Assembly: GCA_018398815.1 (NCBI GenBank)
Contig: CM031615.1
Span: 47,247,121-47,311,120 of the forward strand
Length of the DNA: 64,000 nucleotides
DNA from: Conus ventricosus
Lineage: Eukaryota; Mollusca; Gastropoda; Neogastropoda; Conidae
Reading direction: 5' to 3'
Shown here: piece by piece, positions 1-64,000 of the stretch
Layout: every line of letters begins with the position of its first letter
How positions within the stretch are numbered: position 1 is the first letter of the stretch
Translations under genes and position numbers: made by a program
The notes under the pieces: model-generated
The model's database searches: none
What the model was told of the DNA's origin: nothing
The model's input: only the letters and a program-made list of their open reading frames with translations

Positions 1-1070
1 AAATAGATATAATGTCACATCATGAGAAATGCGAAGTCAATAGTGATGAACAAACATTAGGTGTTTCTGATGCATCATTTAATGAAGCGATTTCCAGACA
101 AGAGGTCCTTGCCAGTATTGGTCATCTCAAGTCTGGGAAAAGCGCAGGCCCTGACAAAATCATAGGTGAAATTTTGAAACATGCAAATGTTGTTGTTATC
201 GATTTTCTGGTTGTCTTTTTCAACAAATTGTTTGATCATGGAATTTTCCCTAAACAATGGTCACGATCCATTATCGTACCAATATATAAGAAAGGAGACG
301 TTAATCAGCCAGATAATTATCGTGGCATAGCCTTAACAAGTGTTGTAAGTAAAGTTTATACACACATTTTAACGAAAAGGCTATCCATATGGGCAAAAGA
401 AGAAGAAAAAATTCTTGAAGAGCAGGCAGGTTTCCGAGCAGGGTATAGTACAATTGACCATATTTTCACCCTCTATGCTATTATACAGAAGTCTTTACAA
501 AAGAACTCTAAACTGTACGTTGCATTTATCGATTTCAAAAAAGCGTTTGACTCTGTGAACAGGAATTCACTGTGGGCAGTTTTGAGGAGGAATGGTGTGA
601 ATGGCAAAATGTATAGGGCCTTAAGAAGTATTTATGATTCTGTGTTGGCTTGTGTTCGTGACAAATGTTGTTATTCTGATTATTTCAATTGTCCTAGGGG
701 AGTGAGACAAGGTTGCCTACTGAGCCCCATATTGTTTTCCTTTTTCATTAATGAATTAGCTGTAGAATTGTCTGTGACTGGAAAGCATGGAATACAATTG
801 ATTCCTGGGGCAGCCGAAATCTTTCTTCTCTTGTTTGCAGACGATGTCATACTGTTGTCGAATACAATAATAGGTCTTCAGAACCAGCTTGACAGCTTAA
901 AAAGAGAAGCAGATAGATTACATCTGAGTATTAATCTTAAAAAGACAAACGTAATGGTGTTTAGAAAGGGAGGTCATTTGGCTGCCAGGGAGAGATGGTT
1001 CTATGGAGGTAAAGAAGTGATGGTTACAAATTCTTACAAATATTTGGGAATGGTTTTTACCACAAATTAA
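1..1070 (+). pseudogene. LINE reverse transcriptase, 5' portion (non-LTR retrotransposon, enters from left edge)
   Basis: The reading frame is open from the first bases of the window, so the element continues to the left. It encodes the fingers and palm of a non-LTR reverse transcriptase. Visible landmarks are a KSAGPDKI fingers motif near residue 43 (counting from the ATG at 12), the AFDSVN motif holding the first catalytic aspartate, the GVRQGCLLSP motif, and the FADD catalytic box at 834-845. The frame stops at 1068-1070, and homology continues in other frames over the next 75 bases, so this copy is inactive as assembled. The clade is not certain (Jockey/RTE/CR1-like range). The endonuclease domain expected upstream is outside the window. 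Confidence 0.9.
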
Positions 1071-1145
1071 GTATTGGTAGCAGTTTATTAGACGTCTGTA
1101 GAAAGGGAAGAAGGGGGTAATGGACATATTGAGATCCATGAAAAA
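1071..1145 (+). pseudogene. Frame-disrupted linker of the LINE
   Basis: The frame needed to keep RT-thumb similarity changes near 1067, again in the G run near 1113-1117, and again at the A run 1141-1145. All three lie in or next to homopolymers, which fits either decay or uncorrected sequencing slips. The frame after the third change is the same as the first. Confidence 0.7.
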
Positions 1146-2045
1146 TTGAACACTGGGGATGTAGATCTGTTTTGGAAACTATTTGACACACAAATAGAGC
1201 CCATATTAACCTACGCAGCTGAAGTGTGGGGACTGGAAGAAGATAGGAAAAAAGTTGAAAAGGTGCATACCTTTGCAATAAAAAGACTTTTAGGTCTTCC
1301 CCTCCACACTTCTAATACTTTAGTTTATGGCGAAACCGGAAGATATCCCCTCTGTATTCGAATGTCTGTAAAGTGTATTAAATATTGGCTAAAACTTACT
1401 AACCTACCACTGTCGAGAATTTGCAGACAGTCATATGAAATGCTTGTTATACAACATGAATCTGGTCACTTAAATTGGGCGTCAAATGTTAAGAGAATTT
1501 TATGTGAGAATGGATTTGGTATTGTATGGCTAAGCCAAGGTGCAGGTTGTGAGTATGGTTTTATTAGTGAATTCAAAGATAGACTTATCTCCTGCTATAA
1601 ACAGCATTGGCATTCAGAATTGGAAGCTAATGATAAATATAGGTGGTTTCATTCTTTCAAAAATGTTTTTCAAGCTGAAAAATATTTATCATTTGTATTG
1701 GATAAATGGCATAGGGTTAGTCTTATCAGATTCAGACTAAGAGTTAGCGGCCTAAAAAATGTCAAACATTGGTTTCAAACTGAAGAAGATAAAAACAACG
1801 TTTGCCCGTCGTGTGGAAATGGAACAGAGGATGAAATTCATTTACTGTTCAATTGCTCTGCTTATAATGAAAAGCGCAAAAGCTGTAATATTCTAAATTC
1901 CTTTACAGGAAATCCTGATCAGAGATCGGTAACATATATTCTTTCAAATAACAATGAAAATGTAACGATATCCCTGGCTAGATTTTTAGCAGAAGCAATG
2001 AAGATTAGGAAAGTGTTAATTGAACAAAGTCAACAAATTACATGA
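1146..2045 (+). pseudogene. LINE C-terminal region with Cys/His finger
   Basis: This is an open frame of 299 codons continuing the same element. It opens with the thumb segment common to LINE polymerases (ILTYAAEVWG) and ends with a cysteine/histidine cluster at about 1804-1857 (CPSCGNG, then H and C in HLLFNC), a zinc-finger-like motif typical of LINE C-termini. No RNase H domain is visible. The first codon listed is not a true start; the segment would be translated as part of a single polymerase ORF. Confidence 0.85.
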
Positions 2046-2129
2046 TCCACCATCTGTATACCCGCGTTCGCGCAAGCATCTCTCTGTTTCTGTCTATGTC
2101 TCTGTCTCTCTCTCTTTCTCTCGCACTCT

Positions 2130-2176
<47 letters not shown>

Positions 2177-2417
2177 CTCTCTTTATCTCTGCGTGCGCGC
2201 GTGTGTGTGAGTGCGCGCGCGCGAGCGCGTGCGTGTGCATGCACCTGCATGTGCGTGCATATTTTCTTTCATGCGTGTGTGTGTATAGTCTTTTGATAAA
2301 GATATGAGATCATTTATGACAAAACATTTACTTATATATTATGATTGTCCCCCCTTGTCTGAAAGGGCTGTACAGCTATTGGACAATAAAAAAGTGTCAG
2401 TGTCAGTGTCAGTGTCT
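2046..2417 (+). repeat. 3' UTR of the LINE with microsatellites and (GTGTCA)n tail
   Basis: After the stop there is a TC-rich run (about 2096-2185), then a GT/GC alternating run (about 2190-2290), then a short unique 3' end finishing in ACAATAAAAAA and about four GTGTCA repeats (2394-2417). A simple-repeat tail right after an AATAAA-like end is the usual 3' terminus of a LINE. Confidence 0.75.
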
Positions 2418-3503
2418 CTCTCTCTCTCTCTGCCACGAACGGTGACTGAATCCATAATGCAAGTGCGTTCGTTGTGACGTTCACTTGCAGAATACTGTAC
2501 TACTTATCACATCGGTCATATCACCATTCCCCTCGTCTTTGCGATCATCAACTCACGTAGCGACATCAGTTACAGAACATCTGCTCTGGTCGCCAGTATT
2601 TTCGAGCTGTATTAGCACGAAGTTGGCGTCTTTGCTTGTTTGTTCTGATGGTCTTCAAGAACTGATCCCTGTCAGTTTGGCCAAAGACATGCCCCTACTC
2701 CTGGTAAATGTAAAAGACAGTGCAAAGTCAGCAGCGACTTTATTTGCCAAGTCGGTCGACTGTATCCATTTCTTCGGCTGCACTGACAAAAAACAAATCT
2801 TGGAGGTTAAATACAGTGTGCTATTTGAGCAGCATGGAGTATGACGACATATCAGCGTCAAACGTCTACTGTGATTGTTGTTTTCCTAGGGAAATAAATC
2901 GTTTTGTCCGGTAGGGAACCAACACTGCCGGAATGACAGAGAAGTCAGTTATTGTTGCCTCTGTGCCCAAGGACGACAACTGTCACAGGGTTTTTTGTTT
3001 GTTTTTGCGGTGGATATTAACAGAGAGGCCCGGAGTTATTATGATCAGAGTGTTTGCCTGCGGTGCTGACGGTCGTTAATTGGAACTTTTACTAGGGCGG
3101 ATTTTTTTGGCCTGAAAATCTGTGACCTTCCAGCAGTCATGAAATGTATGGTATTTGATTCAGTTCAGTCAAGGTTAAGGAGAGGAATGCGCTCCGCTCT
3201 CCCTCACGCCGAACGTCAGAAATGTTTCCCTAAGTCAGTTAGGCTATAGAACTTTGGGCCACTTTAATCAGTGTTTTCCCTGAGGATCACAGCCGTTTTC
3301 TCTGATTTCCATGGGATAATAACTGTTTTTGCCTGCTCCCCTGACAGAAATCATTATCTCGAACAAAATGGTAATGACAGAAAAAATAGTTATTGCTGTT
3401 GTCCATCAAATGTGCATGCGCACTGGTATCATTTGTCTTACCATGTCGGAAGCTGGAAAAGCGAGTCGGGGAAACTCATTTTTAGAAAAACAAACTGAAA
3501 ACA
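2418..3503. other. Unassigned DNA
   Basis: No recognisable gene. A 119-codon frame at 2485-2844 has no family resemblance I can identify and is not listed as a gene. Confidence 0.5.
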
Positions 3504-3661
3504 AGATTTACTGTTCCGCCGAACGAAAGAGGGAGATAAGTTGACTGTTCGTTCTTCGTTTTCATTGTTTTGAATGTGGTTTGTCTCGCTTGAAGAAAAC
3601 CAAAAAGGCCGAAACGCGTCGTGTTTTGTCTGTCTCTTTTGTTCGGCGGAACAGTAAGTCT
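3504..3661. repeat. 158-bp inverted-repeat structure with GAAAC-containing centre
   Basis: The arms at 3504-3533 and 3632-3661 are inverted copies, with a perfect 17-bp core (3508-3524 against 3641-3657). Between them lies CTTGAAGA, a short hairpin and CCGAAACGCGTC. That order resembles a decayed hammerhead (CUGAUGA, helix II, GAAAC) of the kind carried by Penelope-like elements, but the first core box does not match, so no active ribozyme is claimed. Confidence 0.5.
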
Positions 3662-4105
3662 TCTTTAAGTTTGTTTCAATTTCCGCCTGCAGTCACTTCA
3701 GTTTGAAACTAACCGTCAGAGGGAACAGTTGTGAACATCACAGTTCACAAGATTTTTTTTCCTGCTGGATAATACTAAATATTTCTTCAAGAAAACCAGG
3801 GATTTAACAATAACACACACACACTGTCATTGCTGTTTCACTAGGAAAACGGCTATTATTGCCTTATGATGCTACAATGTTTTCCCTTGTGCCTGACGGA
3901 AACTGTATTGTTCATGACTTAGTCATGTGGTATGATGATCACATCTTATAAATGACTGATTTTGCCCTCCATTATGTGGCAGAGCATTGAGGCGCATTTA
4001 GTTCTTTATCGTACTAACACTTAAGTGAAACATTGATCAAGCCTAAGTAGTGCAGACGTCTTTCACTGCTCAGGCTAAGTTTATATATACATATATATAT
4101 ATATA
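3662..4105. other. Unassigned DNA
   Basis: A/T-rich sequence with no identifiable gene; ends in a short (TA)n run at about 4085-4105. Confidence 0.4.
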
Positions 4106-4890
4106 GAATGCTGAACAATTAAGTAGTGGGGGGAAAACAAGTGCAGGTTAACAATTCTTCAGTCGTTATAGTAATGACTTGGCAAAGATTTGAACTTTAA
4201 AAAAAAAACAAGGTGGAATATATTATAAATATTAGAAGTCCTTCACTAGCTGCATGAGGGAATCATCGTAATCCCTCCTGAAAGCACATTTATTTGTATT
4301 GCCTGCTCCTAGGCCTTTCGTCCGCTGGATCGGACTCATCAGGGAGACACGGCTGATTGTGTCAGTGCTCTTGGTGTCAAATAGAGACACACCACAGTCC
4401 ATAATTCTGTGGTGTTCTCACCACCAAGGGTTCAAAAAAGAATCCAACAGCACCCTCAAAGCAGCCAGCGAAGGGAAGTAAATGGAGCAAAACACAAGTG
4501 TGGAGATGAAAAAAGTTGCTGAAAAACTAAAAGCATATTCAAACAATATAAAATATAGGGACAATCTTTGAGCCTACGCTTGAGGATCCATTCAAGGATG
4601 CAAGGGAGATAAAAAGATATGGAACAGTCTGAGTGGTCAGCTCTGCTGTTCAATAACCCAAGCATTGTGAGTGGCTAAGAATTGTACAAAACAACCTTTA
4701 CTTGGATCTCCAAAGAGATGGAATCTCCCACTGATTGACCAAACAATAGAATGCTGAACAATTAAGTAGTGGGGAAAACAAGTGCAGGTTAACAATTCTT
4801 CAGTCGTTATAGTAATGACTTCGCAAAGATTTGAACTTTAAAAAAAAGAAAAAAAAAGAAAAGAAATTCAAGGTGGAATATATTATAAAT
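4106..4890 (-). mobile_element. Hammerhead-bearing retroelement repeat, copy 1 (partial tandem dimer)
   Basis: A segment of about 125-145 bp occurs twice in the same orientation (from 4106 and from 4746), giving a 640-bp period. The interval between contains a hammerhead ribozyme on the minus strand at 4301-4353. Read on the minus strand, most of the interval aligns with the plus-strand repeat at 10005-10932, so both belong to one dispersed family. There is no reverse transcriptase or endonuclease frame. The architecture (head-to-tail partial dimer, one ribozyme per unit) matches Penelope-like pLTRs or non-autonomous retrozymes; which of the two cannot be decided here. Both outer flanks are A/T microsatellite. 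Confidence 0.7.
4301..4353 (-). ncRNA. Hammerhead ribozyme, type I, copy 1
   Basis: On the minus strand the parts appear in order: helix I outer strand GCC (4353-4351), internal-loop bases, inner strand CTCC (4346-4343), core CTGATGA (4342-4336), helix II GTCCG (4335-4331), a six-base loop, CGGAC (4324-4320), core GAAA (4319-4316), then GGCC and T forming a palindromic helix III with no loop (4315-4311), cleavage base A at 4310, and helix I returning strands GGAG (4309-4306) and GGC (4303-4301). Helix II is perfect. The loopless helix III (AGGCCT palindrome) implies pairing between two copies, as in dimeric hammerheads of animal retroelements. Cleavage after UA is permitted but less common than after UC. 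Confidence 0.8.
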
Positions 4891-4904
4891 ATAAATATAT
4901 ATAT

Positions 4905-4905
<1 letters not shown>

Positions 4906-4936
<31 letters not shown>
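4906..4936. repeat. (GT)n microsatellite
   Basis: About 15 uninterrupted GT units. Confidence 0.95.
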
Positions 4937-4937
<1 letters not shown>

Positions 4938-7900
4938 AATGAAGACGCGTAATCTTCATTTGTAAAGGATATACAAATGAAGGGAAGTCTGCGACTTCGT
5001 GAAATGTACATGTGCACATTGTCTACTTTGTTTTCCACTTTGAAGTGTCGACGTGATTCCTCACCCACTAATATGTTAACATACCCTTCATGAGGGGTCT
5101 GGATATCATGTGAATAAACTCTCTCGACTCTCTTTTTAAAGCTTACCAGCTTGATATCATGCCTATCACCGTGGTTCCTGTATTACCGGCCTTATAACTG
5201 AAACTGACACGCTTTTTTTTTCTTTTTACCAAGTTCAGTCCCTTTATTTTGTTCTTTTTATTTTCTTTCAAACTTACTTTTATTCATTTACTACTTTTGT
5301 CTCATTTATTTATCTATCATTTACTTTTTCTTGTGTTATTTATTTATTTACTATCATTTTATTTATCTGTCTATCTCTCTAATTATTTTGATTAATTTTC
5401 AGCAGGAATGCAAGATTTCGTCCATTGTTTTTTCCCCGTTTTCTGTCAAAATCTACGTGTTAATGCAGTAGATCACATACTGAAAATATTGTTCCATAAC
5501 TGCGTGTAAGTCGTCACTCGCACGCTGATGATGCTAGTTATAGAGAACACATCAATGCTCTGTGCGAAATATTTTTAGCAACATTAATGTTGTCACCGAG
5601 AAACTCTCGAAGCCTTGAACGAGATTTGAAAGGAATTAGATGACATATAAAAATACTCCCATAGACATACTGTGAACAGACAGCAAGAACAGTTATCTTG
5701 CAAATGTCTTCAGTCGTAGTAAAGCACGAGTGGACCATTTGGGAGACCTCACGGACAGATATATACTTTCCTAAATCTGTTCTATCTGAACACACACATA
5801 CACACACACAAACACATCAATTCTCCCATGGGTTTTTGATTAATCAAATCGTAACAATACCCACATCTGCGAAAACTATGCATTCTTGGTAATCAAGGTC
5901 ACTAAGGAAGTCATTTAAGGAAAGTAATAGAACACCGGACTTCAAAATATCCGCAAGAAGAAAAGGATACACCCGAAGGTGCGGGTAGAACCAGGTGTGG
6001 GTAGGACCCAGAGAAGTACTGTCCTCAATTGCCAAACAAACCAACAGGGAGCAATCCTGCACCACCCTTGGATGCCTGCGCTGTGTTCACATAGGGTGCA
6101 GGCACGCACAGGGCATTCCCTAAACATGTGGAATGAACATTATTGCTCCCTGGCAGATGTCGTTGTGTAATGCCCACTGGATGTGACACGACAGAACCTC
6201 CTCGTGAGCGTTCCCATGGATGCACCAGCCCACATTTCAGGACTGTATAGCCCATCGGCAAAAAACGCCACCTCCAAGCAACTGCCATATGCATCCCGTA
6301 GCCTGTCATTTAATTTAAGGGAAGTAATAAAACATCGGCCTTCAAAATAACCGCTAAAAAGGAATGCACTATAACCTTTGAAAATACAAAATGTCTCCGA
6401 CCCATCTCACGAACTGACAATGGTTTCAGAATAATTAACTCAGATGTGCATGAAGCAAGGTTACTAGTATCTTACACACGTTTTCTGTCGGGGCAGAGCC
6501 TACAGCAGCAGCTATGGTTGTCTCGGTATATCCCACCACCCGCCCCCTTCCTTTTTTTTTTTTTTTATAATATAAATTTCACACCTTTACAACGACCAAA
6601 CAGTAGTGACGCTTCTGCGTGGGCTGGGTGCGGGATGTAAATGGAAGTCAACAGTATTAGCAAATGAAGTCGGGTTTGTTTTTGTTACATGTGTTCCTCT
6701 TTAGGTAATGAAGTCTCTCAAATGATGTTTTTCTCCTTCAGTCTTGTTGACGTGAAAGGTATTGCGGTATAACCATCACAATAACATCCGCCAGAACGAA
6801 GAATAGGCCTACACGATATGAGCAGGATCTGTCAAATCGAAAACAAACATGTCACGTGTTACTGCCTCTTTTTCAAGAATCAGCCGTGAACAACGAAGTG
6901 ACGTTTCTACCAACACGGTTAAGCCCCAGAACACACTTGATGAACTGTGGAAAATCCGCGACCAAAGACTGAGTGACCGCATACCATCTGTTCTGTTCTC
7001 AGAATCGAGGTGTCTGATGTGTCGCTTTCCGATGAACTTCCTCCTGAACAATGCTGCCATGTAATGACTACTGTCAACGGTTCACAAGAAACCTAATCCC
7101 CTTCGGAAGCCGCAATGCACCCATGGAACCCGTCTACGTCGGGCTTCAAGGTTTTATTGGTTGTGTAAAGACACGGTTCTTTTCAAACCGACTCAATGTA
7201 TCTTTCGCAAGAAAGAAACCTGACTAGGTAGGAAACAGGTCAAACCGAAAAAGGGGCTGGACAATAAAAGGCTGGGTTATGTTCATATCTGACGGCATCA
7301 CAAGAAGTTGTATGCATAGCCAGAGAGAAAGGAGAGGAGGAAGGGGAAAGAGCCCTTCTCAGTGCGTAGGTGGGTCAGCCACGAAATCAAGAGAAAAAGG
7401 ATGGTACAACGATGACAGTGTGCAATCTATGCTAGACTGACTAGAAGGCAGTAGATCTACAGGTGTTTTTTTTTTTTAAAGCACGTTTAACATTATATTG
7501 ATTTGTAGGCTAGGCAGTGGAGTTTCTGAAAAGTAGGCGTAGCATCATGCGTATTTTCCTTGAACACGTAACACATGAGTTTGGGGAGAGAGAGAGAGAG
7601 AGAGAGAGAGAGGGGATGAATGAAGAGACGTGGACTGTCAACTGAGATCAGTTTTCATGTAGAGAATAGCTGGTGTATTGAGCAAAAAATAATAATTGTA
7701 GGATTCCGATGCTAGCACCCTCCTATAGAATTCCTTTCGCGTACTCTGGATTATAAATAGAACAATTTCTGGAAACAGATGAGTAGTGAACCGGATGTAA
7801 AAATTAAAGAGTTTTGTGTGTGTCGCATTGGGAACTATCTCTTCTCGTTTGTTTAGCAGGTACAGTGAAGCAGACTATCCCAGTGTTTCACATAGTTTAA

Positions 7901-8035
7901 ATGTTGATATGTTTATGTGTTGTGATAGTTTTGGTTCATTGGCGAATTTGTGTTCTTTTGTCTTGGGTTTTCAGCGTGTTCGTTTCTTTCGCGCTTGATG
8001 TGATCACGGACGTGAAATTATTCATACCCTTGAAT
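4937..8035. other. Unassigned DNA upstream of the HDHD5-like gene
   Basis: No gene recognised on either strand. It contains a T-rich stretch (about 5210-5400), an imperfect 60-bp direct repeat (5911-5970 and 6306-6367) flanking 335 bp, a poly-T run near 6548-6567 and a (GA)n microsatellite at 7586-7612. Frames of 60-95 codons here overlap on both strands and show no family motifs. Confidence 0.4.
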
Positions 8036-8128
8036 CTGATTGGTTATTGGGTAACACTCCCACAAAAGGTGTCTGTCGAACGAATGTCAAGGATATGCTT
8101 TCTGCTCTTTAGCCAACAGCTGACAAAG
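8036..8128 (+). promoter_or_regulatory. Candidate TATA-less promoter/5' UTR with paired inverted CCAAT boxes
   Basis: Two ATTGG motifs (reverse CCAAT, the NF-Y site) lie at 8039-8043 and 8046-8050, about 80-90 bases before the proposed start codon. No TATA box is seen. The start codon at 8129 has A at -3 and G at +4, a strong initiation context. Paired CCAAT boxes are common in housekeeping promoters; the transcription start itself cannot be placed. Confidence 0.35.
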
Positions 8129-8239
8129 ATGGCGAGTGGAAGAGCCCTCGCTGGTTGCCAAAATCGTCTTTGGCAAGTTCGTCCCTTCACAAAAGTCCCC
8201 AGTCCAACGCTTCCACTTTCTCGGAGTTTTCATGCGAAG
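8129..8239 (+). CDS. HDHD5: HDHD5-like exon 1: mitochondrial targeting peptide
   Basis: Thirty-seven codons from an ATG in strong context to a donor AAG|GTTTGT at 8240, phase 0, which matches the phase 0 acceptor of exon 2. The peptide is rich in Arg, Ser and Ala with no acidic residue, and ends in SRSFHAK, like a mitochondrial presequence and its processing site. Human HDHD5 likewise starts with a basic presequence just before the FGFLFDIDG segment. There is no sequence similarity to prove the join across the 16-kb intron; an mRNA read would settle it. The same donor hexamer is used by exon 6. Confidence 0.6.
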
Positions 8240-8343
8240 GTTTGTTTGAAAATCTGTTGACTTACTTGCTTATGATCCACTTAGATTTTGCTTTGATTGT
8301 GTCCATCTGTCTAGTTGTCGCCCTTCGTTTTATTTGGCTGTCT

Positions 8344-9572
8344 GCTCTTCTTCTTCTTCCTAAAATACTGGTTCACTCAAAAACGAGTAGGTCACCAGCG
8401 CGCATGTTAAAAAGTAAAATAAAATAACATAAAATAGTGCGACTCAGACTGTTGGCCCCTGGAGCAAATTTGGCAACAAGGGGTCGCACTCGATATTCAA
8501 GAAGTTAAAAGCAATGGCCAAATTCAGGCCCAGTTAACAGTAAAATATTAGGGGAAGTAAAAAATAGAAAAACATCAATATGCAGATCTCAAAACTGTTG
8601 TATCAATTTTTTTTTAAAAGAGATTGCATTTGTGGCAATCTTGATGGCACCCGGCAGTGAGTTCCACAGCCGTACAGAACTGGGATAAAAAGAATGCAAG
8701 TGGCTGTCAATATTTGATGCAGGTATGGTATAACACTGACCGCCACTCCTGGTGCTACTTTTATTCAATACTAGTTGTTCCATTGGAATATCAATTACTT
8801 TAGCTCTGCCTTTGAAAAAGGTGTTAAGTTTAATAAAAGCTCTTCTCTCTTCTAAGGGTTTCCATTCTAATTTCCTCATGTTCTTCCTAGTATTCCCCTT
8901 TTCTCTGATGTGGTTCCCTGTTACGAACCGTGCTGCTCTCTTCTGAATCTTTTCAAGGTTATCAATGTCCTTTAGATGGTAAGGATCCCAAACTGAGCAA
9001 CCATATTCCAGTACTGGTCTAACCAGTGTTTTGTAGCAGTCGTCTTTAACCTTTTGGGGGCAGTCATTGATATTCCTGTGTAAGAAAGCTAAGATGTTAT
9101 TTGCTTTCTTACATACTAAATTGTAATGTTCTTTCCATTTGAGACGACTATCTATAATCACGCCTAAATATTTTGCAGCATTAGTTTCTTTAAGAATAGT
9201 ATTATGGATAGAATAATCTGATCTAATTAGTGAGCGTTTGTTACATATGCGCAACACTTGGCACTTTTGAGGATGAAATTCCATTTTCCAAGTTCTTTCC
9301 CACTCTTGTAAAGCGTTTAGATCTTCTTGTAGAATGCGTGTATCATTCTTGCTTCTGATTGTTCTATATACTAAACTGTCATCTGCAAAAAGCCTTATAG
9401 TAGTTCCAGGAGAGAGATTTCTACTTATGTCATTTATATAAATTAAGAAAAACAAGGGCCCCAGAACAGTTCCCTGTGGTACACCTGACAAGACTGGTTT
9501 ACAATGGGATGACGACCCTTCCACAACAACTTTCTGCGTTCTCCCAACGAGGAATGATCTAGCCCATTTTGA
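8344..9572 (-). pseudogene. CR1/L2-like LINE copy A (5' truncated)
   Basis: On the minus strand an open frame of 329 codons (9578-8589) gives the reverse transcriptase from GVPQGTVLGPLFFLIYIND through the FADD box (9378-9389) to the thumb (PVLEYGCSVWDPYH) and the usual C-terminal end. These motifs are typical of the CR1/L2 group. The 3' UTR follows to a (GAA)n tail near 8344-8356. The 5' end is cut at about 9572, where similarity to copy B at 21061 stops abruptly. The frame is intact, so this looks like a fairly recent dead-on-arrival insertion in HDHD5 intron 1. Confidence 0.9.
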
Positions 9573-9734
9573 CATCAAGCGTACCGTTAGACGTTATGCA
9601 ATCTTTTAAAGATGAGTGTTTCAGGGTCACTTTCACAGTCTTAGGGTTCACTTGAATGAATCGATTTGGGATGGGGTCGGCAGGATGGTTATTTCTTAAG
9701 TCGCAGATGTAATTGTCATTTCTGTTTTAACTTT
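9573..9734. other. Unassigned intron sequence
   Basis: Nothing recognised between the LINE and the palindrome. Confidence 0.4.
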
Positions 9735-10233
9735 GTTAAAATTGGAAATGAAATGAGGTAGGGAACAGTAAACGATAAACAGTAAACAAGTGGGGTATGT
9801 TTTGCTCCCATAAGGAAACCTAACACAGAGTAACTTTTATTCAAGACTGGCACAGCCTTTTAAACTTGAATAAAGTCAGACAAATACATAGACGAACAAT
9901 CTAATAGTGGGGGAAAAAACAAGCGCAGGCCAACAACTGAACTGTCTGGCAAAGATTTGGACTCTCCCCTCCTCTCCCCTCCCCTCCCCTCTCCCCTCCC
10001 CTCAAGTCCAAATCTTTGCCAGACAGTTCAGTTGTTGGCCTGCGCTTGTTTTTTCCCCCACTATTAGATTGTTCGTCTATGTATTTGTCTGACTTTATTC
10101 AAGTTTAAAAGGCTGTGCCAGTCTTGAATAAAAGTTACTCTGTGTTAGGGTTCCTTATGGGAGCAAAACATACCCCACTTGTTTACTGTTTATCGTTTAC
10201 TGTTCCCTACCTCATTTCATTTCCGATTTTGCT
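9735..10233. repeat. Near-perfect palindrome, arms about 229 bp
   Basis: The arms 9735-9963 and 10005-10233 are inverted copies with very few differences, separated by a 41-bp CCCCT-rich spacer. The right arm is the start of the hammerhead-bearing repeat; the left arm is a partial inverted copy of the same unit. Inverted, truncated neighbours are characteristic of Penelope-like insertions. Confidence 0.85.
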
Positions 10234-10932
10234 TTGATTAAATTGAGGTTATTTGTATTTGTTTCTGTCCGTCTGTGTGTTTGTCTTTTGATCTCCCTTG
10301 CATCTTTGGGTGGATCCTCAGGCGTAGGCTCAAAGACTGTCCCCTACATTTTATATCATTTGCATAATGTCTTTAGTTTTACAGCAACTTTTTTTCCTCC
10401 CCACACTTTCGTTTGGTTGCATTTGCTACTCTTCGCTGGCTGCTCTGGGGGTGCTATTGGATTCTTTTTTGCACCCATGGTGGTGAGAACACCACAGTAT
10501 CATGGACTGTGGTATGTCTCTATTTGACGCCGGGAGCGCAGACACAACCAGCCGTGTCTCCCTGATGAGTCCCGATCCAGCGGGCGAAAGGCCTCGGAGC
10601 AGGCAATACAAATATATCTGCCTTCAAAAGGGATTGCGATGGTTCCCTTATGCAGCTAGAGAAGAGTTTTCATATCTGTAACTTTTTTTCTTTTTTTTAA
10701 ATTTCATTTTCCCAGTTTCTCCATCTTCAAACTCCCCTCCCCTCAAGTCCAAATCTTTGCCAGACAGTTCAGTTGTTGGCCTGCGCTTGTTTTTTCCCCC
10801 ACTATTAGATTGTTCGTCTATGTATTTGTCTGACTTTATTCAAGTTTAAAAGGCTGTGCCAGTCTTGAATAAAAGTTACTCTGTGTTAGGTTTCCTTATG
10901 GGAGCAAAACATACCCCACTTGTTTACTGTTT
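10005..10932 (+). mobile_element. Hammerhead-bearing retroelement repeat, copy 2 (partial tandem dimer)
   Basis: A 187-bp block at 10005-10191 recurs at 10746-10932 with about one mismatch, so the unit is 741 bp and is present 1.25 times head to tail. A hammerhead ribozyme lies in the unit at 10551-10604. From about 10275 to 10680 it aligns with the minus strand of 4106-4890, but the two copies differ in unit length (741 against 640) and in the terminal blocks, so they are different subfamilies. The high identity of the terminal blocks suggests a recent insertion. No protein-coding frame is present. Confidence 0.75.
10551..10604 (+). ncRNA. Hammerhead ribozyme, type I, copy 2
   Basis: Helix I GCC (10551-10553) and CTCC (10558-10561), core CTGATGA (10562-10568), helix II GTCC (10569-10572) pairing with GGGC (10582-10585, one U-G pair), core GAAA (10586-10589), loopless palindromic helix III GGCC+T (10590-10594), cleavage base C (10595), and helix I returning strands GGAG (10596-10599) and GGC (10602-10604). 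Relative to copy 1 there is one extra C in helix II and the cleavage base is the favoured C rather than A. All nucleotides of the catalytic core are kept in both copies despite divergence around them. Confidence 0.85.
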
Positions 10933-11299
10933 TTTGTTAATATTGTTTTCACTGTCAGAGTCAGCCTTTTTAATTTTACAAAATAAATAATGGAAATAAG
11001 TAATACATTCACTCACGTTTTGTTTTATATTGTAATATTTTGATTATTAAACTGTGAAGTTTTTAGGAGTCTTTTTAACAATTAAACTAAGTTTGAAAAA
11101 ATAGCAAAGCATGAAAAAGATTCAATATCTTAAAAGTTGGCGTAACTCTGGAGACATGATATAACAGTAGAATTCTTCTATATCTGAATGTTTTCTGTAG
11201 CTTGATCAAACTCAGAACATAGACAAGAAGTATTTTTTCTGCTCCAACTTTTAAAGGAAGAACAGAGTTTTGGAAGGAGCTGAATTAGGCATAGGAAAC
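10933..11299. other. Unassigned intron sequence
   Basis: A/T-rich intron DNA; nothing recognised. Confidence 0.4.
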
Positions 11300-11760
11300 C
11301 ATGGCATCATTGTGCAGTGGCTAGTGTCACAAACTGAAGGGATGGGAGGTGATGCGTTCAATTCTGATCAGATGTTTATGAATTACAAGTTGAATTTTTA
11401 CAGCACTTTCCAGCCTACTCATACTGAATGTTGAGTGTGTTTAAACTGCTGTGAACTCAAAACGGGGGAAAAAAGGAACTACACAGCTGAGTTTCATTTG
11501 CTTTATGGATGTGTCTCTGAGAGTGTCAGTGTCCAAATTTCTTGACAAACTTTGCAAGTGCCCCCCTCTCTCAGGCTGGTTGACACTGGGAAATGTTATG
11601 AAAGGAAGCACATAGAATGGCCCTGTCACATAGTCTGTGGCCAGAAGGGGACACCATGGCACCAGCATTATCGTTCTCATTCTCATTCCTCATTGAAAAG
11701 AAAATGAGTCAAATTCTGTATTATGTGGTTTGCATGCTATGCTGTTATGTTAACTTCAGT
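11300..11760 (+). mobile_element. Old diverged copy of the long tRNA-headed SINE
   Basis: It aligns in order with the element at 63233-64000: GCAGTGGCTAGTGTC corresponds to the A-box region, GGGAGGTGATGCGTTC to the B-box region, then GTGTCTCTGAGAGTGT, GGCTGGTTGACACTGG and GTTATGAAAGGAAG blocks. Substitutions are many, so it is much older than the other copies. Confidence 0.6.
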
Positions 11761-11887
11761 TTCAATTTCCATTTCATGTTGATGCCCATGGTGAGGACAT
11801 CAAAGTCATACTAGCAGCTTTATGGGGACTACTTTGGATGGATGTGGTGACATTCTCCAGAGATGAAAGCTAACAAATGCTGGCCCC

Positions 11888-12395
11888 TGTCAAGGGAAGT
11901 CACCCATGTAACTATGTAAATGTAACTAGGCGAAGACTGCCTTGGCTTAAGGCTGTGTCAGGCTAATTGACATAGGCTAGAACACCAAGGCTACATCAAA
12001 ATGTTGTTATGCTCTGCATAGTTATGCGGGGATTGTCTTCAGTTGTGACAAGCTCCTAGCATAACATTATCAGTCTCTAAAATCCCCCGAAGTCGGAGTG
12101 TGGCTGCCCATGTGGTGGGGTAATCAAAAACGGTCACACACGTAATGTTCTCATCCCAGCTGATGCATTTGTACCATAGTGTTCAAGTATTTCGGCTGTT
12201 TGGATGATCCCTGTAGTCTTTTAGCCAGGGTACGACAACAACAACAACAACAACTAGGCGAAGAGTAGCTTCCCTTGCTTAGCAACGTAACGAGCTAAAT
12301 AGTAAACAGTCCGAACGATCTTTGCTGTGCTCTGAATTCATTGTGGATGAATGCATAGATCTGCCTTGTCTATAGCCCACAGGCTTAACTTGAGT
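11888..12395 (+). repeat. 5' LTR, split by a SINE
   Basis: Once the insertion at 11936-12251 and one target-site copy are set aside, the remaining 180 bp match the 3' LTR nearly base for base. It starts TGTCAAGGG and ends CTTGAGT. Confidence 0.95.
11936..12251 (+). mobile_element. SINE inserted in the 5' LTR
   Basis: 316 bp ending in a (CAA)n tail and flanked by the 12-bp duplication AACTAGGCGAAG (11924-11935 and 12252-12263). The 3' LTR shows the empty site. The stretch around 12088-12145 (GAGTGTGGCTGCCCA, then AAAAACGGTCACACAC) resembles the body of the SINE at 23600-24040, so the families share a 3' domain. Confidence 0.9.
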
Positions 12396-12409
12396 TGGTG
12401 TCAGAAGTG
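12396..12409 (+). other. Primer binding site, tRNA-Leu
   Basis: TGGTGTCAGAAGTG directly follows the 5' LTR and is complementary to the 3' end of metazoan tRNA-Leu(CAA) including CCA. Confidence 0.85.
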
Positions 12410-12421
12410 AACAGAGCTGAA

Positions 12422-12929
12422 GGGGCCGGAATAGCTCAGTTGGTAGAGCGCCTGACTCGTAATCTTGGTGATCCTGGGGTTGCGGGTTCGAACCTCCGCC
12501 GGGGCGTTTCGGTACAGGGGGATTTTTCCCTCGGAGTTAACATTGGTTCTGACTCCATTTCCCATACAGTCATTCGAATGAGACTATAAACCGAGGTTCC
12601 GTGTGTGAACGCATGCATAACATCTTGCGCACACGTAAAATCCCATCACCAAGTTTGGCCGTTGGTATGGATGACACATTACACATAGCATGCACCCTGC
12701 GTGAGAAATGGAAAGAATGAAGGAAGTAAGGAAAATGAGTGATCGATATTGAACGATATTGAATGGATGACACGGGAAACGACTGAATGAAGCGCCAGCT
12801 GGCAGCTCTTCAGTCGGCACTACCAGGTAGGCAGCCCGTTGTGTAAACGAGTGTTGATTGTAAAGCGCTTAGAGCTTGGCCTCTAGCCGAGAATAGGCGC
12901 TATATATAAGTATTCATTATTATTTTATT
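12422..12929 (+). mobile_element. tRNA-derived SINE between PBS and gag
   Basis: The head has a pol III A box (TAGCTCAGTTGG) and B box (GGGTTCGAACC) like a tRNA. The 3' end GTAAAGCGCTTAGAGC followed by GGCGCTATATATAAG and an ATT-rich tail is the conserved tail of V-SINE-type elements. Possible short target duplication AAGGG (12420-12424, 12930-12934). A related copy is at 23600-24040. Confidence 0.85.
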
Positions 12930-12943
12930 AAGGGAAGAAGGAA

Positions 12944-13766
12944 ATGGATGCCAGATACGATCCACCACCGAAATTTTCGTTCAAAGCAATGAGTGGGAAG
13001 ATTGGCTGGAAGATTTCCAAACGGTTCAGAAGGGCAACGAAACTTCACCAGGAGGATGGAGATATCCAGAGGGATTCTCTCATCTATGCTATGGGTTCCA
13101 GAGAAGCTGTGAAAATCCTGAAAAGCATCAAGTGAAGCTGATCCTCCTGAAACTGACACAGACTTTGACTGTTTAGTGAAGAAGCTTACTTCATACTTCA
13201 TTCCCAAGAGAAATACCATCCATGATCGAAGTATTTTCAACTCCAGAACACAGTCATCTTCTGAGAGTGTTGAAGAATTTATCAGGGCATTGCAGTCACT
13301 AGTTCTGAACTGTGATTATCAAGATCCGGATGATCAGGTGAGAGACAGGCTTGTTATTGGTTTGCGTGATCAGCGTGTGAAAGAGAAACTTCAGCTGACA
13401 CATAATCTGACTTTAGATCGTGCTGTAGAAGTAGCAAGACAGCAAGAGATGATCAAGCAGCAAATGCAAGAGCAAAACCAAGCAGCCAGTGGTGAGGCCG
13501 ATCTTAGCGAGGCGTATGTTCGTCATCAAGGTCGTGGTCGAGGTCGTGACCATGGAGGCAGGATTCCACAGCGCAGAAGGGGTTCCAAAAGTCAGCAAGC
13601 TGAATTCCCAAATGCAGGTAGAGACGGGAATGTGTGTACACGATGTGGTTATGTCCACACTGACAAGCCGTGTCCAGCCAAAGACAGAAGTGTAGAACAT
13701 GCCAGCGTAAGAATCATTTTAGCCGATGTTGCAATATCTACAAACCAGGTTCGCTTCGAGAACTAG
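12944..13766 (+). pseudogene. Gypsy gag, frame-disrupted
   Basis: The ATG at 12944 opens MDARYDPPPKFSF, a gag-like start; this frame ends at 13135. A second frame (13176-13766) carries the capsid-like middle with FIPKRNTIHDRSIFNSRTQ and a Lys/Gln-rich stretch, then a zinc knuckle region: CTRCGYVHTDKPCPAK near 13636-13683 followed in another frame by CRTCQRKNHFSRCC. At least two frame changes separate the parts. Confidence 0.85.
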
Positions 13767-13897
13767 AAACCGACACATACTGGCTAAACTCAGCGAGTGT
13801 TGGACACTCTGAAGCATGGACTGTTGACCTGGATGTGTGTGGTGATGGCCACATGACAGTCTTCAAAATAGATACAGGAGTTGTGTCACTGTCATGA
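13670..13897 (+). pseudogene. Gypsy second zinc knuckle and aspartic protease fragment
   Basis: After CRTCQRKNHFSRCC the frame runs into a protease segment ending FKIDTG, the catalytic DTG triad of retroviral-type proteases, then stops at 13895-13897. The rest of the protease is spread over 13898-14048 in another frame. Confidence 0.75.
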
Positions 13898-14048
13898 AGG
13901 AGACTGACTACAGGAAACTACCTCATCGACCTGAACTTTATTCATCATCCATTGCATACCTGAAATCACCTGGTGGAAGAGTGAAAACGTTAGGCGAGTT
14001 CACTGCGGAAGTTACGCTCAACGGCAAAGACTTCACCTTCCAGATCTA

Positions 14049-15000
14049 GTGGTACCTCAGTCAGCAGGCAGCAATCTGCTCAGCAGGGCAGCGTGTGAGT
14101 CAATGGGACTAGTCAAGAGACTGAATGAAGTCAAAGATGAAGATGTCTACGGTAGCACAGGACTACTGAAAACACCACCTGTCAAACTTGTGCTTCAAGA
14201 CGGTGCCAAGCCTACTGTGTTACTACCGCTCGACGTATTCCCTTCCCTATCCGTGATAAGGTGAAGCAGGAACTTGACAGGATGGAGAAGAATGGCATCA
14301 TAGAGAAAGTGACAACGCCTACAGACTGGTGCGCACCTGTTGTGCCAGTTAAAAAGAAGAACGGCAACATCAGAATGTGCATCGATTTCAAGAAATTGAA
14401 CAAGAGTGTGAAAAGACCACACCTCATGGTACCCAACTTAGAGGACATTGCACCCAAGCTGGCGGGCTCCAAGATATTCACGACGTTGGATGTTTCTGGA
14501 GGTTATCATCAAGTACCTCTGGACAAAGGAAGCAAGTTGCTTACCACCTTCATTACACCCTTTGGACGTTTTTGCATGTGCAGACTAGCCATGGGTATCA
14601 ACGTCGGCACTGATGAGTTTCAGCGGAAAATGGAAGAAACGCTGGGACATCTGGAAGGATGTGAGATCATCATCGACGACATCCTTGTGCATGGGATACC
14701 ATGGAAGAACATGATGAACGATTATCTCGCGTCATGAACGCTATAAAGGACTCAGGGCTGAAACTGAATCGAGACAAATGTCACTTCAGACAGCAGAAGG
14801 TGACATTCTTTAGGCATGTCATCAGTGAGCAAGGCATTCAACCTGATCCACAGAAAGTTGAAGCAGTGACCAAGCTGAGTGCTCCAAAGAATATTGGTGA
14901 ACTGCGGCGTGTACTGGGTATGATCAACTACCTGGGACGCTTCACACAGGGTTTGTCTACCATACTCAAACCAATGACAGATCTGCTGCAGAAAAATACA
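14049..15000 (+). pseudogene. Gypsy reverse transcriptase
   Basis: Motifs appear in order over three frames: IIEKVTTPTDWCAPVV, IRMCIDFKKLNK, TTLDVSGGYHQVPLD (first catalytic Asp), TPFGRF, and IIIDDILVHG at about 14663-14692, the YxDD-equivalent box. The segment after 14701 continues the thumb and connection (GLKLNRDKC, LRRVLGMINYLGRF). Frame changes near 14250, 14700 and 15060 break the ORF. Confidence 0.93.
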
Positions 15001-15770
15001 CACTGGTATTGGGGATCACATCAGGAAGAGGCCTTCAAGATGGTGAAAGAGAAACTCACAAAGCTTCTCTTCTTTCATTCTACAGAACGGATCGATCGAC
15101 TACCGTAAGCGCCGATGCCAGCAGCTATGGGCTAGGGGCGGTACTCCTCCAGATGGATGAAAAGGGACAGCAACAACCAATCGCCTTTGCATCACGGACT
15201 CTAACAACCGCAGAGCAGAGATATGGACAGATTGAAAAAGAGTGTTTGGCCAGCGTCTGGGCATGTGAACGGTTCGAGAGATACCTCGTGGGACTCGAAT
15301 CATTCGACCTGCTAACCGACCATAAGCCACTTGTCCCTCTCTTGCAAACCAAAGATCTCGACCAGTGTCCTCCACGATGTCAACGTATGCTCATACGTAT
15401 GATGCGGTTCAATGCCAACGTGCGTCATGTACCAGGGAAAGAACTCGTCATAGCTGATACTCTGTCACGCAGCCCTCTTCAGCATGACGAGAAAGATGAT
15501 ACGGATGCTGCAGAAATAGAAGCCTTTGTCAACCTTCTGGAGTCGTCAAGAACCATCACCGACAGCAGATTGCAGGCATTACGTGAGGCATCAATGAGAG
15601 ATGCAGATCTACAGACTGCTGTGACCTACACTAAGGAGGGATGGCCCGACCATGTTTCAGCAAAGCTTAGTGGCTGCAAGGCTGTACAGTCTGACCTGTC
15701 AGTGTCAGATGGACTACTGGTGTACCAAGACAGAGTTGTTGTGCCAAAAAGTCAAAGGAAAGAAATTCTC
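15001..15770 (+). pseudogene. Gypsy RNase H and linker
   Basis: SADASSYGLGAVL (first catalytic Asp), AEQRYGQIEKECLA (Glu), LLTDHKPL (Asp) and the ADTLSR end are all present in one frame. The domain follows the RT connection and precedes the integrase zinc finger. Confidence 0.93.
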
Positions 15771-16915
15771 CGGAAATTACATGAGAGTCACCAAGGACTG
15801 ACAAAATGCAGAGAAATGCCAGACAAACTGTATGGTGGCCAGGCATCAGTCGTGACCTGAGCCGTATTGTTGAGACCTGTCAGGCTTGCCAGGAGAAGCG
15901 ACCCGCACAACGTCATGAACCATTGAAACCTACTGAACTTCCTCTCAGACCATGGGAAAAGCTGGGAGCTGATATTTTCAAGTTCAAGGACAAAGACTTT
16001 CTCGTCATTGTTGACTATTACTCCCGCTGGATCGAAGTGAGGCATTTGTCATCAATGAAGAGTGCCACACTAATCACCAAGTTCAAGCAGGTGTTCTCCG
16101 ACCATGGAATCCCGGAGGAGCTCGTGTCAGACAATGGTCCACAGTTTGCGTCTCATGAATTTCTTCAGTTTGCCCAAGACTACGGTTTCAGACATCACAC
16201 CAGCAGTCCGTACTTCCCTCAAGCAAATGGAGAAGCTGAGCGAGCCGTGCAGACAGTGAAGAAGATGATGCAGCAAACTGATCCTGACATTGCCATGCTG
16301 AACTACCGAGTGACACCCCACTCCGCCACTGGAATCAGTCCATCTGTCGCTTTGATGGGACGACAGCTACGTACCAAGGTTCCAGTGATGCCACACAACT
16401 TGAAGCCTGTTGGGGTGAACGACAGAGAAGTCTGTGACCGTGACACCGCCGCAAAACAGCAACACAAGGAACACTTTGACCGACGTCATGGTGCACAACC
16501 ACTGCCAAAGCTACACCCAGGCACTTCTGTCACAATCAAGACCGACGGTGAGAAGAAATGGACCACCAAGGGCAAAGTCATTGGTCCAGCCGACAACAGC
16601 GGACGTTCATACAGGATCAACACTCCGCAGGGTGAAGTGCGACGCAACAGAAAGCACATTCACAAAGTTGTACAGTCTCAATCCGAGTCCCATCATGAAG
16701 ACGTCTTTATACCTGATGAGCTGGAGCCGACACCCGGAACATCAAGGCAAGGTGATCCATGGCCTGCAGCTCTACCCCTCACTCCATCTGCGACTGCGAG
16801 TCCAGCCTCAAGTCCACCTTCAACACCAGTCCTGAGACGAAGTGGAAGAAACAAGAAGAAACGGTCCGCTTCGATGATGAAGAATTTTAATGATGGAAAG
16901 AATGGAAAAGCATGA
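15771..16915 (+). pseudogene. Gypsy integrase
   Basis: The HHCC finger is split by a frame change near 15807-15817: LHESHQGLTKC lies in the upstream frame, and CQACQEK (Cys codons at 15878 and 15887) lies in the long frame 15806-16915. The core has D (15971-15973), D in SDNGPQF (16130-16132) and E in GEAER (16238-16240), giving the D,D-35-E spacing. The C-terminus ends in a Ser/Pro-rich and basic tail before the stop at 16915. No chromodomain or envelope frame follows. Confidence 0.95.
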
Positions 16916-17107
16916 GTAAATGCATAAAAAAAAAAAAAAATAAGTAACTGAATTTGAAAGGGTGTGAATGTGCAAATCTGAAGACATTGCAGTAAAATGG
17001 AGACGTTCTGTTTTTTTTTTTTAAAAGTTGAATCTTGAATTTCCAGTTATGAAGAAAAACACTGAACTTTAAATTTCAGAGTGATGTGCTAGAGACTTAT
17101 GTTTTTC

Positions 17108-17971
17108 TTTTTTTTTTTTTTTTTTTTTTTTTTGGCTGTCCCAACCTCTGCGCTACCTCAGAGGTAGTGCACCCACGCCGCTCATTCCGACACCCGTCCA
17201 CAGCCATAGCCCGGCCAGCCCGCCGCAGCCCCGGCACCAGCAATCCACAGGGAACAGTCAATGTCAAGTCGTCATGAGGCAACCCACCGGAGGAGACACT
17301 GCACTGCTGCCGAGTCACTTCGGTGGTGTTCAGTGGCGCCTGTTCTGATCTAACATACGCAGGACACCACCTACTAAGCCCCCTACGACGACAATAATTG
17401 CTTAGTCGCGGAGCCAGCGTGAGTGAGCTCTCCCTCCCGGGGGGCGCCACCACGTCCGTCCAACGACAGCCCCCATGGACTCGCCGATACCGGTGACCCC
17501 GACGGAAGCAAACCAAGGCCACAGACGCGGAGAGGACATCGAAACTGAGGTCACCATGAGAGCAGGGCATGAAGGGCCACAGAATTTGAGACATTTTTTT
17601 TTAATGCTGATCAATGGGAATGAGGATGATTAAGATGATGCTACGGATTTCCATTTCGGTCTGAGACTACATGACAGGGCTGTACTCTACGCTTCCTTTC
17701 ATAATATATCCTGGCGTCAACCAGGCCCGAGAGATACAGGCACCTGCAGTGTTGGTCATGAAATTTGAGCAACACTCTCAGAAACGCATCCATTAAGTGG
17801 ATGAAACTCGACTGTGTGGTCCCAGTCTTCCCAACTGAGTCCGCAGCAAACTCAACTCTGGGTAGGAGCCGGTCGGGGCAGAAAAAACCCACATGACTCT
17901 GATGGGATTCGAACCCACGACCTCCCAGCCGGGAGTCCGCGACGCTAACCACTTCGCCACGGCGGCTGGTT
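17108..17971 (-). mobile_element. Long tRNA-headed SINE, full-length copy
   Basis: On the minus strand it begins CCAGCCGCCGTGGCGAAG with a pol III A-box region and GGTTCGAATCC B box, runs 864 bp and ends in a poly-A run (T run at 17108-17134 on the plus strand). It is bounded by the 14-bp duplication GACTTATGTTTTTC (17094-17107 and 17972-17985). Length is far above the usual 150-500 bp of SINEs. Other copies: 47023-47849, its mirror at 63233-64000, and an old one at 11300-11760. Confidence 0.92.
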
Positions 17972-18206
17972 GACTTATGTTTTTCACAAACAGTTGTTTT
18001 TGAAAGTCGCTTGGGGAAAGAAATCAAAGTGAACACAAAAGAAATTAAAAGTAACAGTGGTTGACCTTTTGGACAATGAACACTTTTTAAAGTATTCTGA
18101 AGATGAACCACTGTAAAAAATTTAATGCATGTTAAAAGATTTATCCTTTTAAAGACCCTTTGCGGTCGGCTGGGCTATAAGCAACATTCTTTCTTTCTTT
18201 CTTTTA

Positions 18207-18221
18207 AGAAAGGGGGGAAGA
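18207..18221 (+). other. Polypurine tract
   Basis: AAGAAAGGGGGGAAG(A) abuts the 3' LTR and would prime plus-strand DNA synthesis. Confidence 0.85.
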
Positions 18222-18401
18222 TGTCAAGGGAAGTCACCCATGTAACTATGTAAATGTAACTAGGCGAAGAGTAGCTTCCCTTGCTTAGCAACGTAACGAG
18301 CTAAATAGTAAACAGTCCGAACGATCTTTGCTGTGCTCTGAATTCATTGTGGATGAATGCATAGATCTGCCTTGTCTATAGCCCACAGGCTTAACTTGAG
18401 T
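18222..18401 (+). repeat. 3' LTR
   Basis: 180 bp, starts TGTCAAGGG, ends CTTGAGT, followed by target duplication GCCCC. Nearly identical to the uninterrupted parts of the 5' LTR. Confidence 0.95.
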
Positions 18402-18406
18402 GCCCC

Positions 18407-18944
18407 AATACTTAGTAAAATTTTACTATTAATTTTAGGGAGCTCAGTAGGTGCATATGATGTCCTGCTTATGTGGGATCAAAAAAGGTGCCACTGAAAT
18501 AGTGAGTACCATGGAAGTGATTAGGAAGCAGTGCTGTGCCTCATCTAGTGGGTTGCGTCAGGATGACTGGATCTTATTTGCTCCCTGTGGTTTGCCACTG
18601 CCAGAGCTGCAATAGCACAAACAAGGGTGTGTGCTTTGTGTGGGAGAGCCAGAATGAGCAGCAAATGAATTTAATGCCACCAAGGGTTACCACAGGTGTA
18701 ATTAAATTCAGACTGGTAGTAAAAAAAAAACCACTATCTCTTGCGTGCAAACTATTCTACACACATCATATGTCAAAATATGTTGTCCAAAGCTGTTTGT
18801 CCAACATGTAGTCACTGATGAAATTCTGAAGAATTCAAAAAGACATTCTCTTAACAGAACAAAAAGAATACTATACATCAAGTGAACAAGAAATTACACC
18901 ACTTATTTCATGTCAAGCTCAAATATTACACATTGTTACCACAG
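18407..18944. other. Unassigned intron sequence
   Basis: No recognisable gene or repeat. Confidence 0.4.
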
Positions 18945-18948
18945 TTAA

Positions 18949-20027
18949 CCCGTTGAGCGCCTTTAGTCAGTCAGCTGACGCGGAAATAAAAGTGCTTTCC
19001 ATGTGCCTATGGGCAGTCCCCTGACGTCATGCATTTTTCTTGAGTTTTCATTCGTTACTATTTCTATCAACGGACTCAAATAGAGTTTGCGTAGAAAGCC
19101 TTATATGTCTGTAGTCTTAAAATATGTAAATGACCACACGTGAGGGGAAAGCCCATTTATCCTTATCACTGACTGGGTGACCAGCCAGCACTTCGTGTCT
19201 CGCTTGCAAAGATGGCGGCGCAACCTTCGTTGTCGAAGCGACCAGCGACCAAGTCAACGTATTTACACAGCTGAGCAGGCTCTGCTGATGATTTTTGACA
19301 AACACAATAATCTTTTATTCAACGACTAACTCGAGCATGAAGGTGAGATGATGATAGTGGTGGAATTGCCGACCATATTCGTCAGTTATTGAGAAGGGCT
19401 CTGTGACCTCAGTGTGCGTTCAGCTGACAGCGTCAGTCGAACGAGCCACCCAAGTGTGTACTCTGCACTGCGTGCTGGTGTCCAGTGATGTGAAATCAGT
19501 GCGAGAGGGGATCGTGGCCTGCTCGCGGCGTGACACGGTGCAGACGAAAAGGTAGGGGAAGATGAGGAGTGAAAGAGAGGGTTGAAGTTGAGCAAGGGGG
19601 TGTGGTGGGGAGGGGGGGGGGGGGCGTGGTCGTGGACTGGTCAGTCTGCATCGAATGTGAGCGTCTTGATAGACTTCCAAACTGTTTTACTTTCATTTAC
19701 AGGTGTAGTGTGACAATACAAACTTTATTTTCAACTTTTTTGCTGTGTGTTCTTGTTTGGATGTGGTAAATACATATGTTTTTGATCGTGCAAAAAAATC
19801 TATCCAAATCTACAAGCCTAAATACTTTTGTATGATCAAAATTAAAACAAAAGAAGCCCAGATTCAAAATCTTCATTCAATTTCCTTCAAAAATGATATA
19901 GATTTCATTTTTCTATCTTTTGTAGTTTCTGAGCTAGAATTTTTTGTTAATTATGACCCCCAAATCATGAGATTTCCCCGGCACCTGGGAACACCTTTCT
20001 TTGTACTATTGTGAGGCACTGAACGGG
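18949..20027. mobile_element. piggyBac-like non-autonomous DNA transposon
   Basis: The ends CCCGTTGAGCGCCT and its inverse from 20027 (CCCGTTCAGTGCCT) form terminal inverted repeats with two mismatches. Both ends abut TTAA (18945-18948 and 20028-20031), the exact target duplication of piggyBac elements, and CCC starts are usual for that family. The 1079-bp interior has no convincing transposase frame. Confidence 0.85.
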
Positions 20028-20177
20028 TTAAACAGATCCCCGTGAAACCTCAAATGCCTCCAGGGGAACACATTGTGGGAAATTTTGACTTTAAATGAAC
20101 ATAATCATTAGAACAAAAATTAAAACAATTAAACATAGCAAGTGACATAATTATGAGAGAATATCTTGAAAACAGTT

Positions 20178-21305
20178 AGTTTCTTCTTCTTCTTCTTCCT
20201 AAAATACTGGTTCACTCAAAAACGAGTAGGTCACCAGCGCGCATGTTAAAAAGTAAAATAAAATAACATAAAACAGTGCGACTCAGACTGTTGGCCCCTG
20301 GAGCAAATTTAGCAACAAGGGGTCGCACTCAATATTCAAGAAGATAAAAAGCAATGGCCAAATTCAGGCCCAGGTAATAGTAAAATATCAGGGGAAGTAA
20401 AAATAGAAAATCGTCAATATGCAGATCTCAAAACTGTCGAATCAATTTGTCTCTTGAATGAGACCGCACCCGTGGCAATCTTGATGGCACCCGGCAGTGA
20501 GTTCCACAGCCGTACAGAACTGGGATAAAAAAATGTAAGTGGCTGTCAATATTTGATGCACGTATGGTATAACATTGACCGCCACTCCTGGTGCTACTTT
20601 TATTCAATACTAGTTGTTCCATTGGAATATCAATTACTTTAGCTCTGCCTTTGAAAAAGGTGTTAAGTTTAATAAAAGCTCTTCTCTCTTCTAAGGGTTT
20701 CCATTCTAATTTCCTCATGTTCTTCCTAGTATTCCCCTTTTCTCTGATGTGGTTCCCTGTTACGAACCGTGCTGCTCTCTTCTGAATCTTTTCAAGGTTA
20801 TCAATGTCCTTTAGATGGTAAGGATCCCAAACTGAGCAACCATATTCCAGTACTGGTCTAACCAGTGTTTTGTAGCAGTCGTCTTTAACCTTTTGGGGGC
20901 AGTCATTGATATTCCTGTGTAAGAAAGCTAAGATGTTATTTGCTTTCTTACATACTAAATTGAACAGTTCCCTGTGGTACGCCCGACAAGACTGGTTTAC
21001 AATGGGATGATGACCCTTCCACAACAACTTTCTGCGTTCTCCCAACGAGGAATGATCTAGCCCATTTTAGCAAAGAACCTCCAATGCCAATGTGTTCTAA
21101 TTTAAGCAGCAGGCCCTCATGGTCAACCTTATCAAAGGCTTTAGAAAAATCTAATAAAATTGCATCCATTTGCTGTCTGTTGTTAAGACAGTTACTAAAA
21201 TCATTGAGAGTTGTTATAAGTTGAGTCTCACAACTCCTTCGCTGTCTAAAACCATGCTGGGCGTTATTTAAGAAATCATATTTGTCAAGATGGTCCATTA
21301 TGCTA
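20178..21305 (-). pseudogene. CR1/L2-like LINE copy B (internal deletion)
   Basis: Same family as the LINE at 8344-9572, sharing the 3' UTR and (GAA)n tail. It extends further 5' (palm motifs HGFRQRRSCETQL and FSKAFDKVDH at about 21110-21260) but lacks about 341 bp corresponding to 9124-9464, which removes the catalytic FADD box. A further frame slip lies near 20520. It cannot encode an active enzyme. Confidence 0.9.
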
Positions 21306-22091
21306 CTATAGTTTCAGTGACTTAAAAATCTAATCTGAGGGACAGATCATTGACAGTTGAAATGTTAATGTTTTGAACAGCAAGTGATAAGAGAGAATAA
21401 ATTTAAAGGAGTGAACTTTAGCCCTCACTGGCCTCAGTATCTATTCTGACAGATTGGTGATAGACACAACTAATACTTTATCTGACTTAGTTATACACAA
21501 CTTATTTCATTTCACATTGAAAGTGGTTTTCAATCTATAGAATAAAAGTATGTACTATAGCATAACTCTCCAGTATCTTCATTTAAATTCCTGTTTGCAT
21601 TGATTCAGTCTCTCTCTTTCTCTCACTCTTTCTTGTTCACTCTCTCTCTCTGTCTCACTCTCTCTCCCTCTCTCTCTCTCTGTCAATTTCACCATACTCT
21701 TTCTTGCTTCTTTCTGTTCTGCAGTTCTTCTTTTTGTGCTTTTTTGTCCTCCCCGATGTTTTATTATAGACTATAAATTTTCTGCATTGATCAACACCAC
21801 TTGCCTGGAACAGTCGTTTCTGATTGATGAATCAAAACACCAATAATTTGCAAGTAATTTTTCCCAAAGAAATGTGATCTTTGAGTCCTTTTTGTTTAGA
21901 GAGGTTGGCTTAACTTACAAGAAAAACATTTTGTTTTCTGTCTTGTAATATCATGTATGAAGAGACATTTGATAAAAGCACTGAACTGAATTGAAGTATT
22001 CACATGCTCTCATGCACACACATGCATACATGCAGGCATGCATGTGCTTACACATACATGCATGCACGCATACACACACACACACACACAC

Positions 22092-22126
<35 letters not shown>

Positions 22127-23588
22127 CACACACACACACACACAGAGAAAATGTGTGGTTATTGCTGTGGCATATCATACTTCTAACGATGGGACTGTGA
22201 ATGTTGTAATTAAGCATGTGCTGTTGACATTAATGTTCTTGCATTCACTCTGTTACTCACACACACAGATAACATGCTTTGTGTATGTCCTGCATATAAT
22301 AACATCATGTGCTGTTTTCCTTTAAAGTGTGATCCTGCTATAGACTATCATAATGTATACTGAATATGAACTTTGTTTTTTATGTGATGATTAATATGAT
22401 CAAATATCTTGATTATCCAAACCCAAAGGACTAGGACTATTGTTGAGGTTAAGAACTGAAATTCAGACACACAAGTTACAGGAAAGCCATGTTTCGTGGT
22501 TGGTAATCCATTTGCAGTTCAGAAAAATGTCAAAGTGCATGCCTTTAGAGAATTTCTTTCACACTCCTTAGCGCACAGTGCCAGTCCTGGCTCTCCAAAT
22601 GGCCAAAACATCCAACTAATGAATTCACTTCGACATCCTGTCAGGTCATGGCTGGTCACAATCTGCTAAGCATCCTGGACTCCTGATTTTTTTTTCATCT
22701 TCAACTGTGTGCTGCAACAAAATCTGATGGTTTCAGCATAAGTTTTGCTTGGGTTCCTAGTCCCATAAGCATTTGAGGCAATAAAGTGGCTGATCAACTT
22801 TTTTTTCAAGAATGCCACAAGTAAATGATTGTGTAGATTCTTCAGTTCCTTACAAGTTACGTAGATCTGGAATCCAAAGTTCGGAGTTGCATCAAAGACC
22901 TCTGAACATGCAAAAAGATCACAGACTGGGATCTGCCCAAACAGAAGATGTATTACCCTCTACTTCTGGTGGTCACAAAGGTGAAACAATTTTGTGTTGA
23001 TTCGACACAGGCCACAGTCTTTGCATCCTGTCACATGTTAATAAAGTAAAGAACTCCATTATGCATTCAGAGTGAGGTTCCACTCCCTTAAAAACATTTT
23101 CAGGTAGTGTATTAAGACTTACTTGATTTGGATGTAAGTGCATTATAGCAGGCTTTGTGAAAACCCTGCTCAGAGATGTTCCACAAGATGTGATTTTTTT
23201 CAGTTCTGGAAGGAGATCAATATTTTTCATCTGATCAAACATTTTATGCAAGAAAGGATTTTGTTTTTTGCAGTTTTTTGTGAGTTCAAATAAAACTCAT
23301 ATTATCTCCTTTTTCTTTCTTTGTTCATTCACCAATCTATTTCTCACAGCTTATTCAGGCTCAGCCCCGATTCAGAACTCCACTGAATCTCTTCCCTGTA
23401 AGCATAGTGTTTTTTTTCCCCCAATTACATGTTAAAATCATAATAAGTTTGAATTCAGAAACCTGTGTGCTTATTCATGATGCTGGATGAACAGTTAGGG
23501 TGCATTGCTGTTTGATGGGAGGATATTATACGAGAGAAGACATGTTTGTAGGCAGGTGAGTGTGGAAAATAAGAGATCCTCAAAATTC
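21306..23588. other. Unassigned intron 1 sequence with microsatellites
   Basis: Contains a (TC)n run at 21607-21682 and a (CA)n run at 22072-22145. A 92-codon minus-strand frame (23251-22973) shows no family motifs I recognise. Confidence 0.5.
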
Positions 23589-23599
23589 AGATTTGCTCA

Positions 23600-24040
23600 G
23601 GGGGCCGGAATAGCTCAGTTGGTAGAGCGCCGGACTCATGATCCTGGGGTTACGGCTTCGAATTTCGGTACAGGCAGATTTTTCCTTGGAGTTAACATTG
23701 GTTCTGACTCCATTCCCCATACAGTCCTTCGAATTAGACTATAAACCTAGGTTCCGTGTGTGAACGCTTGCACAACATCTTGCACACACGTAAAATCCTA
23801 TCACCAACTTTTGGAAGAGAGATAAGATAAGGTAATGTTGCTTATAGCCCAGCCGACCGAAACTTTTGGAAGAGGAGGCCAGTTTGGCTGTTGGTTACAC
23901 ATAGCATGCACCTTCCTCGAAGATGGAGTATGGCTGCCTTAATGGTGGGATAAAAAACGGTCATACACACAAAACTCCACTGCCTGTACAGGCAGTGTCC
24001 ACAGGAGTATCAGCCTGCGTACGCAGAAAGAAAGAAAGAA
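23600..24040 (+). mobile_element. tRNA-derived SINE with a nested micro-insertion
   Basis: It starts with the same tRNA-like head as 12422 (TAGCTCAGTTGGTAGAGCG), ends in (GAAA)n, and is flanked by the 11-bp duplication AGATTTGCTCA (23589-23599 and 24041-24051). Inside, a segment of about 40 bp (AGATAAGATAAGG, then GTTGCTTATAGCCCAGCCG) sits between two copies of AACTTTTGGAAGAG, so it is a separate later insertion. Confidence 0.9.
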
Positions 24041-24393
24041 AGATTTGCTCATACACAGTTACTCTTTATTAGATCTTCTTTTAATATCCTTTTCATGCTT
24101 GTTGCATATGTATGTTGTAGTAAGAATGCATACGCAAGGTCCATTTGTGTGTGCATGCGTGTGTTTGAGAGAGAGAGAGGAAGTTTATCTTTGAAAGCCC
24201 AAGGTGTGTTCGTTCATGTGTAGTTCATTTACTCAATATAGCTCAGTTTGCAAGAGTAGTATGTCAACATGTACACTTTCCACCAGATTGAACTTCAATT
24301 TTTTACTATGATTTTTTTGTCATCAAGTTAAATAAAAACTTCATGTATCGTTTTTACAAAATTGAAGTCCCAACTCTGCTGTATCTGTTTCAG

Positions 24394-24603
24394 ACACTAC
24401 CTCATTCCCGATTTGGATTCCTGTTTGATATTGATGGCGTAATTGTTCGCGGAAAGAAACTGCTACCATCTGCCCAAGAAGCTTTTCGACTGTTGACAGA
24501 CAAAAATGGAAGTTTTCAAGTGCCTGCGTTGTTTGTCACCAATGCTGGGAATTCTCTGCGCTGTCACAAGGCTCAGCAGCTGTCACAGTGGCTTGACATC
24601 AAC
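24394..24603 (+). CDS. HDHD5: HDHD5-like exon 2: HAD motifs I and II
   Basis: Seventy codons between acceptor CTGTTTCAG and donor AAC|GTAAGT, phase 0 at both ends. It carries FGFLFDIDGV, where the first Asp (residue 49) is the expected nucleophile and the second (51) the acid/base, and FVTNAGN, where Thr86 is the motif II phosphate-binding residue. This block is among the most conserved in HDHD5 (human FGFLFDIDGVLVRG and FVTNAGN). An in-frame reading continues upstream of 24394 and past the donor by chance; neither extension has homology. Confidence 0.95.
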
Positions 24604-25533
24604 GTAAGTTTGGTTTTGAAAAAAAAAAAGGTTTTCATATATTGCTTTTTGAGAGATTGGGCATACATTGATGTTGTTATTATGTACAGATGGTGAATAG
24701 AACACGTTGAAATTTGATATCTTGTCCAGACAAAACAGGAAACTGAATGTGCACAGAAAAATAATCAACAGTTAAAAGATTGCTCTGTGACTGGTTTTAC
24801 TACACGGTGCTGCTTCAGTCACAGATAGACACATGGATGTCATGAAAGAAATGCAATTCCTGATGTTTCAATTTTCATATTCAGTCTGGCATAGAGCAGT
24901 TGTTTTTGTTTTCCTGTCTCAACCAGCCAGTCAGTAAGCGCCTTCAGTTTCGTCTACATCATCAGAAGTAAAAGTTGATTTGTTGTTGTAGATATACCTC
25001 ACAAATGTGCTGAAAAATTAACGCAGTTTTCTTTTTTCCCTTTTTTGTTTTTGTTTTAAGAAGACAATGACTGTGCATAATTGCACAGCTCACATATGAA
25101 TATGTTTCAGCCAGTGGCATTCAGGTTCCTTTCTCTTAGAATTTTACTTGGAGTTTTGAAAAAAAACTTCAGTTTGCCTGAGTGGAAAACTCTCTGGTAT
25201 TATTTTTTGGTGCATACATGCATGTGCATCTTGGTGTCTAAGTGTTCATGTCATTTTTGTCTTTCGTTTGAAAAGATTAGCAGAAATGTTTTGGAATCAT
25301 TCAGAAATGTTACATTGAAAGGGAAAGTAAAGTGGAACCAAAGGTTTATCCCAAATTCTTTTGTTTTATTTTTTCAAAATTTTTTGGGTGGTTGATTCTT
25401 TTTAGGGTTTTGTTGTTTGTTTGGTTAGTTGGGTTGGGGGAGCTGGGATGATAGGTGTAATGGGATAGAGAGGGTTTGGGGGCACATTAAGTTTCCCTAC
25501 ATCCATCATGTTGTCTTAGTTTTGTGATTCCAG
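24604..25533 (+). other. HDHD5-like intron 2
   Basis: Unremarkable intron; nothing recognised. Confidence 0.7.
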
Positions 25534-25737
25534 GTGAAAGAAGAGCAGGTGGTGATGTCCCACAGTCCTCTGAAGATGTTCCAGCAGTTCCATGACAAGC
25601 ACGTGCTCATCAACGGCCAGGGTCCTGTGAAGGAGATTGCCCAGAATCTCGGCTTTAACAGGGTCACCACTGTTGAAGAGCTATGTGCATCCTTCCCTCA
25701 TCTCGACGTCATGGACCACAAGAGGCGACGAGCTGCG
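25534..25737 (+). CDS. HDHD5: HDHD5-like exon 3: start of cap domain
   Basis: Sixty-eight codons, phase 0 at both ends (acceptor ATTCCAG, donor GCG|GTGAGT). The text SHSPLKMF, then LINGQGPVKEIAQNLGF and VTTVEEL, aligns directly with human SHSPMKLF, VSGQGPVMENAQGLGF and VVTVDEL. In subfamily IIA HAD enzymes this is the approach to the cap domain inserted between motifs II and III. Confidence 0.95.
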
Positions 25738-26503
25738 GTGAGTCTCTTGCCATGTTGATCAGTTCATATGTGTAGAATAAGACATATTTCTCTTTGTAGA
25801 GAAATAATGTTAAGTTGGAAGAGTGTATTGTTATAGTTATCACAAACTACAAATTATGGGCATGGAAAGTCTGAAAATGGTTTGATGTCATTCCAGTGTT
25901 GCATAACAACTTCTGAAAAGACCTGCTGGGTCTTCTTATCCTCTGGGACATTTTCAGAGATACTTTTTGGTTTCAGGAGTATGCCAGAATTGATGGGTTT
26001 TTTTTTATCAGTTCGGTTTTCACCATCTTGCAGGATCCACTGATGTATTTATTGCATGAAATAGTACACGATAGCATGCTTATAAATAGACATGTGGTTT
26101 TCCTGCCTTTGCACATGAGTTAGTAAACATCAGCAGTTCAACAAATAGAATCATACAACTCAGCCTGTACCCAGGAAGTGTTAGTATGCTTGTTGTTCTG
26201 ATTGGTTTGAACTAAATAGCAGGAATAGCTGATGTGGTTGAACACACTGACAAGTCTATGTGACATTGACTTAAGTGTTTGGGTATGTTGGTGACTCTAT
26301 TTCCAGTCTCAGTAAACATGCGCATGCATGCGTTTACACATATATGTACTCACTTAGCATGAAATAACATTGAAGTGCAAGATTAATGGGTGAACAGTTT
26401 AAATGTTTGTAATGTAAAAAAAAATTTATCGTTATTTCAGGTCATGATGTTGACATGATGTTATTATTGATTGTTATTGTTTATTATTGGTGGACTGTTT
26501 CAG

Positions 26504-26540
26504 CCTTGTGCCTTCGAGGATTATTTCCCTCCTGTTGAAG
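26504..26540 (+). CDS. HDHD5: HDHD5-like exon 4: 37-nt micro-exon
   Basis: Only 37 nt between GTTTCAG and GTAATTTG. It enters at phase 0 and leaves one base that completes an Ala codon with the CG opening exon 5. Its product PCAFEDYFPPVEA bridges exactly the gap between exons 3 and 5 and corresponds to human PLPRNDFPRIEG. Without it the reading frame of exon 5 would be lost. It is easily missed by gene finders. Confidence 0.9.
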
Positions 26541-27413
26541 GTAATTTGTCTTCTTCCTTGGGCCAGTCTTCCATTGATCTCTTCCTGTCATTCTGATGCA
26601 GGTTATAATTAGAAGGGCAAGGTTGTCAAGATTGATCGGATCCTGGATCTTCCTTTTGACCCAGATCCGCTTGAAAATTTGATGAGTTTCTCCCTTGGAC
26701 TCCTTTTATCTTTCCACCTAGTTTCATTACAACCTATATTGTACCTTTTGCATCACTGTGCCAACCAACTAACTAACTGACAAGGATGAAATCATTTTTT
26801 TTTTTAGATGAATATGGGTACTTCAGGCCAGATCTGTACCATAGTCCTATAGAATTTTACTGTGTTTAATCATGATTCTGAATGATTTTTTTATGTGTAA
26901 TTTTGCCTTTCCTTTTGTCACTTAGAGAAATGATTTGAAGGTTCTTGTGCATTACTGCTTGTATATTATTTGATTGTATTGGATTCTGAACAATGTCTGT
27001 ACATTTGTCCACCTGTCAACATATACACTAATAGAATCTTAATTCTTATCTTGGTTCATTTTATGGGTGACGTGTGTTCCTCTTCGGCTTACTACAACCA
27101 TCATCTCCCACATTTTAAAAAACACTTACAAAGATTTCAGGTACATTTTGCCCTTTTAAATGAAGGGGGAAAAAAGCACATGGCCACAAATATTACTGTT
27201 TCAAAGCTGCTTTCCATTTTTCTTTTCTTTGTTGTTAATAGAGGAGATGGAAAGGAATTGGATGTAAAAGAGCAGAGATAGACGCGTCAGCTGAAAGAGG
27301 AAGGGAGAAAACAAAATTGCTGCTTTGCACATCACAAAACTTGCCCAACTCTTTTTGAGTTTTTTTTTCTTGTCACCACTGCTTTTGTCACTATAGTTGC
27401 TGTTTTTGTTCTC

Positions 27414-27661
27414 ATGATGATGTTTATAGAGATGCCATATTGGTTCTGTGTCAGGGGTGGTGCTGTCATTTTTACTCTTATGATGATGTTTATAGAGATG
27501 CCATATTGGTTCTGTGTCAGGGTGGTGCTGTCATTTTTACTCTTATGATGATGTTAATAGAGTTGCCATGTTGGTTCTGTGTCAGTGATGGTGCTGTCAT
27601 TTTTACTGTCATTATGATGTTTTAAGATATATCATGTTGGCTCTGTATCAGCGGTGATGCT
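27414..27661 (+). repeat. 66-bp minisatellite containing copies of the exon 5 acceptor
   Basis: Units start near 27414, 27480 and 27545, with a fourth partial unit running into exon 5. Each contains TTGGTTCTGTGTCAG followed by a GGTGGTGCTGT-like stretch, equivalent to the true acceptor and first exonic bases at 27637-27662. Confidence 0.85.
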
Positions 27662-27826
27662 GTTTGGGGAGCCGGTCAGATGGGAGATGCCACTTCAGGT
27701 CCTGCTGGATGTCCTTATGTCCAATGGAAAGCCCAACAGCCCACCTCCCAGCCTCCCCTATCCTCACCTGCCTGTACTGGCCTGCAACATGGACTTGCTC
27801 TGGATGGCAGAGGCGCCCACACCCAG
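27652..27826 (+). CDS. HDHD5: HDHD5-like exon 5: cap domain
   Basis: 175 nt, opening with the last two bases of a split Ala codon and closing with AG of a split Arg codon. The product includes LFGEPVRWE and YPHLPVLACNMDLLWMAEA, near identical to human LLGEPVRWE and YPHLPVLASNMDLLWMAEA. The acceptor and first ten exonic bases are also the repeat unit of a minisatellite just upstream (27414-27661), giving three decoy acceptors at 27454, 27520 and 27585. Confidence 0.95.
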
Positions 27827-27879
27827 GTCCGTTCACATTGACGTTATTTTCTGCTGTTGGGTGTATGTGCTGAAAGTCT

Positions 27880-28730
27880 TCAGATAGCTGAAGATTTAGC
27901 TATATTTGGATGCTGCTTATGTCTGCATATAGCGAAAGATTCATCTTATTGTATTGAATGCTGAACATTTCTTCTTACACCTAAAGATTCCTTTTTGTCT
28001 GTGTTTGGGATACTGAATATGTATTCTCACATCAAAGATTTATTTTCTTGTGTCTGTTGGATGCTGAACATGTCTTATTGTAGCTCAAGATTTGTCTTTG
28101 TCTCTGTTGGATGCCAAACCTGTCTTATCGCAGCTAAAGATTTGTCTTTGTGTTGGATGCCAATCGTCTGCTTCTGCTGAAAATTTGGATTTGTGCCTAA
28201 TGCACAACATGTCTGCTTAAAGCTGAACATTTGCATGGGTGCCACTCTTCCGTCTGGGTGACTGAAATCTGTTTTCTGGGCAAGGCCTCAGACGGAAATT
28301 CCGTTTTTCAAGTTTCGTTGTTTCAAAAAAAAAGAAGAAAGTTTAAAAAAAACAACAACAGCTGAATCAGCAGTATTATCATCGAAGCAGCACTGTAGCA
28401 GAAGACCGGAAATGAGGAAGCGCTCTCTATTGTTAAAGACAACACAGGTCCAGTGATCTTTGTTAGCCTACGTCGCTGCCCCTGCTCTCTGCCGGGGCCT
28501 GAGCATCCCCTGAACCCCTGCTTCATTTTCATATTTTTCAGGTTCTCAAAGTGTCACCCCTGCATTTGTCTTCATCTGCATGTTTGTTGTACATGTCTAT
28601 GTGAAGCTGAACATTTGTCTGTGTATTAAATGCTGATTATATCTGCTTCTTTCTTTAGATTTGTCTTTATATTGGGTCTTGTACATGTCTGTTCACAGCT
28701 GAACATTCATGTTTGTCTGCACTGGATGTC
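27880..28730 (+). repeat. Degenerate minisatellite in intron 5
   Basis: Irregular repeats of about 50-60 bp built on GCTGAACAT, GATTTGTCT and TTGGATGC phrases, interrupted by a TIR element at 28234-28562. Confidence 0.6.
28234..28562. mobile_element. Short TIR element, hAT-like MITE
   Basis: The ends CATGGGTGCCACT and, inverted, CAGGGGTGACACT match at 11 of 13 positions, resembling hAT terminal repeats. CATTTG flanks both sides, shorter than the 8-bp duplication expected for hAT, so the class is tentative. Length 329 bp, non-coding. Confidence 0.5.
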
Positions 28731-28949
28731 AGAGATGTCAGCTGTTAGCTGAAGGGAAAAAAGACAGTGAAAAGAATGGAAGCAATCAAAGGCCAGATGT
28801 TGGCATTTTGTGCAAAGTTAATCTCAAGTTGCATGTTTTCCTTGCTTGAAACATGATGTGACACAGAGAAGTGAAACACTTCAGATATGAAGCTACTCTG
28901 TATTAGGGAAAGTAAAAATGGAAAGTAAAGAAATCAGTACTGTTTCACA

Positions 28950-28980
28950 CACACACGCGCACACACACACACACACACAT
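28950..28980. repeat. (CA)n microsatellite
   Basis: Short CA run in intron 5. Confidence 0.9.
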
Positions 28981-29266
28981 GCACTGGCGCACACTGCATA
29001 CAAGCAAAGGCAGAATGTAAGGAAAACTTTAAAGCTTTTTCTTCAACCCTCAGTATTTGTTGTTTGCTTAGTTATCTGAATCAAGAAAGTGTAATCGGTG
29101 TTCATCATTCACACATCTTCTACATTGGGGCTGTTTAAGCACACCACCAGAGACAGAATTTCTAGAATTGCTGTCATGGAGCGAAAATATTTGTTTGCAG
29201 TTATCTCCCTGGCATGCATATGCTCTGTGAGGAATGTAATGATGGTGTGCTGATTTGTCTGCACAG

Positions 29267-29312
29267 ATTTGGACACGGGTGTTTTCTACATGCTCTGGAA
29301 GGACTGTATCAG
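29267..29312 (+). CDS. HDHD5: HDHD5-like exon 6
   Basis: 46 nt (acceptor TGCACAG, donor CAG|GTTTGT). The first A completes Arg with the AG of exon 5; the other 15 codons give FGHGCFLHALEGLYQ, matching human FGHGTFLLCLETIYQ. It ends at phase 0. Confidence 0.93.
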
Positions 29313-30836
29313 GTTTGTTTGATCTTTTATGAAGTAGAATAGTAGGACTTGGTGTAAGATTCTGTCGCAGTTCTGATCAACATGAAAATCATCTGCTACG
29401 TGCATATTTCTGTGTTTTTGCGGGATATTAGATTCTGTGATTTTAGCATTACCACACATTTGAAAAGGAAATAATGCATCAAAAGAGAAAGGTATTTCCA
29501 GTTTGCCTGGAGTATCTGTATCTGATTTATCATGTTCCTTGTGAAAAAGGAAGGGGGGAAAGGGTACAAGGAGAGCTGGTAAGGGAAGGTGGGGATTCGG
29601 TTGGGGGGGGGGGGGAGGGGAGTGGGAGGTGCGTTCTTTTGTGGTTCTCCAGATTTAAACGTGGCAAATAATAAATTGAAACAAAGTCGAAAAGGAAGAT
29701 TTTGTTTTCAATGATTATGAATCATTTGTGTAAATTGGGGGTGGAGGTGTGTGTCTTTTTTGTTTGTTTGTTTTGCACCAACCGTGTCAGTGACTTGCAT
29801 GAAAGCAAACAGGGTTTGATGCACACATGACATTTGCATCTGCCTGCAACCAAGGAATCAGTGATCGGTTCTAAACAAAGAAATAAATCTGAATATGCTA
29901 CTGTTAACTGTGAAGTTGCAAGGCAAAGTAGCAAGATTGTAATATTCTTAAACATAGTGCACCATTTGGGCCTTAATGATTGGTGGACTACGTCCAAGAA
30001 TCTGTTGTGTGGTTGACCTCATGGCTACGGTAATTGTGGCAGGGAGTCGAATCTTGGTTCAGAGCAGTTTTTTCTCTTGGATAATTCATAATGAATAAAG
30101 AAGGCTTCAAAACTGTCTTTCTCCTATCTTGTGTTGCCTTCTGTGAGTTGAAATTGAATGATTTCCTTTGCATGTGGGTGTGTATGTGTGTGTGTGTGTT
30201 TCCCTTAACATCACAAGCCAAAGAATTAAGTTTACATTGAGGCTTTATGGAAGATCTTAACAAAGAACTCAATAAGCCATACAAAAGCCATACAAATTTC
30301 CATAGCTGCAGGAAATGATAGACGATGACTGTGTCTAGCTTTATTAGCATTTGATAATACGATCTGTCAGATGAAATATTGATGAAGTGATGAAATTTAG
30401 CTCCTATTTAACAGGGAACCATGCATGGTTGCACAATTCAGGCATGGTAAAATAGTGTTTTTGCAAAAAAGTTATATTGTTGTAACTGTGGCCTTGAGGT
30501 ATGCCAGTCCAGATCTTCCAGCAGCACACCCAAAGAATGTCAGGCTGCGTGGGTACTCGGTCACTAATTAAGGACAGAAAGGGTTAGTAAGGTGGTAAAT
30601 CTAGTGTAGATAACAGAAAAATGTGCCTGAAAACATGTAGACTAACAGAAAAATGTGCCTGAAAACGCAAGTCTCAAAAGGGAAGCATCTGTACCAAGGG
30701 TTGAGCATGTCTGTATGGAAGTTTCTCACTGTGTCTTGTGTTGCTAGTAGGAAAATCACATAGCTCATGGAAATGTTGTGCTTTGACTTTTGAGCTGAGG
30801 ATGACTAGTGTCTTGTTTGCTGTGATTGAAAAACAG

Positions 30837-30976
30837 AAAATCACAGGCCGAGAGCTGAAGTACACAGCGTTGATCGGCAAACCAAGTGACATCACCTACC
30901 ACCATGCTGACTACCTGCTTCATCAACAGGCCAAGACTCTAGGCATTGATGGAATCCAGACCATTTACTGCATAGG
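30837..30976 (+). CDS. HDHD5: HDHD5-like exon 7: HAD motif III lysine
   Basis: 140 nt (acceptor AAAACAG, donor GG|GTGGGT). The product begins KITGRELKY and contains LIGKPSDITY, where Lys276 is the motif III residue (human LMGKPSILTY). It ends IYCIG with the glycine codon split after two bases, so the next exon must supply one base and then GAC. Confidence 0.94.
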
Positions 30977-31371
30977 GTGGGTCCTCTTTTTGTGCAGGCA
31001 GCTTTGGTTACAGTGCCACTTTTATAGAATGGATTTAGGAAAATAAAGAAAAAAAGGAAGAGCAGGGGGAAGGAGTGGTGGAGGAGGTGGAGGGGGCAAA
31101 CTGATGACTGTATAATTCTTTAGGTGCTTGTGTTCGTATTTGATTATTGTTATATTTTTCCATCATATACGTGTTTCTGTGGGCTTAGACTGTGACATTC
31201 AAGATGTTCTGTGCATGCATTAATGTTATGTAGGTATCTATATCGACTGGGATTATTAATTCAAGAACTGTGAGTAGATTATTCTATGATGTGAAGTGAA
31301 ATTAGTCTGGTGGTATTTAAGAAATGCTAACTGCATTGCAAGGTGTGAAATTATTTTCATTATCAGCTTGC

Positions 31372-31690
31372 TTCATGGGGTAGTGGTTTCTGTGGCAGAC
31401 TTATGATGGAAGGGTTTTGAGTTCCATCCCCATAGTAACCTGGAATCAGGGATACCTACTGCCTGCTGTTTGATGGATTTCCACTGTTTTCTGCCTTTAG
31501 TTTTCACTGAAAAAAAATGTTCAATCCTTTTTCTGGCAGAAGAAACAGATAAAACAGTTCTACAACTCTGTAAGTGTGTATGCCAGTGCAGTGATGTTCT
31601 CATTAGCATCACACTTAAGGAAGCTGATATAGGTCTGTGGAATTCCCATAGAAGGTCCTTAGATTGTAACAGGAAATTGAATGATTTAAG
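31372..31690 (+). mobile_element. Possible old tRNA-derived SINE
   Basis: GGGGTAGTGGTTTCTG and GTTTTGAGTTCCATCC are spaced like degenerate A and B boxes. The rest is too diverged to place. Confidence 0.3.
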
Positions 31691-32224
31691 ATGAGTACCT
31701 CCTCACTCGTACTTACACTCCTCTTCTGTCCTTTTTTTCTCCCTCCCCAACCCTTGCACTTGCAAGTGAAATTTAAAGAGAAAGAGAGGGAACATATACA
31801 TGTGGAAAGCTGGTATTCTTTTTCTGTCCGTACAGTGAATGTGAAGTTTCAGGGCTTTCTTTTCTTGTAACCTTTTGAGGAATTGGTGGTATATACAGCT
31901 GTTTCTCATCACATTAATGTATCAATGTATCATTTGCATATTATGGTATATGTATTACTACTTGATATTTCTTGTAAACTGTTCATGAAAAGAGTTTTTC
32001 AGGGAATAAGAAGAGGATATGGGAGGGAGGTGAGATTGACTGAACAGTATGATTACCTTCATGAATCATTAGACATAAACACTCAACAAGTATGCATTGA
32101 TTATTTGTTCCATTAAAGATTAACATGTACTCAGGAAAGTCGGTTGTAATTTAGATAATTTTCACTTACACGAGATCTGTCTTGACTAAATGAAAACTCA
32201 GCAAAACAGTTTTTCCAGCTGCAG

Positions 32225-32534
32225 TGTTGAGTATCACAGAGAGATATGAGAGAAGAATCTGACATATTTGTTACAACTACAATGTTATTGCCTAGTGTGT
32301 CAAGATATAATATCAGTTTCGCAGAGAGATTTGACAGAAGACTCAGATATGTATTTGTTATAACTACAGTGTATTATTCATGTTTCAAGATGCAAAAGTT
32401 GATATCACAGAGTGAAATGACAAAATCCAACATAATATAACAATATGTATTATCTTACAGAGACAGTCCAGAGACTAGAGATATGTGACAGAAGGATCAA
32501 CATAATTGTTACAACTACTATGTATTATCTCACA
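32225..32534 (+). repeat. Degenerate minisatellite containing copies of the exon 8 acceptor
   Basis: Three to four diverged units of about 75-100 bp built on ATCACAGAGAG, TTGTTACAACTAC and TATGTATTATCTTACAG. The last full unit reads TTACAG then GACAGTCCAGAGACT, equivalent to the true exon 8 start GACAACCCAGAGACT at 32536. Confidence 0.7.
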
Positions 32535-33071
32535 TGACAACCCAGAGACTGACACTACGGAGGCAACTTGTACAACCAGTATCTACGAAAACGTGTCCTG
32601 CAGAGACAGGAAGAGAAGAGGAGTGCTATGACGCAGGCCGCCAGCGTCAAGAAGAAGTTGAGGTTTGCACAGAGTGACGGGGGTGAGTACATCTTCGAGG
32701 ACGATGAGGAAGTAGAGGACGCCGCGCGAATTGAAGTCCCGATGATCGATTCTCCATCCGACGGGGATGAGGAGCCGGAGGTCATTGTCGGGGACGTGGC
32801 TCGCCAGGTGGTGATGTCGGCGGAGGAAGACAGCGGCAGCGGACTGTACACTGAGCGTTGTGAATCCATCCTGGTGTGCACCGGGGTGTTCAGTGAGGAC
32901 ATGGATCTCTTCTCCCTGCAGGCCCAGCGCCTGTCCAGCCACAACCACAGAGACTTTGTCATCAACCCGAACTGAAGAGGCCCACACACTTGGCGCGCAA
33001 ACGTCTTGGATGCCGTTCAGCTGGTGCTGAAAAAGGAAGGGGCTGATATACGAGTTGGTGGTGGAGATTAG
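32535..33071 (+). CDS. HDHD5: HDHD5-like exon 8: HAD motif IV, acidic insertion and C-terminus (frame disrupted)
   Basis: It encodes GDNPETD (motif IV, Mg-binding Asp), then GGNLYNQYL, a basic linker, an acidic stretch around 32690-32830 rich in Asp/Glu, then SILVCTGVF and the conserved C-terminal NVLDAVQLVLKKEG. Four one-base differences from the expected frame are seen: a missing G in the acceptor at 32534/32535, a missing base near 32554 after GACA, a missing base near 32970 that creates a TGA at 32973-32975, and an extra A near 33000 that restores frame. The final stop is TAG at 33069-33071. The acidic insertion has no counterpart in the human protein. Sequencing slips are more likely than a dead gene because the other seven exons are intact. 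Confidence 0.85.
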
Positions 33072-33489
33072 AGCCTCATCTTTCAGCGGTAGTTGCCCCC
33101 TGTTCTGGCCAGTAATGGGGACCAATCGATGGTTGGGCATGTCATAAGGATTGTGATGCATCCAGTATTAGTGTCATGCACAGATCGAGCTCTCCATGGC
33201 TTGAGGCAGTTTCTGATATAATTTTGTGTTAAGGTTATTTGTTTTCCACGTTGTCATTACAATGAAAAGAAAAATAAGAAAAGATAGGGTACAAGACCAG
33301 CTTCAAAAAGGTGCTATGAGTGCAAGCATCTGTTGCATTACTGTGAAAATTATATAGAAGAAGAGAGAGGTGGTGAGTCTGCCGACCCTTTGTAAAAACT
33401 CTTCAAGAGAGATTGTCACTGTATAAGACAGTTAGACAGGGATATATGTATTAATATATCCCCCGTTATAACCACCCCTTTCCCCCTTT
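33072..33489 (+). other. Probable 3' UTR and downstream flank
   Basis: Follows the HDHD5-like stop. No canonical AATAAA is present; an AATAAG variant lies near 33271. Otherwise nothing recognised. Confidence 0.4.
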
Positions 33490-35220
33490 TACTAAGTATG
33501 AACGCCCACAACAACACACACAAAAGAAAATACAGTGCACAAACAGAAGGCTTTATTTGCATTCACACACGCACTCTCACCCACAGAATGGCAGATGAAA
33601 CACCAATACCTTTATATATCCGACACATAGGCAGTTTTCCCACACATACACACACACAAAAAAACAAACAAACCCCAAAAGAATCCAACAATACTATCAA
33701 TACTCGACCATCAACCATGGCCCCTTATGCATACCCGTGCACGCATGTTGCTACACGTTTACATATAACAACCCTTCCCTCAGGAGGCACAAATACACAC
33801 CTCAGCCCACCAAAGGCTAATACCCGAAGGAACAAGGGTGACTCAACACATCCCTGGTAACCCCAGGCTGAAATACCAAACAAGGTTGATACCTCATAAA
33901 CCTGAGATGCCCACGCGATGTCTCTTTTCCAAAATAATTCTTTCTGCTAATTTTTTATATGCCGGTGTCAAACCACCCGGACACAAAAGCTTAACCCCCA
34001 ATGTTCAACACCGATTGTTCAAGTAACCGCACCCACTGTTGTACTTTCAATACTTCATCCGAAGTCCCTGGCGGGGTACTTGACACAGGCAAAAACAAAA
34101 CTTCTTCAAAACAAAAACAAAACCACACACAAAAAAAAAACAACAACAAAACGGGCAACACAGCGTTTCCCGATATGGTTATGAAAACCGTCGGTCTGCT
34201 TGACGGCGCTCTCACTAATGCACCGCCAAAACACAAAACCTTCACTGAAGCGCTTGATAGGAGGGAACGTTGTGACACGAAGAACGCAGTTCCTCCCTAC
34301 CGGGCACCAACCACACCCGCGAGTCCACACGCTGATGGAATACTGCGGTGGGCCCTCAAGACGCCTGCCACCCTGAAGAGACAGTTGAAGAGACAGTTGC
34401 CACACCCTCGGACTGTGGAAGAGGGATGACGTCCCGACCGGAAGCATCCTGCCGGCTCCGGGTGCGTCTCCACTCCGGCAGAGAAGTGGGCAGGGATGAC
34501 AGTGGGGATGGCGGTGCCAAACTCCCACCACCTGAGAGGCCGACCCTCACGGATTTGCGTGTAGGGTAGTACACAAAACTCGCCGGAACCCTTAGACAAC
34601 AACAGGGACGACACACTGGACGACACCCTCAGTCGCCGGGACACTGCCAGACAGCCAACGCCCTGGTACGTGCAGAACCGTCGCTGAACACCAACACCGA
34701 CAGTCAGACGCGGACGACACACTGGACGACACCCTCAGTCGCCGGGACACTGCCAGACAGCCAACGCCCTGGTACGTGCAGAACCCGTCGCTGAAACACC
34801 GAAACACCGACCGTCTTCTCTGGTAGCCAAACCTTCAAAGTCGGTCGAGGGCATACCAGACTCCTGCCCCAACAGCAGAAACAAACATGAGCACGAGGCC
34901 AACCCAACCTTCGCGGTTAACGCCTCAGTTTCGTACTAACTTGCAGATACACCACGACACTACCGAGTTCACCTCGGGAAACTCACAAGACAGCACTCAC
35001 ATTCACGGAATATCCCCATACACATCGGAAGAACTCCAGTTTCACGAGCGTTAGTCTATTCCGACGGAGCTTGACACTCTCCTCCCTCCCCTCCAAGAGT
35101 TAACAGGTAAGCAAAATTCCCGGCAGGATTCTCGCACTTCACGGTCACTGCCACCTGGCACTGGACGGGTCACACTCCACAATTGTCACTGAGGCGACCT
35201 GTGTCAGTTCGTGCGTGACA
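33490..35220 (-). repeat. Long LTR, copy A (3' LTR of a Gypsy element)
   Basis: On the minus strand it starts TGTCACGCACGAAC at 35220, immediately after a polypurine tract. The same start, with different flanks, occurs on the plus strand at 54700. It contains a roughly 105-bp internal duplication (34600-34797), a TATATAAA box (33611-33618) and AATAAA (33552-33557), the usual U3-R signals. The downstream edge near 33490 is approximate. Confidence 0.7.
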
Positions 35221-35574
35221 ATACCCTTCCCCAAGATTAAAGTATACCTTTAAATAAAAACCTGAAAGAACGCACGAACAGTCCTTAGTGTTACAGCACT
35301 TGGAAATAATAGCCCTCTCTTCCTCTACTGTTTTTAGCTCTCGGCACAGACCCCTTACTCATACGACTCAAGAAATCTGCAACCACATTTTCCACGTCCT
35401 GGAATTGCCTCCACTACAAACTGGAAAGGTGTAGCAACAACGCCATCTGGTGATCCGACCACTGGGCGACTTGACCTATCCAAATATTGAGTGGTGAATG
35501 GTCCGTCTGTAGTGAATCACCATAAAGTAGGTCAAACTTTGAACGCATACAGAGCCCACCTCAGACGAATTGAG
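35221..35574 (-). pseudogene. Gypsy RNase H C-terminus and polypurine tract
   Basis: Minus-strand motifs: RWALYAFK near 35540-35560, QTDHSPL (TDHSPL at 35489-35506) and NVVADFLSRM (35360-35389), characteristic of Ty3/Gypsy RNase H. The frame shifts between them. Translation stops at 35293-35295, and TTGGGGAAGGGTAT (35234-35221) lies directly before the LTR. There is no integrase between RNase H and the LTR. The rest of the element is lost in the adjacent gap. Confidence 0.8.
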
Positions 35575-36574
35575 NNNNNNNNNNNNNNNNNNNNNNNNNN
35601 NNNNNNNNNNNNNNNNNNNNNNNNNNNNNNNNNNNNNNNNNNNNNNNNNNNNNNNNNNNNNNNNNNNNNNNNNNNNNNNNNNNNNNNNNNNNNNNNNNNN
35701 NNNNNNNNNNNNNNNNNNNNNNNNNNNNNNNNNNNNNNNNNNNNNNNNNNNNNNNNNNNNNNNNNNNNNNNNNNNNNNNNNNNNNNNNNNNNNNNNNNNN
35801 NNNNNNNNNNNNNNNNNNNNNNNNNNNNNNNNNNNNNNNNNNNNNNNNNNNNNNNNNNNNNNNNNNNNNNNNNNNNNNNNNNNNNNNNNNNNNNNNNNNN
35901 NNNNNNNNNNNNNNNNNNNNNNNNNNNNNNNNNNNNNNNNNNNNNNNNNNNNNNNNNNNNNNNNNNNNNNNNNNNNNNNNNNNNNNNNNNNNNNNNNNNN
36001 NNNNNNNNNNNNNNNNNNNNNNNNNNNNNNNNNNNNNNNNNNNNNNNNNNNNNNNNNNNNNNNNNNNNNNNNNNNNNNNNNNNNNNNNNNNNNNNNNNNN
36101 NNNNNNNNNNNNNNNNNNNNNNNNNNNNNNNNNNNNNNNNNNNNNNNNNNNNNNNNNNNNNNNNNNNNNNNNNNNNNNNNNNNNNNNNNNNNNNNNNNNN
36201 NNNNNNNNNNNNNNNNNNNNNNNNNNNNNNNNNNNNNNNNNNNNNNNNNNNNNNNNNNNNNNNNNNNNNNNNNNNNNNNNNNNNNNNNNNNNNNNNNNNN
36301 NNNNNNNNNNNNNNNNNNNNNNNNNNNNNNNNNNNNNNNNNNNNNNNNNNNNNNNNNNNNNNNNNNNNNNNNNNNNNNNNNNNNNNNNNNNNNNNNNNNN
36401 NNNNNNNNNNNNNNNNNNNNNNNNNNNNNNNNNNNNNNNNNNNNNNNNNNNNNNNNNNNNNNNNNNNNNNNNNNNNNNNNNNNNNNNNNNNNNNNNNNNN
36501 NNNNNNNNNNNNNNNNNNNNNNNNNNNNNNNNNNNNNNNNNNNNNNNNNNNNNNNNNNNNNNNNNNNNNNNNNN
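35575..36574. other. Assembly gap, 1000 N
   Basis: Exactly 1000 N, a conventional scaffold gap of unknown true size. The right edge has two cytosine runs (36575-36585 and 36616-36662) that look like low-quality sequence. Confidence 0.98.
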
Positions 36575-36612
36575 CCCCCCCCCCCATAAAATATATATAA
36601 TATATAAAAATT

Positions 36613-36662
<50 letters not shown>

Positions 36663-38531
36663 TTAACGTTGGTTTGGATGTACCTGACGTGCATTCTTGG
36701 TGCGTACATTTCTGACTTGTACGTTTTATAAAATACTGTCGCTGGGGGCCCATCCTTCTGTATGTATAAGATCGTCATTGGCACAGATCTTAAGGGAAAA
36801 AATCCAACCAGACGTTTAAGCCGGGAAATGTTTCAGACAGAATCCCTGCATTAAAATGAAGAACATAAGACACGATGAGGGTAAGAGCCAGCTAGTCAAC
36901 ATAATTACAAGTCACAGAAAGGACGCTGCTCGCAGTTATAAAACACGGGAAGCTTACTCGGTGGGGGCATGGATTTTCGCCACAACCCACTGCCCAAAAC
37001 CCATTGTGCGGGGTTCTACTGATCGAATAATCCTGGGTGGAGAATAAAGAGCAAGAATGGTTGTTTCAATAACTGGGACACTTAGTCCTTGAACCCAGGA
37101 CAACAGCTGTGGCGATGTCCCCGACTGCCCCCAAATGTTATAGCACCCATACGACCTATCGTCATAGATCACCAATTACATGGATCATTTTCTGAATTGT
37201 GCTAATATTTTGTTGAAATACATCACTGTTCCTTAAGATCCTTTGGCAATCCATGTACAGGTCAAAGTCCAAAATCGCGGGTGCATAACAAAGCCTGATG
37301 ATTGATATTGTAGGGGTATAGGAAGTTCAGTATTAGGAAGATCAATTTGGCAACCGCAATGCACAGTCAACTTAAATACCTTTTTTGCTGTTGTTGTTGT
37401 TATGTACATTCGTTGTGTGGGCATTATTTATGCACATGTAAAATGCCCTAGTCCATCTTTGGTTTTTTCGAAATATTTTCTCTATCTTGAGCATTTTACT
37501 TTTACTGGACCCGAGTTTAGAATCTATATCGAAGTTGCATTATTATTTGACTGGCTATTCATTCCTCGTATATTTGATGATTTGGCATGTTTTTCTGATG
37601 TCAGAACAATTTTGACTCACTGTTGTTTTTACAGTTATTCCTGGGGGTGTTTAATCTACCTTTGAGCGTTCCAATTTTTTGGGCTTGTGGCTTGTGTTCG
37701 GCAAGTAATGACCTGCTATGCTTGTTTTGATATCTTTATCATGTGCATCACGCGTCTGGAGATCTTTTTCACTGCAATGTCCCCTGTGTGTGTAGGCCTA
37801 TTTCAGATTAGTTAACTGTATGGCGATCTTTTCCCCAAGTGTACCGATTCCAGTATTTTTTCAGTATTTTCGGGCTTGTGGGGTTTAACATCTATGACAT
37901 ATAAACTTTTTACTAAATTTTTCTTTTTTTTGTCATGAGAATATTTGGCATGATTTGGGATGCGGGAAAGCGAGTTTTCAGCTTGTGCATCACTCATTTG
38001 AGTGCTTCAGCTTTGGTGTGTTGATGGGTTTAGGTATTTCAGGCTGGAATAGCGTTTGTATCCTGCGTTTTTTAATCATAAGTGTATGGCACGTATGGTT
38101 TGGTAATACCTTCATTTAAGTTGGCTGAATCATTCTGTTTGTATTCATCAACTATTAATCATTATTATAAATGTATATTGTTTTGAGTATTGTTAGCTTG
38201 GATCTGTGATTAGGGTGGAGATCTACTGTTTGTAAATTGTGTATTTTGGGGCTTGATATGCACTGGCTTGAAATATTAAGGGCTTGAAAATTTTGAATAC
38301 AGAAATATTTAATGCCGTTGTTGGTATATTTGTAGTGTCATTCAAATGATTAGATTGAAAAATAATAACTATATCTTAATGCTCTTATTCATTTGTTGAA
38401 AAGCAAATTCTAAATGTTTATGCAGTTGATTCTAAACAATTTTTGCTGATAGTCTGTCGCAAAGTTTGATGGTTATAAATACCACTGAGTACTAGGGAAA
38501 TGATTATCCAAACTATATTAAACAAAACAAA

Positions 38532-38577
<46 letters not shown>

Positions 38578-40300
38578 ACACACACAGACACACACACACA
38601 CACACACACACAAAGTGGGTGACTGCAGTGACAACCAAAACAATGGCAATAATAGAATTACTGGGTCGCTAAACAAGAATCAAAATAATTACAAAGCAAA
38701 CATACAACGTGTTTAACCTATTTGGGTCTTCTTCTGGCAGGACTAGTGACATTGAAAACAAAGAAAACTGAGGACGAACAGACAATCACTTTTCCTCTTA
38801 AACCTGGATGCAAAATTTGGTCTTGCCGAACAACTAAAACTAAGGAATGCAGCTGAAGAGGGAAGAGTCAGAAAGGGGGAAAATTGTTAATAATGATAAT
38901 AACGCTAATAATAATGGAATTATAAACACATCATAAACAAAAACTGATACAGTAATAGTACAATAATAGTAATCAGAGAAGAAGAGTAAGAAGAAGAATG
39001 ACAAGAACAGTTACACTAATGGATTATAATTACAATAACGATCAGAATAATAACGATTATAAAGATAATAAATAATAAAGAAAATAGGAAAGACATCAAG
39101 ATAAAATATAGGAAATATATATTTATACTAACAATGAAAATATAATGGTTATGGTAATAAATGATATAGAACATGGGAAAAACAGTAAGAGAAAAATCCA
39201 AGAAATAATTACATGCACAGATATTTTGAAAATACAAAAGGAATATAGTTAATCTTCTAGTATGAATAATCATCACAACTGTAATAACTTTACGAGCACT
39301 AACACTACCACTACTACTACTACTGACAGTAATAAAATCAATAAGAATACGATAGAACAACAGTAATAATCATTACAAATTGGTAGAAAGGAGTGAAAAT
39401 GATCATCGTGTAAAACACTGACAGCACTATTGAAACGAAGAAGAAAACATACAATTAAAAAAGAGAGAAAAATATGTGAAAAAGAAGTGCACACACACAC
39501 ACACACATTCTATGAGTGAAAATTAGAGTTAAAAAAAAAGGTGGATGGATAAGTAAGTAAAGAACAGACTGATTTGATGTTGTGTTCGGGATGGTTCAAG
39601 GGCACAGTGACTGGTTCAGGTCAATGACGGTGGTGTCGGCTAGTGTTCAAAATGTGCGTATGAAGTACATGGGATATCTCACCATGCTAATTTTTTGAAA
39701 ATGGTCCCATTTCATGTTTGACTGAGATCTGGAAGTATTGAATTGTGCCCGATTACGTCTGTTGTTTGAAATGTCTAATAATTTGTTAAAATTCATTCAT
39801 CTGTTTCAAATTTGTCTTCCAATGAGTCTTAACTCTGAACCTCTTTTTTGTTTTTTGAGAGTTGTTTGGCCTGGCCTGCCTGAAACATGTTATGTTGTTT
39901 GGAAATTTTCTCCTTCATTTGGTAGCCCAGTAATTGTTTGTGCTCTCATGAAAAAAATTATGTCTAAATGTCTACATCATCAAATGTTTTAAATGCCCCA
40001 CGGATGGCATTAAATTTACCATGGTCCGAACACGCAAAACCACTACCCATAACAGAGAAAGTCAACATAATCATTACTTATGAAAGTGATTACATGCAAA
40101 GATTTTGGTTGCCACCTTTTCCTTTTAAATAGGTAAAGAAACGAAAAAAATTGACAACCAAAGAATTTGACGTAACTTTAAAAAAAATTGACTTATGCGG
40201 GATCAACTGTTTATTGGAGGATTAAATAAAATGATTACTTTGTGATTTATAATTATTTTCTCTATATTTTGTTGTTTTTAGTTTCTAGGTATTTAAATGG
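36663..40300. other. Unassigned A/T-rich DNA
   Basis: No gene recognised on either strand. Includes a (CA)n microsatellite at 38534-38615 and A/T-rich simple sequence at 38880-39260. Confidence 0.5.
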
Positions 40301-40570
40301 TTCATATAATCCTGGCACTCACATACTAAACCCTTTTGCGTTTCTTTTTTTTCAGGCACAGAGAAACGTAGATATTCAATGAAAGACAAAAAAAAGCCTG
40401 ACCACTTACACTTTACTCAAATCAGTTTACATCCACGGTTCATATAATCCTGGCACTCACATACTATATCCTTGCTTTTTTTTTTTTCAGCACAGAGAAA
40501 TGTAGATATTCAATAAAGACAAACAAAAGCCTGACCACTTACACAACTAAAATCATGTTTACATCCAAGC
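40301..40570 (+). repeat. Two-copy tandem duplication, 137-bp unit
   Basis: GTTCATATAATCCTGGCACT begins both units (40301 and 40438); the units differ by small indels in homopolymers. Confidence 0.9.
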
Positions 40571-42689
40571 CAACCACAAACATCATATCGGGGCTGAAAG
40601 CATGCTAATATCAACTGTAAATAAATCAAACTCTGTGGTATAAACTCCACTTACCAAACACTTTGAACAAAAAAACCAGTCTGACACAAACTTCCATGTG
40701 GTCCACATGCTTCTAGGGTCCACATGCCTCACACCATTCTTCATTCAGAAGACACAAGACAGTTGCTGTAATTTTTTTATAACCTCATCAGTCAACAAGA
40801 GAAACAAAAAAAAAAAGAGAATCTGCATATGATATCAGTAACACGGTTCAACACAAAGGAATTCACCTGTAAAATGAAATGACAAAATACAACAGTATAT
40901 GAGTCTGAAGCTAAAAATCTGCTTGAAAAGCCTCCACAAATCCTGTATTTTCCCGTGCCCACAGTTTAAAACAATTGTTAAAATGGGATACTCACACACA
41001 CACCCCACACACATACACACATACACACACCCCACAATGGAAAACATCCAGAGACAGAAAATATGATTTTCAACATTTTCTCAATCAATTGTGCTACACT
41101 GAGCGATGAGCTACAGAAACCGAAAATGTTTGTGCACCAAGTAGCTTTTAAATTCAACCCTATTAACAGATTGTTGAAAAAAAAAATTTCCACAACATAA
41201 ACATCAGCAAACTTGAAAATGTACGATACCCAATAAACAGCAAATTTAGAAAATGATTGTGTACACCATTTTAATCAGGATTCATACAAGAATTTTTCCC
41301 ATCACTTTGTTTTATTTGCACTGTATGTCAACACACACACACACAAAAACAGTCTCCACTGTCTTACCAATATATTATCCACAGTACAATATGCCTGAAA
41401 TTATTACAGCTCTAAACAGAATGAGAGAAAGAGAGATGTCTTACTTTCATAAGTGAAAAACAAACTTTAAAAATACACACAGAATGCTTTTTTTTTTTTA
41501 TTCAATTTGATTATCTTGTCTACCAGGGGGTGACAGCTTCTCGCAGAGTTCCAAGAAAAGTTTTGAAACTATCATCTGTGTCCCTTGTTTGAAAATGCTC
41601 TGGCTATGTATAACAGAGATGATCCCCTTTTCCCAAATACACAACCCCCCCCCCCCTCCCCTTTTCATCTCCCTTGCTTCTTTTAAACCCTAAAGAAAAT
41701 TCTCAAAGACTTCAGTGTACATTAGTTTCACTTTTCATTTTGGTCATTTATGTCTTTAAAAAAAAATTTTTCTCCCGATTTATATGTAGGGGCCTGTAGT
41801 CCAAGCTTAAAGCATCTGCCGCAGAGCGGACAATATAGATAAGATAATGTTGCTTAAGCCCAGCCGACGAGCGACAATATGAAGAAATTTGTTATTTTCA
41901 TTTCTTATTTAGGACATTTATGTCTTAATCTTTTCTCCTACTTCATACGGGTTCAGGGTAGTCCAATGCTGAGAGAATCTGCCTGCAGACTAACTGTAAG
42001 AATTTTGAATCATTGATTCAGGTTTGTATTTTTTTGAAAAAAACTCCTGGGGGTATTTTTAACTCCTAAGCTGAACGGAAACATAATTGAAAATCTGATT
42101 GATAAAACAAGAAAAGATTAAACGTTTAAATTATACGTTGTCAACCATGGGGTCAGGGCGTCATACACTTTACATCTACACATCTCTTTATCCAATCGAA
42201 ATTGACATAGGCAGGAAGTGGATTTCTCTACACCTAATTCTTTTTTAAAAGAGACTGCAAAACTTTGGATAGTAGGCCATGAAATTAGCCCTGGGAGTCC
42301 AAGTCATACAAACACTTATAGATGTTATAAAGAAACAAATATATTACCCCCCTAAATGAGAACGAATACTGGATGTATCCAAAAATATTGTCAGAAGTCT
42401 TTCTGCTAAAAATTCAGTTTTCTGAAGAAATACTGATGGGTTCCAGTAAAGATTTTTCCTAAGAGGGCTCAAAACATATTTATTCAACCATTAGAAACTA
42501 CACATCTGACTTTATGTCAACTGTAAATTTATATTACTGCTATAACCAAATTTCCTGCAGTACCTCCAATGCCCTTTTTGGGAGCATCTAAATGTTTCTT
42601 TTTATTACAAATACACCATGTTAAAGAAAAGTGATAATGTGAATATTTTAACAACAAAGTTGTGAACATTTAGAAAACAGCTATCCAAA
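40571..42689. other. Unassigned DNA
   Basis: No gene recognised. A micro-insertion of the retroposon 3' tail seen at 23820 lies at 41837-41868, between two copies of ACAATAT. Confidence 0.45.
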
Positions 42690-43177
42690 CCATTCAAGTG
42701 TTTACAAAATGGGTTGGTAAGGAATCCCTGACATGTTCTGGCTTTATAATACCAACTTTAAATGTCAGGAAATCAGATTATTACAAAAGGGTTTTCAATC
42801 TATACCTCAGAATTATAGCAATACTGAAGGCTTTGACTTACATATATATAGACCAATTGCTTTCTATGAAATTTTACGGTGTTGATTCCAAATTTGTTTT
42901 ACAATCACTAGAGCTTTGGGAATGCAAGCAGAAAAGATTTGCTTTTTGAAATGAAACTTTTACTGCATTGTTTAATAACTCTAGGCACAAGAATTGATTT
43001 TGTTGGGTCCCATCTCATTGCATACAACATGGAATGAAATAGCAGACAGTCTTGCAAAAGAAGCAAATAGAAATGCTGGAAAATGTATTTAAAAAATCCC
43101 TTAAATTTTTTCCTCTTGTGAATTAATTCAAATTATGGACAAGTATAAATATAACAGAATTTTAGTCAACAAATGGC
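42690..43177 (+). pseudogene. LINE RNase H domain fragment
   Basis: Broken frames give GFIIPTLNVRKS, then AILKAL, then VDSKFVLQSLELWECK, then WVPSHCIQHG and EIADSLAKEAN. These are the ordered motifs of the RNase H domain found after RT in I/R1-type LINEs. At least two frame slips occur, including one in GNEIAD near 43032. The fragment stops where the TIR element begins. Confidence 0.75.
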
Positions 43178-44356
43178 TACCGTAAAGTTCGGACTATAAG
43201 CCGCACTTTTTTCCCCAGCTTTAAACCGCGGCCCTTAAACAACGATGCGGGTTATTTGCGGATTTTTCCGATTTCAAAAGCATCACACCCTCGTCTATTC
43301 TAGCTTCTCTCAATCTCTGTAACTCACCATATCGTTTTACTGTTCATGAATTTTATTATGCTTTTAACTATCGATTTTCTGTGTAATCGTGTAATGGAAT
43401 CAGTAACCCGTTCAGAAATATGGGAATCGACATAAATAAAGCCCATTACTGATATCTTTTTTCATCAGTTTGTCTTTTACAAAATACGATCGCTTCGAAC
43501 GGCGCAATGTGTTGGCCGTTTCCGACTGTTTAATCTTGACTAACACTAGGTGAAATTACGAACAAAATAACAAAACACTTGCACGGTATTAAGCGAAATA
43601 AACAACGAATCGTTTCATAATGTTCTGGTTTTGTTATTATATGCGTTATCTTACCAAGTTTCGTCTTTCAATTCAAAACGATTAGCGCATTCAACTCGGT
43701 CATTGTCAGACCTTGGCTTCGATCCCATACCATGTTTTAAATCGTGGACAGGGTGAAGGGGTTGCATTGATACCTTCGCTTTGATTGGCTTGCGCTTCGA
43801 GTACTCAGCCAATCGCTTAGCTTGATACCCAACGAATGCAGGAAGAACTGCCTTTCTAGCGCATCGTTTAAAGCGTTTTTTTTTTCGGTATTTTTTTGGT
43901 TCAGTTCATTCACTTCACTTGGGACTTGATAGCCTCACGCTTTTGTGTCCCAATCATCTTATTTCATAAACATTGGTTGCTTAAAGCATGCATATGCTCA
44001 GATTTAAAGCAAAGATGTTGAAAGACAACACTTGTAAGAAGCCCATAAAAACTTCGTTCTAATTGATTTAAAACACATCGTACTAAAAAAAAAAAAAAAA
44101 AAGACTGAAGAAAAGCTGAAACATGCTCTTTATTTCTGACCTATTTAAACCCAATGAATGCAGTGAACATTTTGAATGTGATGATTGAACTAGGGGAACC
44201 ACGCTGGGCCGCTCCCCCCTGCGGCACATCGGACTTTTTTAAAAAATAACTGGGGCTTATAACCCCGGGCGGCTTTTTTGTGAAAAAGTTAGTTTTTTTA
44301 AAAATTGGGGTGCGGCTTTATCGGGTGGGGGCCCCAAAGTCCAAAACTTTAGGGTA
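43178..44356. mobile_element. TIR DNA transposon (non-autonomous) inserted in the LINE
   Basis: The left end TACCGTAAAGTTCGGACT followed by ATAAGCCGCAC is mirrored at the right end (GTGCGGCTTTAT, then ACTTTAGGGTA), with small indels. The last 170 bp also hold further GGGGCTTATAA and GGCGGCTTTTT subterminal repeats. The 1.18-kb interior has no transposase frame. The superfamily is not assigned. Confidence 0.7.
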
Positions 44357-44570
44357 CTTTTACATCGGCCCCCAAAGCACAATGAAAGATAGTTCATAAA
44401 TTCAGGCTAAAATATTTGGAAAACACTAAATTTTCTCGGGGTTTTTACTAAACATTTCTGGCACATCTTTTTTTTGAATGCTCACTTTGACCTTGCTCTT
44501 AGGAAAAGGATTTGAGAAAAAACTTTGAAAAAGCAGAGGTACACAATTTTTATAAAGACAACAATTTGTG
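44357..44570 (+). pseudogene. LINE 3' continuation after the TIR element
   Basis: TGGCACATCTTTTTTTTGAATGC reads as an H..F.EC finger-like motif found at LINE C-termini. Its position right after the TIR element fits one LINE split by the insertion. Weak on its own. Confidence 0.4.
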
Positions 44571-45050
44571 TACCGCTAGGGTTTTTTCACTTATGGAATA
44601 TGCATATACAGTGTGGGTTTTTAAAGTACTAAAAAAGGTGATAATTTAGGGGGAGGTTTGGGTTTTTTTTTTTGTGTTTTTGTTGTTGTTGTTGTTGTTT
44701 TTTTTATTTTTTTTTTTTAAAGATAAGTGTCTAATATCATCTGGATGAAAAGACATTAAATAAACCACTGAAGTGAACTGAACTGAACTGAACACTCTCT
44801 GCCAAAGCAGTGGTACCTGATCAGCTCAGGAAGGGCAAAGTTTTGAAGGACAGGCAGCCTCAGCCTTCCATCATGACGTGCCCAGACACACCAAACCTCT
44901 AACAATTCACTGGCTCTAGACCATCAGGCTACGGGATGTTCACTGAACTTCATTATTCCACGAGACTATCCTTCAACGGCAGTTTGTAGAAACCGACTGT
45001 ACTTTCGTCCTATGATCAAAGGAACATCGCCTTTTTACAGGTGGTGTCTG

Positions 45051-45432
45051 TCTTCAACTCTATGGGTGGATAACCACAACCATACGACTCGTCCTTAAGA
45101 GCTGCAGGCTTGTCTCTTCAACTCTATGGGTGGATAACCACAACCATACGACTCGTCCTTAAAGAGCTGCAGGCTTGTCTCTTCAACTCTATGGGTGGTA
45201 ACCACAACCATACGACTCGTCCTTAAAGAGCTGCAGGCTTGTCTCTTCAACTCTATGGGTGGATAACCACAAACCATACGAACTCGTCCTTAAGAGCTGC
45301 AGCTTGTCTCTTCAACTCTATGGGTGGATAACCACAACCATGCACTCATCCTTAAGAGCTGCAGGCTTGTCTCTTCAACTCCATGGTGGATAACCACAAC
45401 CATATGACTCATCCTTAAGAGCTGCAGGCTAG
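45051..45432. repeat. Minisatellite, 62-64 bp unit, six copies
   Basis: Each unit runs TCTTCAACTCTATGGGTGG, then AACCACAACCATACGACTC, then GTCCTTAAGAGCTGCAGGC. Unit lengths vary by one or two bases. Confidence 0.93.
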
Positions 45433-47022
45433 TAGATGTCATCTCCCTGTTTCTTGCCGTAGCTGTTGCTGGCCCTTCAGCAATTTTCAACCATGGTGAT
45501 GAACATCTTGTACAGCCAGTCACAATCAGTGATCCATCCATCATGTATAATTTGTTGGTCCGGTTCCTTGTCGCTGTCAGAGAAGGGTTTAGAGTTTTGG
45601 ATTTAATACACACCACTCCTTTCCCTACTATCCTCTCTAACTCTGTGCCCCTACCTCTCTTTCCTCTTTCTCTTTAATACATGCGAACTCATTCCACAGA
45701 TAAATGTGTTTTTTTTCACTGGCTTTCCTTTGTTATTTGTGTTTCATATAAAAATTCTCCAATTAAAAGTTTGTAAACATAAATACCTTTCCAGTAAAAT
45801 GTTCCTATTAAGAGTAGGATAATGGCACTTGTATGAACAAGGATAAGAAAAAGAAATGTTCTTATAAAGTTTTTAGATATACTTATCCATCTAAACATGT
45901 GCCATTACTATACTCCCCATAAGATAATGGCACTTGCTTGGACAGGCTGGCATTTTTTTTACATATGTACGTGTGCATATGTATACATACATCTATACTG
46001 TGTGTGTGAGTGTGTGTGTGCACGCGTACATGCATGTGTATGCAGGTCCTGGTGCCTTTAATTTAAGAGAACAAATAAAGAAAGAGGGGAAGAAACGTCA
46101 AAAATTCATCCTAATATGAATCCATAACCTTAAATGATGGACTTCCACTTGCAATAGGATGGGTTAAAGACAATTCTTATTTTTTCTGAAAAGTGTAAGT
46201 TTTTGCCGTGTGTGTGTGGTGTGTGTGAGGGTGGTGGTGGTGGTGAAAAACAAGTCTGAAGCGAAGAAACATAAGCCTCAAAGCTAATGTAACATAAGCA
46301 TGAAAGGGCAATTATTGCCGTCAACACAAGCAGCCTTACTTTCAGTTAACTCAGCAGAGTTGTTTCCCTTCATCCATTTTATTAAGACTGAGTCCAGTCC
46401 AAACTGGTATATAACTGTGTTTACCTTGGCAGCAGTGTAGAGTGAGATTCAATTGTACCTGGGATCTGCACTTCACATACAAGACAATGCCAGCAGGAAT
46501 GAACTGCCAGACACTGGTACTGAAATTATCAACATAAAGCACATCTACAATGCTGCCCAGAGAACAACTCATCAGCTTTCTCATGCCATTTGCTTCGAGT
46601 CCCTCTGAAAATTCACTGCACTGCAGCTTTCTTGTAAAGAACGAAAAAATCAAGCTTGATCTACATCACCTGTTTTGCATGAAAAGCACCACAGCCCTTC
46701 CAACAGTAATGTGCTGATAGGAAGAATGCAGTGTTTGCTTGCTGCCCTCTTTATGTGTATGTTTGTGACAGCTGTTTGCACTATACACAACGCTCACACA
46801 GATGGCTCTTGGTTACCCACTGGGCTCTACTTGCATATACTGGACAGCATTTCCCCAAACTGAACAACACTTCTTTAACTTGGATGGCACTTCCCTAGGC
46901 AGAACAGTGCGTCAACATGTGCGAACAGGGAACAGCCTAAGATCAGACAGACTCTGTCTTGTCCATAAGGAAGGTGTTGTGCTGTTCCATAACATGATGT
47001 AATTTACAATATACACTATTTT
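45433..47022. other. Unassigned DNA
   Basis: No gene recognised. A 62-codon frame at 46675-46863 has a hydrophobic stretch but no other support. Confidence 0.4.
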
Positions 47023-47849
47023 TTTTCTTCTTTTTCTTTTTTTGGTGTCCCAACCTCTGCACCACCTCAGAGGCAGTGCACCCATGCTGCTCATTCCAAC
47101 ACCCCCTCCACAGCCACAGCCCGGTCGCCCCACCGCAGCCCGCACCGGCAATCCACAGGGAGCAGTCAACTCAAGTGGCAACCCACCCGCGGAGACACTG
47201 CACTGCTGCTGAGTCACTTCGGGTTTAAGTGGCGTCTGTTCTGATTAACTACCCCGGACCCACCTACTAAGCCCCCTATTGACGACAATTGCTTAGTCGG
47301 GAGCCGGGGTGAGTGAGCTTCCCTCCGGGGGGCACCACCATGTCTGGCCAACAACAGCCCCCCTGGACTCGCCGATACCGTGACCCCGACAGAACCAAAC
47401 CAAGGCCACAGACGTGGAGAGGACATCAGAAATTGAGGTCACCATGAGAGCAGGCATGAAGGGCCACAGAATTTGAGACATCTTTTTATGCTGATCATGA
47501 GAATGAGGATGATTAAGATGATGCTACGGATTTCCATTTCGGTCTGAGACTACATGACAGGGCTGTACTCTGCGCTTCCTTTCATAACATATCCTGGCGT
47601 CAACCAGGCCCGAGAGATACAAGCACCTGCAGTGTTGGTCACAAAATTGGAGCAACACTCTCAGAAACGCATCCATCAAGTGGATGAAACTCGACTGTGT
47701 GGTCCCAGTCATCCCAACTGAGTCCGCAGCAAACTCAACTCTGGGTAGGAACCGGTCGGGCAGAAAAACCCACATGACTCTGATGGGATTCAACCCACGA
47801 CCTCCCAGCCAGGAGTCCGTGACGCTAACCACTTCGCCACGCGGCTGGT
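47023..47849 (-). mobile_element. Long tRNA-headed SINE, second copy
   Basis: Same family as 17108-17971. Flanked by AATATACACTATTTT (47008-47022 and 47850-47864). Numerous one-base deletions relative to its mirror copy at 63233. Confidence 0.92.
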
Positions 47850-49888
47850 AATATACACTATTTTGTATACATCATGTCATTGACTATACGCTGTATCTAT
47901 CTTTTCTCTGTACTGTTACAGACCAACGGTTTGTTAACAAGCAACCTGAGTGTGATGGAATTTAAAAAAACACACACACACACACAAAAAAACACTGTCT
48001 ACACATCTTCAAATCCTTGCCTATCTGCTTCCTTTCTCAGACTTGTGCACTGTGTATTACAATGGTGTTTGAATGTGCTGTTTAATAGACTGAATCAGAC
48101 CGTTTTCTTTAGTTGATGGCTACATTATCCCAAAAAAGAAGAGAAAGGAAAGACCAAATCATTCAAGCATAAACACCGAGTGTTGTGTGTGCGCGCGCGC
48201 GCATGCATGCATGTGTGATGCAGCAATGCTCAAGAAGCACTGAGGGAAAAAAAGAACAAAAACCCCATCCCCCCCCCCCCCCACCCCCCAAAAACCCCCC
48301 CAAACAACCAACCAAACACCCCCACTTGATAATACAGCACATACAAGCCATGTGCACATCCACCACAAAATGATACATGAGAAAACACATGTCCTGACAA
48401 AGAGGGTAACAGCGTTACCCAAACATTTCACCTATAAGTTCCCCAATGTTTCCAATAACCTGCATCAACAACCAATTCTTACCCTTTGTGGAGGCTCTCA
48501 ACAAAACCATCAATTAAGAAGAATGATAAAATGGAGAGATTCGTGTGTACACATTAAATAATGATATGTTCAGATAACACACATAGAAAATGGGTGAATT
48601 CTTATCAAAATAAATGTTCAGACATTAATTCATTGTAAATATCCAATTCTAATGCTGTCCTGTTGCAAACCCACAGTTTTCAACAACATCTGTAAAACAG
48701 AATAAAGACACAATCTCCACAACACCACACCACAGCTAATCAAAAAGTGGATTAGCTTTAAGCAAGACAATGGAATAGAAAGTCGTCTAGGTTACCAACA
48801 CCGTTCTTGCAACAGGTTACATTGTACCTTGTCACCTCTTAATCAAGACCTTGCCGGGTCCAAACATTGGTCTTTCCCAGGAAAGACTTGCGTTGGGGGA
48901 TCCATACAGGCAAGGAGAACACTGTTACACAATAACAAGTCTACAGACAAAAGCAGTCTTTTCTGATGGTAGGTTTCTATTGAAGATTTCACCGTACTTG
49001 TGCGTCTACCAATCTCCAAAACAAAATGAATAAAGAACAATTTTAGTAAAAAAATTTTATTGTCAGCCATAAATACTAGAATAATCCTCTCATCAGCCTT
49101 TCTTTCTCTCAGAGAGAGATTTGCATATATGGATAGATGTAGCCAGCGTGCCTGCATGCACATATGTACATGCATGAGGGAGTACAACGGTCACACAATC
49201 TGTCACTCTCACAACAGAACAAGTCCACGCTATTATAAACTCCAGTCCATCTGGTCATCCATCGAACACAAATACTAATCATCACTGACATAATGACACA
49301 TGAATATGGAGAGCTTTCTCAGTGCAATAAAGAGTTGATGTGACAGTAAACTCTTACTGAACTAAAGATGTGAAAAGTTCACACAATAAAGACACGTCTC
49401 AAAGTTTCAGATCACAACATTAACATTTCTGTAAATCTGGACCACTCCAGATGTGGGAAATCACAAACGACAAGTGAAAAGACATAATGAGAAGGGGTCA
49501 CCTATAGCATGCAATATTCACATACATTTTGTATAAAAATCTGCAGATTCTTGCTGACACAGAGACACACTTAAGAATCCAACACGATCAAAAAAAATAT
49601 AAAAAAACTCCAGCAATAAAGTTTACAAATAACAAAACACCAAGCGAAAAAAAAAAAAAATCCCACTTTGATAAAAAGTTTTCTGTCTGGCATCAAAACA
49701 TATAAGCCACAGTAAGTACAATAAATACAGATATCATCAAACATGTCAATCCAACAAGAAGAAAACCAAGTGCAAGTCGGAGTACTTCACACCATCACAG
49801 AGAAATTCAAAGCAAGCAGCAGTGATTCAACAACACAGATTTAATAATGGACAAAAGTAAATAAATCCAACATATACTGCAGAGTCCA

Positions 49889-50232
49889 GCTCACACTACA
49901 TAATGCAAACACGATGCAACTCGCACCAAAAGAGGGCAAACACTGTGCAGCTCATACCAAAAGAGTGCAAACATGGTGTGGCTCACACCACATAGTGCAA
50001 ACACGGTGCAGCTCACACCACATAGTGCAAACATGGTGCAGTTCACACCACACTGTGCAAACACGGTGCAGCTTGCATCAAAATAGTGCAAACACGTGCA
50101 GCTCACACCACAGTGCAAACACGGTGCAGATCACTCCACATAGTGCAAACACGGTGCAGATCACACCACATTGTGCAAACAAGGTGCAGCTCACATCACA
50201 TTGTACAAGCACAGTGCGGCTCACACCACAGA
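49889..50232. repeat. 30-bp minisatellite, about 11 copies (left arm)
   Basis: Unit GTGCAAACACGGTGCAGCTC plus ACACCACATA. One plus-strand frame stays open through much of it as a ten-residue repeat; no evidence that it is translated. Confidence 0.92.
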
Positions 50233-50340
50233 ATCCTCTGCAACCCTCTCAGGTGACTTGCCAGGATCTTTCAGGGTGGGTGCACGAGTAAGCCTTACTG
50301 AAAGAATTAAAATCAATGGGGGGGGGGGACATGATATTAC

Positions 50341-50397
50341 CTCTGTTATGCAGGCCACATACAAACCCTCCACCTCAATCAATGCAAGTTCCCCAAC
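50341..50397 (-). CDS. Candidate 57-nt exon of an unidentified gene (left arm copy)
   Basis: On the minus strand a good acceptor (TTTACCTGCAG) precedes 57 nt coding VGELALIEVEGLYVACITE, followed by GTAATA. The mirror copy is 60675-60731. I cannot name a family, no neighbouring exon was found with certainty, and chance is possible. Confidence 0.3.
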
Positions 50398-51591
50398 CTG
50401 CAGGTAAAGACATAAACACACTGAGAGAGCCTGACCAGGGAAGTCCATGTCTGCTGTCCAGAAGTGGAGGCTGTTCTATTCCGAGTTTTATTACAGCATA
50501 ACCAACCTTCTATGCAAAGTCTACCTTGTCCTCCTTATGACATTACAGAGACAGAAAGAGATGAGAGAATAAAATGACACCACAGTGAAAGAAACAAATG
50601 GTGGTACAGTGGCAACTAACATATAAAACTGATCCCAGACAGGCATGCGTCCATCAGATCAATGTGAAGGTGGGAAATGAAAACGAAAGATGACCGAACC
50701 ATCAAATAAGTCAGTGAAACTGAATATTCAGCAGAAAACCAAGTCATACAGGTTTGTCCCGTAAGCCCCCCCCCCCCCCCCCCCCCCCTTTCTCCCAACA
50801 TATACACCTCCTCCACACTCAGGCAACACACGCACACAAAATCACATATGAGTACACATACTACAAAGATCATGCATCCTGCTCTCGCTATCAGAAGTAA
50901 CTGTCCTATCAACTCCCTTGCTTCCCTCGCCACCACCGGCGCATTTCTCTTGCACCTTTTGACCTGAACCTGAGTGTATTTGTACATTACACACCAGGTA
51001 AAGAAACTCTCTTTGGAGCCAAAATATTTATGAACAGTGAGATCATATGAGTAACCAAGCCGGACAGGCAAGCAATGCTGATTAAAATTTGTAAAATTAT
51101 TGGCAAGTCAATGACATCATCTACTGTACGAGATGATCATGCTGTCAATGCAATTTAAATTTGAAAAAAAAATCATGTTTATCAACTGAAGACATGTCAT
51201 CTACTTCCCAAAATTATTATAATAGAGCAACATTAAATCAAAATATTTGACAAATGATGATGATCTTGAAGCTTTGGAGTTATCCTTGAAAATACGGTAA
51301 CAAGTATTTTGGATACTTCTCACTTTTTATATTTTTGTTGAGCCTGCTGTTCAAATCCCAGCAACACTGGTGAATTAATTAAGGGTGTGAAAATTTGTCC
51401 AATCATCCTGTCCAAAATATCCCCTTCATAATCTCATTGTATCCTGTATCCCTGGAGTAACATTATCATGATATTCACCAGCACTCCCTTGTGTCTGCTG
51501 GTTTAATATGATGCTTTGCAATTGAACATAAATGTTAAAACTTGAACAAAAAGAAAACCATCGTCTCTTCATTTCCCATATCTATATCTAT

Positions 51592-51650
51592 CTACCTCTC
51601 TCTCTCCCTCTCTATATTTCTCTCTCTCTCTCTCTATATATATATATAAA
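51592..51650. repeat. (TC)n/(TA)n microsatellite (left arm)
   Basis: Mixed CT and TA repeats, mirrored at 59427-59480. Confidence 0.9.
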
Positions 51651-52225
51651 GTCTGAGTCAGAAATCCTGGAACGTTCTCAGCCTTTAAAAACAGGTTACT
51701 AATGACAACTACATCAAAATCTATGTCTCGGTCTGACAGATGTGCACGGCCTGTGTCTACATCCAGTAGTTTAATATAAAAAAAAAACTCCCATTTTTCC
51801 CTTCTACCTTGATGGATGCAATCATGCTTTGTACTTAGATTTGGGTGTGAACAGTTTGAAAATGTATCTTTTATGATAGAGATGGTATTTATTTCAAGTG
51901 TGAGCAAAACTGAAAATGTTATCTTTTATGATACAGTATTTTTGATGCAAATGGAACAAAGAATGTCAAGACATTTCATGTTGGGCCGTCAAAATTTCAT
52001 GCTTTATTTACATCCTAACAGTATACTGGTATTAGCTAGCAGGTCTCTTAAAGCATACCATCAGCAATGTTCATGGCATACCCTTTACTTTGATATACAG
52101 CAATAGGATTTTCATTTGTATGAAGAGACATAAAATGAAATTAACAAATTGTCCGTCTGCAATGGAAAGAATTCATTTTGTAATGTCCATCATTAAAGTA
52201 TTGACAGTTGTTTTCAGAGCTGTCC

Positions 52226-52440
52226 AGAAATACTCAGATGTCACTGGACAGAAACATCAAACAACATCTCTTGCACATCCTCACTCAAATGTCACTGGAC
52301 ATACATAATAAACAACAGTTCTTTCACATCATCACTCAAATGTCACTGAATAGAAACATCAAACAACAGCTCTTTCACATTATTACTGAAATGTCGCTGA
52401 ATAAAACGTCAATACCACAGTCCTTTCACATTATCAACAG
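52226..52440. repeat. Approximately 52-bp minisatellite, four copies (left arm)
   Basis: Units built on AAATGTCACTG, AGAAACATCAAACAACA and CTTTCACATCATCACTC. Mirrored at 58630-58845. Confidence 0.85.
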
Positions 52441-54699
52441 TAGTTACACTTACCATCTGTCACCCGCTACCCTTCTTCCCTAACCTTGGGTTTTCTAAAA
52501 CGACGGTAAAAAAAAAAAAAAAAGGACTTAAAAACCAACCCCTAGTAAAATCCCATTATGAAAACATGGAAAAAAAAAGAGGAAACATCGAATGACATTA
52601 GGAACTATCATAACCGTCATGTCTATTTACTCAATGTACTAAAAATAAAACATATTGTTTTCTTAAGAAAATATTTTAAAAGCCATACAGGTAAAAAAAA
52701 AAAAGGCACAGCAGAAAAGACAGCAAATGAGCACTCTGATGAGCAAATGAGCAAATTCAAACAAAAAAACTGGTATCAAGTGTAATGAAACAAAAATGTC
52801 AAGACTTGCTGAAAAAAAAGAAAAAAAGAAAAAAAAAAAGGCAGAAAAAATGGGATACAAAGACAGAAAGACAACGAACAATGGAAACATCTGACAAAGA
52901 TAGACGAGAGTGATATTCAAGGGCAAATAATGCCAGTAAGCCACGTCACATGCAATCTTTGTGCCAGACAGGATATATAAGAGCCTGAAAATTACAGTAA
53001 CGCATTATCCAATGACCAATGAAAAATATAAAGCATGTTTAAGCCAGGAAAACGCCATCCAACAGGACCACCCATACTCCACTTGCTCATTCATACACTT
53101 TCAAATCACCTGCGAGAATCGTTTATTTCCGATTGTCTGGAACCTCTCTATCTATCATCAACAGAAAACTGCCATAACATTCCCTTCAGTCATAGACTTT
53201 CACAGATTTGGGACGATCAGCAGATGGTTTTCATTGAAAGGAAACAGGAAGCATGACCTCCGAATCAAAACTGAGGGTGGGTGAGGAAAAGAGAGAAGCC
53301 TTCACATTACAGCAAACAGACCATCGACAAATGAGAGCCAGAGTATCATCAGACAGTCCCACAGGTGTTCCACATGCATAAACATTGAGACTGAAAAGAG
53401 GATCTTCATGATAATACTGATTTAACGAGTGAAGAAGCATCCATTAATGATAACTGATCACAGAGAGCGAGCTTGTTTGCTGCACAGCAGCTTACAGCAA
53501 GTCAATGACATGTCAACGACTTAATCAAATCATGATTATCTTGGTCTCTCAGTCAACAGCATGAATGATCATTTGTTTCTTTTTCTCTCTGATGATTAAA
53601 TAATGATCTTTGTCTGCTCTTCTTTCTTTCCTGTGAACAGCTTGATCTATTATCAATCACTTTTCTGTTAACAGCTGAAACAACCAGTGTTTTTTTCCCT
53701 AACCGGTTTAAATGATAACTTTCTTTTCCCCTTACACTTTAAAATGATGATAATATATATTTACACACACAAACACACACACACACACAGGTCAGTTATT
53801 TTCTCTTCTCTCTCTATGATGTTCTTCTGTCTTATATTTTAACTCCTATCTGTTACTCACAACACAAAGATTGCCACGGCAATTAATGATGATGTGCTTT
53901 TTCTTTCCATTCCTTGTTGAAACAGTGATAATACTTTCAAGTTCATATTACGCAAGCTATTTGAGTGATGCAACAGCAAGAAATAAAACTGACTGACCTC
54001 TGTGCCCCGTTTGCTTTGCTCATACTTAGTGATGCTGTTTTACATTAAAAACTGAACAGGACAATAATTAACAGAAGCTATCCATGACTTTATCATAACC
54101 ACGAGCATTTTGTTTTCTTCTCACTTTGTAATGAAATTGATTCATTCAAACAGAATTACGAATACCTTTTTGATTTTATAATTGTATGAAATTCATCATT
54201 CATGTTGAAATCCATTGGGTAATAAAAAAAAAATTCCAGTAAAATTTGTATTGTACTAAAAGTTAATGTACTCGACAGATACAAACCACAGAAGAAATAG
54301 GAAGATGAAGTCTGAGCGCTATCTCCCCAACCTCATAATGAATTTTATGTGAAAGATATTTCACTATACCACAGATGACATATGAACATTCAGCACCCAA
54401 CTGGAGCAAGTTTCTCTGATCAGGAAAGCTTTTTTCACAACCCGAGAGGTGCAGCTTTGAGAGTGGGTGTCTTCATTTGACGATTATTTTAAGGGGCTGA
54501 TCAACAATTGGGCATTGCTGCAACAGTTGTGACAGTTATTTAACATGGTTAATTCATTGAAAAAAAAAAAATAAATAACCATTTTCATATGGCACAATCT
54601 CATTCAGAATAGGAAACCAACTTCTCCAAATTTTCATCTGGTACAGGGAACCATCAACTTTCACAGAACGAGATACTACTTCTGCTCATTAATGATCTC

Positions 54700-55401
54700 T
54701 GTCACGCACGAACTGACACAGGTCGCCTCAGTGACAATTGTGGAGTGTGACCCGTCCAGTGCCAGGTGCAGTGACACGTGAAGTGCGTGAATCCTGCCGA
54801 GAATTTTGCTTACCTGTTAACTCTTGGAGGGGGGAGGGAGGAGAGTGTCAAGCTCGTCGGAATAGACTAACGCTCGTGAAACTGGAGTTCTTCGATGTGT
54901 ATGGGGAATTCCGTGAATGTGAGTGCTGTCTTGTGAGTTTCCCGAGGTGAACTCGGAGTGTCGTGGTGTGTATCTGCAAGTTTACGAACGAGGCGTTATC
55001 GCGAAGTTGGGTTGGCCTCGTGCTCATGTTGTTTCTGCTGTTGGGGGCAGGAGTCTGTATGCCTCGACCGACTTTTGAAGGTTTGGCTCAGAGAAGACGG
55101 TCGGTGTTTCGGTGTTCAGCGACGGGTTCTGCACGTACCAGGGCGTTGGCTGTCTGGCAGTGTCCCGGCGACTGAGGGTGCGTCAGTGTGTCGTCGCGTC
55201 TTGATGTCGGTGTTGGTGTTCAGCGACGGGTTCTGCAGTACCAGGGCGTTGCTGTCTGGCAGTGTCCCGGCGACTGAGGTGTCGTCCAGTGTGTCGTCCC
55301 TGTTGTTGTCTAAGGGTTCCGGCGAGTTTTGTGTACCTACCCTACACGGCAAATCCGTGAGGGTCGGCCTCTCAGGTGGTGGGAGTTGGCCTCCCCATAC
55401 C
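54700..55401 (+). repeat. Long LTR, copy B, cut by gap
   Basis: Same family as 33490-35220 in the opposite orientation, beginning at exactly the same TGTCACGCACGAAC. No polypurine tract precedes it, so it is a 5' or solo LTR. It is absent from the assembled part of the right arm. Confidence 0.85.
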
Positions 55402-56401
55402 NNNNNNNNNNNNNNNNNNNNNNNNNNNNNNNNNNNNNNNNNNNNNNNNNNNNNNNNNNNNNNNNNNNNNNNNNNNNNNNNNNNNNNNNNNNNNNNNNNN
55501 NNNNNNNNNNNNNNNNNNNNNNNNNNNNNNNNNNNNNNNNNNNNNNNNNNNNNNNNNNNNNNNNNNNNNNNNNNNNNNNNNNNNNNNNNNNNNNNNNNNN
55601 NNNNNNNNNNNNNNNNNNNNNNNNNNNNNNNNNNNNNNNNNNNNNNNNNNNNNNNNNNNNNNNNNNNNNNNNNNNNNNNNNNNNNNNNNNNNNNNNNNNN
55701 NNNNNNNNNNNNNNNNNNNNNNNNNNNNNNNNNNNNNNNNNNNNNNNNNNNNNNNNNNNNNNNNNNNNNNNNNNNNNNNNNNNNNNNNNNNNNNNNNNNN
55801 NNNNNNNNNNNNNNNNNNNNNNNNNNNNNNNNNNNNNNNNNNNNNNNNNNNNNNNNNNNNNNNNNNNNNNNNNNNNNNNNNNNNNNNNNNNNNNNNNNNN
55901 NNNNNNNNNNNNNNNNNNNNNNNNNNNNNNNNNNNNNNNNNNNNNNNNNNNNNNNNNNNNNNNNNNNNNNNNNNNNNNNNNNNNNNNNNNNNNNNNNNNN
56001 NNNNNNNNNNNNNNNNNNNNNNNNNNNNNNNNNNNNNNNNNNNNNNNNNNNNNNNNNNNNNNNNNNNNNNNNNNNNNNNNNNNNNNNNNNNNNNNNNNNN
56101 NNNNNNNNNNNNNNNNNNNNNNNNNNNNNNNNNNNNNNNNNNNNNNNNNNNNNNNNNNNNNNNNNNNNNNNNNNNNNNNNNNNNNNNNNNNNNNNNNNNN
56201 NNNNNNNNNNNNNNNNNNNNNNNNNNNNNNNNNNNNNNNNNNNNNNNNNNNNNNNNNNNNNNNNNNNNNNNNNNNNNNNNNNNNNNNNNNNNNNNNNNNN
56301 NNNNNNNNNNNNNNNNNNNNNNNNNNNNNNNNNNNNNNNNNNNNNNNNNNNNNNNNNNNNNNNNNNNNNNNNNNNNNNNNNNNNNNNNNNNNNNNNNNNN
56401 N
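55402..56401. other. Assembly gap, 1000 N
   Basis: Exactly 1000 N, located between the two arms of the inverted duplication. Confidence 0.98.
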
Positions 56402-59400
56402 ATGTAATACTGTCACAACTGTATCGCGAAGTTGTGCCCAATTTGGGATTGGTTCCTATCTGAGAGATTGTGCCATATGAAAATGGTTATTTATTTTTTT
56501 TTTTTCAATGAATTAACCATGTTAAATAACTGTCACAACTGTTGCAGCAATGCCCAATTGTTGATCAGCCCTTAAAATAATCGTCAATAGAAGACACCAC
56601 TCTCAAAGCTGCACCTCTCGGGTTGTGAAAAAAAGCTTTTCCTGATCAGAGAAACTTGCTCCCAGTTGGGTGCTGAATGTTCATATGTCATCTGTGGTAT
56701 AGTGAAATACTTTCACATAAAAATTCATTATGAGGTTGGGGAGATAGCGCTCAGACTTCATCTTCCTATTTCTTCTGTGGTTTGTATCTGTCGAGTACAT
56801 TAACTTTTAGTACAATACAAATTTTACTGGAATTTTTTTTTATTATACCCAATGGATTTCAACATGAATGATGAATTTCATACAATTATAAAATCAAAAA
56901 GGTATTCGTAATTCTGTTTGAATGAATCAATTTCATTACAAAGTGAGAAGAAAACAAAATGCTCGTGGTTATGATAAAGTCATGGATAGCTTCTGTTAAA
57001 TTATTGTCCTGTTCAGTTTTTAATGTAAAACAGCATCACTAAGTATGAGCAAAGCAAACGGGGCACAGAGGTCAGTCAGTTTTATTTCTTGCTGTTGCAT
57101 CACTCAAATAGCTTGCGTAATATGAACTTGAAAGTATTATCACTGTTTCAACAAGGAAATGGAAAGAAAAAGCAACATCATCATTAATTGCCGTGGCAAT
57201 CTTGTGTTGTGAGTAACAGATAGGAGTTAAAATATAAGACAGAAGAACATCATAGAGAGAGAAGAGAAAATAACTGACCTGTGTGTGTGTGTGTGTTTGT
57301 GTGTGTAAATATATATTATCATCATTTTAAAGTGTAAGGGGAAAAGAAAGTTATCATTTAAACCGGTTACGGAAAAACACTGGTTGTTTCAGCTGTTAAC
57401 AGAAAAGTGATTGATAATAGATCAAGCTGTTCACAGGAAAAGAAAGAAGAGCAGACAAAGATCATTATTTAATCATCAGAGAGGAAAAAGAAACAAATGA
57501 TCATTCATGCTGTTGACTGAGAGACCAAGATAATCATGATTTGATTAAGTCGTTGACATGTCATTGACTTGCTGTAAGCTGCTGTGCAGCAAACAAGCTC
57601 GCTCTCTGTGATCAGTTATCATTAATGGATGCTTCTTCACTCGTTAAATCAGTATTATCATGAAGATCCTCTTTTCAGTCTCAATGTTTATGCATGTGGA
57701 ACACCTGTGGGACTGTCTGATGATACTCTGGCTCTCATTTGTCGATGGTCTGTTTGCTGTAATGTGAAGGCTTCTCTCTTTTCCTCACCCACCCTCAGTT
57801 TTGATTCGGAGGTCATGCTTCCTGTTTCCTTTCAATGAAAACCATCTGCTGATCGTCCCAAATCTGTGAAAGTCTATGACTGAAGGGAATGTTATGGCAG
57901 TTTTCTGTTGATGATAGATAGAGAGGTTCCAGACAATCGGAAATAAACGATTCTCGCAGGTGATTTGAAAGTGTATGAATGAGCAAGTGGAGTATGGGTG
58001 GTCCTGTTGGATGGCGTTTTCCTGGCTTAAACATGCTTTATATTTTTCATTGGTCATTGGATAATGCGTTACTGTAATTTTCAGGCTCTTATATATCCTG
58101 TCTGGCACAAAGATTGCATGTGACGTGGCTTACTGGCATTATTTGCCCTTGAATATCACTCTCGTCTATCTTTGTCAGATGTTTCCATTGTTCGTTGTCT
58201 TTCTGTCTTTGTATCCCATTTTTTCTGCCTTTTTTTTTTTCTTTTTTTCTTTTTTTTCAGCAAGTCTTGACATTTTTGTTTCATTACACTTGATACCAGT
58301 TTTTTTGTTTGAATTTGCTCATTTGCTCATCAGAGTGCTCATTTGCTGTCTTTTCTGCTGTGCCTTTTTTTTTTTTTACCTGTATGGCTTTTTAAAATAT
58401 TTTCTTAAGAAAACAATATGTTTTATATTAGTACATTGAGTAAATAGACATGACGGTTATGATAGTTCCTAATGTCATTCGATGTTTCCTCTTTTTTTTT
58501 CCATGTTTTCATAATGGGATTTTACTAGGGGTTGGTTTTTAAGTCCTTTTTTTTTTTTTTTTTACCGTCGTTTTAGAAAACCCAAGGTTAGGGAAGAAGG
58601 GTAGCGGGTGACAGATGGTAAGTGTAACTACTGTTGATAATGTGAAAGGACTGTGGTATTGACGTTTTATTCAGCGACATTTCAGTAATAATGTGAAAGA
58701 GCTGTTGTTTGATGTTTCTATTCAGTGACATTTGAGTGATGATGTGAAAGAACTGTTGTTTATTATGTATGTCCAGTGACATTTGAGTGAGGATGTGCAA
58801 GAGATGTTGTTTGATGTTTCTGTCCAGTGACATCTGAGTATTTCTGGACAGCTCTGAAAACAACTGTCAATACTTTAATGATGGACATTACATAATGAAT
58901 TCTTTCCATTGCAGACGGACAATTTGTTAATTTCATTTTATGTCTCTTCATACAAATGAAAATCCTATTGCTGTATATCAAAGTAAAGGGTATGCCATGA
59001 ACATTGCTGATGGTATGCTTTAAGAGACCTGCTAGCTAATACCAGTATACTGTTAGGATGTAAATAAAGCATGAAATTTTGACGGCCCAACATGAAAATG
59101 TCTTGACATTCTTTGTTCCATTTGCATCAAAAATACTGTATCATAAAAGATAACATTTTCAGTTTTGCTCACACTTGAAATAAATACCATCTCTATCATA
59201 AAAGATAACATTTTCAAACTGTTCACACCTAAATCTAAGTACAAAGCATGATTGCATCCATCAAGGTAGAAGGGAAAAATGGGAGTTTTTTTTTTATATT
59301 AAACTACCTGGATGTAGACACAGGCCGTGCACATCTGTCAGACCGAGACATAGATTTTGATGTAGTTGTCATTAGTAACCTGTTTTTAAAGGCTGAGAAC

Positions 59401-60674
59401 GTTCCAGGATTTCTGACTCAGACTTTATATATATATATAGAGAGAGAGAGAGAGAAATATAGAGAGGGAGAGAGAGAGGTAGATAGATATAGATATGGGA
59501 AATGAAGAGACGATGGTTTTCTTTTTGTTCAAGTTTTAACATTTATGTTCAATTGCAAAGCATCATATTAAACCAGCAGACACAAGGGAGTGCTGGTGAA
59601 TATCATGATAATGTTACTCCAGGGATACAGGATACAATGAGATTATGAAGGGGATATTTTGGACAGGATGATTGGACAAATTTTCACACCCTTAATTAAT
59701 TCACCAGTGTTGCTGGGATTTGAACAGCAGGCTCAACAAAAATATAAAAAGTGAGAAGTATCCAAAATACTTGTTACCGTATTTTCAAGGATAACTCCAA
59801 AGCTTCAAGATCATCATCATTTGTCAAATATTTTGATTTAATGTTGCTCTATTATAATAATTTTGGGAAGTAGATGACATGTCTTCAGTTGATAAACATG
59901 ATTTTTTTTTCAAATTTAAATTGCATTGACAGCATGATCATCTCGTACAGTAGATGATGTCATTGACTTGCCAAATAATTTTACAAATTTTAATCAGCAT
60001 TGCTTGCCTGTCCGGCTTGGTTACTCATATGATCTCACTGTTCATAAATATTTTGGCTCCAAAGAGAGTTTCTTTACCTGGTGTGTAATGTACAAATACA
60101 CTCAGGTTCAGGTCAAAAGGTGCAAGAGAAATGCGCCGGTGGTGGCGAGGGAAGCAAGGGAGTTGATAGGACAGTTACTTCTGATAGCGAGAGCAGGATG
60201 CATGATCTTTGTAGTATGTGTACTCATATGTGATTTTGTGTGCGTGTGTTGCCTGAGTGTGGAGGAGGTGTATATGTTGGGAGAAAGGGGGGGGGGGGGG
60301 GGGGGGCTTACGGGACAAACCTGTATGACTGGTTTTCTGCTGAATATTCAGTTTCACTGACCTTATTTGATGGTTCGGTCATCTTTCGTTTTCATTTCCC
60401 ACCTTCACATTGATCTGATGGACGCACTGCCTGTCTGGGATCAGTTTTATATGTTAGTTGCCACTGTACCACCATTTGTTTCTTTCACTGTGGTGTCATT
60501 TTATTCTCTCATCTCTTTCTGTCTCTGTAATGTCATAAGGAGGACAAGGTGACTTTGCATAGAAGGTTGGTTATGCTGTAATAAAACTCGGAATAGAACA
60601 GCCTCCACTTCTGGACAGCAGACATGGACTTCCCTGGTCAGGCTCTCTCAGTGTGTTTATGTCTTTACCTGCAG

Positions 60675-60731
60675 GTTGGGGAACTTGCATTGATTGAGGT
60701 GGAGGGTTTGTATGTGGCCTGCATAACAGAG
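60675..60731 (+). CDS. Candidate 57-nt exon (right arm copy)
   Basis: Mirror of 50341-50397 with identical coding text and identical acceptor and donor. The duplication is too recent for this identity to count as evidence of selection. Confidence 0.3.
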
Positions 60732-60842
60732 GTAATATCATGTCCCCCCCCCCCATTGATTTTAATTCTTTCAGTAAGGCTTACTCGTGCACCCACCCTG
60801 AAAGATCCTGGCAAGTCACCTGAGAGGGTTGCAGAGGATTCT

Positions 60843-61180
60843 GTGGTGTGAGCCGCACTGTGCTTGTACAATGTGATGTGAGCTGCACCTTGTTTGCACA
60901 ATGTGGTGTGATCTGCACCGTGTTTGCACTATGTGGAGTGATCTGCACCGTGTTTGCACTGTGGTGTGAGCTGCACCGTGTTTGCACTATTTTGATGCAA
61001 GCTGCACCGTGTTTGCACAGTGTGGTGTGAACTGCACCATGTTTGCACTATGTGGTGTGAGCTGCACCGTGTTTGCACTATGTGGTGTGAGCCACACCAT
61101 GTTTGCACTCTTTTGGTATGAGCTGCACAGTGTTTGCCCTCTTTTGGTGCGAGTTGCATCGTGTTTGCATTATGTAGTGT
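60843..61180. repeat. 30-bp minisatellite (right arm)
   Basis: Mirror of 49889-50232. Confidence 0.92.
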
Positions 61181-63232
61181 GAGCTGGACTCTGCAGTATA
61201 TGTTGGATTTATTTACTTTTGTCCATTATTAAATCTGTGTTGTTGAATCACTGCTGCTTGCTTTGAATTTCTCTGTGATGGTGTGAAGTACTCCGACTTG
61301 CACTTGGTTTTCTTCTTGTTGGATTGACATGTTTGATGATATCTGTATTTATTGTACTTACTGCTGGCTTATATGTTTTGATGCCAGACAGAAACATTTT
61401 ATCAAAGTGGGATTTTTTTTTTTTTCGCTTGGTGTTTTGTTATTTGTAAACTTTATTGCTGGAGTTTTTTTATATTTATTTTGATCGTGTTGGATTCTTA
61501 AGTGTGTCTCTGTGTCAGCAAGAATCTGCAGATTTTTATACAAAATGTATGTGAATATTGCATGCTATAGGTGACCCCCTTCTCATTATGTCTTTTCACT
61601 TGTCGTTTGTGATTTCCCACATCTGGAGTGGTCCAGATTTACAGAAATGTTAATGTTGTGATCTGAAACTTTGAGACGTGTCTTTATTGTGTGAACTTTT
61701 CACATCTTTAGTTCAGTAAGAGTTTACTGTCACATCAACTCTTTATTGCACTGAGAAAGCTCTCCATATTCATGTGTCATTATGTCAGTGATGATTAGTA
61801 TTTGTGTTCGATGGATGACCAGATGGACTGGAGTTTATAATAGCGTGGACTTGTTCTGTTGTGAGAGTGACAGAATGTGTGACCGTTGTACTCCCCTCAT
61901 GCATGTACATATGTGCATGCAGGCACGCTGGCCTACATCTATCCATATATGCAAATCTCTCTCTGAGAAGAAGAGAAAGGCTGATGAGAGGATTATTCTA
62001 GTATTTATGGCTGACAATCAAATTTTACTAAAATTGTTCTTTATTCATTTTGTTTTGGAGATTGGTAGACGCACAAGTACGGTGAAATCTTCAATAGAAA
62101 CCTACCATAGAAAGACTGCTTTTGTCTGTAGACTTGTTATTGTGTAACAGTGTTCTCCTTGCCTGTATGGATCCCCAACGCAAAGTCTTTCCTGGAAAGA
62201 CCAATGTTTGGACCCGGCAAGGTCTTGATTAAGAGGTGACAAGGTACAATGTAACCTGTTGCAAGAACGGTGTTGGTAACCTAGACGACTTTCTATTCCA
62301 TTGTCTTGCTTAAAGCTAATCCACTTTTTGATTAGCTGTGGTGTGTGTGTTGTGGAGATTGTGTCTTTATTCTGTTTTACAGAATGTTGTTGAAAACTGT
62401 GGGTTTGCAACAGGACAGCATTAGAATTGGATATTTACAATGAATTAATGTCTGAACATTTATTTTGATAAGAATTCACCCATTTTCTATGTGTGTTATC
62501 TGAACATATCATTATTTAATGTGTACACACGAATCTCTCCATTTTATCATTCATCTTAATTGATGGTTTTGTTGAGACCCTCCACAAAGGGTAAGAATTG
62601 GTTGTTGATGCAGGTTTATTGGAAACAATTGGGGTAAATGTTATATGAGTCGTAACGCTGTTACCCTTCTTTGGTCAGGACATAGTGTATTTTCTCATGT
62701 ATCATTTTGTGGTGGCATGTGCACATAGGCTTGTCATGTGCTGTATAATCAATGGGGGGTGTTTGGTTGGATTTTTTTTTGGGGGGGGGGGGGGGGGGGA
62801 TGGGGTTTTTGTCTTTTTTTCCCCTCAAGTGCTTCTTGAGCAATTGCCTGCATCACACATGCATGCATGCGCGCGCGCGCACACACACACACTCGGTGTT
62901 TATGCTTGAATGATTTGTGTCTTTTCCTTTCTCTTCTTTTTTGGGATAATGTAGCCATCAACTAAAGAAAACGGTCTGATTCAGCTGTCTATTAAACAGC
63001 ACATTCAAACACCATTGTAATACACAGTGCACAAGTCTGAGAAAGGAAGCAGATAGGCAAGGATTTGCAAGATGTGTAGACAGTGTTTTTTTGTGTGTGT
63101 GTGTGTGTTTTTTTAAATTCCATCACACTCAGGTTGCTTGTTAACAAACCGTTGGTCTGTAAACAGTAACAGAGAAAAGATAAGATACAGCGTATAGTCA
63201 CATGACATGATGTATACAAAATAGTGTATATT

Positions 63233-64000
63233 ACCAGCCGCGTGGCGAAGTGGTTAGCGTCACGGACTCCTGGCTGGGAGGTCGTGGGTTTGAATCCATC
63301 AGAGTCATGTGGGTTTTTCTGCCCCGACCGGTTCCTACCCAGAGTTGAGTTTGCTGCGGACTCAGTTGGGAAGACTGGGACCACACAGTCGAGTTTCATC
63401 CACTTGATGGATGCGTTTCTGAGAGTGTTGCTCCAATTTTGTGACCAACACTGCAGGTGCTTGTATCTCTCGGGCCTGGTTGACGCCAGGATATGTTATG
63501 AAAGGAAGCGCAGAGTACAGCCCTGTCATGTAGTCTCAGACCGAAATGGAAATCCGTAGCATCATCTTAATCATCCTCATTCTCATTGATCAGCATAAAA
63601 AAGATGTCTCAAATTCTGTGGCCCTTCATGCCTGCTCTCATGGTGACCTCAATTCTGATGTCCTCTCCACGTCTGTGGCCTTGGTTTGGTTCTGTCGGGG
63701 TCACCGGTATCGGCGAGTCCATGGGGGCTGTTGTTGGACAGACATGGTGGTGCCCTCCGGAGGGAGAGCTCACTCACGCCGGCTCCACGACTAAGCAATT
63801 GTCGTCAATAGGGGGCTTAGTAGGTGGTGTCCTGGGTATGTTAGATCAGAACAGACGCCACTTAACACCACCGAAGTGACTCAGCAGCAGTGCAGTGTCT
63901 CCGCGGGTGGGTTGCCACTTGACGTTGACTGCTCCCTGTGGATTGCCGGTGCCGGGGCTGCGGTGGGGCCGACCGGGCTGTGGCTGTGGACGGGGTGTTG
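63233..64000 (+). mobile_element. Long tRNA-headed SINE, mirror copy, runs off the right edge
   Basis: Mirror of 47023-47849. Its head reads ACCAGCCGCGTGGCGAAGTG with B box GGTTTGAATCC. The poly-A end is outside the window. Confidence 0.92.

Follow-up and report, generated by a model that had tools for sequence, protein, structure and literature searches.

A minimal type I hammerhead motif in an abundant, enzyme-free repeat of Conus ventricosus with insert ends of the Penelope-like type

A short repeat that carries a hammerhead ribozyme motif and no enzyme raises two questions, namely, whether the motif is real and how the repeat is copied. We addressed both for a locus in a 64,000-nt stretch of the Conus ventricosus genome (hereafter the window), in which a preliminary description had reported a hammerhead with all core bases and helices I and II in the right order. 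Every part was found in its place, as follows.

10551..10604, + strand: type I hammerhead ribozyme with a loopless palindromic helix III (A-GGCC-U), by sequence and strict descriptor
10551-10553 / 10602-10604, + strand: distal helix I, GCC/GGC
Between distal and proximal helix I: internal loop, GUGU/CA
10558-10561 / 10596-10599, + strand: proximal helix I, CUCC/GGAG
10562-10568, + strand: CUGAUGA core
10569-10572 / 10582-10585, + strand: helix II, GUCC/GGGC, 4 bp with one G.U pair
10586-10589, + strand: GAAA core
10590-10593, + strand: GGCC palindrome
U10594 and C10595, + strand: cleavage-site bases
10595/10596, + strand: cleavage site predicted from the sequence
10541..10558, + strand: putative hairpin GACAC/GUGUC (loop 10546-10553), paired by eye, overlapping distal helix I

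The motif at 10551-10604 contains CUGANGA, GAAA, and UH, with helices I to III in the type I order. Its helix III is, as first described, the palindrome AGGCCU without a loop, in the form of one A-U pair around a palindromic tetraloop. A strict descriptor that called for UH, a palindromic helix III without a loop, and no fewer than 4 bp in each of helices I and II matched exactly two places on the two strands of the 64-kb window, 10551-10604 (+) and 4342 (minus), and had 0 matches on both strands of 396 Mb of first-order Markov sequence. The motif is real and not a product of chance. The covariance model gave a divided answer: Rfam RF00163 did match 10551-10604, but weakly, with 15 bits against a gathering score of 34 (E = 1.7 for 501 nt at a relaxed threshold), and no hammerhead at the Rfam gathering level was found anywhere in the window. 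The low score is probably due to the helix III without a loop. The stem positions of the hairpin at 10541-10558 were 0.91-1.00 conserved across 69 distinct copies; judged from its pairing, the hairpin would compete with distal helix I and could be a folding switch.

The repeat that bears the motif, here termed the A type, lies in the window as a partial tandem with an inverted arm.

9991..10731, + strand: one 741-nt unit of a non-autonomous element, GC 43%, delimited by the direct-repeat spacing of 741
9991..10197, + strand: first direct repeat, pLTR-like, 99% identical to 10732-10938
10732..10938, + strand: second direct repeat, stopping at unit position 207 (3' end without a tail)
9738..9963, − strand: head-to-head inverted arm, unit 15-240, 99% complementary to 10005-10230
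9964..10004, no strand: CT-rich junction of the inverted and direct arms, from the sequence
9732..9744, no strand: probable target-site duplication, left copy, 12/13 matching, overlapping the arm end by 7 nt
10933..10945, no strand: probable target-site duplication, right copy, overlapping the direct repeat by 6 nt

These direct repeats bear out the 741-nt unit of the preliminary description. The copy shows two types of 3' end, since its inverted arm ends at unit 240 (9738) with an extra 33-nt tail and its direct arm at 207 (10938). The 7-nt overlap of the left duplication with the arm end may be microhomology; if the whole duplication is counted as target, each end of the copy shifts inward by 6-7 nt. 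The duplication scored 10, compared with a control median of 3 and a 95% level of 6.35. The repeat had also been said to lack any enzyme, and indeed the unit contains no open reading frame for a reverse transcriptase (RT) or a GIY-YIG endonuclease; we therefore do not class it as a Penelope-like element (PLE) proper. Of the frames with 110 aa or more, a single one overlaps 9991-10731 (131 aa at 10132-10527), and it has no Pfam match. The stretch downstream of the hammerhead showed no unusual stability (z −0.96).

Other repeats and one probable gene lie elsewhere in the window. Broken Gypsy-type gag, RT, RNase H, and integrase frames occupy 13122-16915 (+). RT frames at 8589-9593 (−) and 20428-21313 (−) appear LINE-like by eye and belong to a repeat (8346-9131 / 20185-20970, 96%), the sequence of the former frame recurring at 20185-21068. 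A tRNA-like head at 23604-23676 (Rfam tRNA, 40.6 bits) in a repeat shared with 12416-12656 is probably a SINE, and an exon-like frame at 24292-24696 (+) with a match to a HAD hydrolase (Hydrolase_6) is probably a host gene. An inverted repeat of 7.6 kb, with 98% identity between its arms (47097-54632 / 56440-64000), surrounds an N gap and could be a true palindrome or an assembly artefact. Tandem arrays occur at 45051-45430 (64-bp units), 49887-50231 (30 bp), and 27403-27663 (66 bp).

The second match of the strict descriptor belongs to a sister subfamily of about 655 nt, here termed the B type. Neither this copy, which has an intact hammerhead of its own, nor the inverted arm of the first appears in the preliminary description.

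4103..4892, − strand: second, diverged copy (sister subfamily), a partial tandem with direct repeats 4103-4232 / 4746-4892, 85% identical
4306..4346, − strand: hammerhead of the second copy, helix II G-C, U-A, C-G, C-G, cleavage site UA
4232..4339, − strand: short open frame from the ATG within CUGAUGA, beginning MSPIQRTKGLGAGNTN, from the sequence

The aligned part of this copy (4191-4617, minus) is 84% identical to the first unit over 431 aligned columns, with 39/42 positions identical in the hammerhead and 329/381 overall. The hammerhead has lost one base from helix II and has U-A for U.G and UA for UC, changes that, from the sequence, appear compatible with activity. A peptide like MSPIQRTKGLGAGNTN recurs in most sister-type copies, in a frame that opens at the ATG of CUGAUGA, and the A type retains a similar peptide, its frame having been lost through an extra C. 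We take this frame as a putative leftover of the start of a PLE open reading frame. A genome scan with the peptide found no credible long open frame at the best 150 of 17,674 candidate places, which were 94-100% identical to the query; one value of 2745 aa lies inside a 651-nt tandem and probably reflects an assembly gap.

To count copies genome-wide, the core pattern CTGATGAGN{6,16}CGAAAGGCCT, with 18 specified bases, was searched in the 3.52-Gb assembly that holds the window. There were 5398 + 5191 = 10,589 exact matches, whereas the reversed control had 0, and the possibility, named in the preliminary description, that no other copy in the genome keeps the core is thus ruled out by thousands of examples. 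A simpler pattern, CTGATGAGN9CGAAAC, gave 10 matches compared with 4 in its control and was uninformative. At about 1501-1700 of locus L014 (G000:C4:95796739), one of the loci matching the simpler pattern, a hammerhead of another kind, whose short helix III has a loop (CAAGCCTG), lies beside a related inverted copy and is perhaps a second hammerhead family in the genome. The motif pattern also occurred at 9 loci in viral contigs (three distinct sequences), none of which showed hammerhead helices by eye.

The 103 matches used to gauge conservation, some of which represent one place in overlapping loci, comprised 69 distinct sequences. In this sample, which is biased because loci were mostly picked for an intact motif, CUGAUGA was conserved at 0.99, GAAA at 0.99, GGCC at 0.98, and helix I at 0.96/0.99; position 17 was C in 42 copies, A in 24, T in one, G in one, and a gap in one. 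The full pattern was kept by 56 copies and the core only by 2, and 11 were broken. Helix II showed U-A to U-G and C-G to U-G swaps in either direction, and A replaced G10582 in 5/69. An adjacent stretch of the same length, 18 bases, had 9,374 genome matches; because the core is barely commoner, there is no strong sign of selection for catalysis, and any extra conservation due to the ribozyme is at most weak.

This near parity is what would be expected if the hammerhead were dead and retained only through its overlap with a PLE protein start and binding site. Such a history, which we regard as improbable, also fits the CUGAUGA-ATG frame, with its peptide conserved between the subfamilies, and the finding that hammerhead mutants of an Anolis PLE insert in vitro (PMC11167929, as far as the available text reports). 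It accords less well with helix II, which mostly stays paired despite base changes in the 69 copies, biased as they are to intact motifs, or with the palindrome and H17, present in nearly all copies of the same biased sample though the A type lost the ATG frame.

We then considered where the copies begin and end. Aligning 24 A-type records to the unit placed 12/35 of the 3' ends at unit 193-207, 15/35 at 233-241, and 8/35 elsewhere. After deduplication (L063 is the same place as L026, L027 and L028 are apparent copies of L026, and L030 and L032 have a common flank), the same classes held 12, 12, and 7 of 31 ends from 20 insertions. The two end points are thus about 35 nt apart, within the 30-40 nt spacing of PLE-type insertion, and fall about 343-376 nt past the hammerhead cut. 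In the sister subfamily, the ends fell at B 189-205 in 17/17 distinct places, that is, at one end site and not two. The A-type 5' ends were scattered. The PLE-type partial-tandem arrangement with pLTR-like direct repeats was present, and head-to-head inverted arms were frequent, occurring in part of the inserts. Among two-armed inserts, 8/10 combined a long arm with a short one (P = 0.055 against half), or 5/6 under strict limits (P = 0.11); this count left out L032 (which duplicates L030), L055 and L061 (both with N gaps), and L051 (second arm without a 3' end), and among the eight some ends lie outside the tight clusters and L054 is split by another insertion.

Target-site duplications were assessed in 21 of the 24 records (L028, L054, and L063 were left out). 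Exact duplications of 11-13 bp were found in 5/21 inserts, besides the 12/13 match of the window copy, and 9/21 exceeded the 95% level of a control with mixed flanks, one of these nine being a plain AT run. The other 12/21 had no clear duplication, some owing to assembly gaps or simple repeats. These data bear on the idea that the repeat is plain satellite DNA, spread by unequal crossing-over with the hammerhead as a passenger. Arrays of two or three units in tandem do exist in the genome, but the A-type inserts sampled are short and dispersed, their 3' ends are clustered, and some have duplications, all of which points to retrotransposition; the target-site duplications largely refute a satellite origin, and we consider it very unlikely.

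The tandem copies and the hammerhead cut bear on a strict animal retrozyme, in which monomers cut by the hammerhead would be ligated into circles and reverse transcribed repeatedly to give tandem copies. Same-strand neighbours less than 900 nt apart numbered 15 among the matches listed, and 14/15 of these were spaced at 652-673 or 726-765 nt: seven pairs were of the B type (652-673 nt), six of the A type (734-765 nt), and one of a third type (726 nt), the remaining B-type pair being 411 nt apart. These spacings would suit a retrozyme, as would the enzyme-free unit, the type I hammerhead, and the GC content of 43%, and a circular template read repeatedly would likewise yield inserts of several units whose 3' end is fixed. 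A read-through multimer, however, accounts equally for the tandems, helix III is of the minimal type, and the unit, at about 650-745 nt, exceeds the 150-450 nt reported for animal retrozymes (PMC7229834, in the portion available).

The starts of the inserts also argue against a strict retrozyme. Among 84 sites of the neighbour pattern in the first 31.67 Mb of C1, where presence of the core was compared by eye, the exact core lay upstream at 53. Inspection of 24 of the 31 sites without it revealed 17 mutated cores, one assembly gap, and six truncations, the latter starting at −33, −32, −10, −7, 0, and +4 relative to the cut. Inserts therefore rarely start there (1-2 of 84 sites): one begins at the cut and one 4 nt past it at an inverted junction. 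We consider a strict retrozyme unlikely, although PLEs have been proposed as movers of retrozymes (in the available text of PMC7761336), and to that extent this alternative overlaps with the explanation that we prefer, in which the unit is moved by a PLE.

We next looked for a possible mover among PLEs of the same genome. A scan for GIY-YIG endonucleases scored the best 150 of 6911 candidates, all 150 of which were above the cut-off. One PLE family (L069-L071) has RVT_1 and GIY-YIG in L069 and L070, and another (L072-L074) has GIY-YIG in L072 and L073. In the latter, L073 and L074 carry a minimal hammerhead with an AGCU helix III 3' of the endonuclease, found by eye, and L072 has one of the AGCU type with an altered core base. 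A pattern for this hammerhead, which demands AGCU in helix III, had 352 genome matches and 0 in the control. By coordinates, seven GIY-YIG matches among the best 150 of 6911 have an AGCU motif about 430-470 nt downstream, and two tandem pairs of AGCU hammerheads, with spacings of 3.37 and 3.59 kb, fall within direct repeats on either side of broken PLE-like frames (the broken frames of L099 being putatively PLE-like, while a Pfam check covers the others). A loopless palindromic hammerhead is thus present in at least two decayed PLE families of this genome. A hammerhead scan of L069-L074 missed the AGCU hammerheads of L073 and L074, and its null result for L069-L071 accordingly carries no weight. 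Elsewhere, four minimal PLE-type hammerheads stand in tandem at G000:C5:95626782-95627805 with a spacing of about 332 nt, which is retrozyme-sized.

Compared with eight PLE loci from three families, a small part of the 6911 GIY-YIG candidates, and with L068, a fragment beside an N gap, the unit gave only low-complexity or chance matches. An element with RT and GIY-YIG endonuclease that shares the ends of the unit, which the preliminary description had proposed to seek, was accordingly not found among the three PLE families examined. The link to PLEs that it had drawn holds at the level of sequence.

The preliminary description had also held that the hammerhead needs a partner copy to close helix III, which is correct as a statement about sequence: helix III is one A-U pair in a single molecule and 6 bp when two copies pair. 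Constrained double hammerheads had energies of −21.9 (A) and −26.1 (B) kcal/mol. The unconstrained duplex of minimum free energy for A (−26.9) contained helix I and the 6-bp helix III, with helix II shifted. Single-strand minimum free energy folds contained no hammerhead; that of the B duplex (−30.8) contained no double hammerhead, nor did the duplex of A or of B when extended by a few 3' bases. The pairing predicts that this minimal hammerhead should work best as a dimer. Axolotl hammerheads of such a build are reported to have little cleavage activity as monomers and far more as dimers (PMC7229834, available text). For the Anolis PLE, the accessible part of PMC11167929 reports that the hammerhead cut only with added protein, that its mutants were still inserted in vitro, and that no RNA-seq reads started or stopped at the cut. 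Because inserts in Conus likewise seldom start at the cut, cutting would probably be a side step that makes monomers or circles and not the insertion template.

Taken together, we consider it likely that the unit is a non-autonomous element copied in trans by a PLE and equipped with a minimal, dimer-acting hammerhead. Tandem or multi-unit genomic copies would be transcribed, and two hammerheads of the transcript would join at their AGGCCU palindromes to form a double hammerhead, in which the shared helix III has 6 bp and which, from the sequence and the known behaviour of newt and PLE hammerheads, should be able to cut 5' of GGAG. A PLE protein would bind the RNA and nick the target DNA. On one target strand or on both, reverse transcription would start at either of two favoured sites separated by about 35 nt, a mechanism that we infer from the observed clustering of ends. 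The cDNA would extend in the 5' direction past the hammerhead, in many cases across additional units as well, and stop at scattered points, and two cDNAs would join head to head, leaving short target duplications; products of this kind are observed. The second arm could arise by priming on the other strand or by self-priming. Because the 5' ends of the inserts sampled do not depend on where the hammerhead cuts, the role of the ribozyme should lie elsewhere: it probably trims or circularises multimeric RNA, or it is a relic of a PLE start region, and the hammerhead is probably not essential for insertion itself.

Several observations from PLEs of other animals fit these steps. In Adineta vaga, the available text of PMC3846280 describes PLEs with a pLTR, an inverted pLTR, and a 31-bp tail on one inverted pLTR, with target-site duplications of 8, 9, and 10 bp and some inserts without one, and favours self-priming for inverted arms. 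In Anolis, the part of PMC11167929 available describes a tail that is the stretch between two RT start sites, both strands being cut and extended, and a hammerhead at the pLTR-ORF junction, the ORF starting at stem II, inside the hammerhead. Against the PLE-copied element stand the absence of a PLE of the same sequence among those examined, the 12/21 inserts without a duplication, the single B end site, and 3' ends that lie farther from the cut than in the Anolis PLE. In a more specific version, which is possible but doubtful, the unit would be an enzyme-free element akin to a retrozyme, and a PLE protein would insert its hammerhead RNA as multimers or circles, the arms starting at two RNA sites. 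If true, this would be direct genomic evidence for the proposed partnership of PLEs and retrozymes, a missing link, and the tendency for one arm to bear the tail and the other to lack it would indicate that both arms of an insertion begin at different RNA sites; the latter reading is weakened by the Anolis PLE, for which the same portion of PMC11167929 reports no strand difference in start site in vitro.

A family with more than 10,000 exact cores, near-identical copies, and clustered ends allows the role of minimal hammerheads in PLEs to be tested in a single animal with RNA-seq and dimer assays, and structural evidence ties enzyme-free hammerhead repeats to PLE-type insertion. That role has been called "still a mystery" (PMC7761336, in the part available). 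A limited survey of the literature on hammerheads in Conus, gastropods, and Penelope elements found no published description of this family. Repbase has non-autonomous Penelope entries, and we therefore claim no new class. Both the kind of ribozyme and the kind of insertion are known, and a retrozyme-like unit with PLE ends is an interesting combination.

For Penelope-like elements and Terminons, minimal type I hammerheads were reportedly described by Cervera and de la Pena in 2014 and by Lunse et al. in 2017. The unit has a helix III of AGGCCU (6 bp shared), whereas the PLE hammerheads of this genome, found with a pattern that demands it, have AGCU. As reported in the available portions of PMC7761336, PMC6155905, and PMC6431247, PLE and Terminon hammerheads have the same core, a palindromic helix III, a presumed dimer, and pLTR-like repeats. 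The newt and axolotl HHR_Amex1 shares with the unit a single helix III base pair capped by a palindromic tetraloop, but it occurs in 330-nt repeats and has reported tertiary loop contacts (PMC7229834, in part). Animal non-LTR retrozymes, in the same source, resemble the unit in being enzyme-free and tandem or partially tandem, with a type I hammerhead and GC below 45%; the unit is about twice as long and has PLE-type insert ends. Adineta vaga Penelope elements share the partial tandem, the inverted pLTR, a tail of about 30-40 nt, and target-site duplications, which are 8-10 bp there and 11-13 bp in inserts of the unit (PMC3846280, available text). The Anolis Poseidon PAc element shares the partial tandem, a tail of about 30-40 nt, and a hammerhead at the pLTR-ORF junction (PMC11167929, available text). 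As these sources describe them, the Adineta and Anolis PLEs encode an RT and a GIY-YIG endonuclease, whereas the unit resembles them in its structure and carries neither (PMC3846280, PMC11167929).
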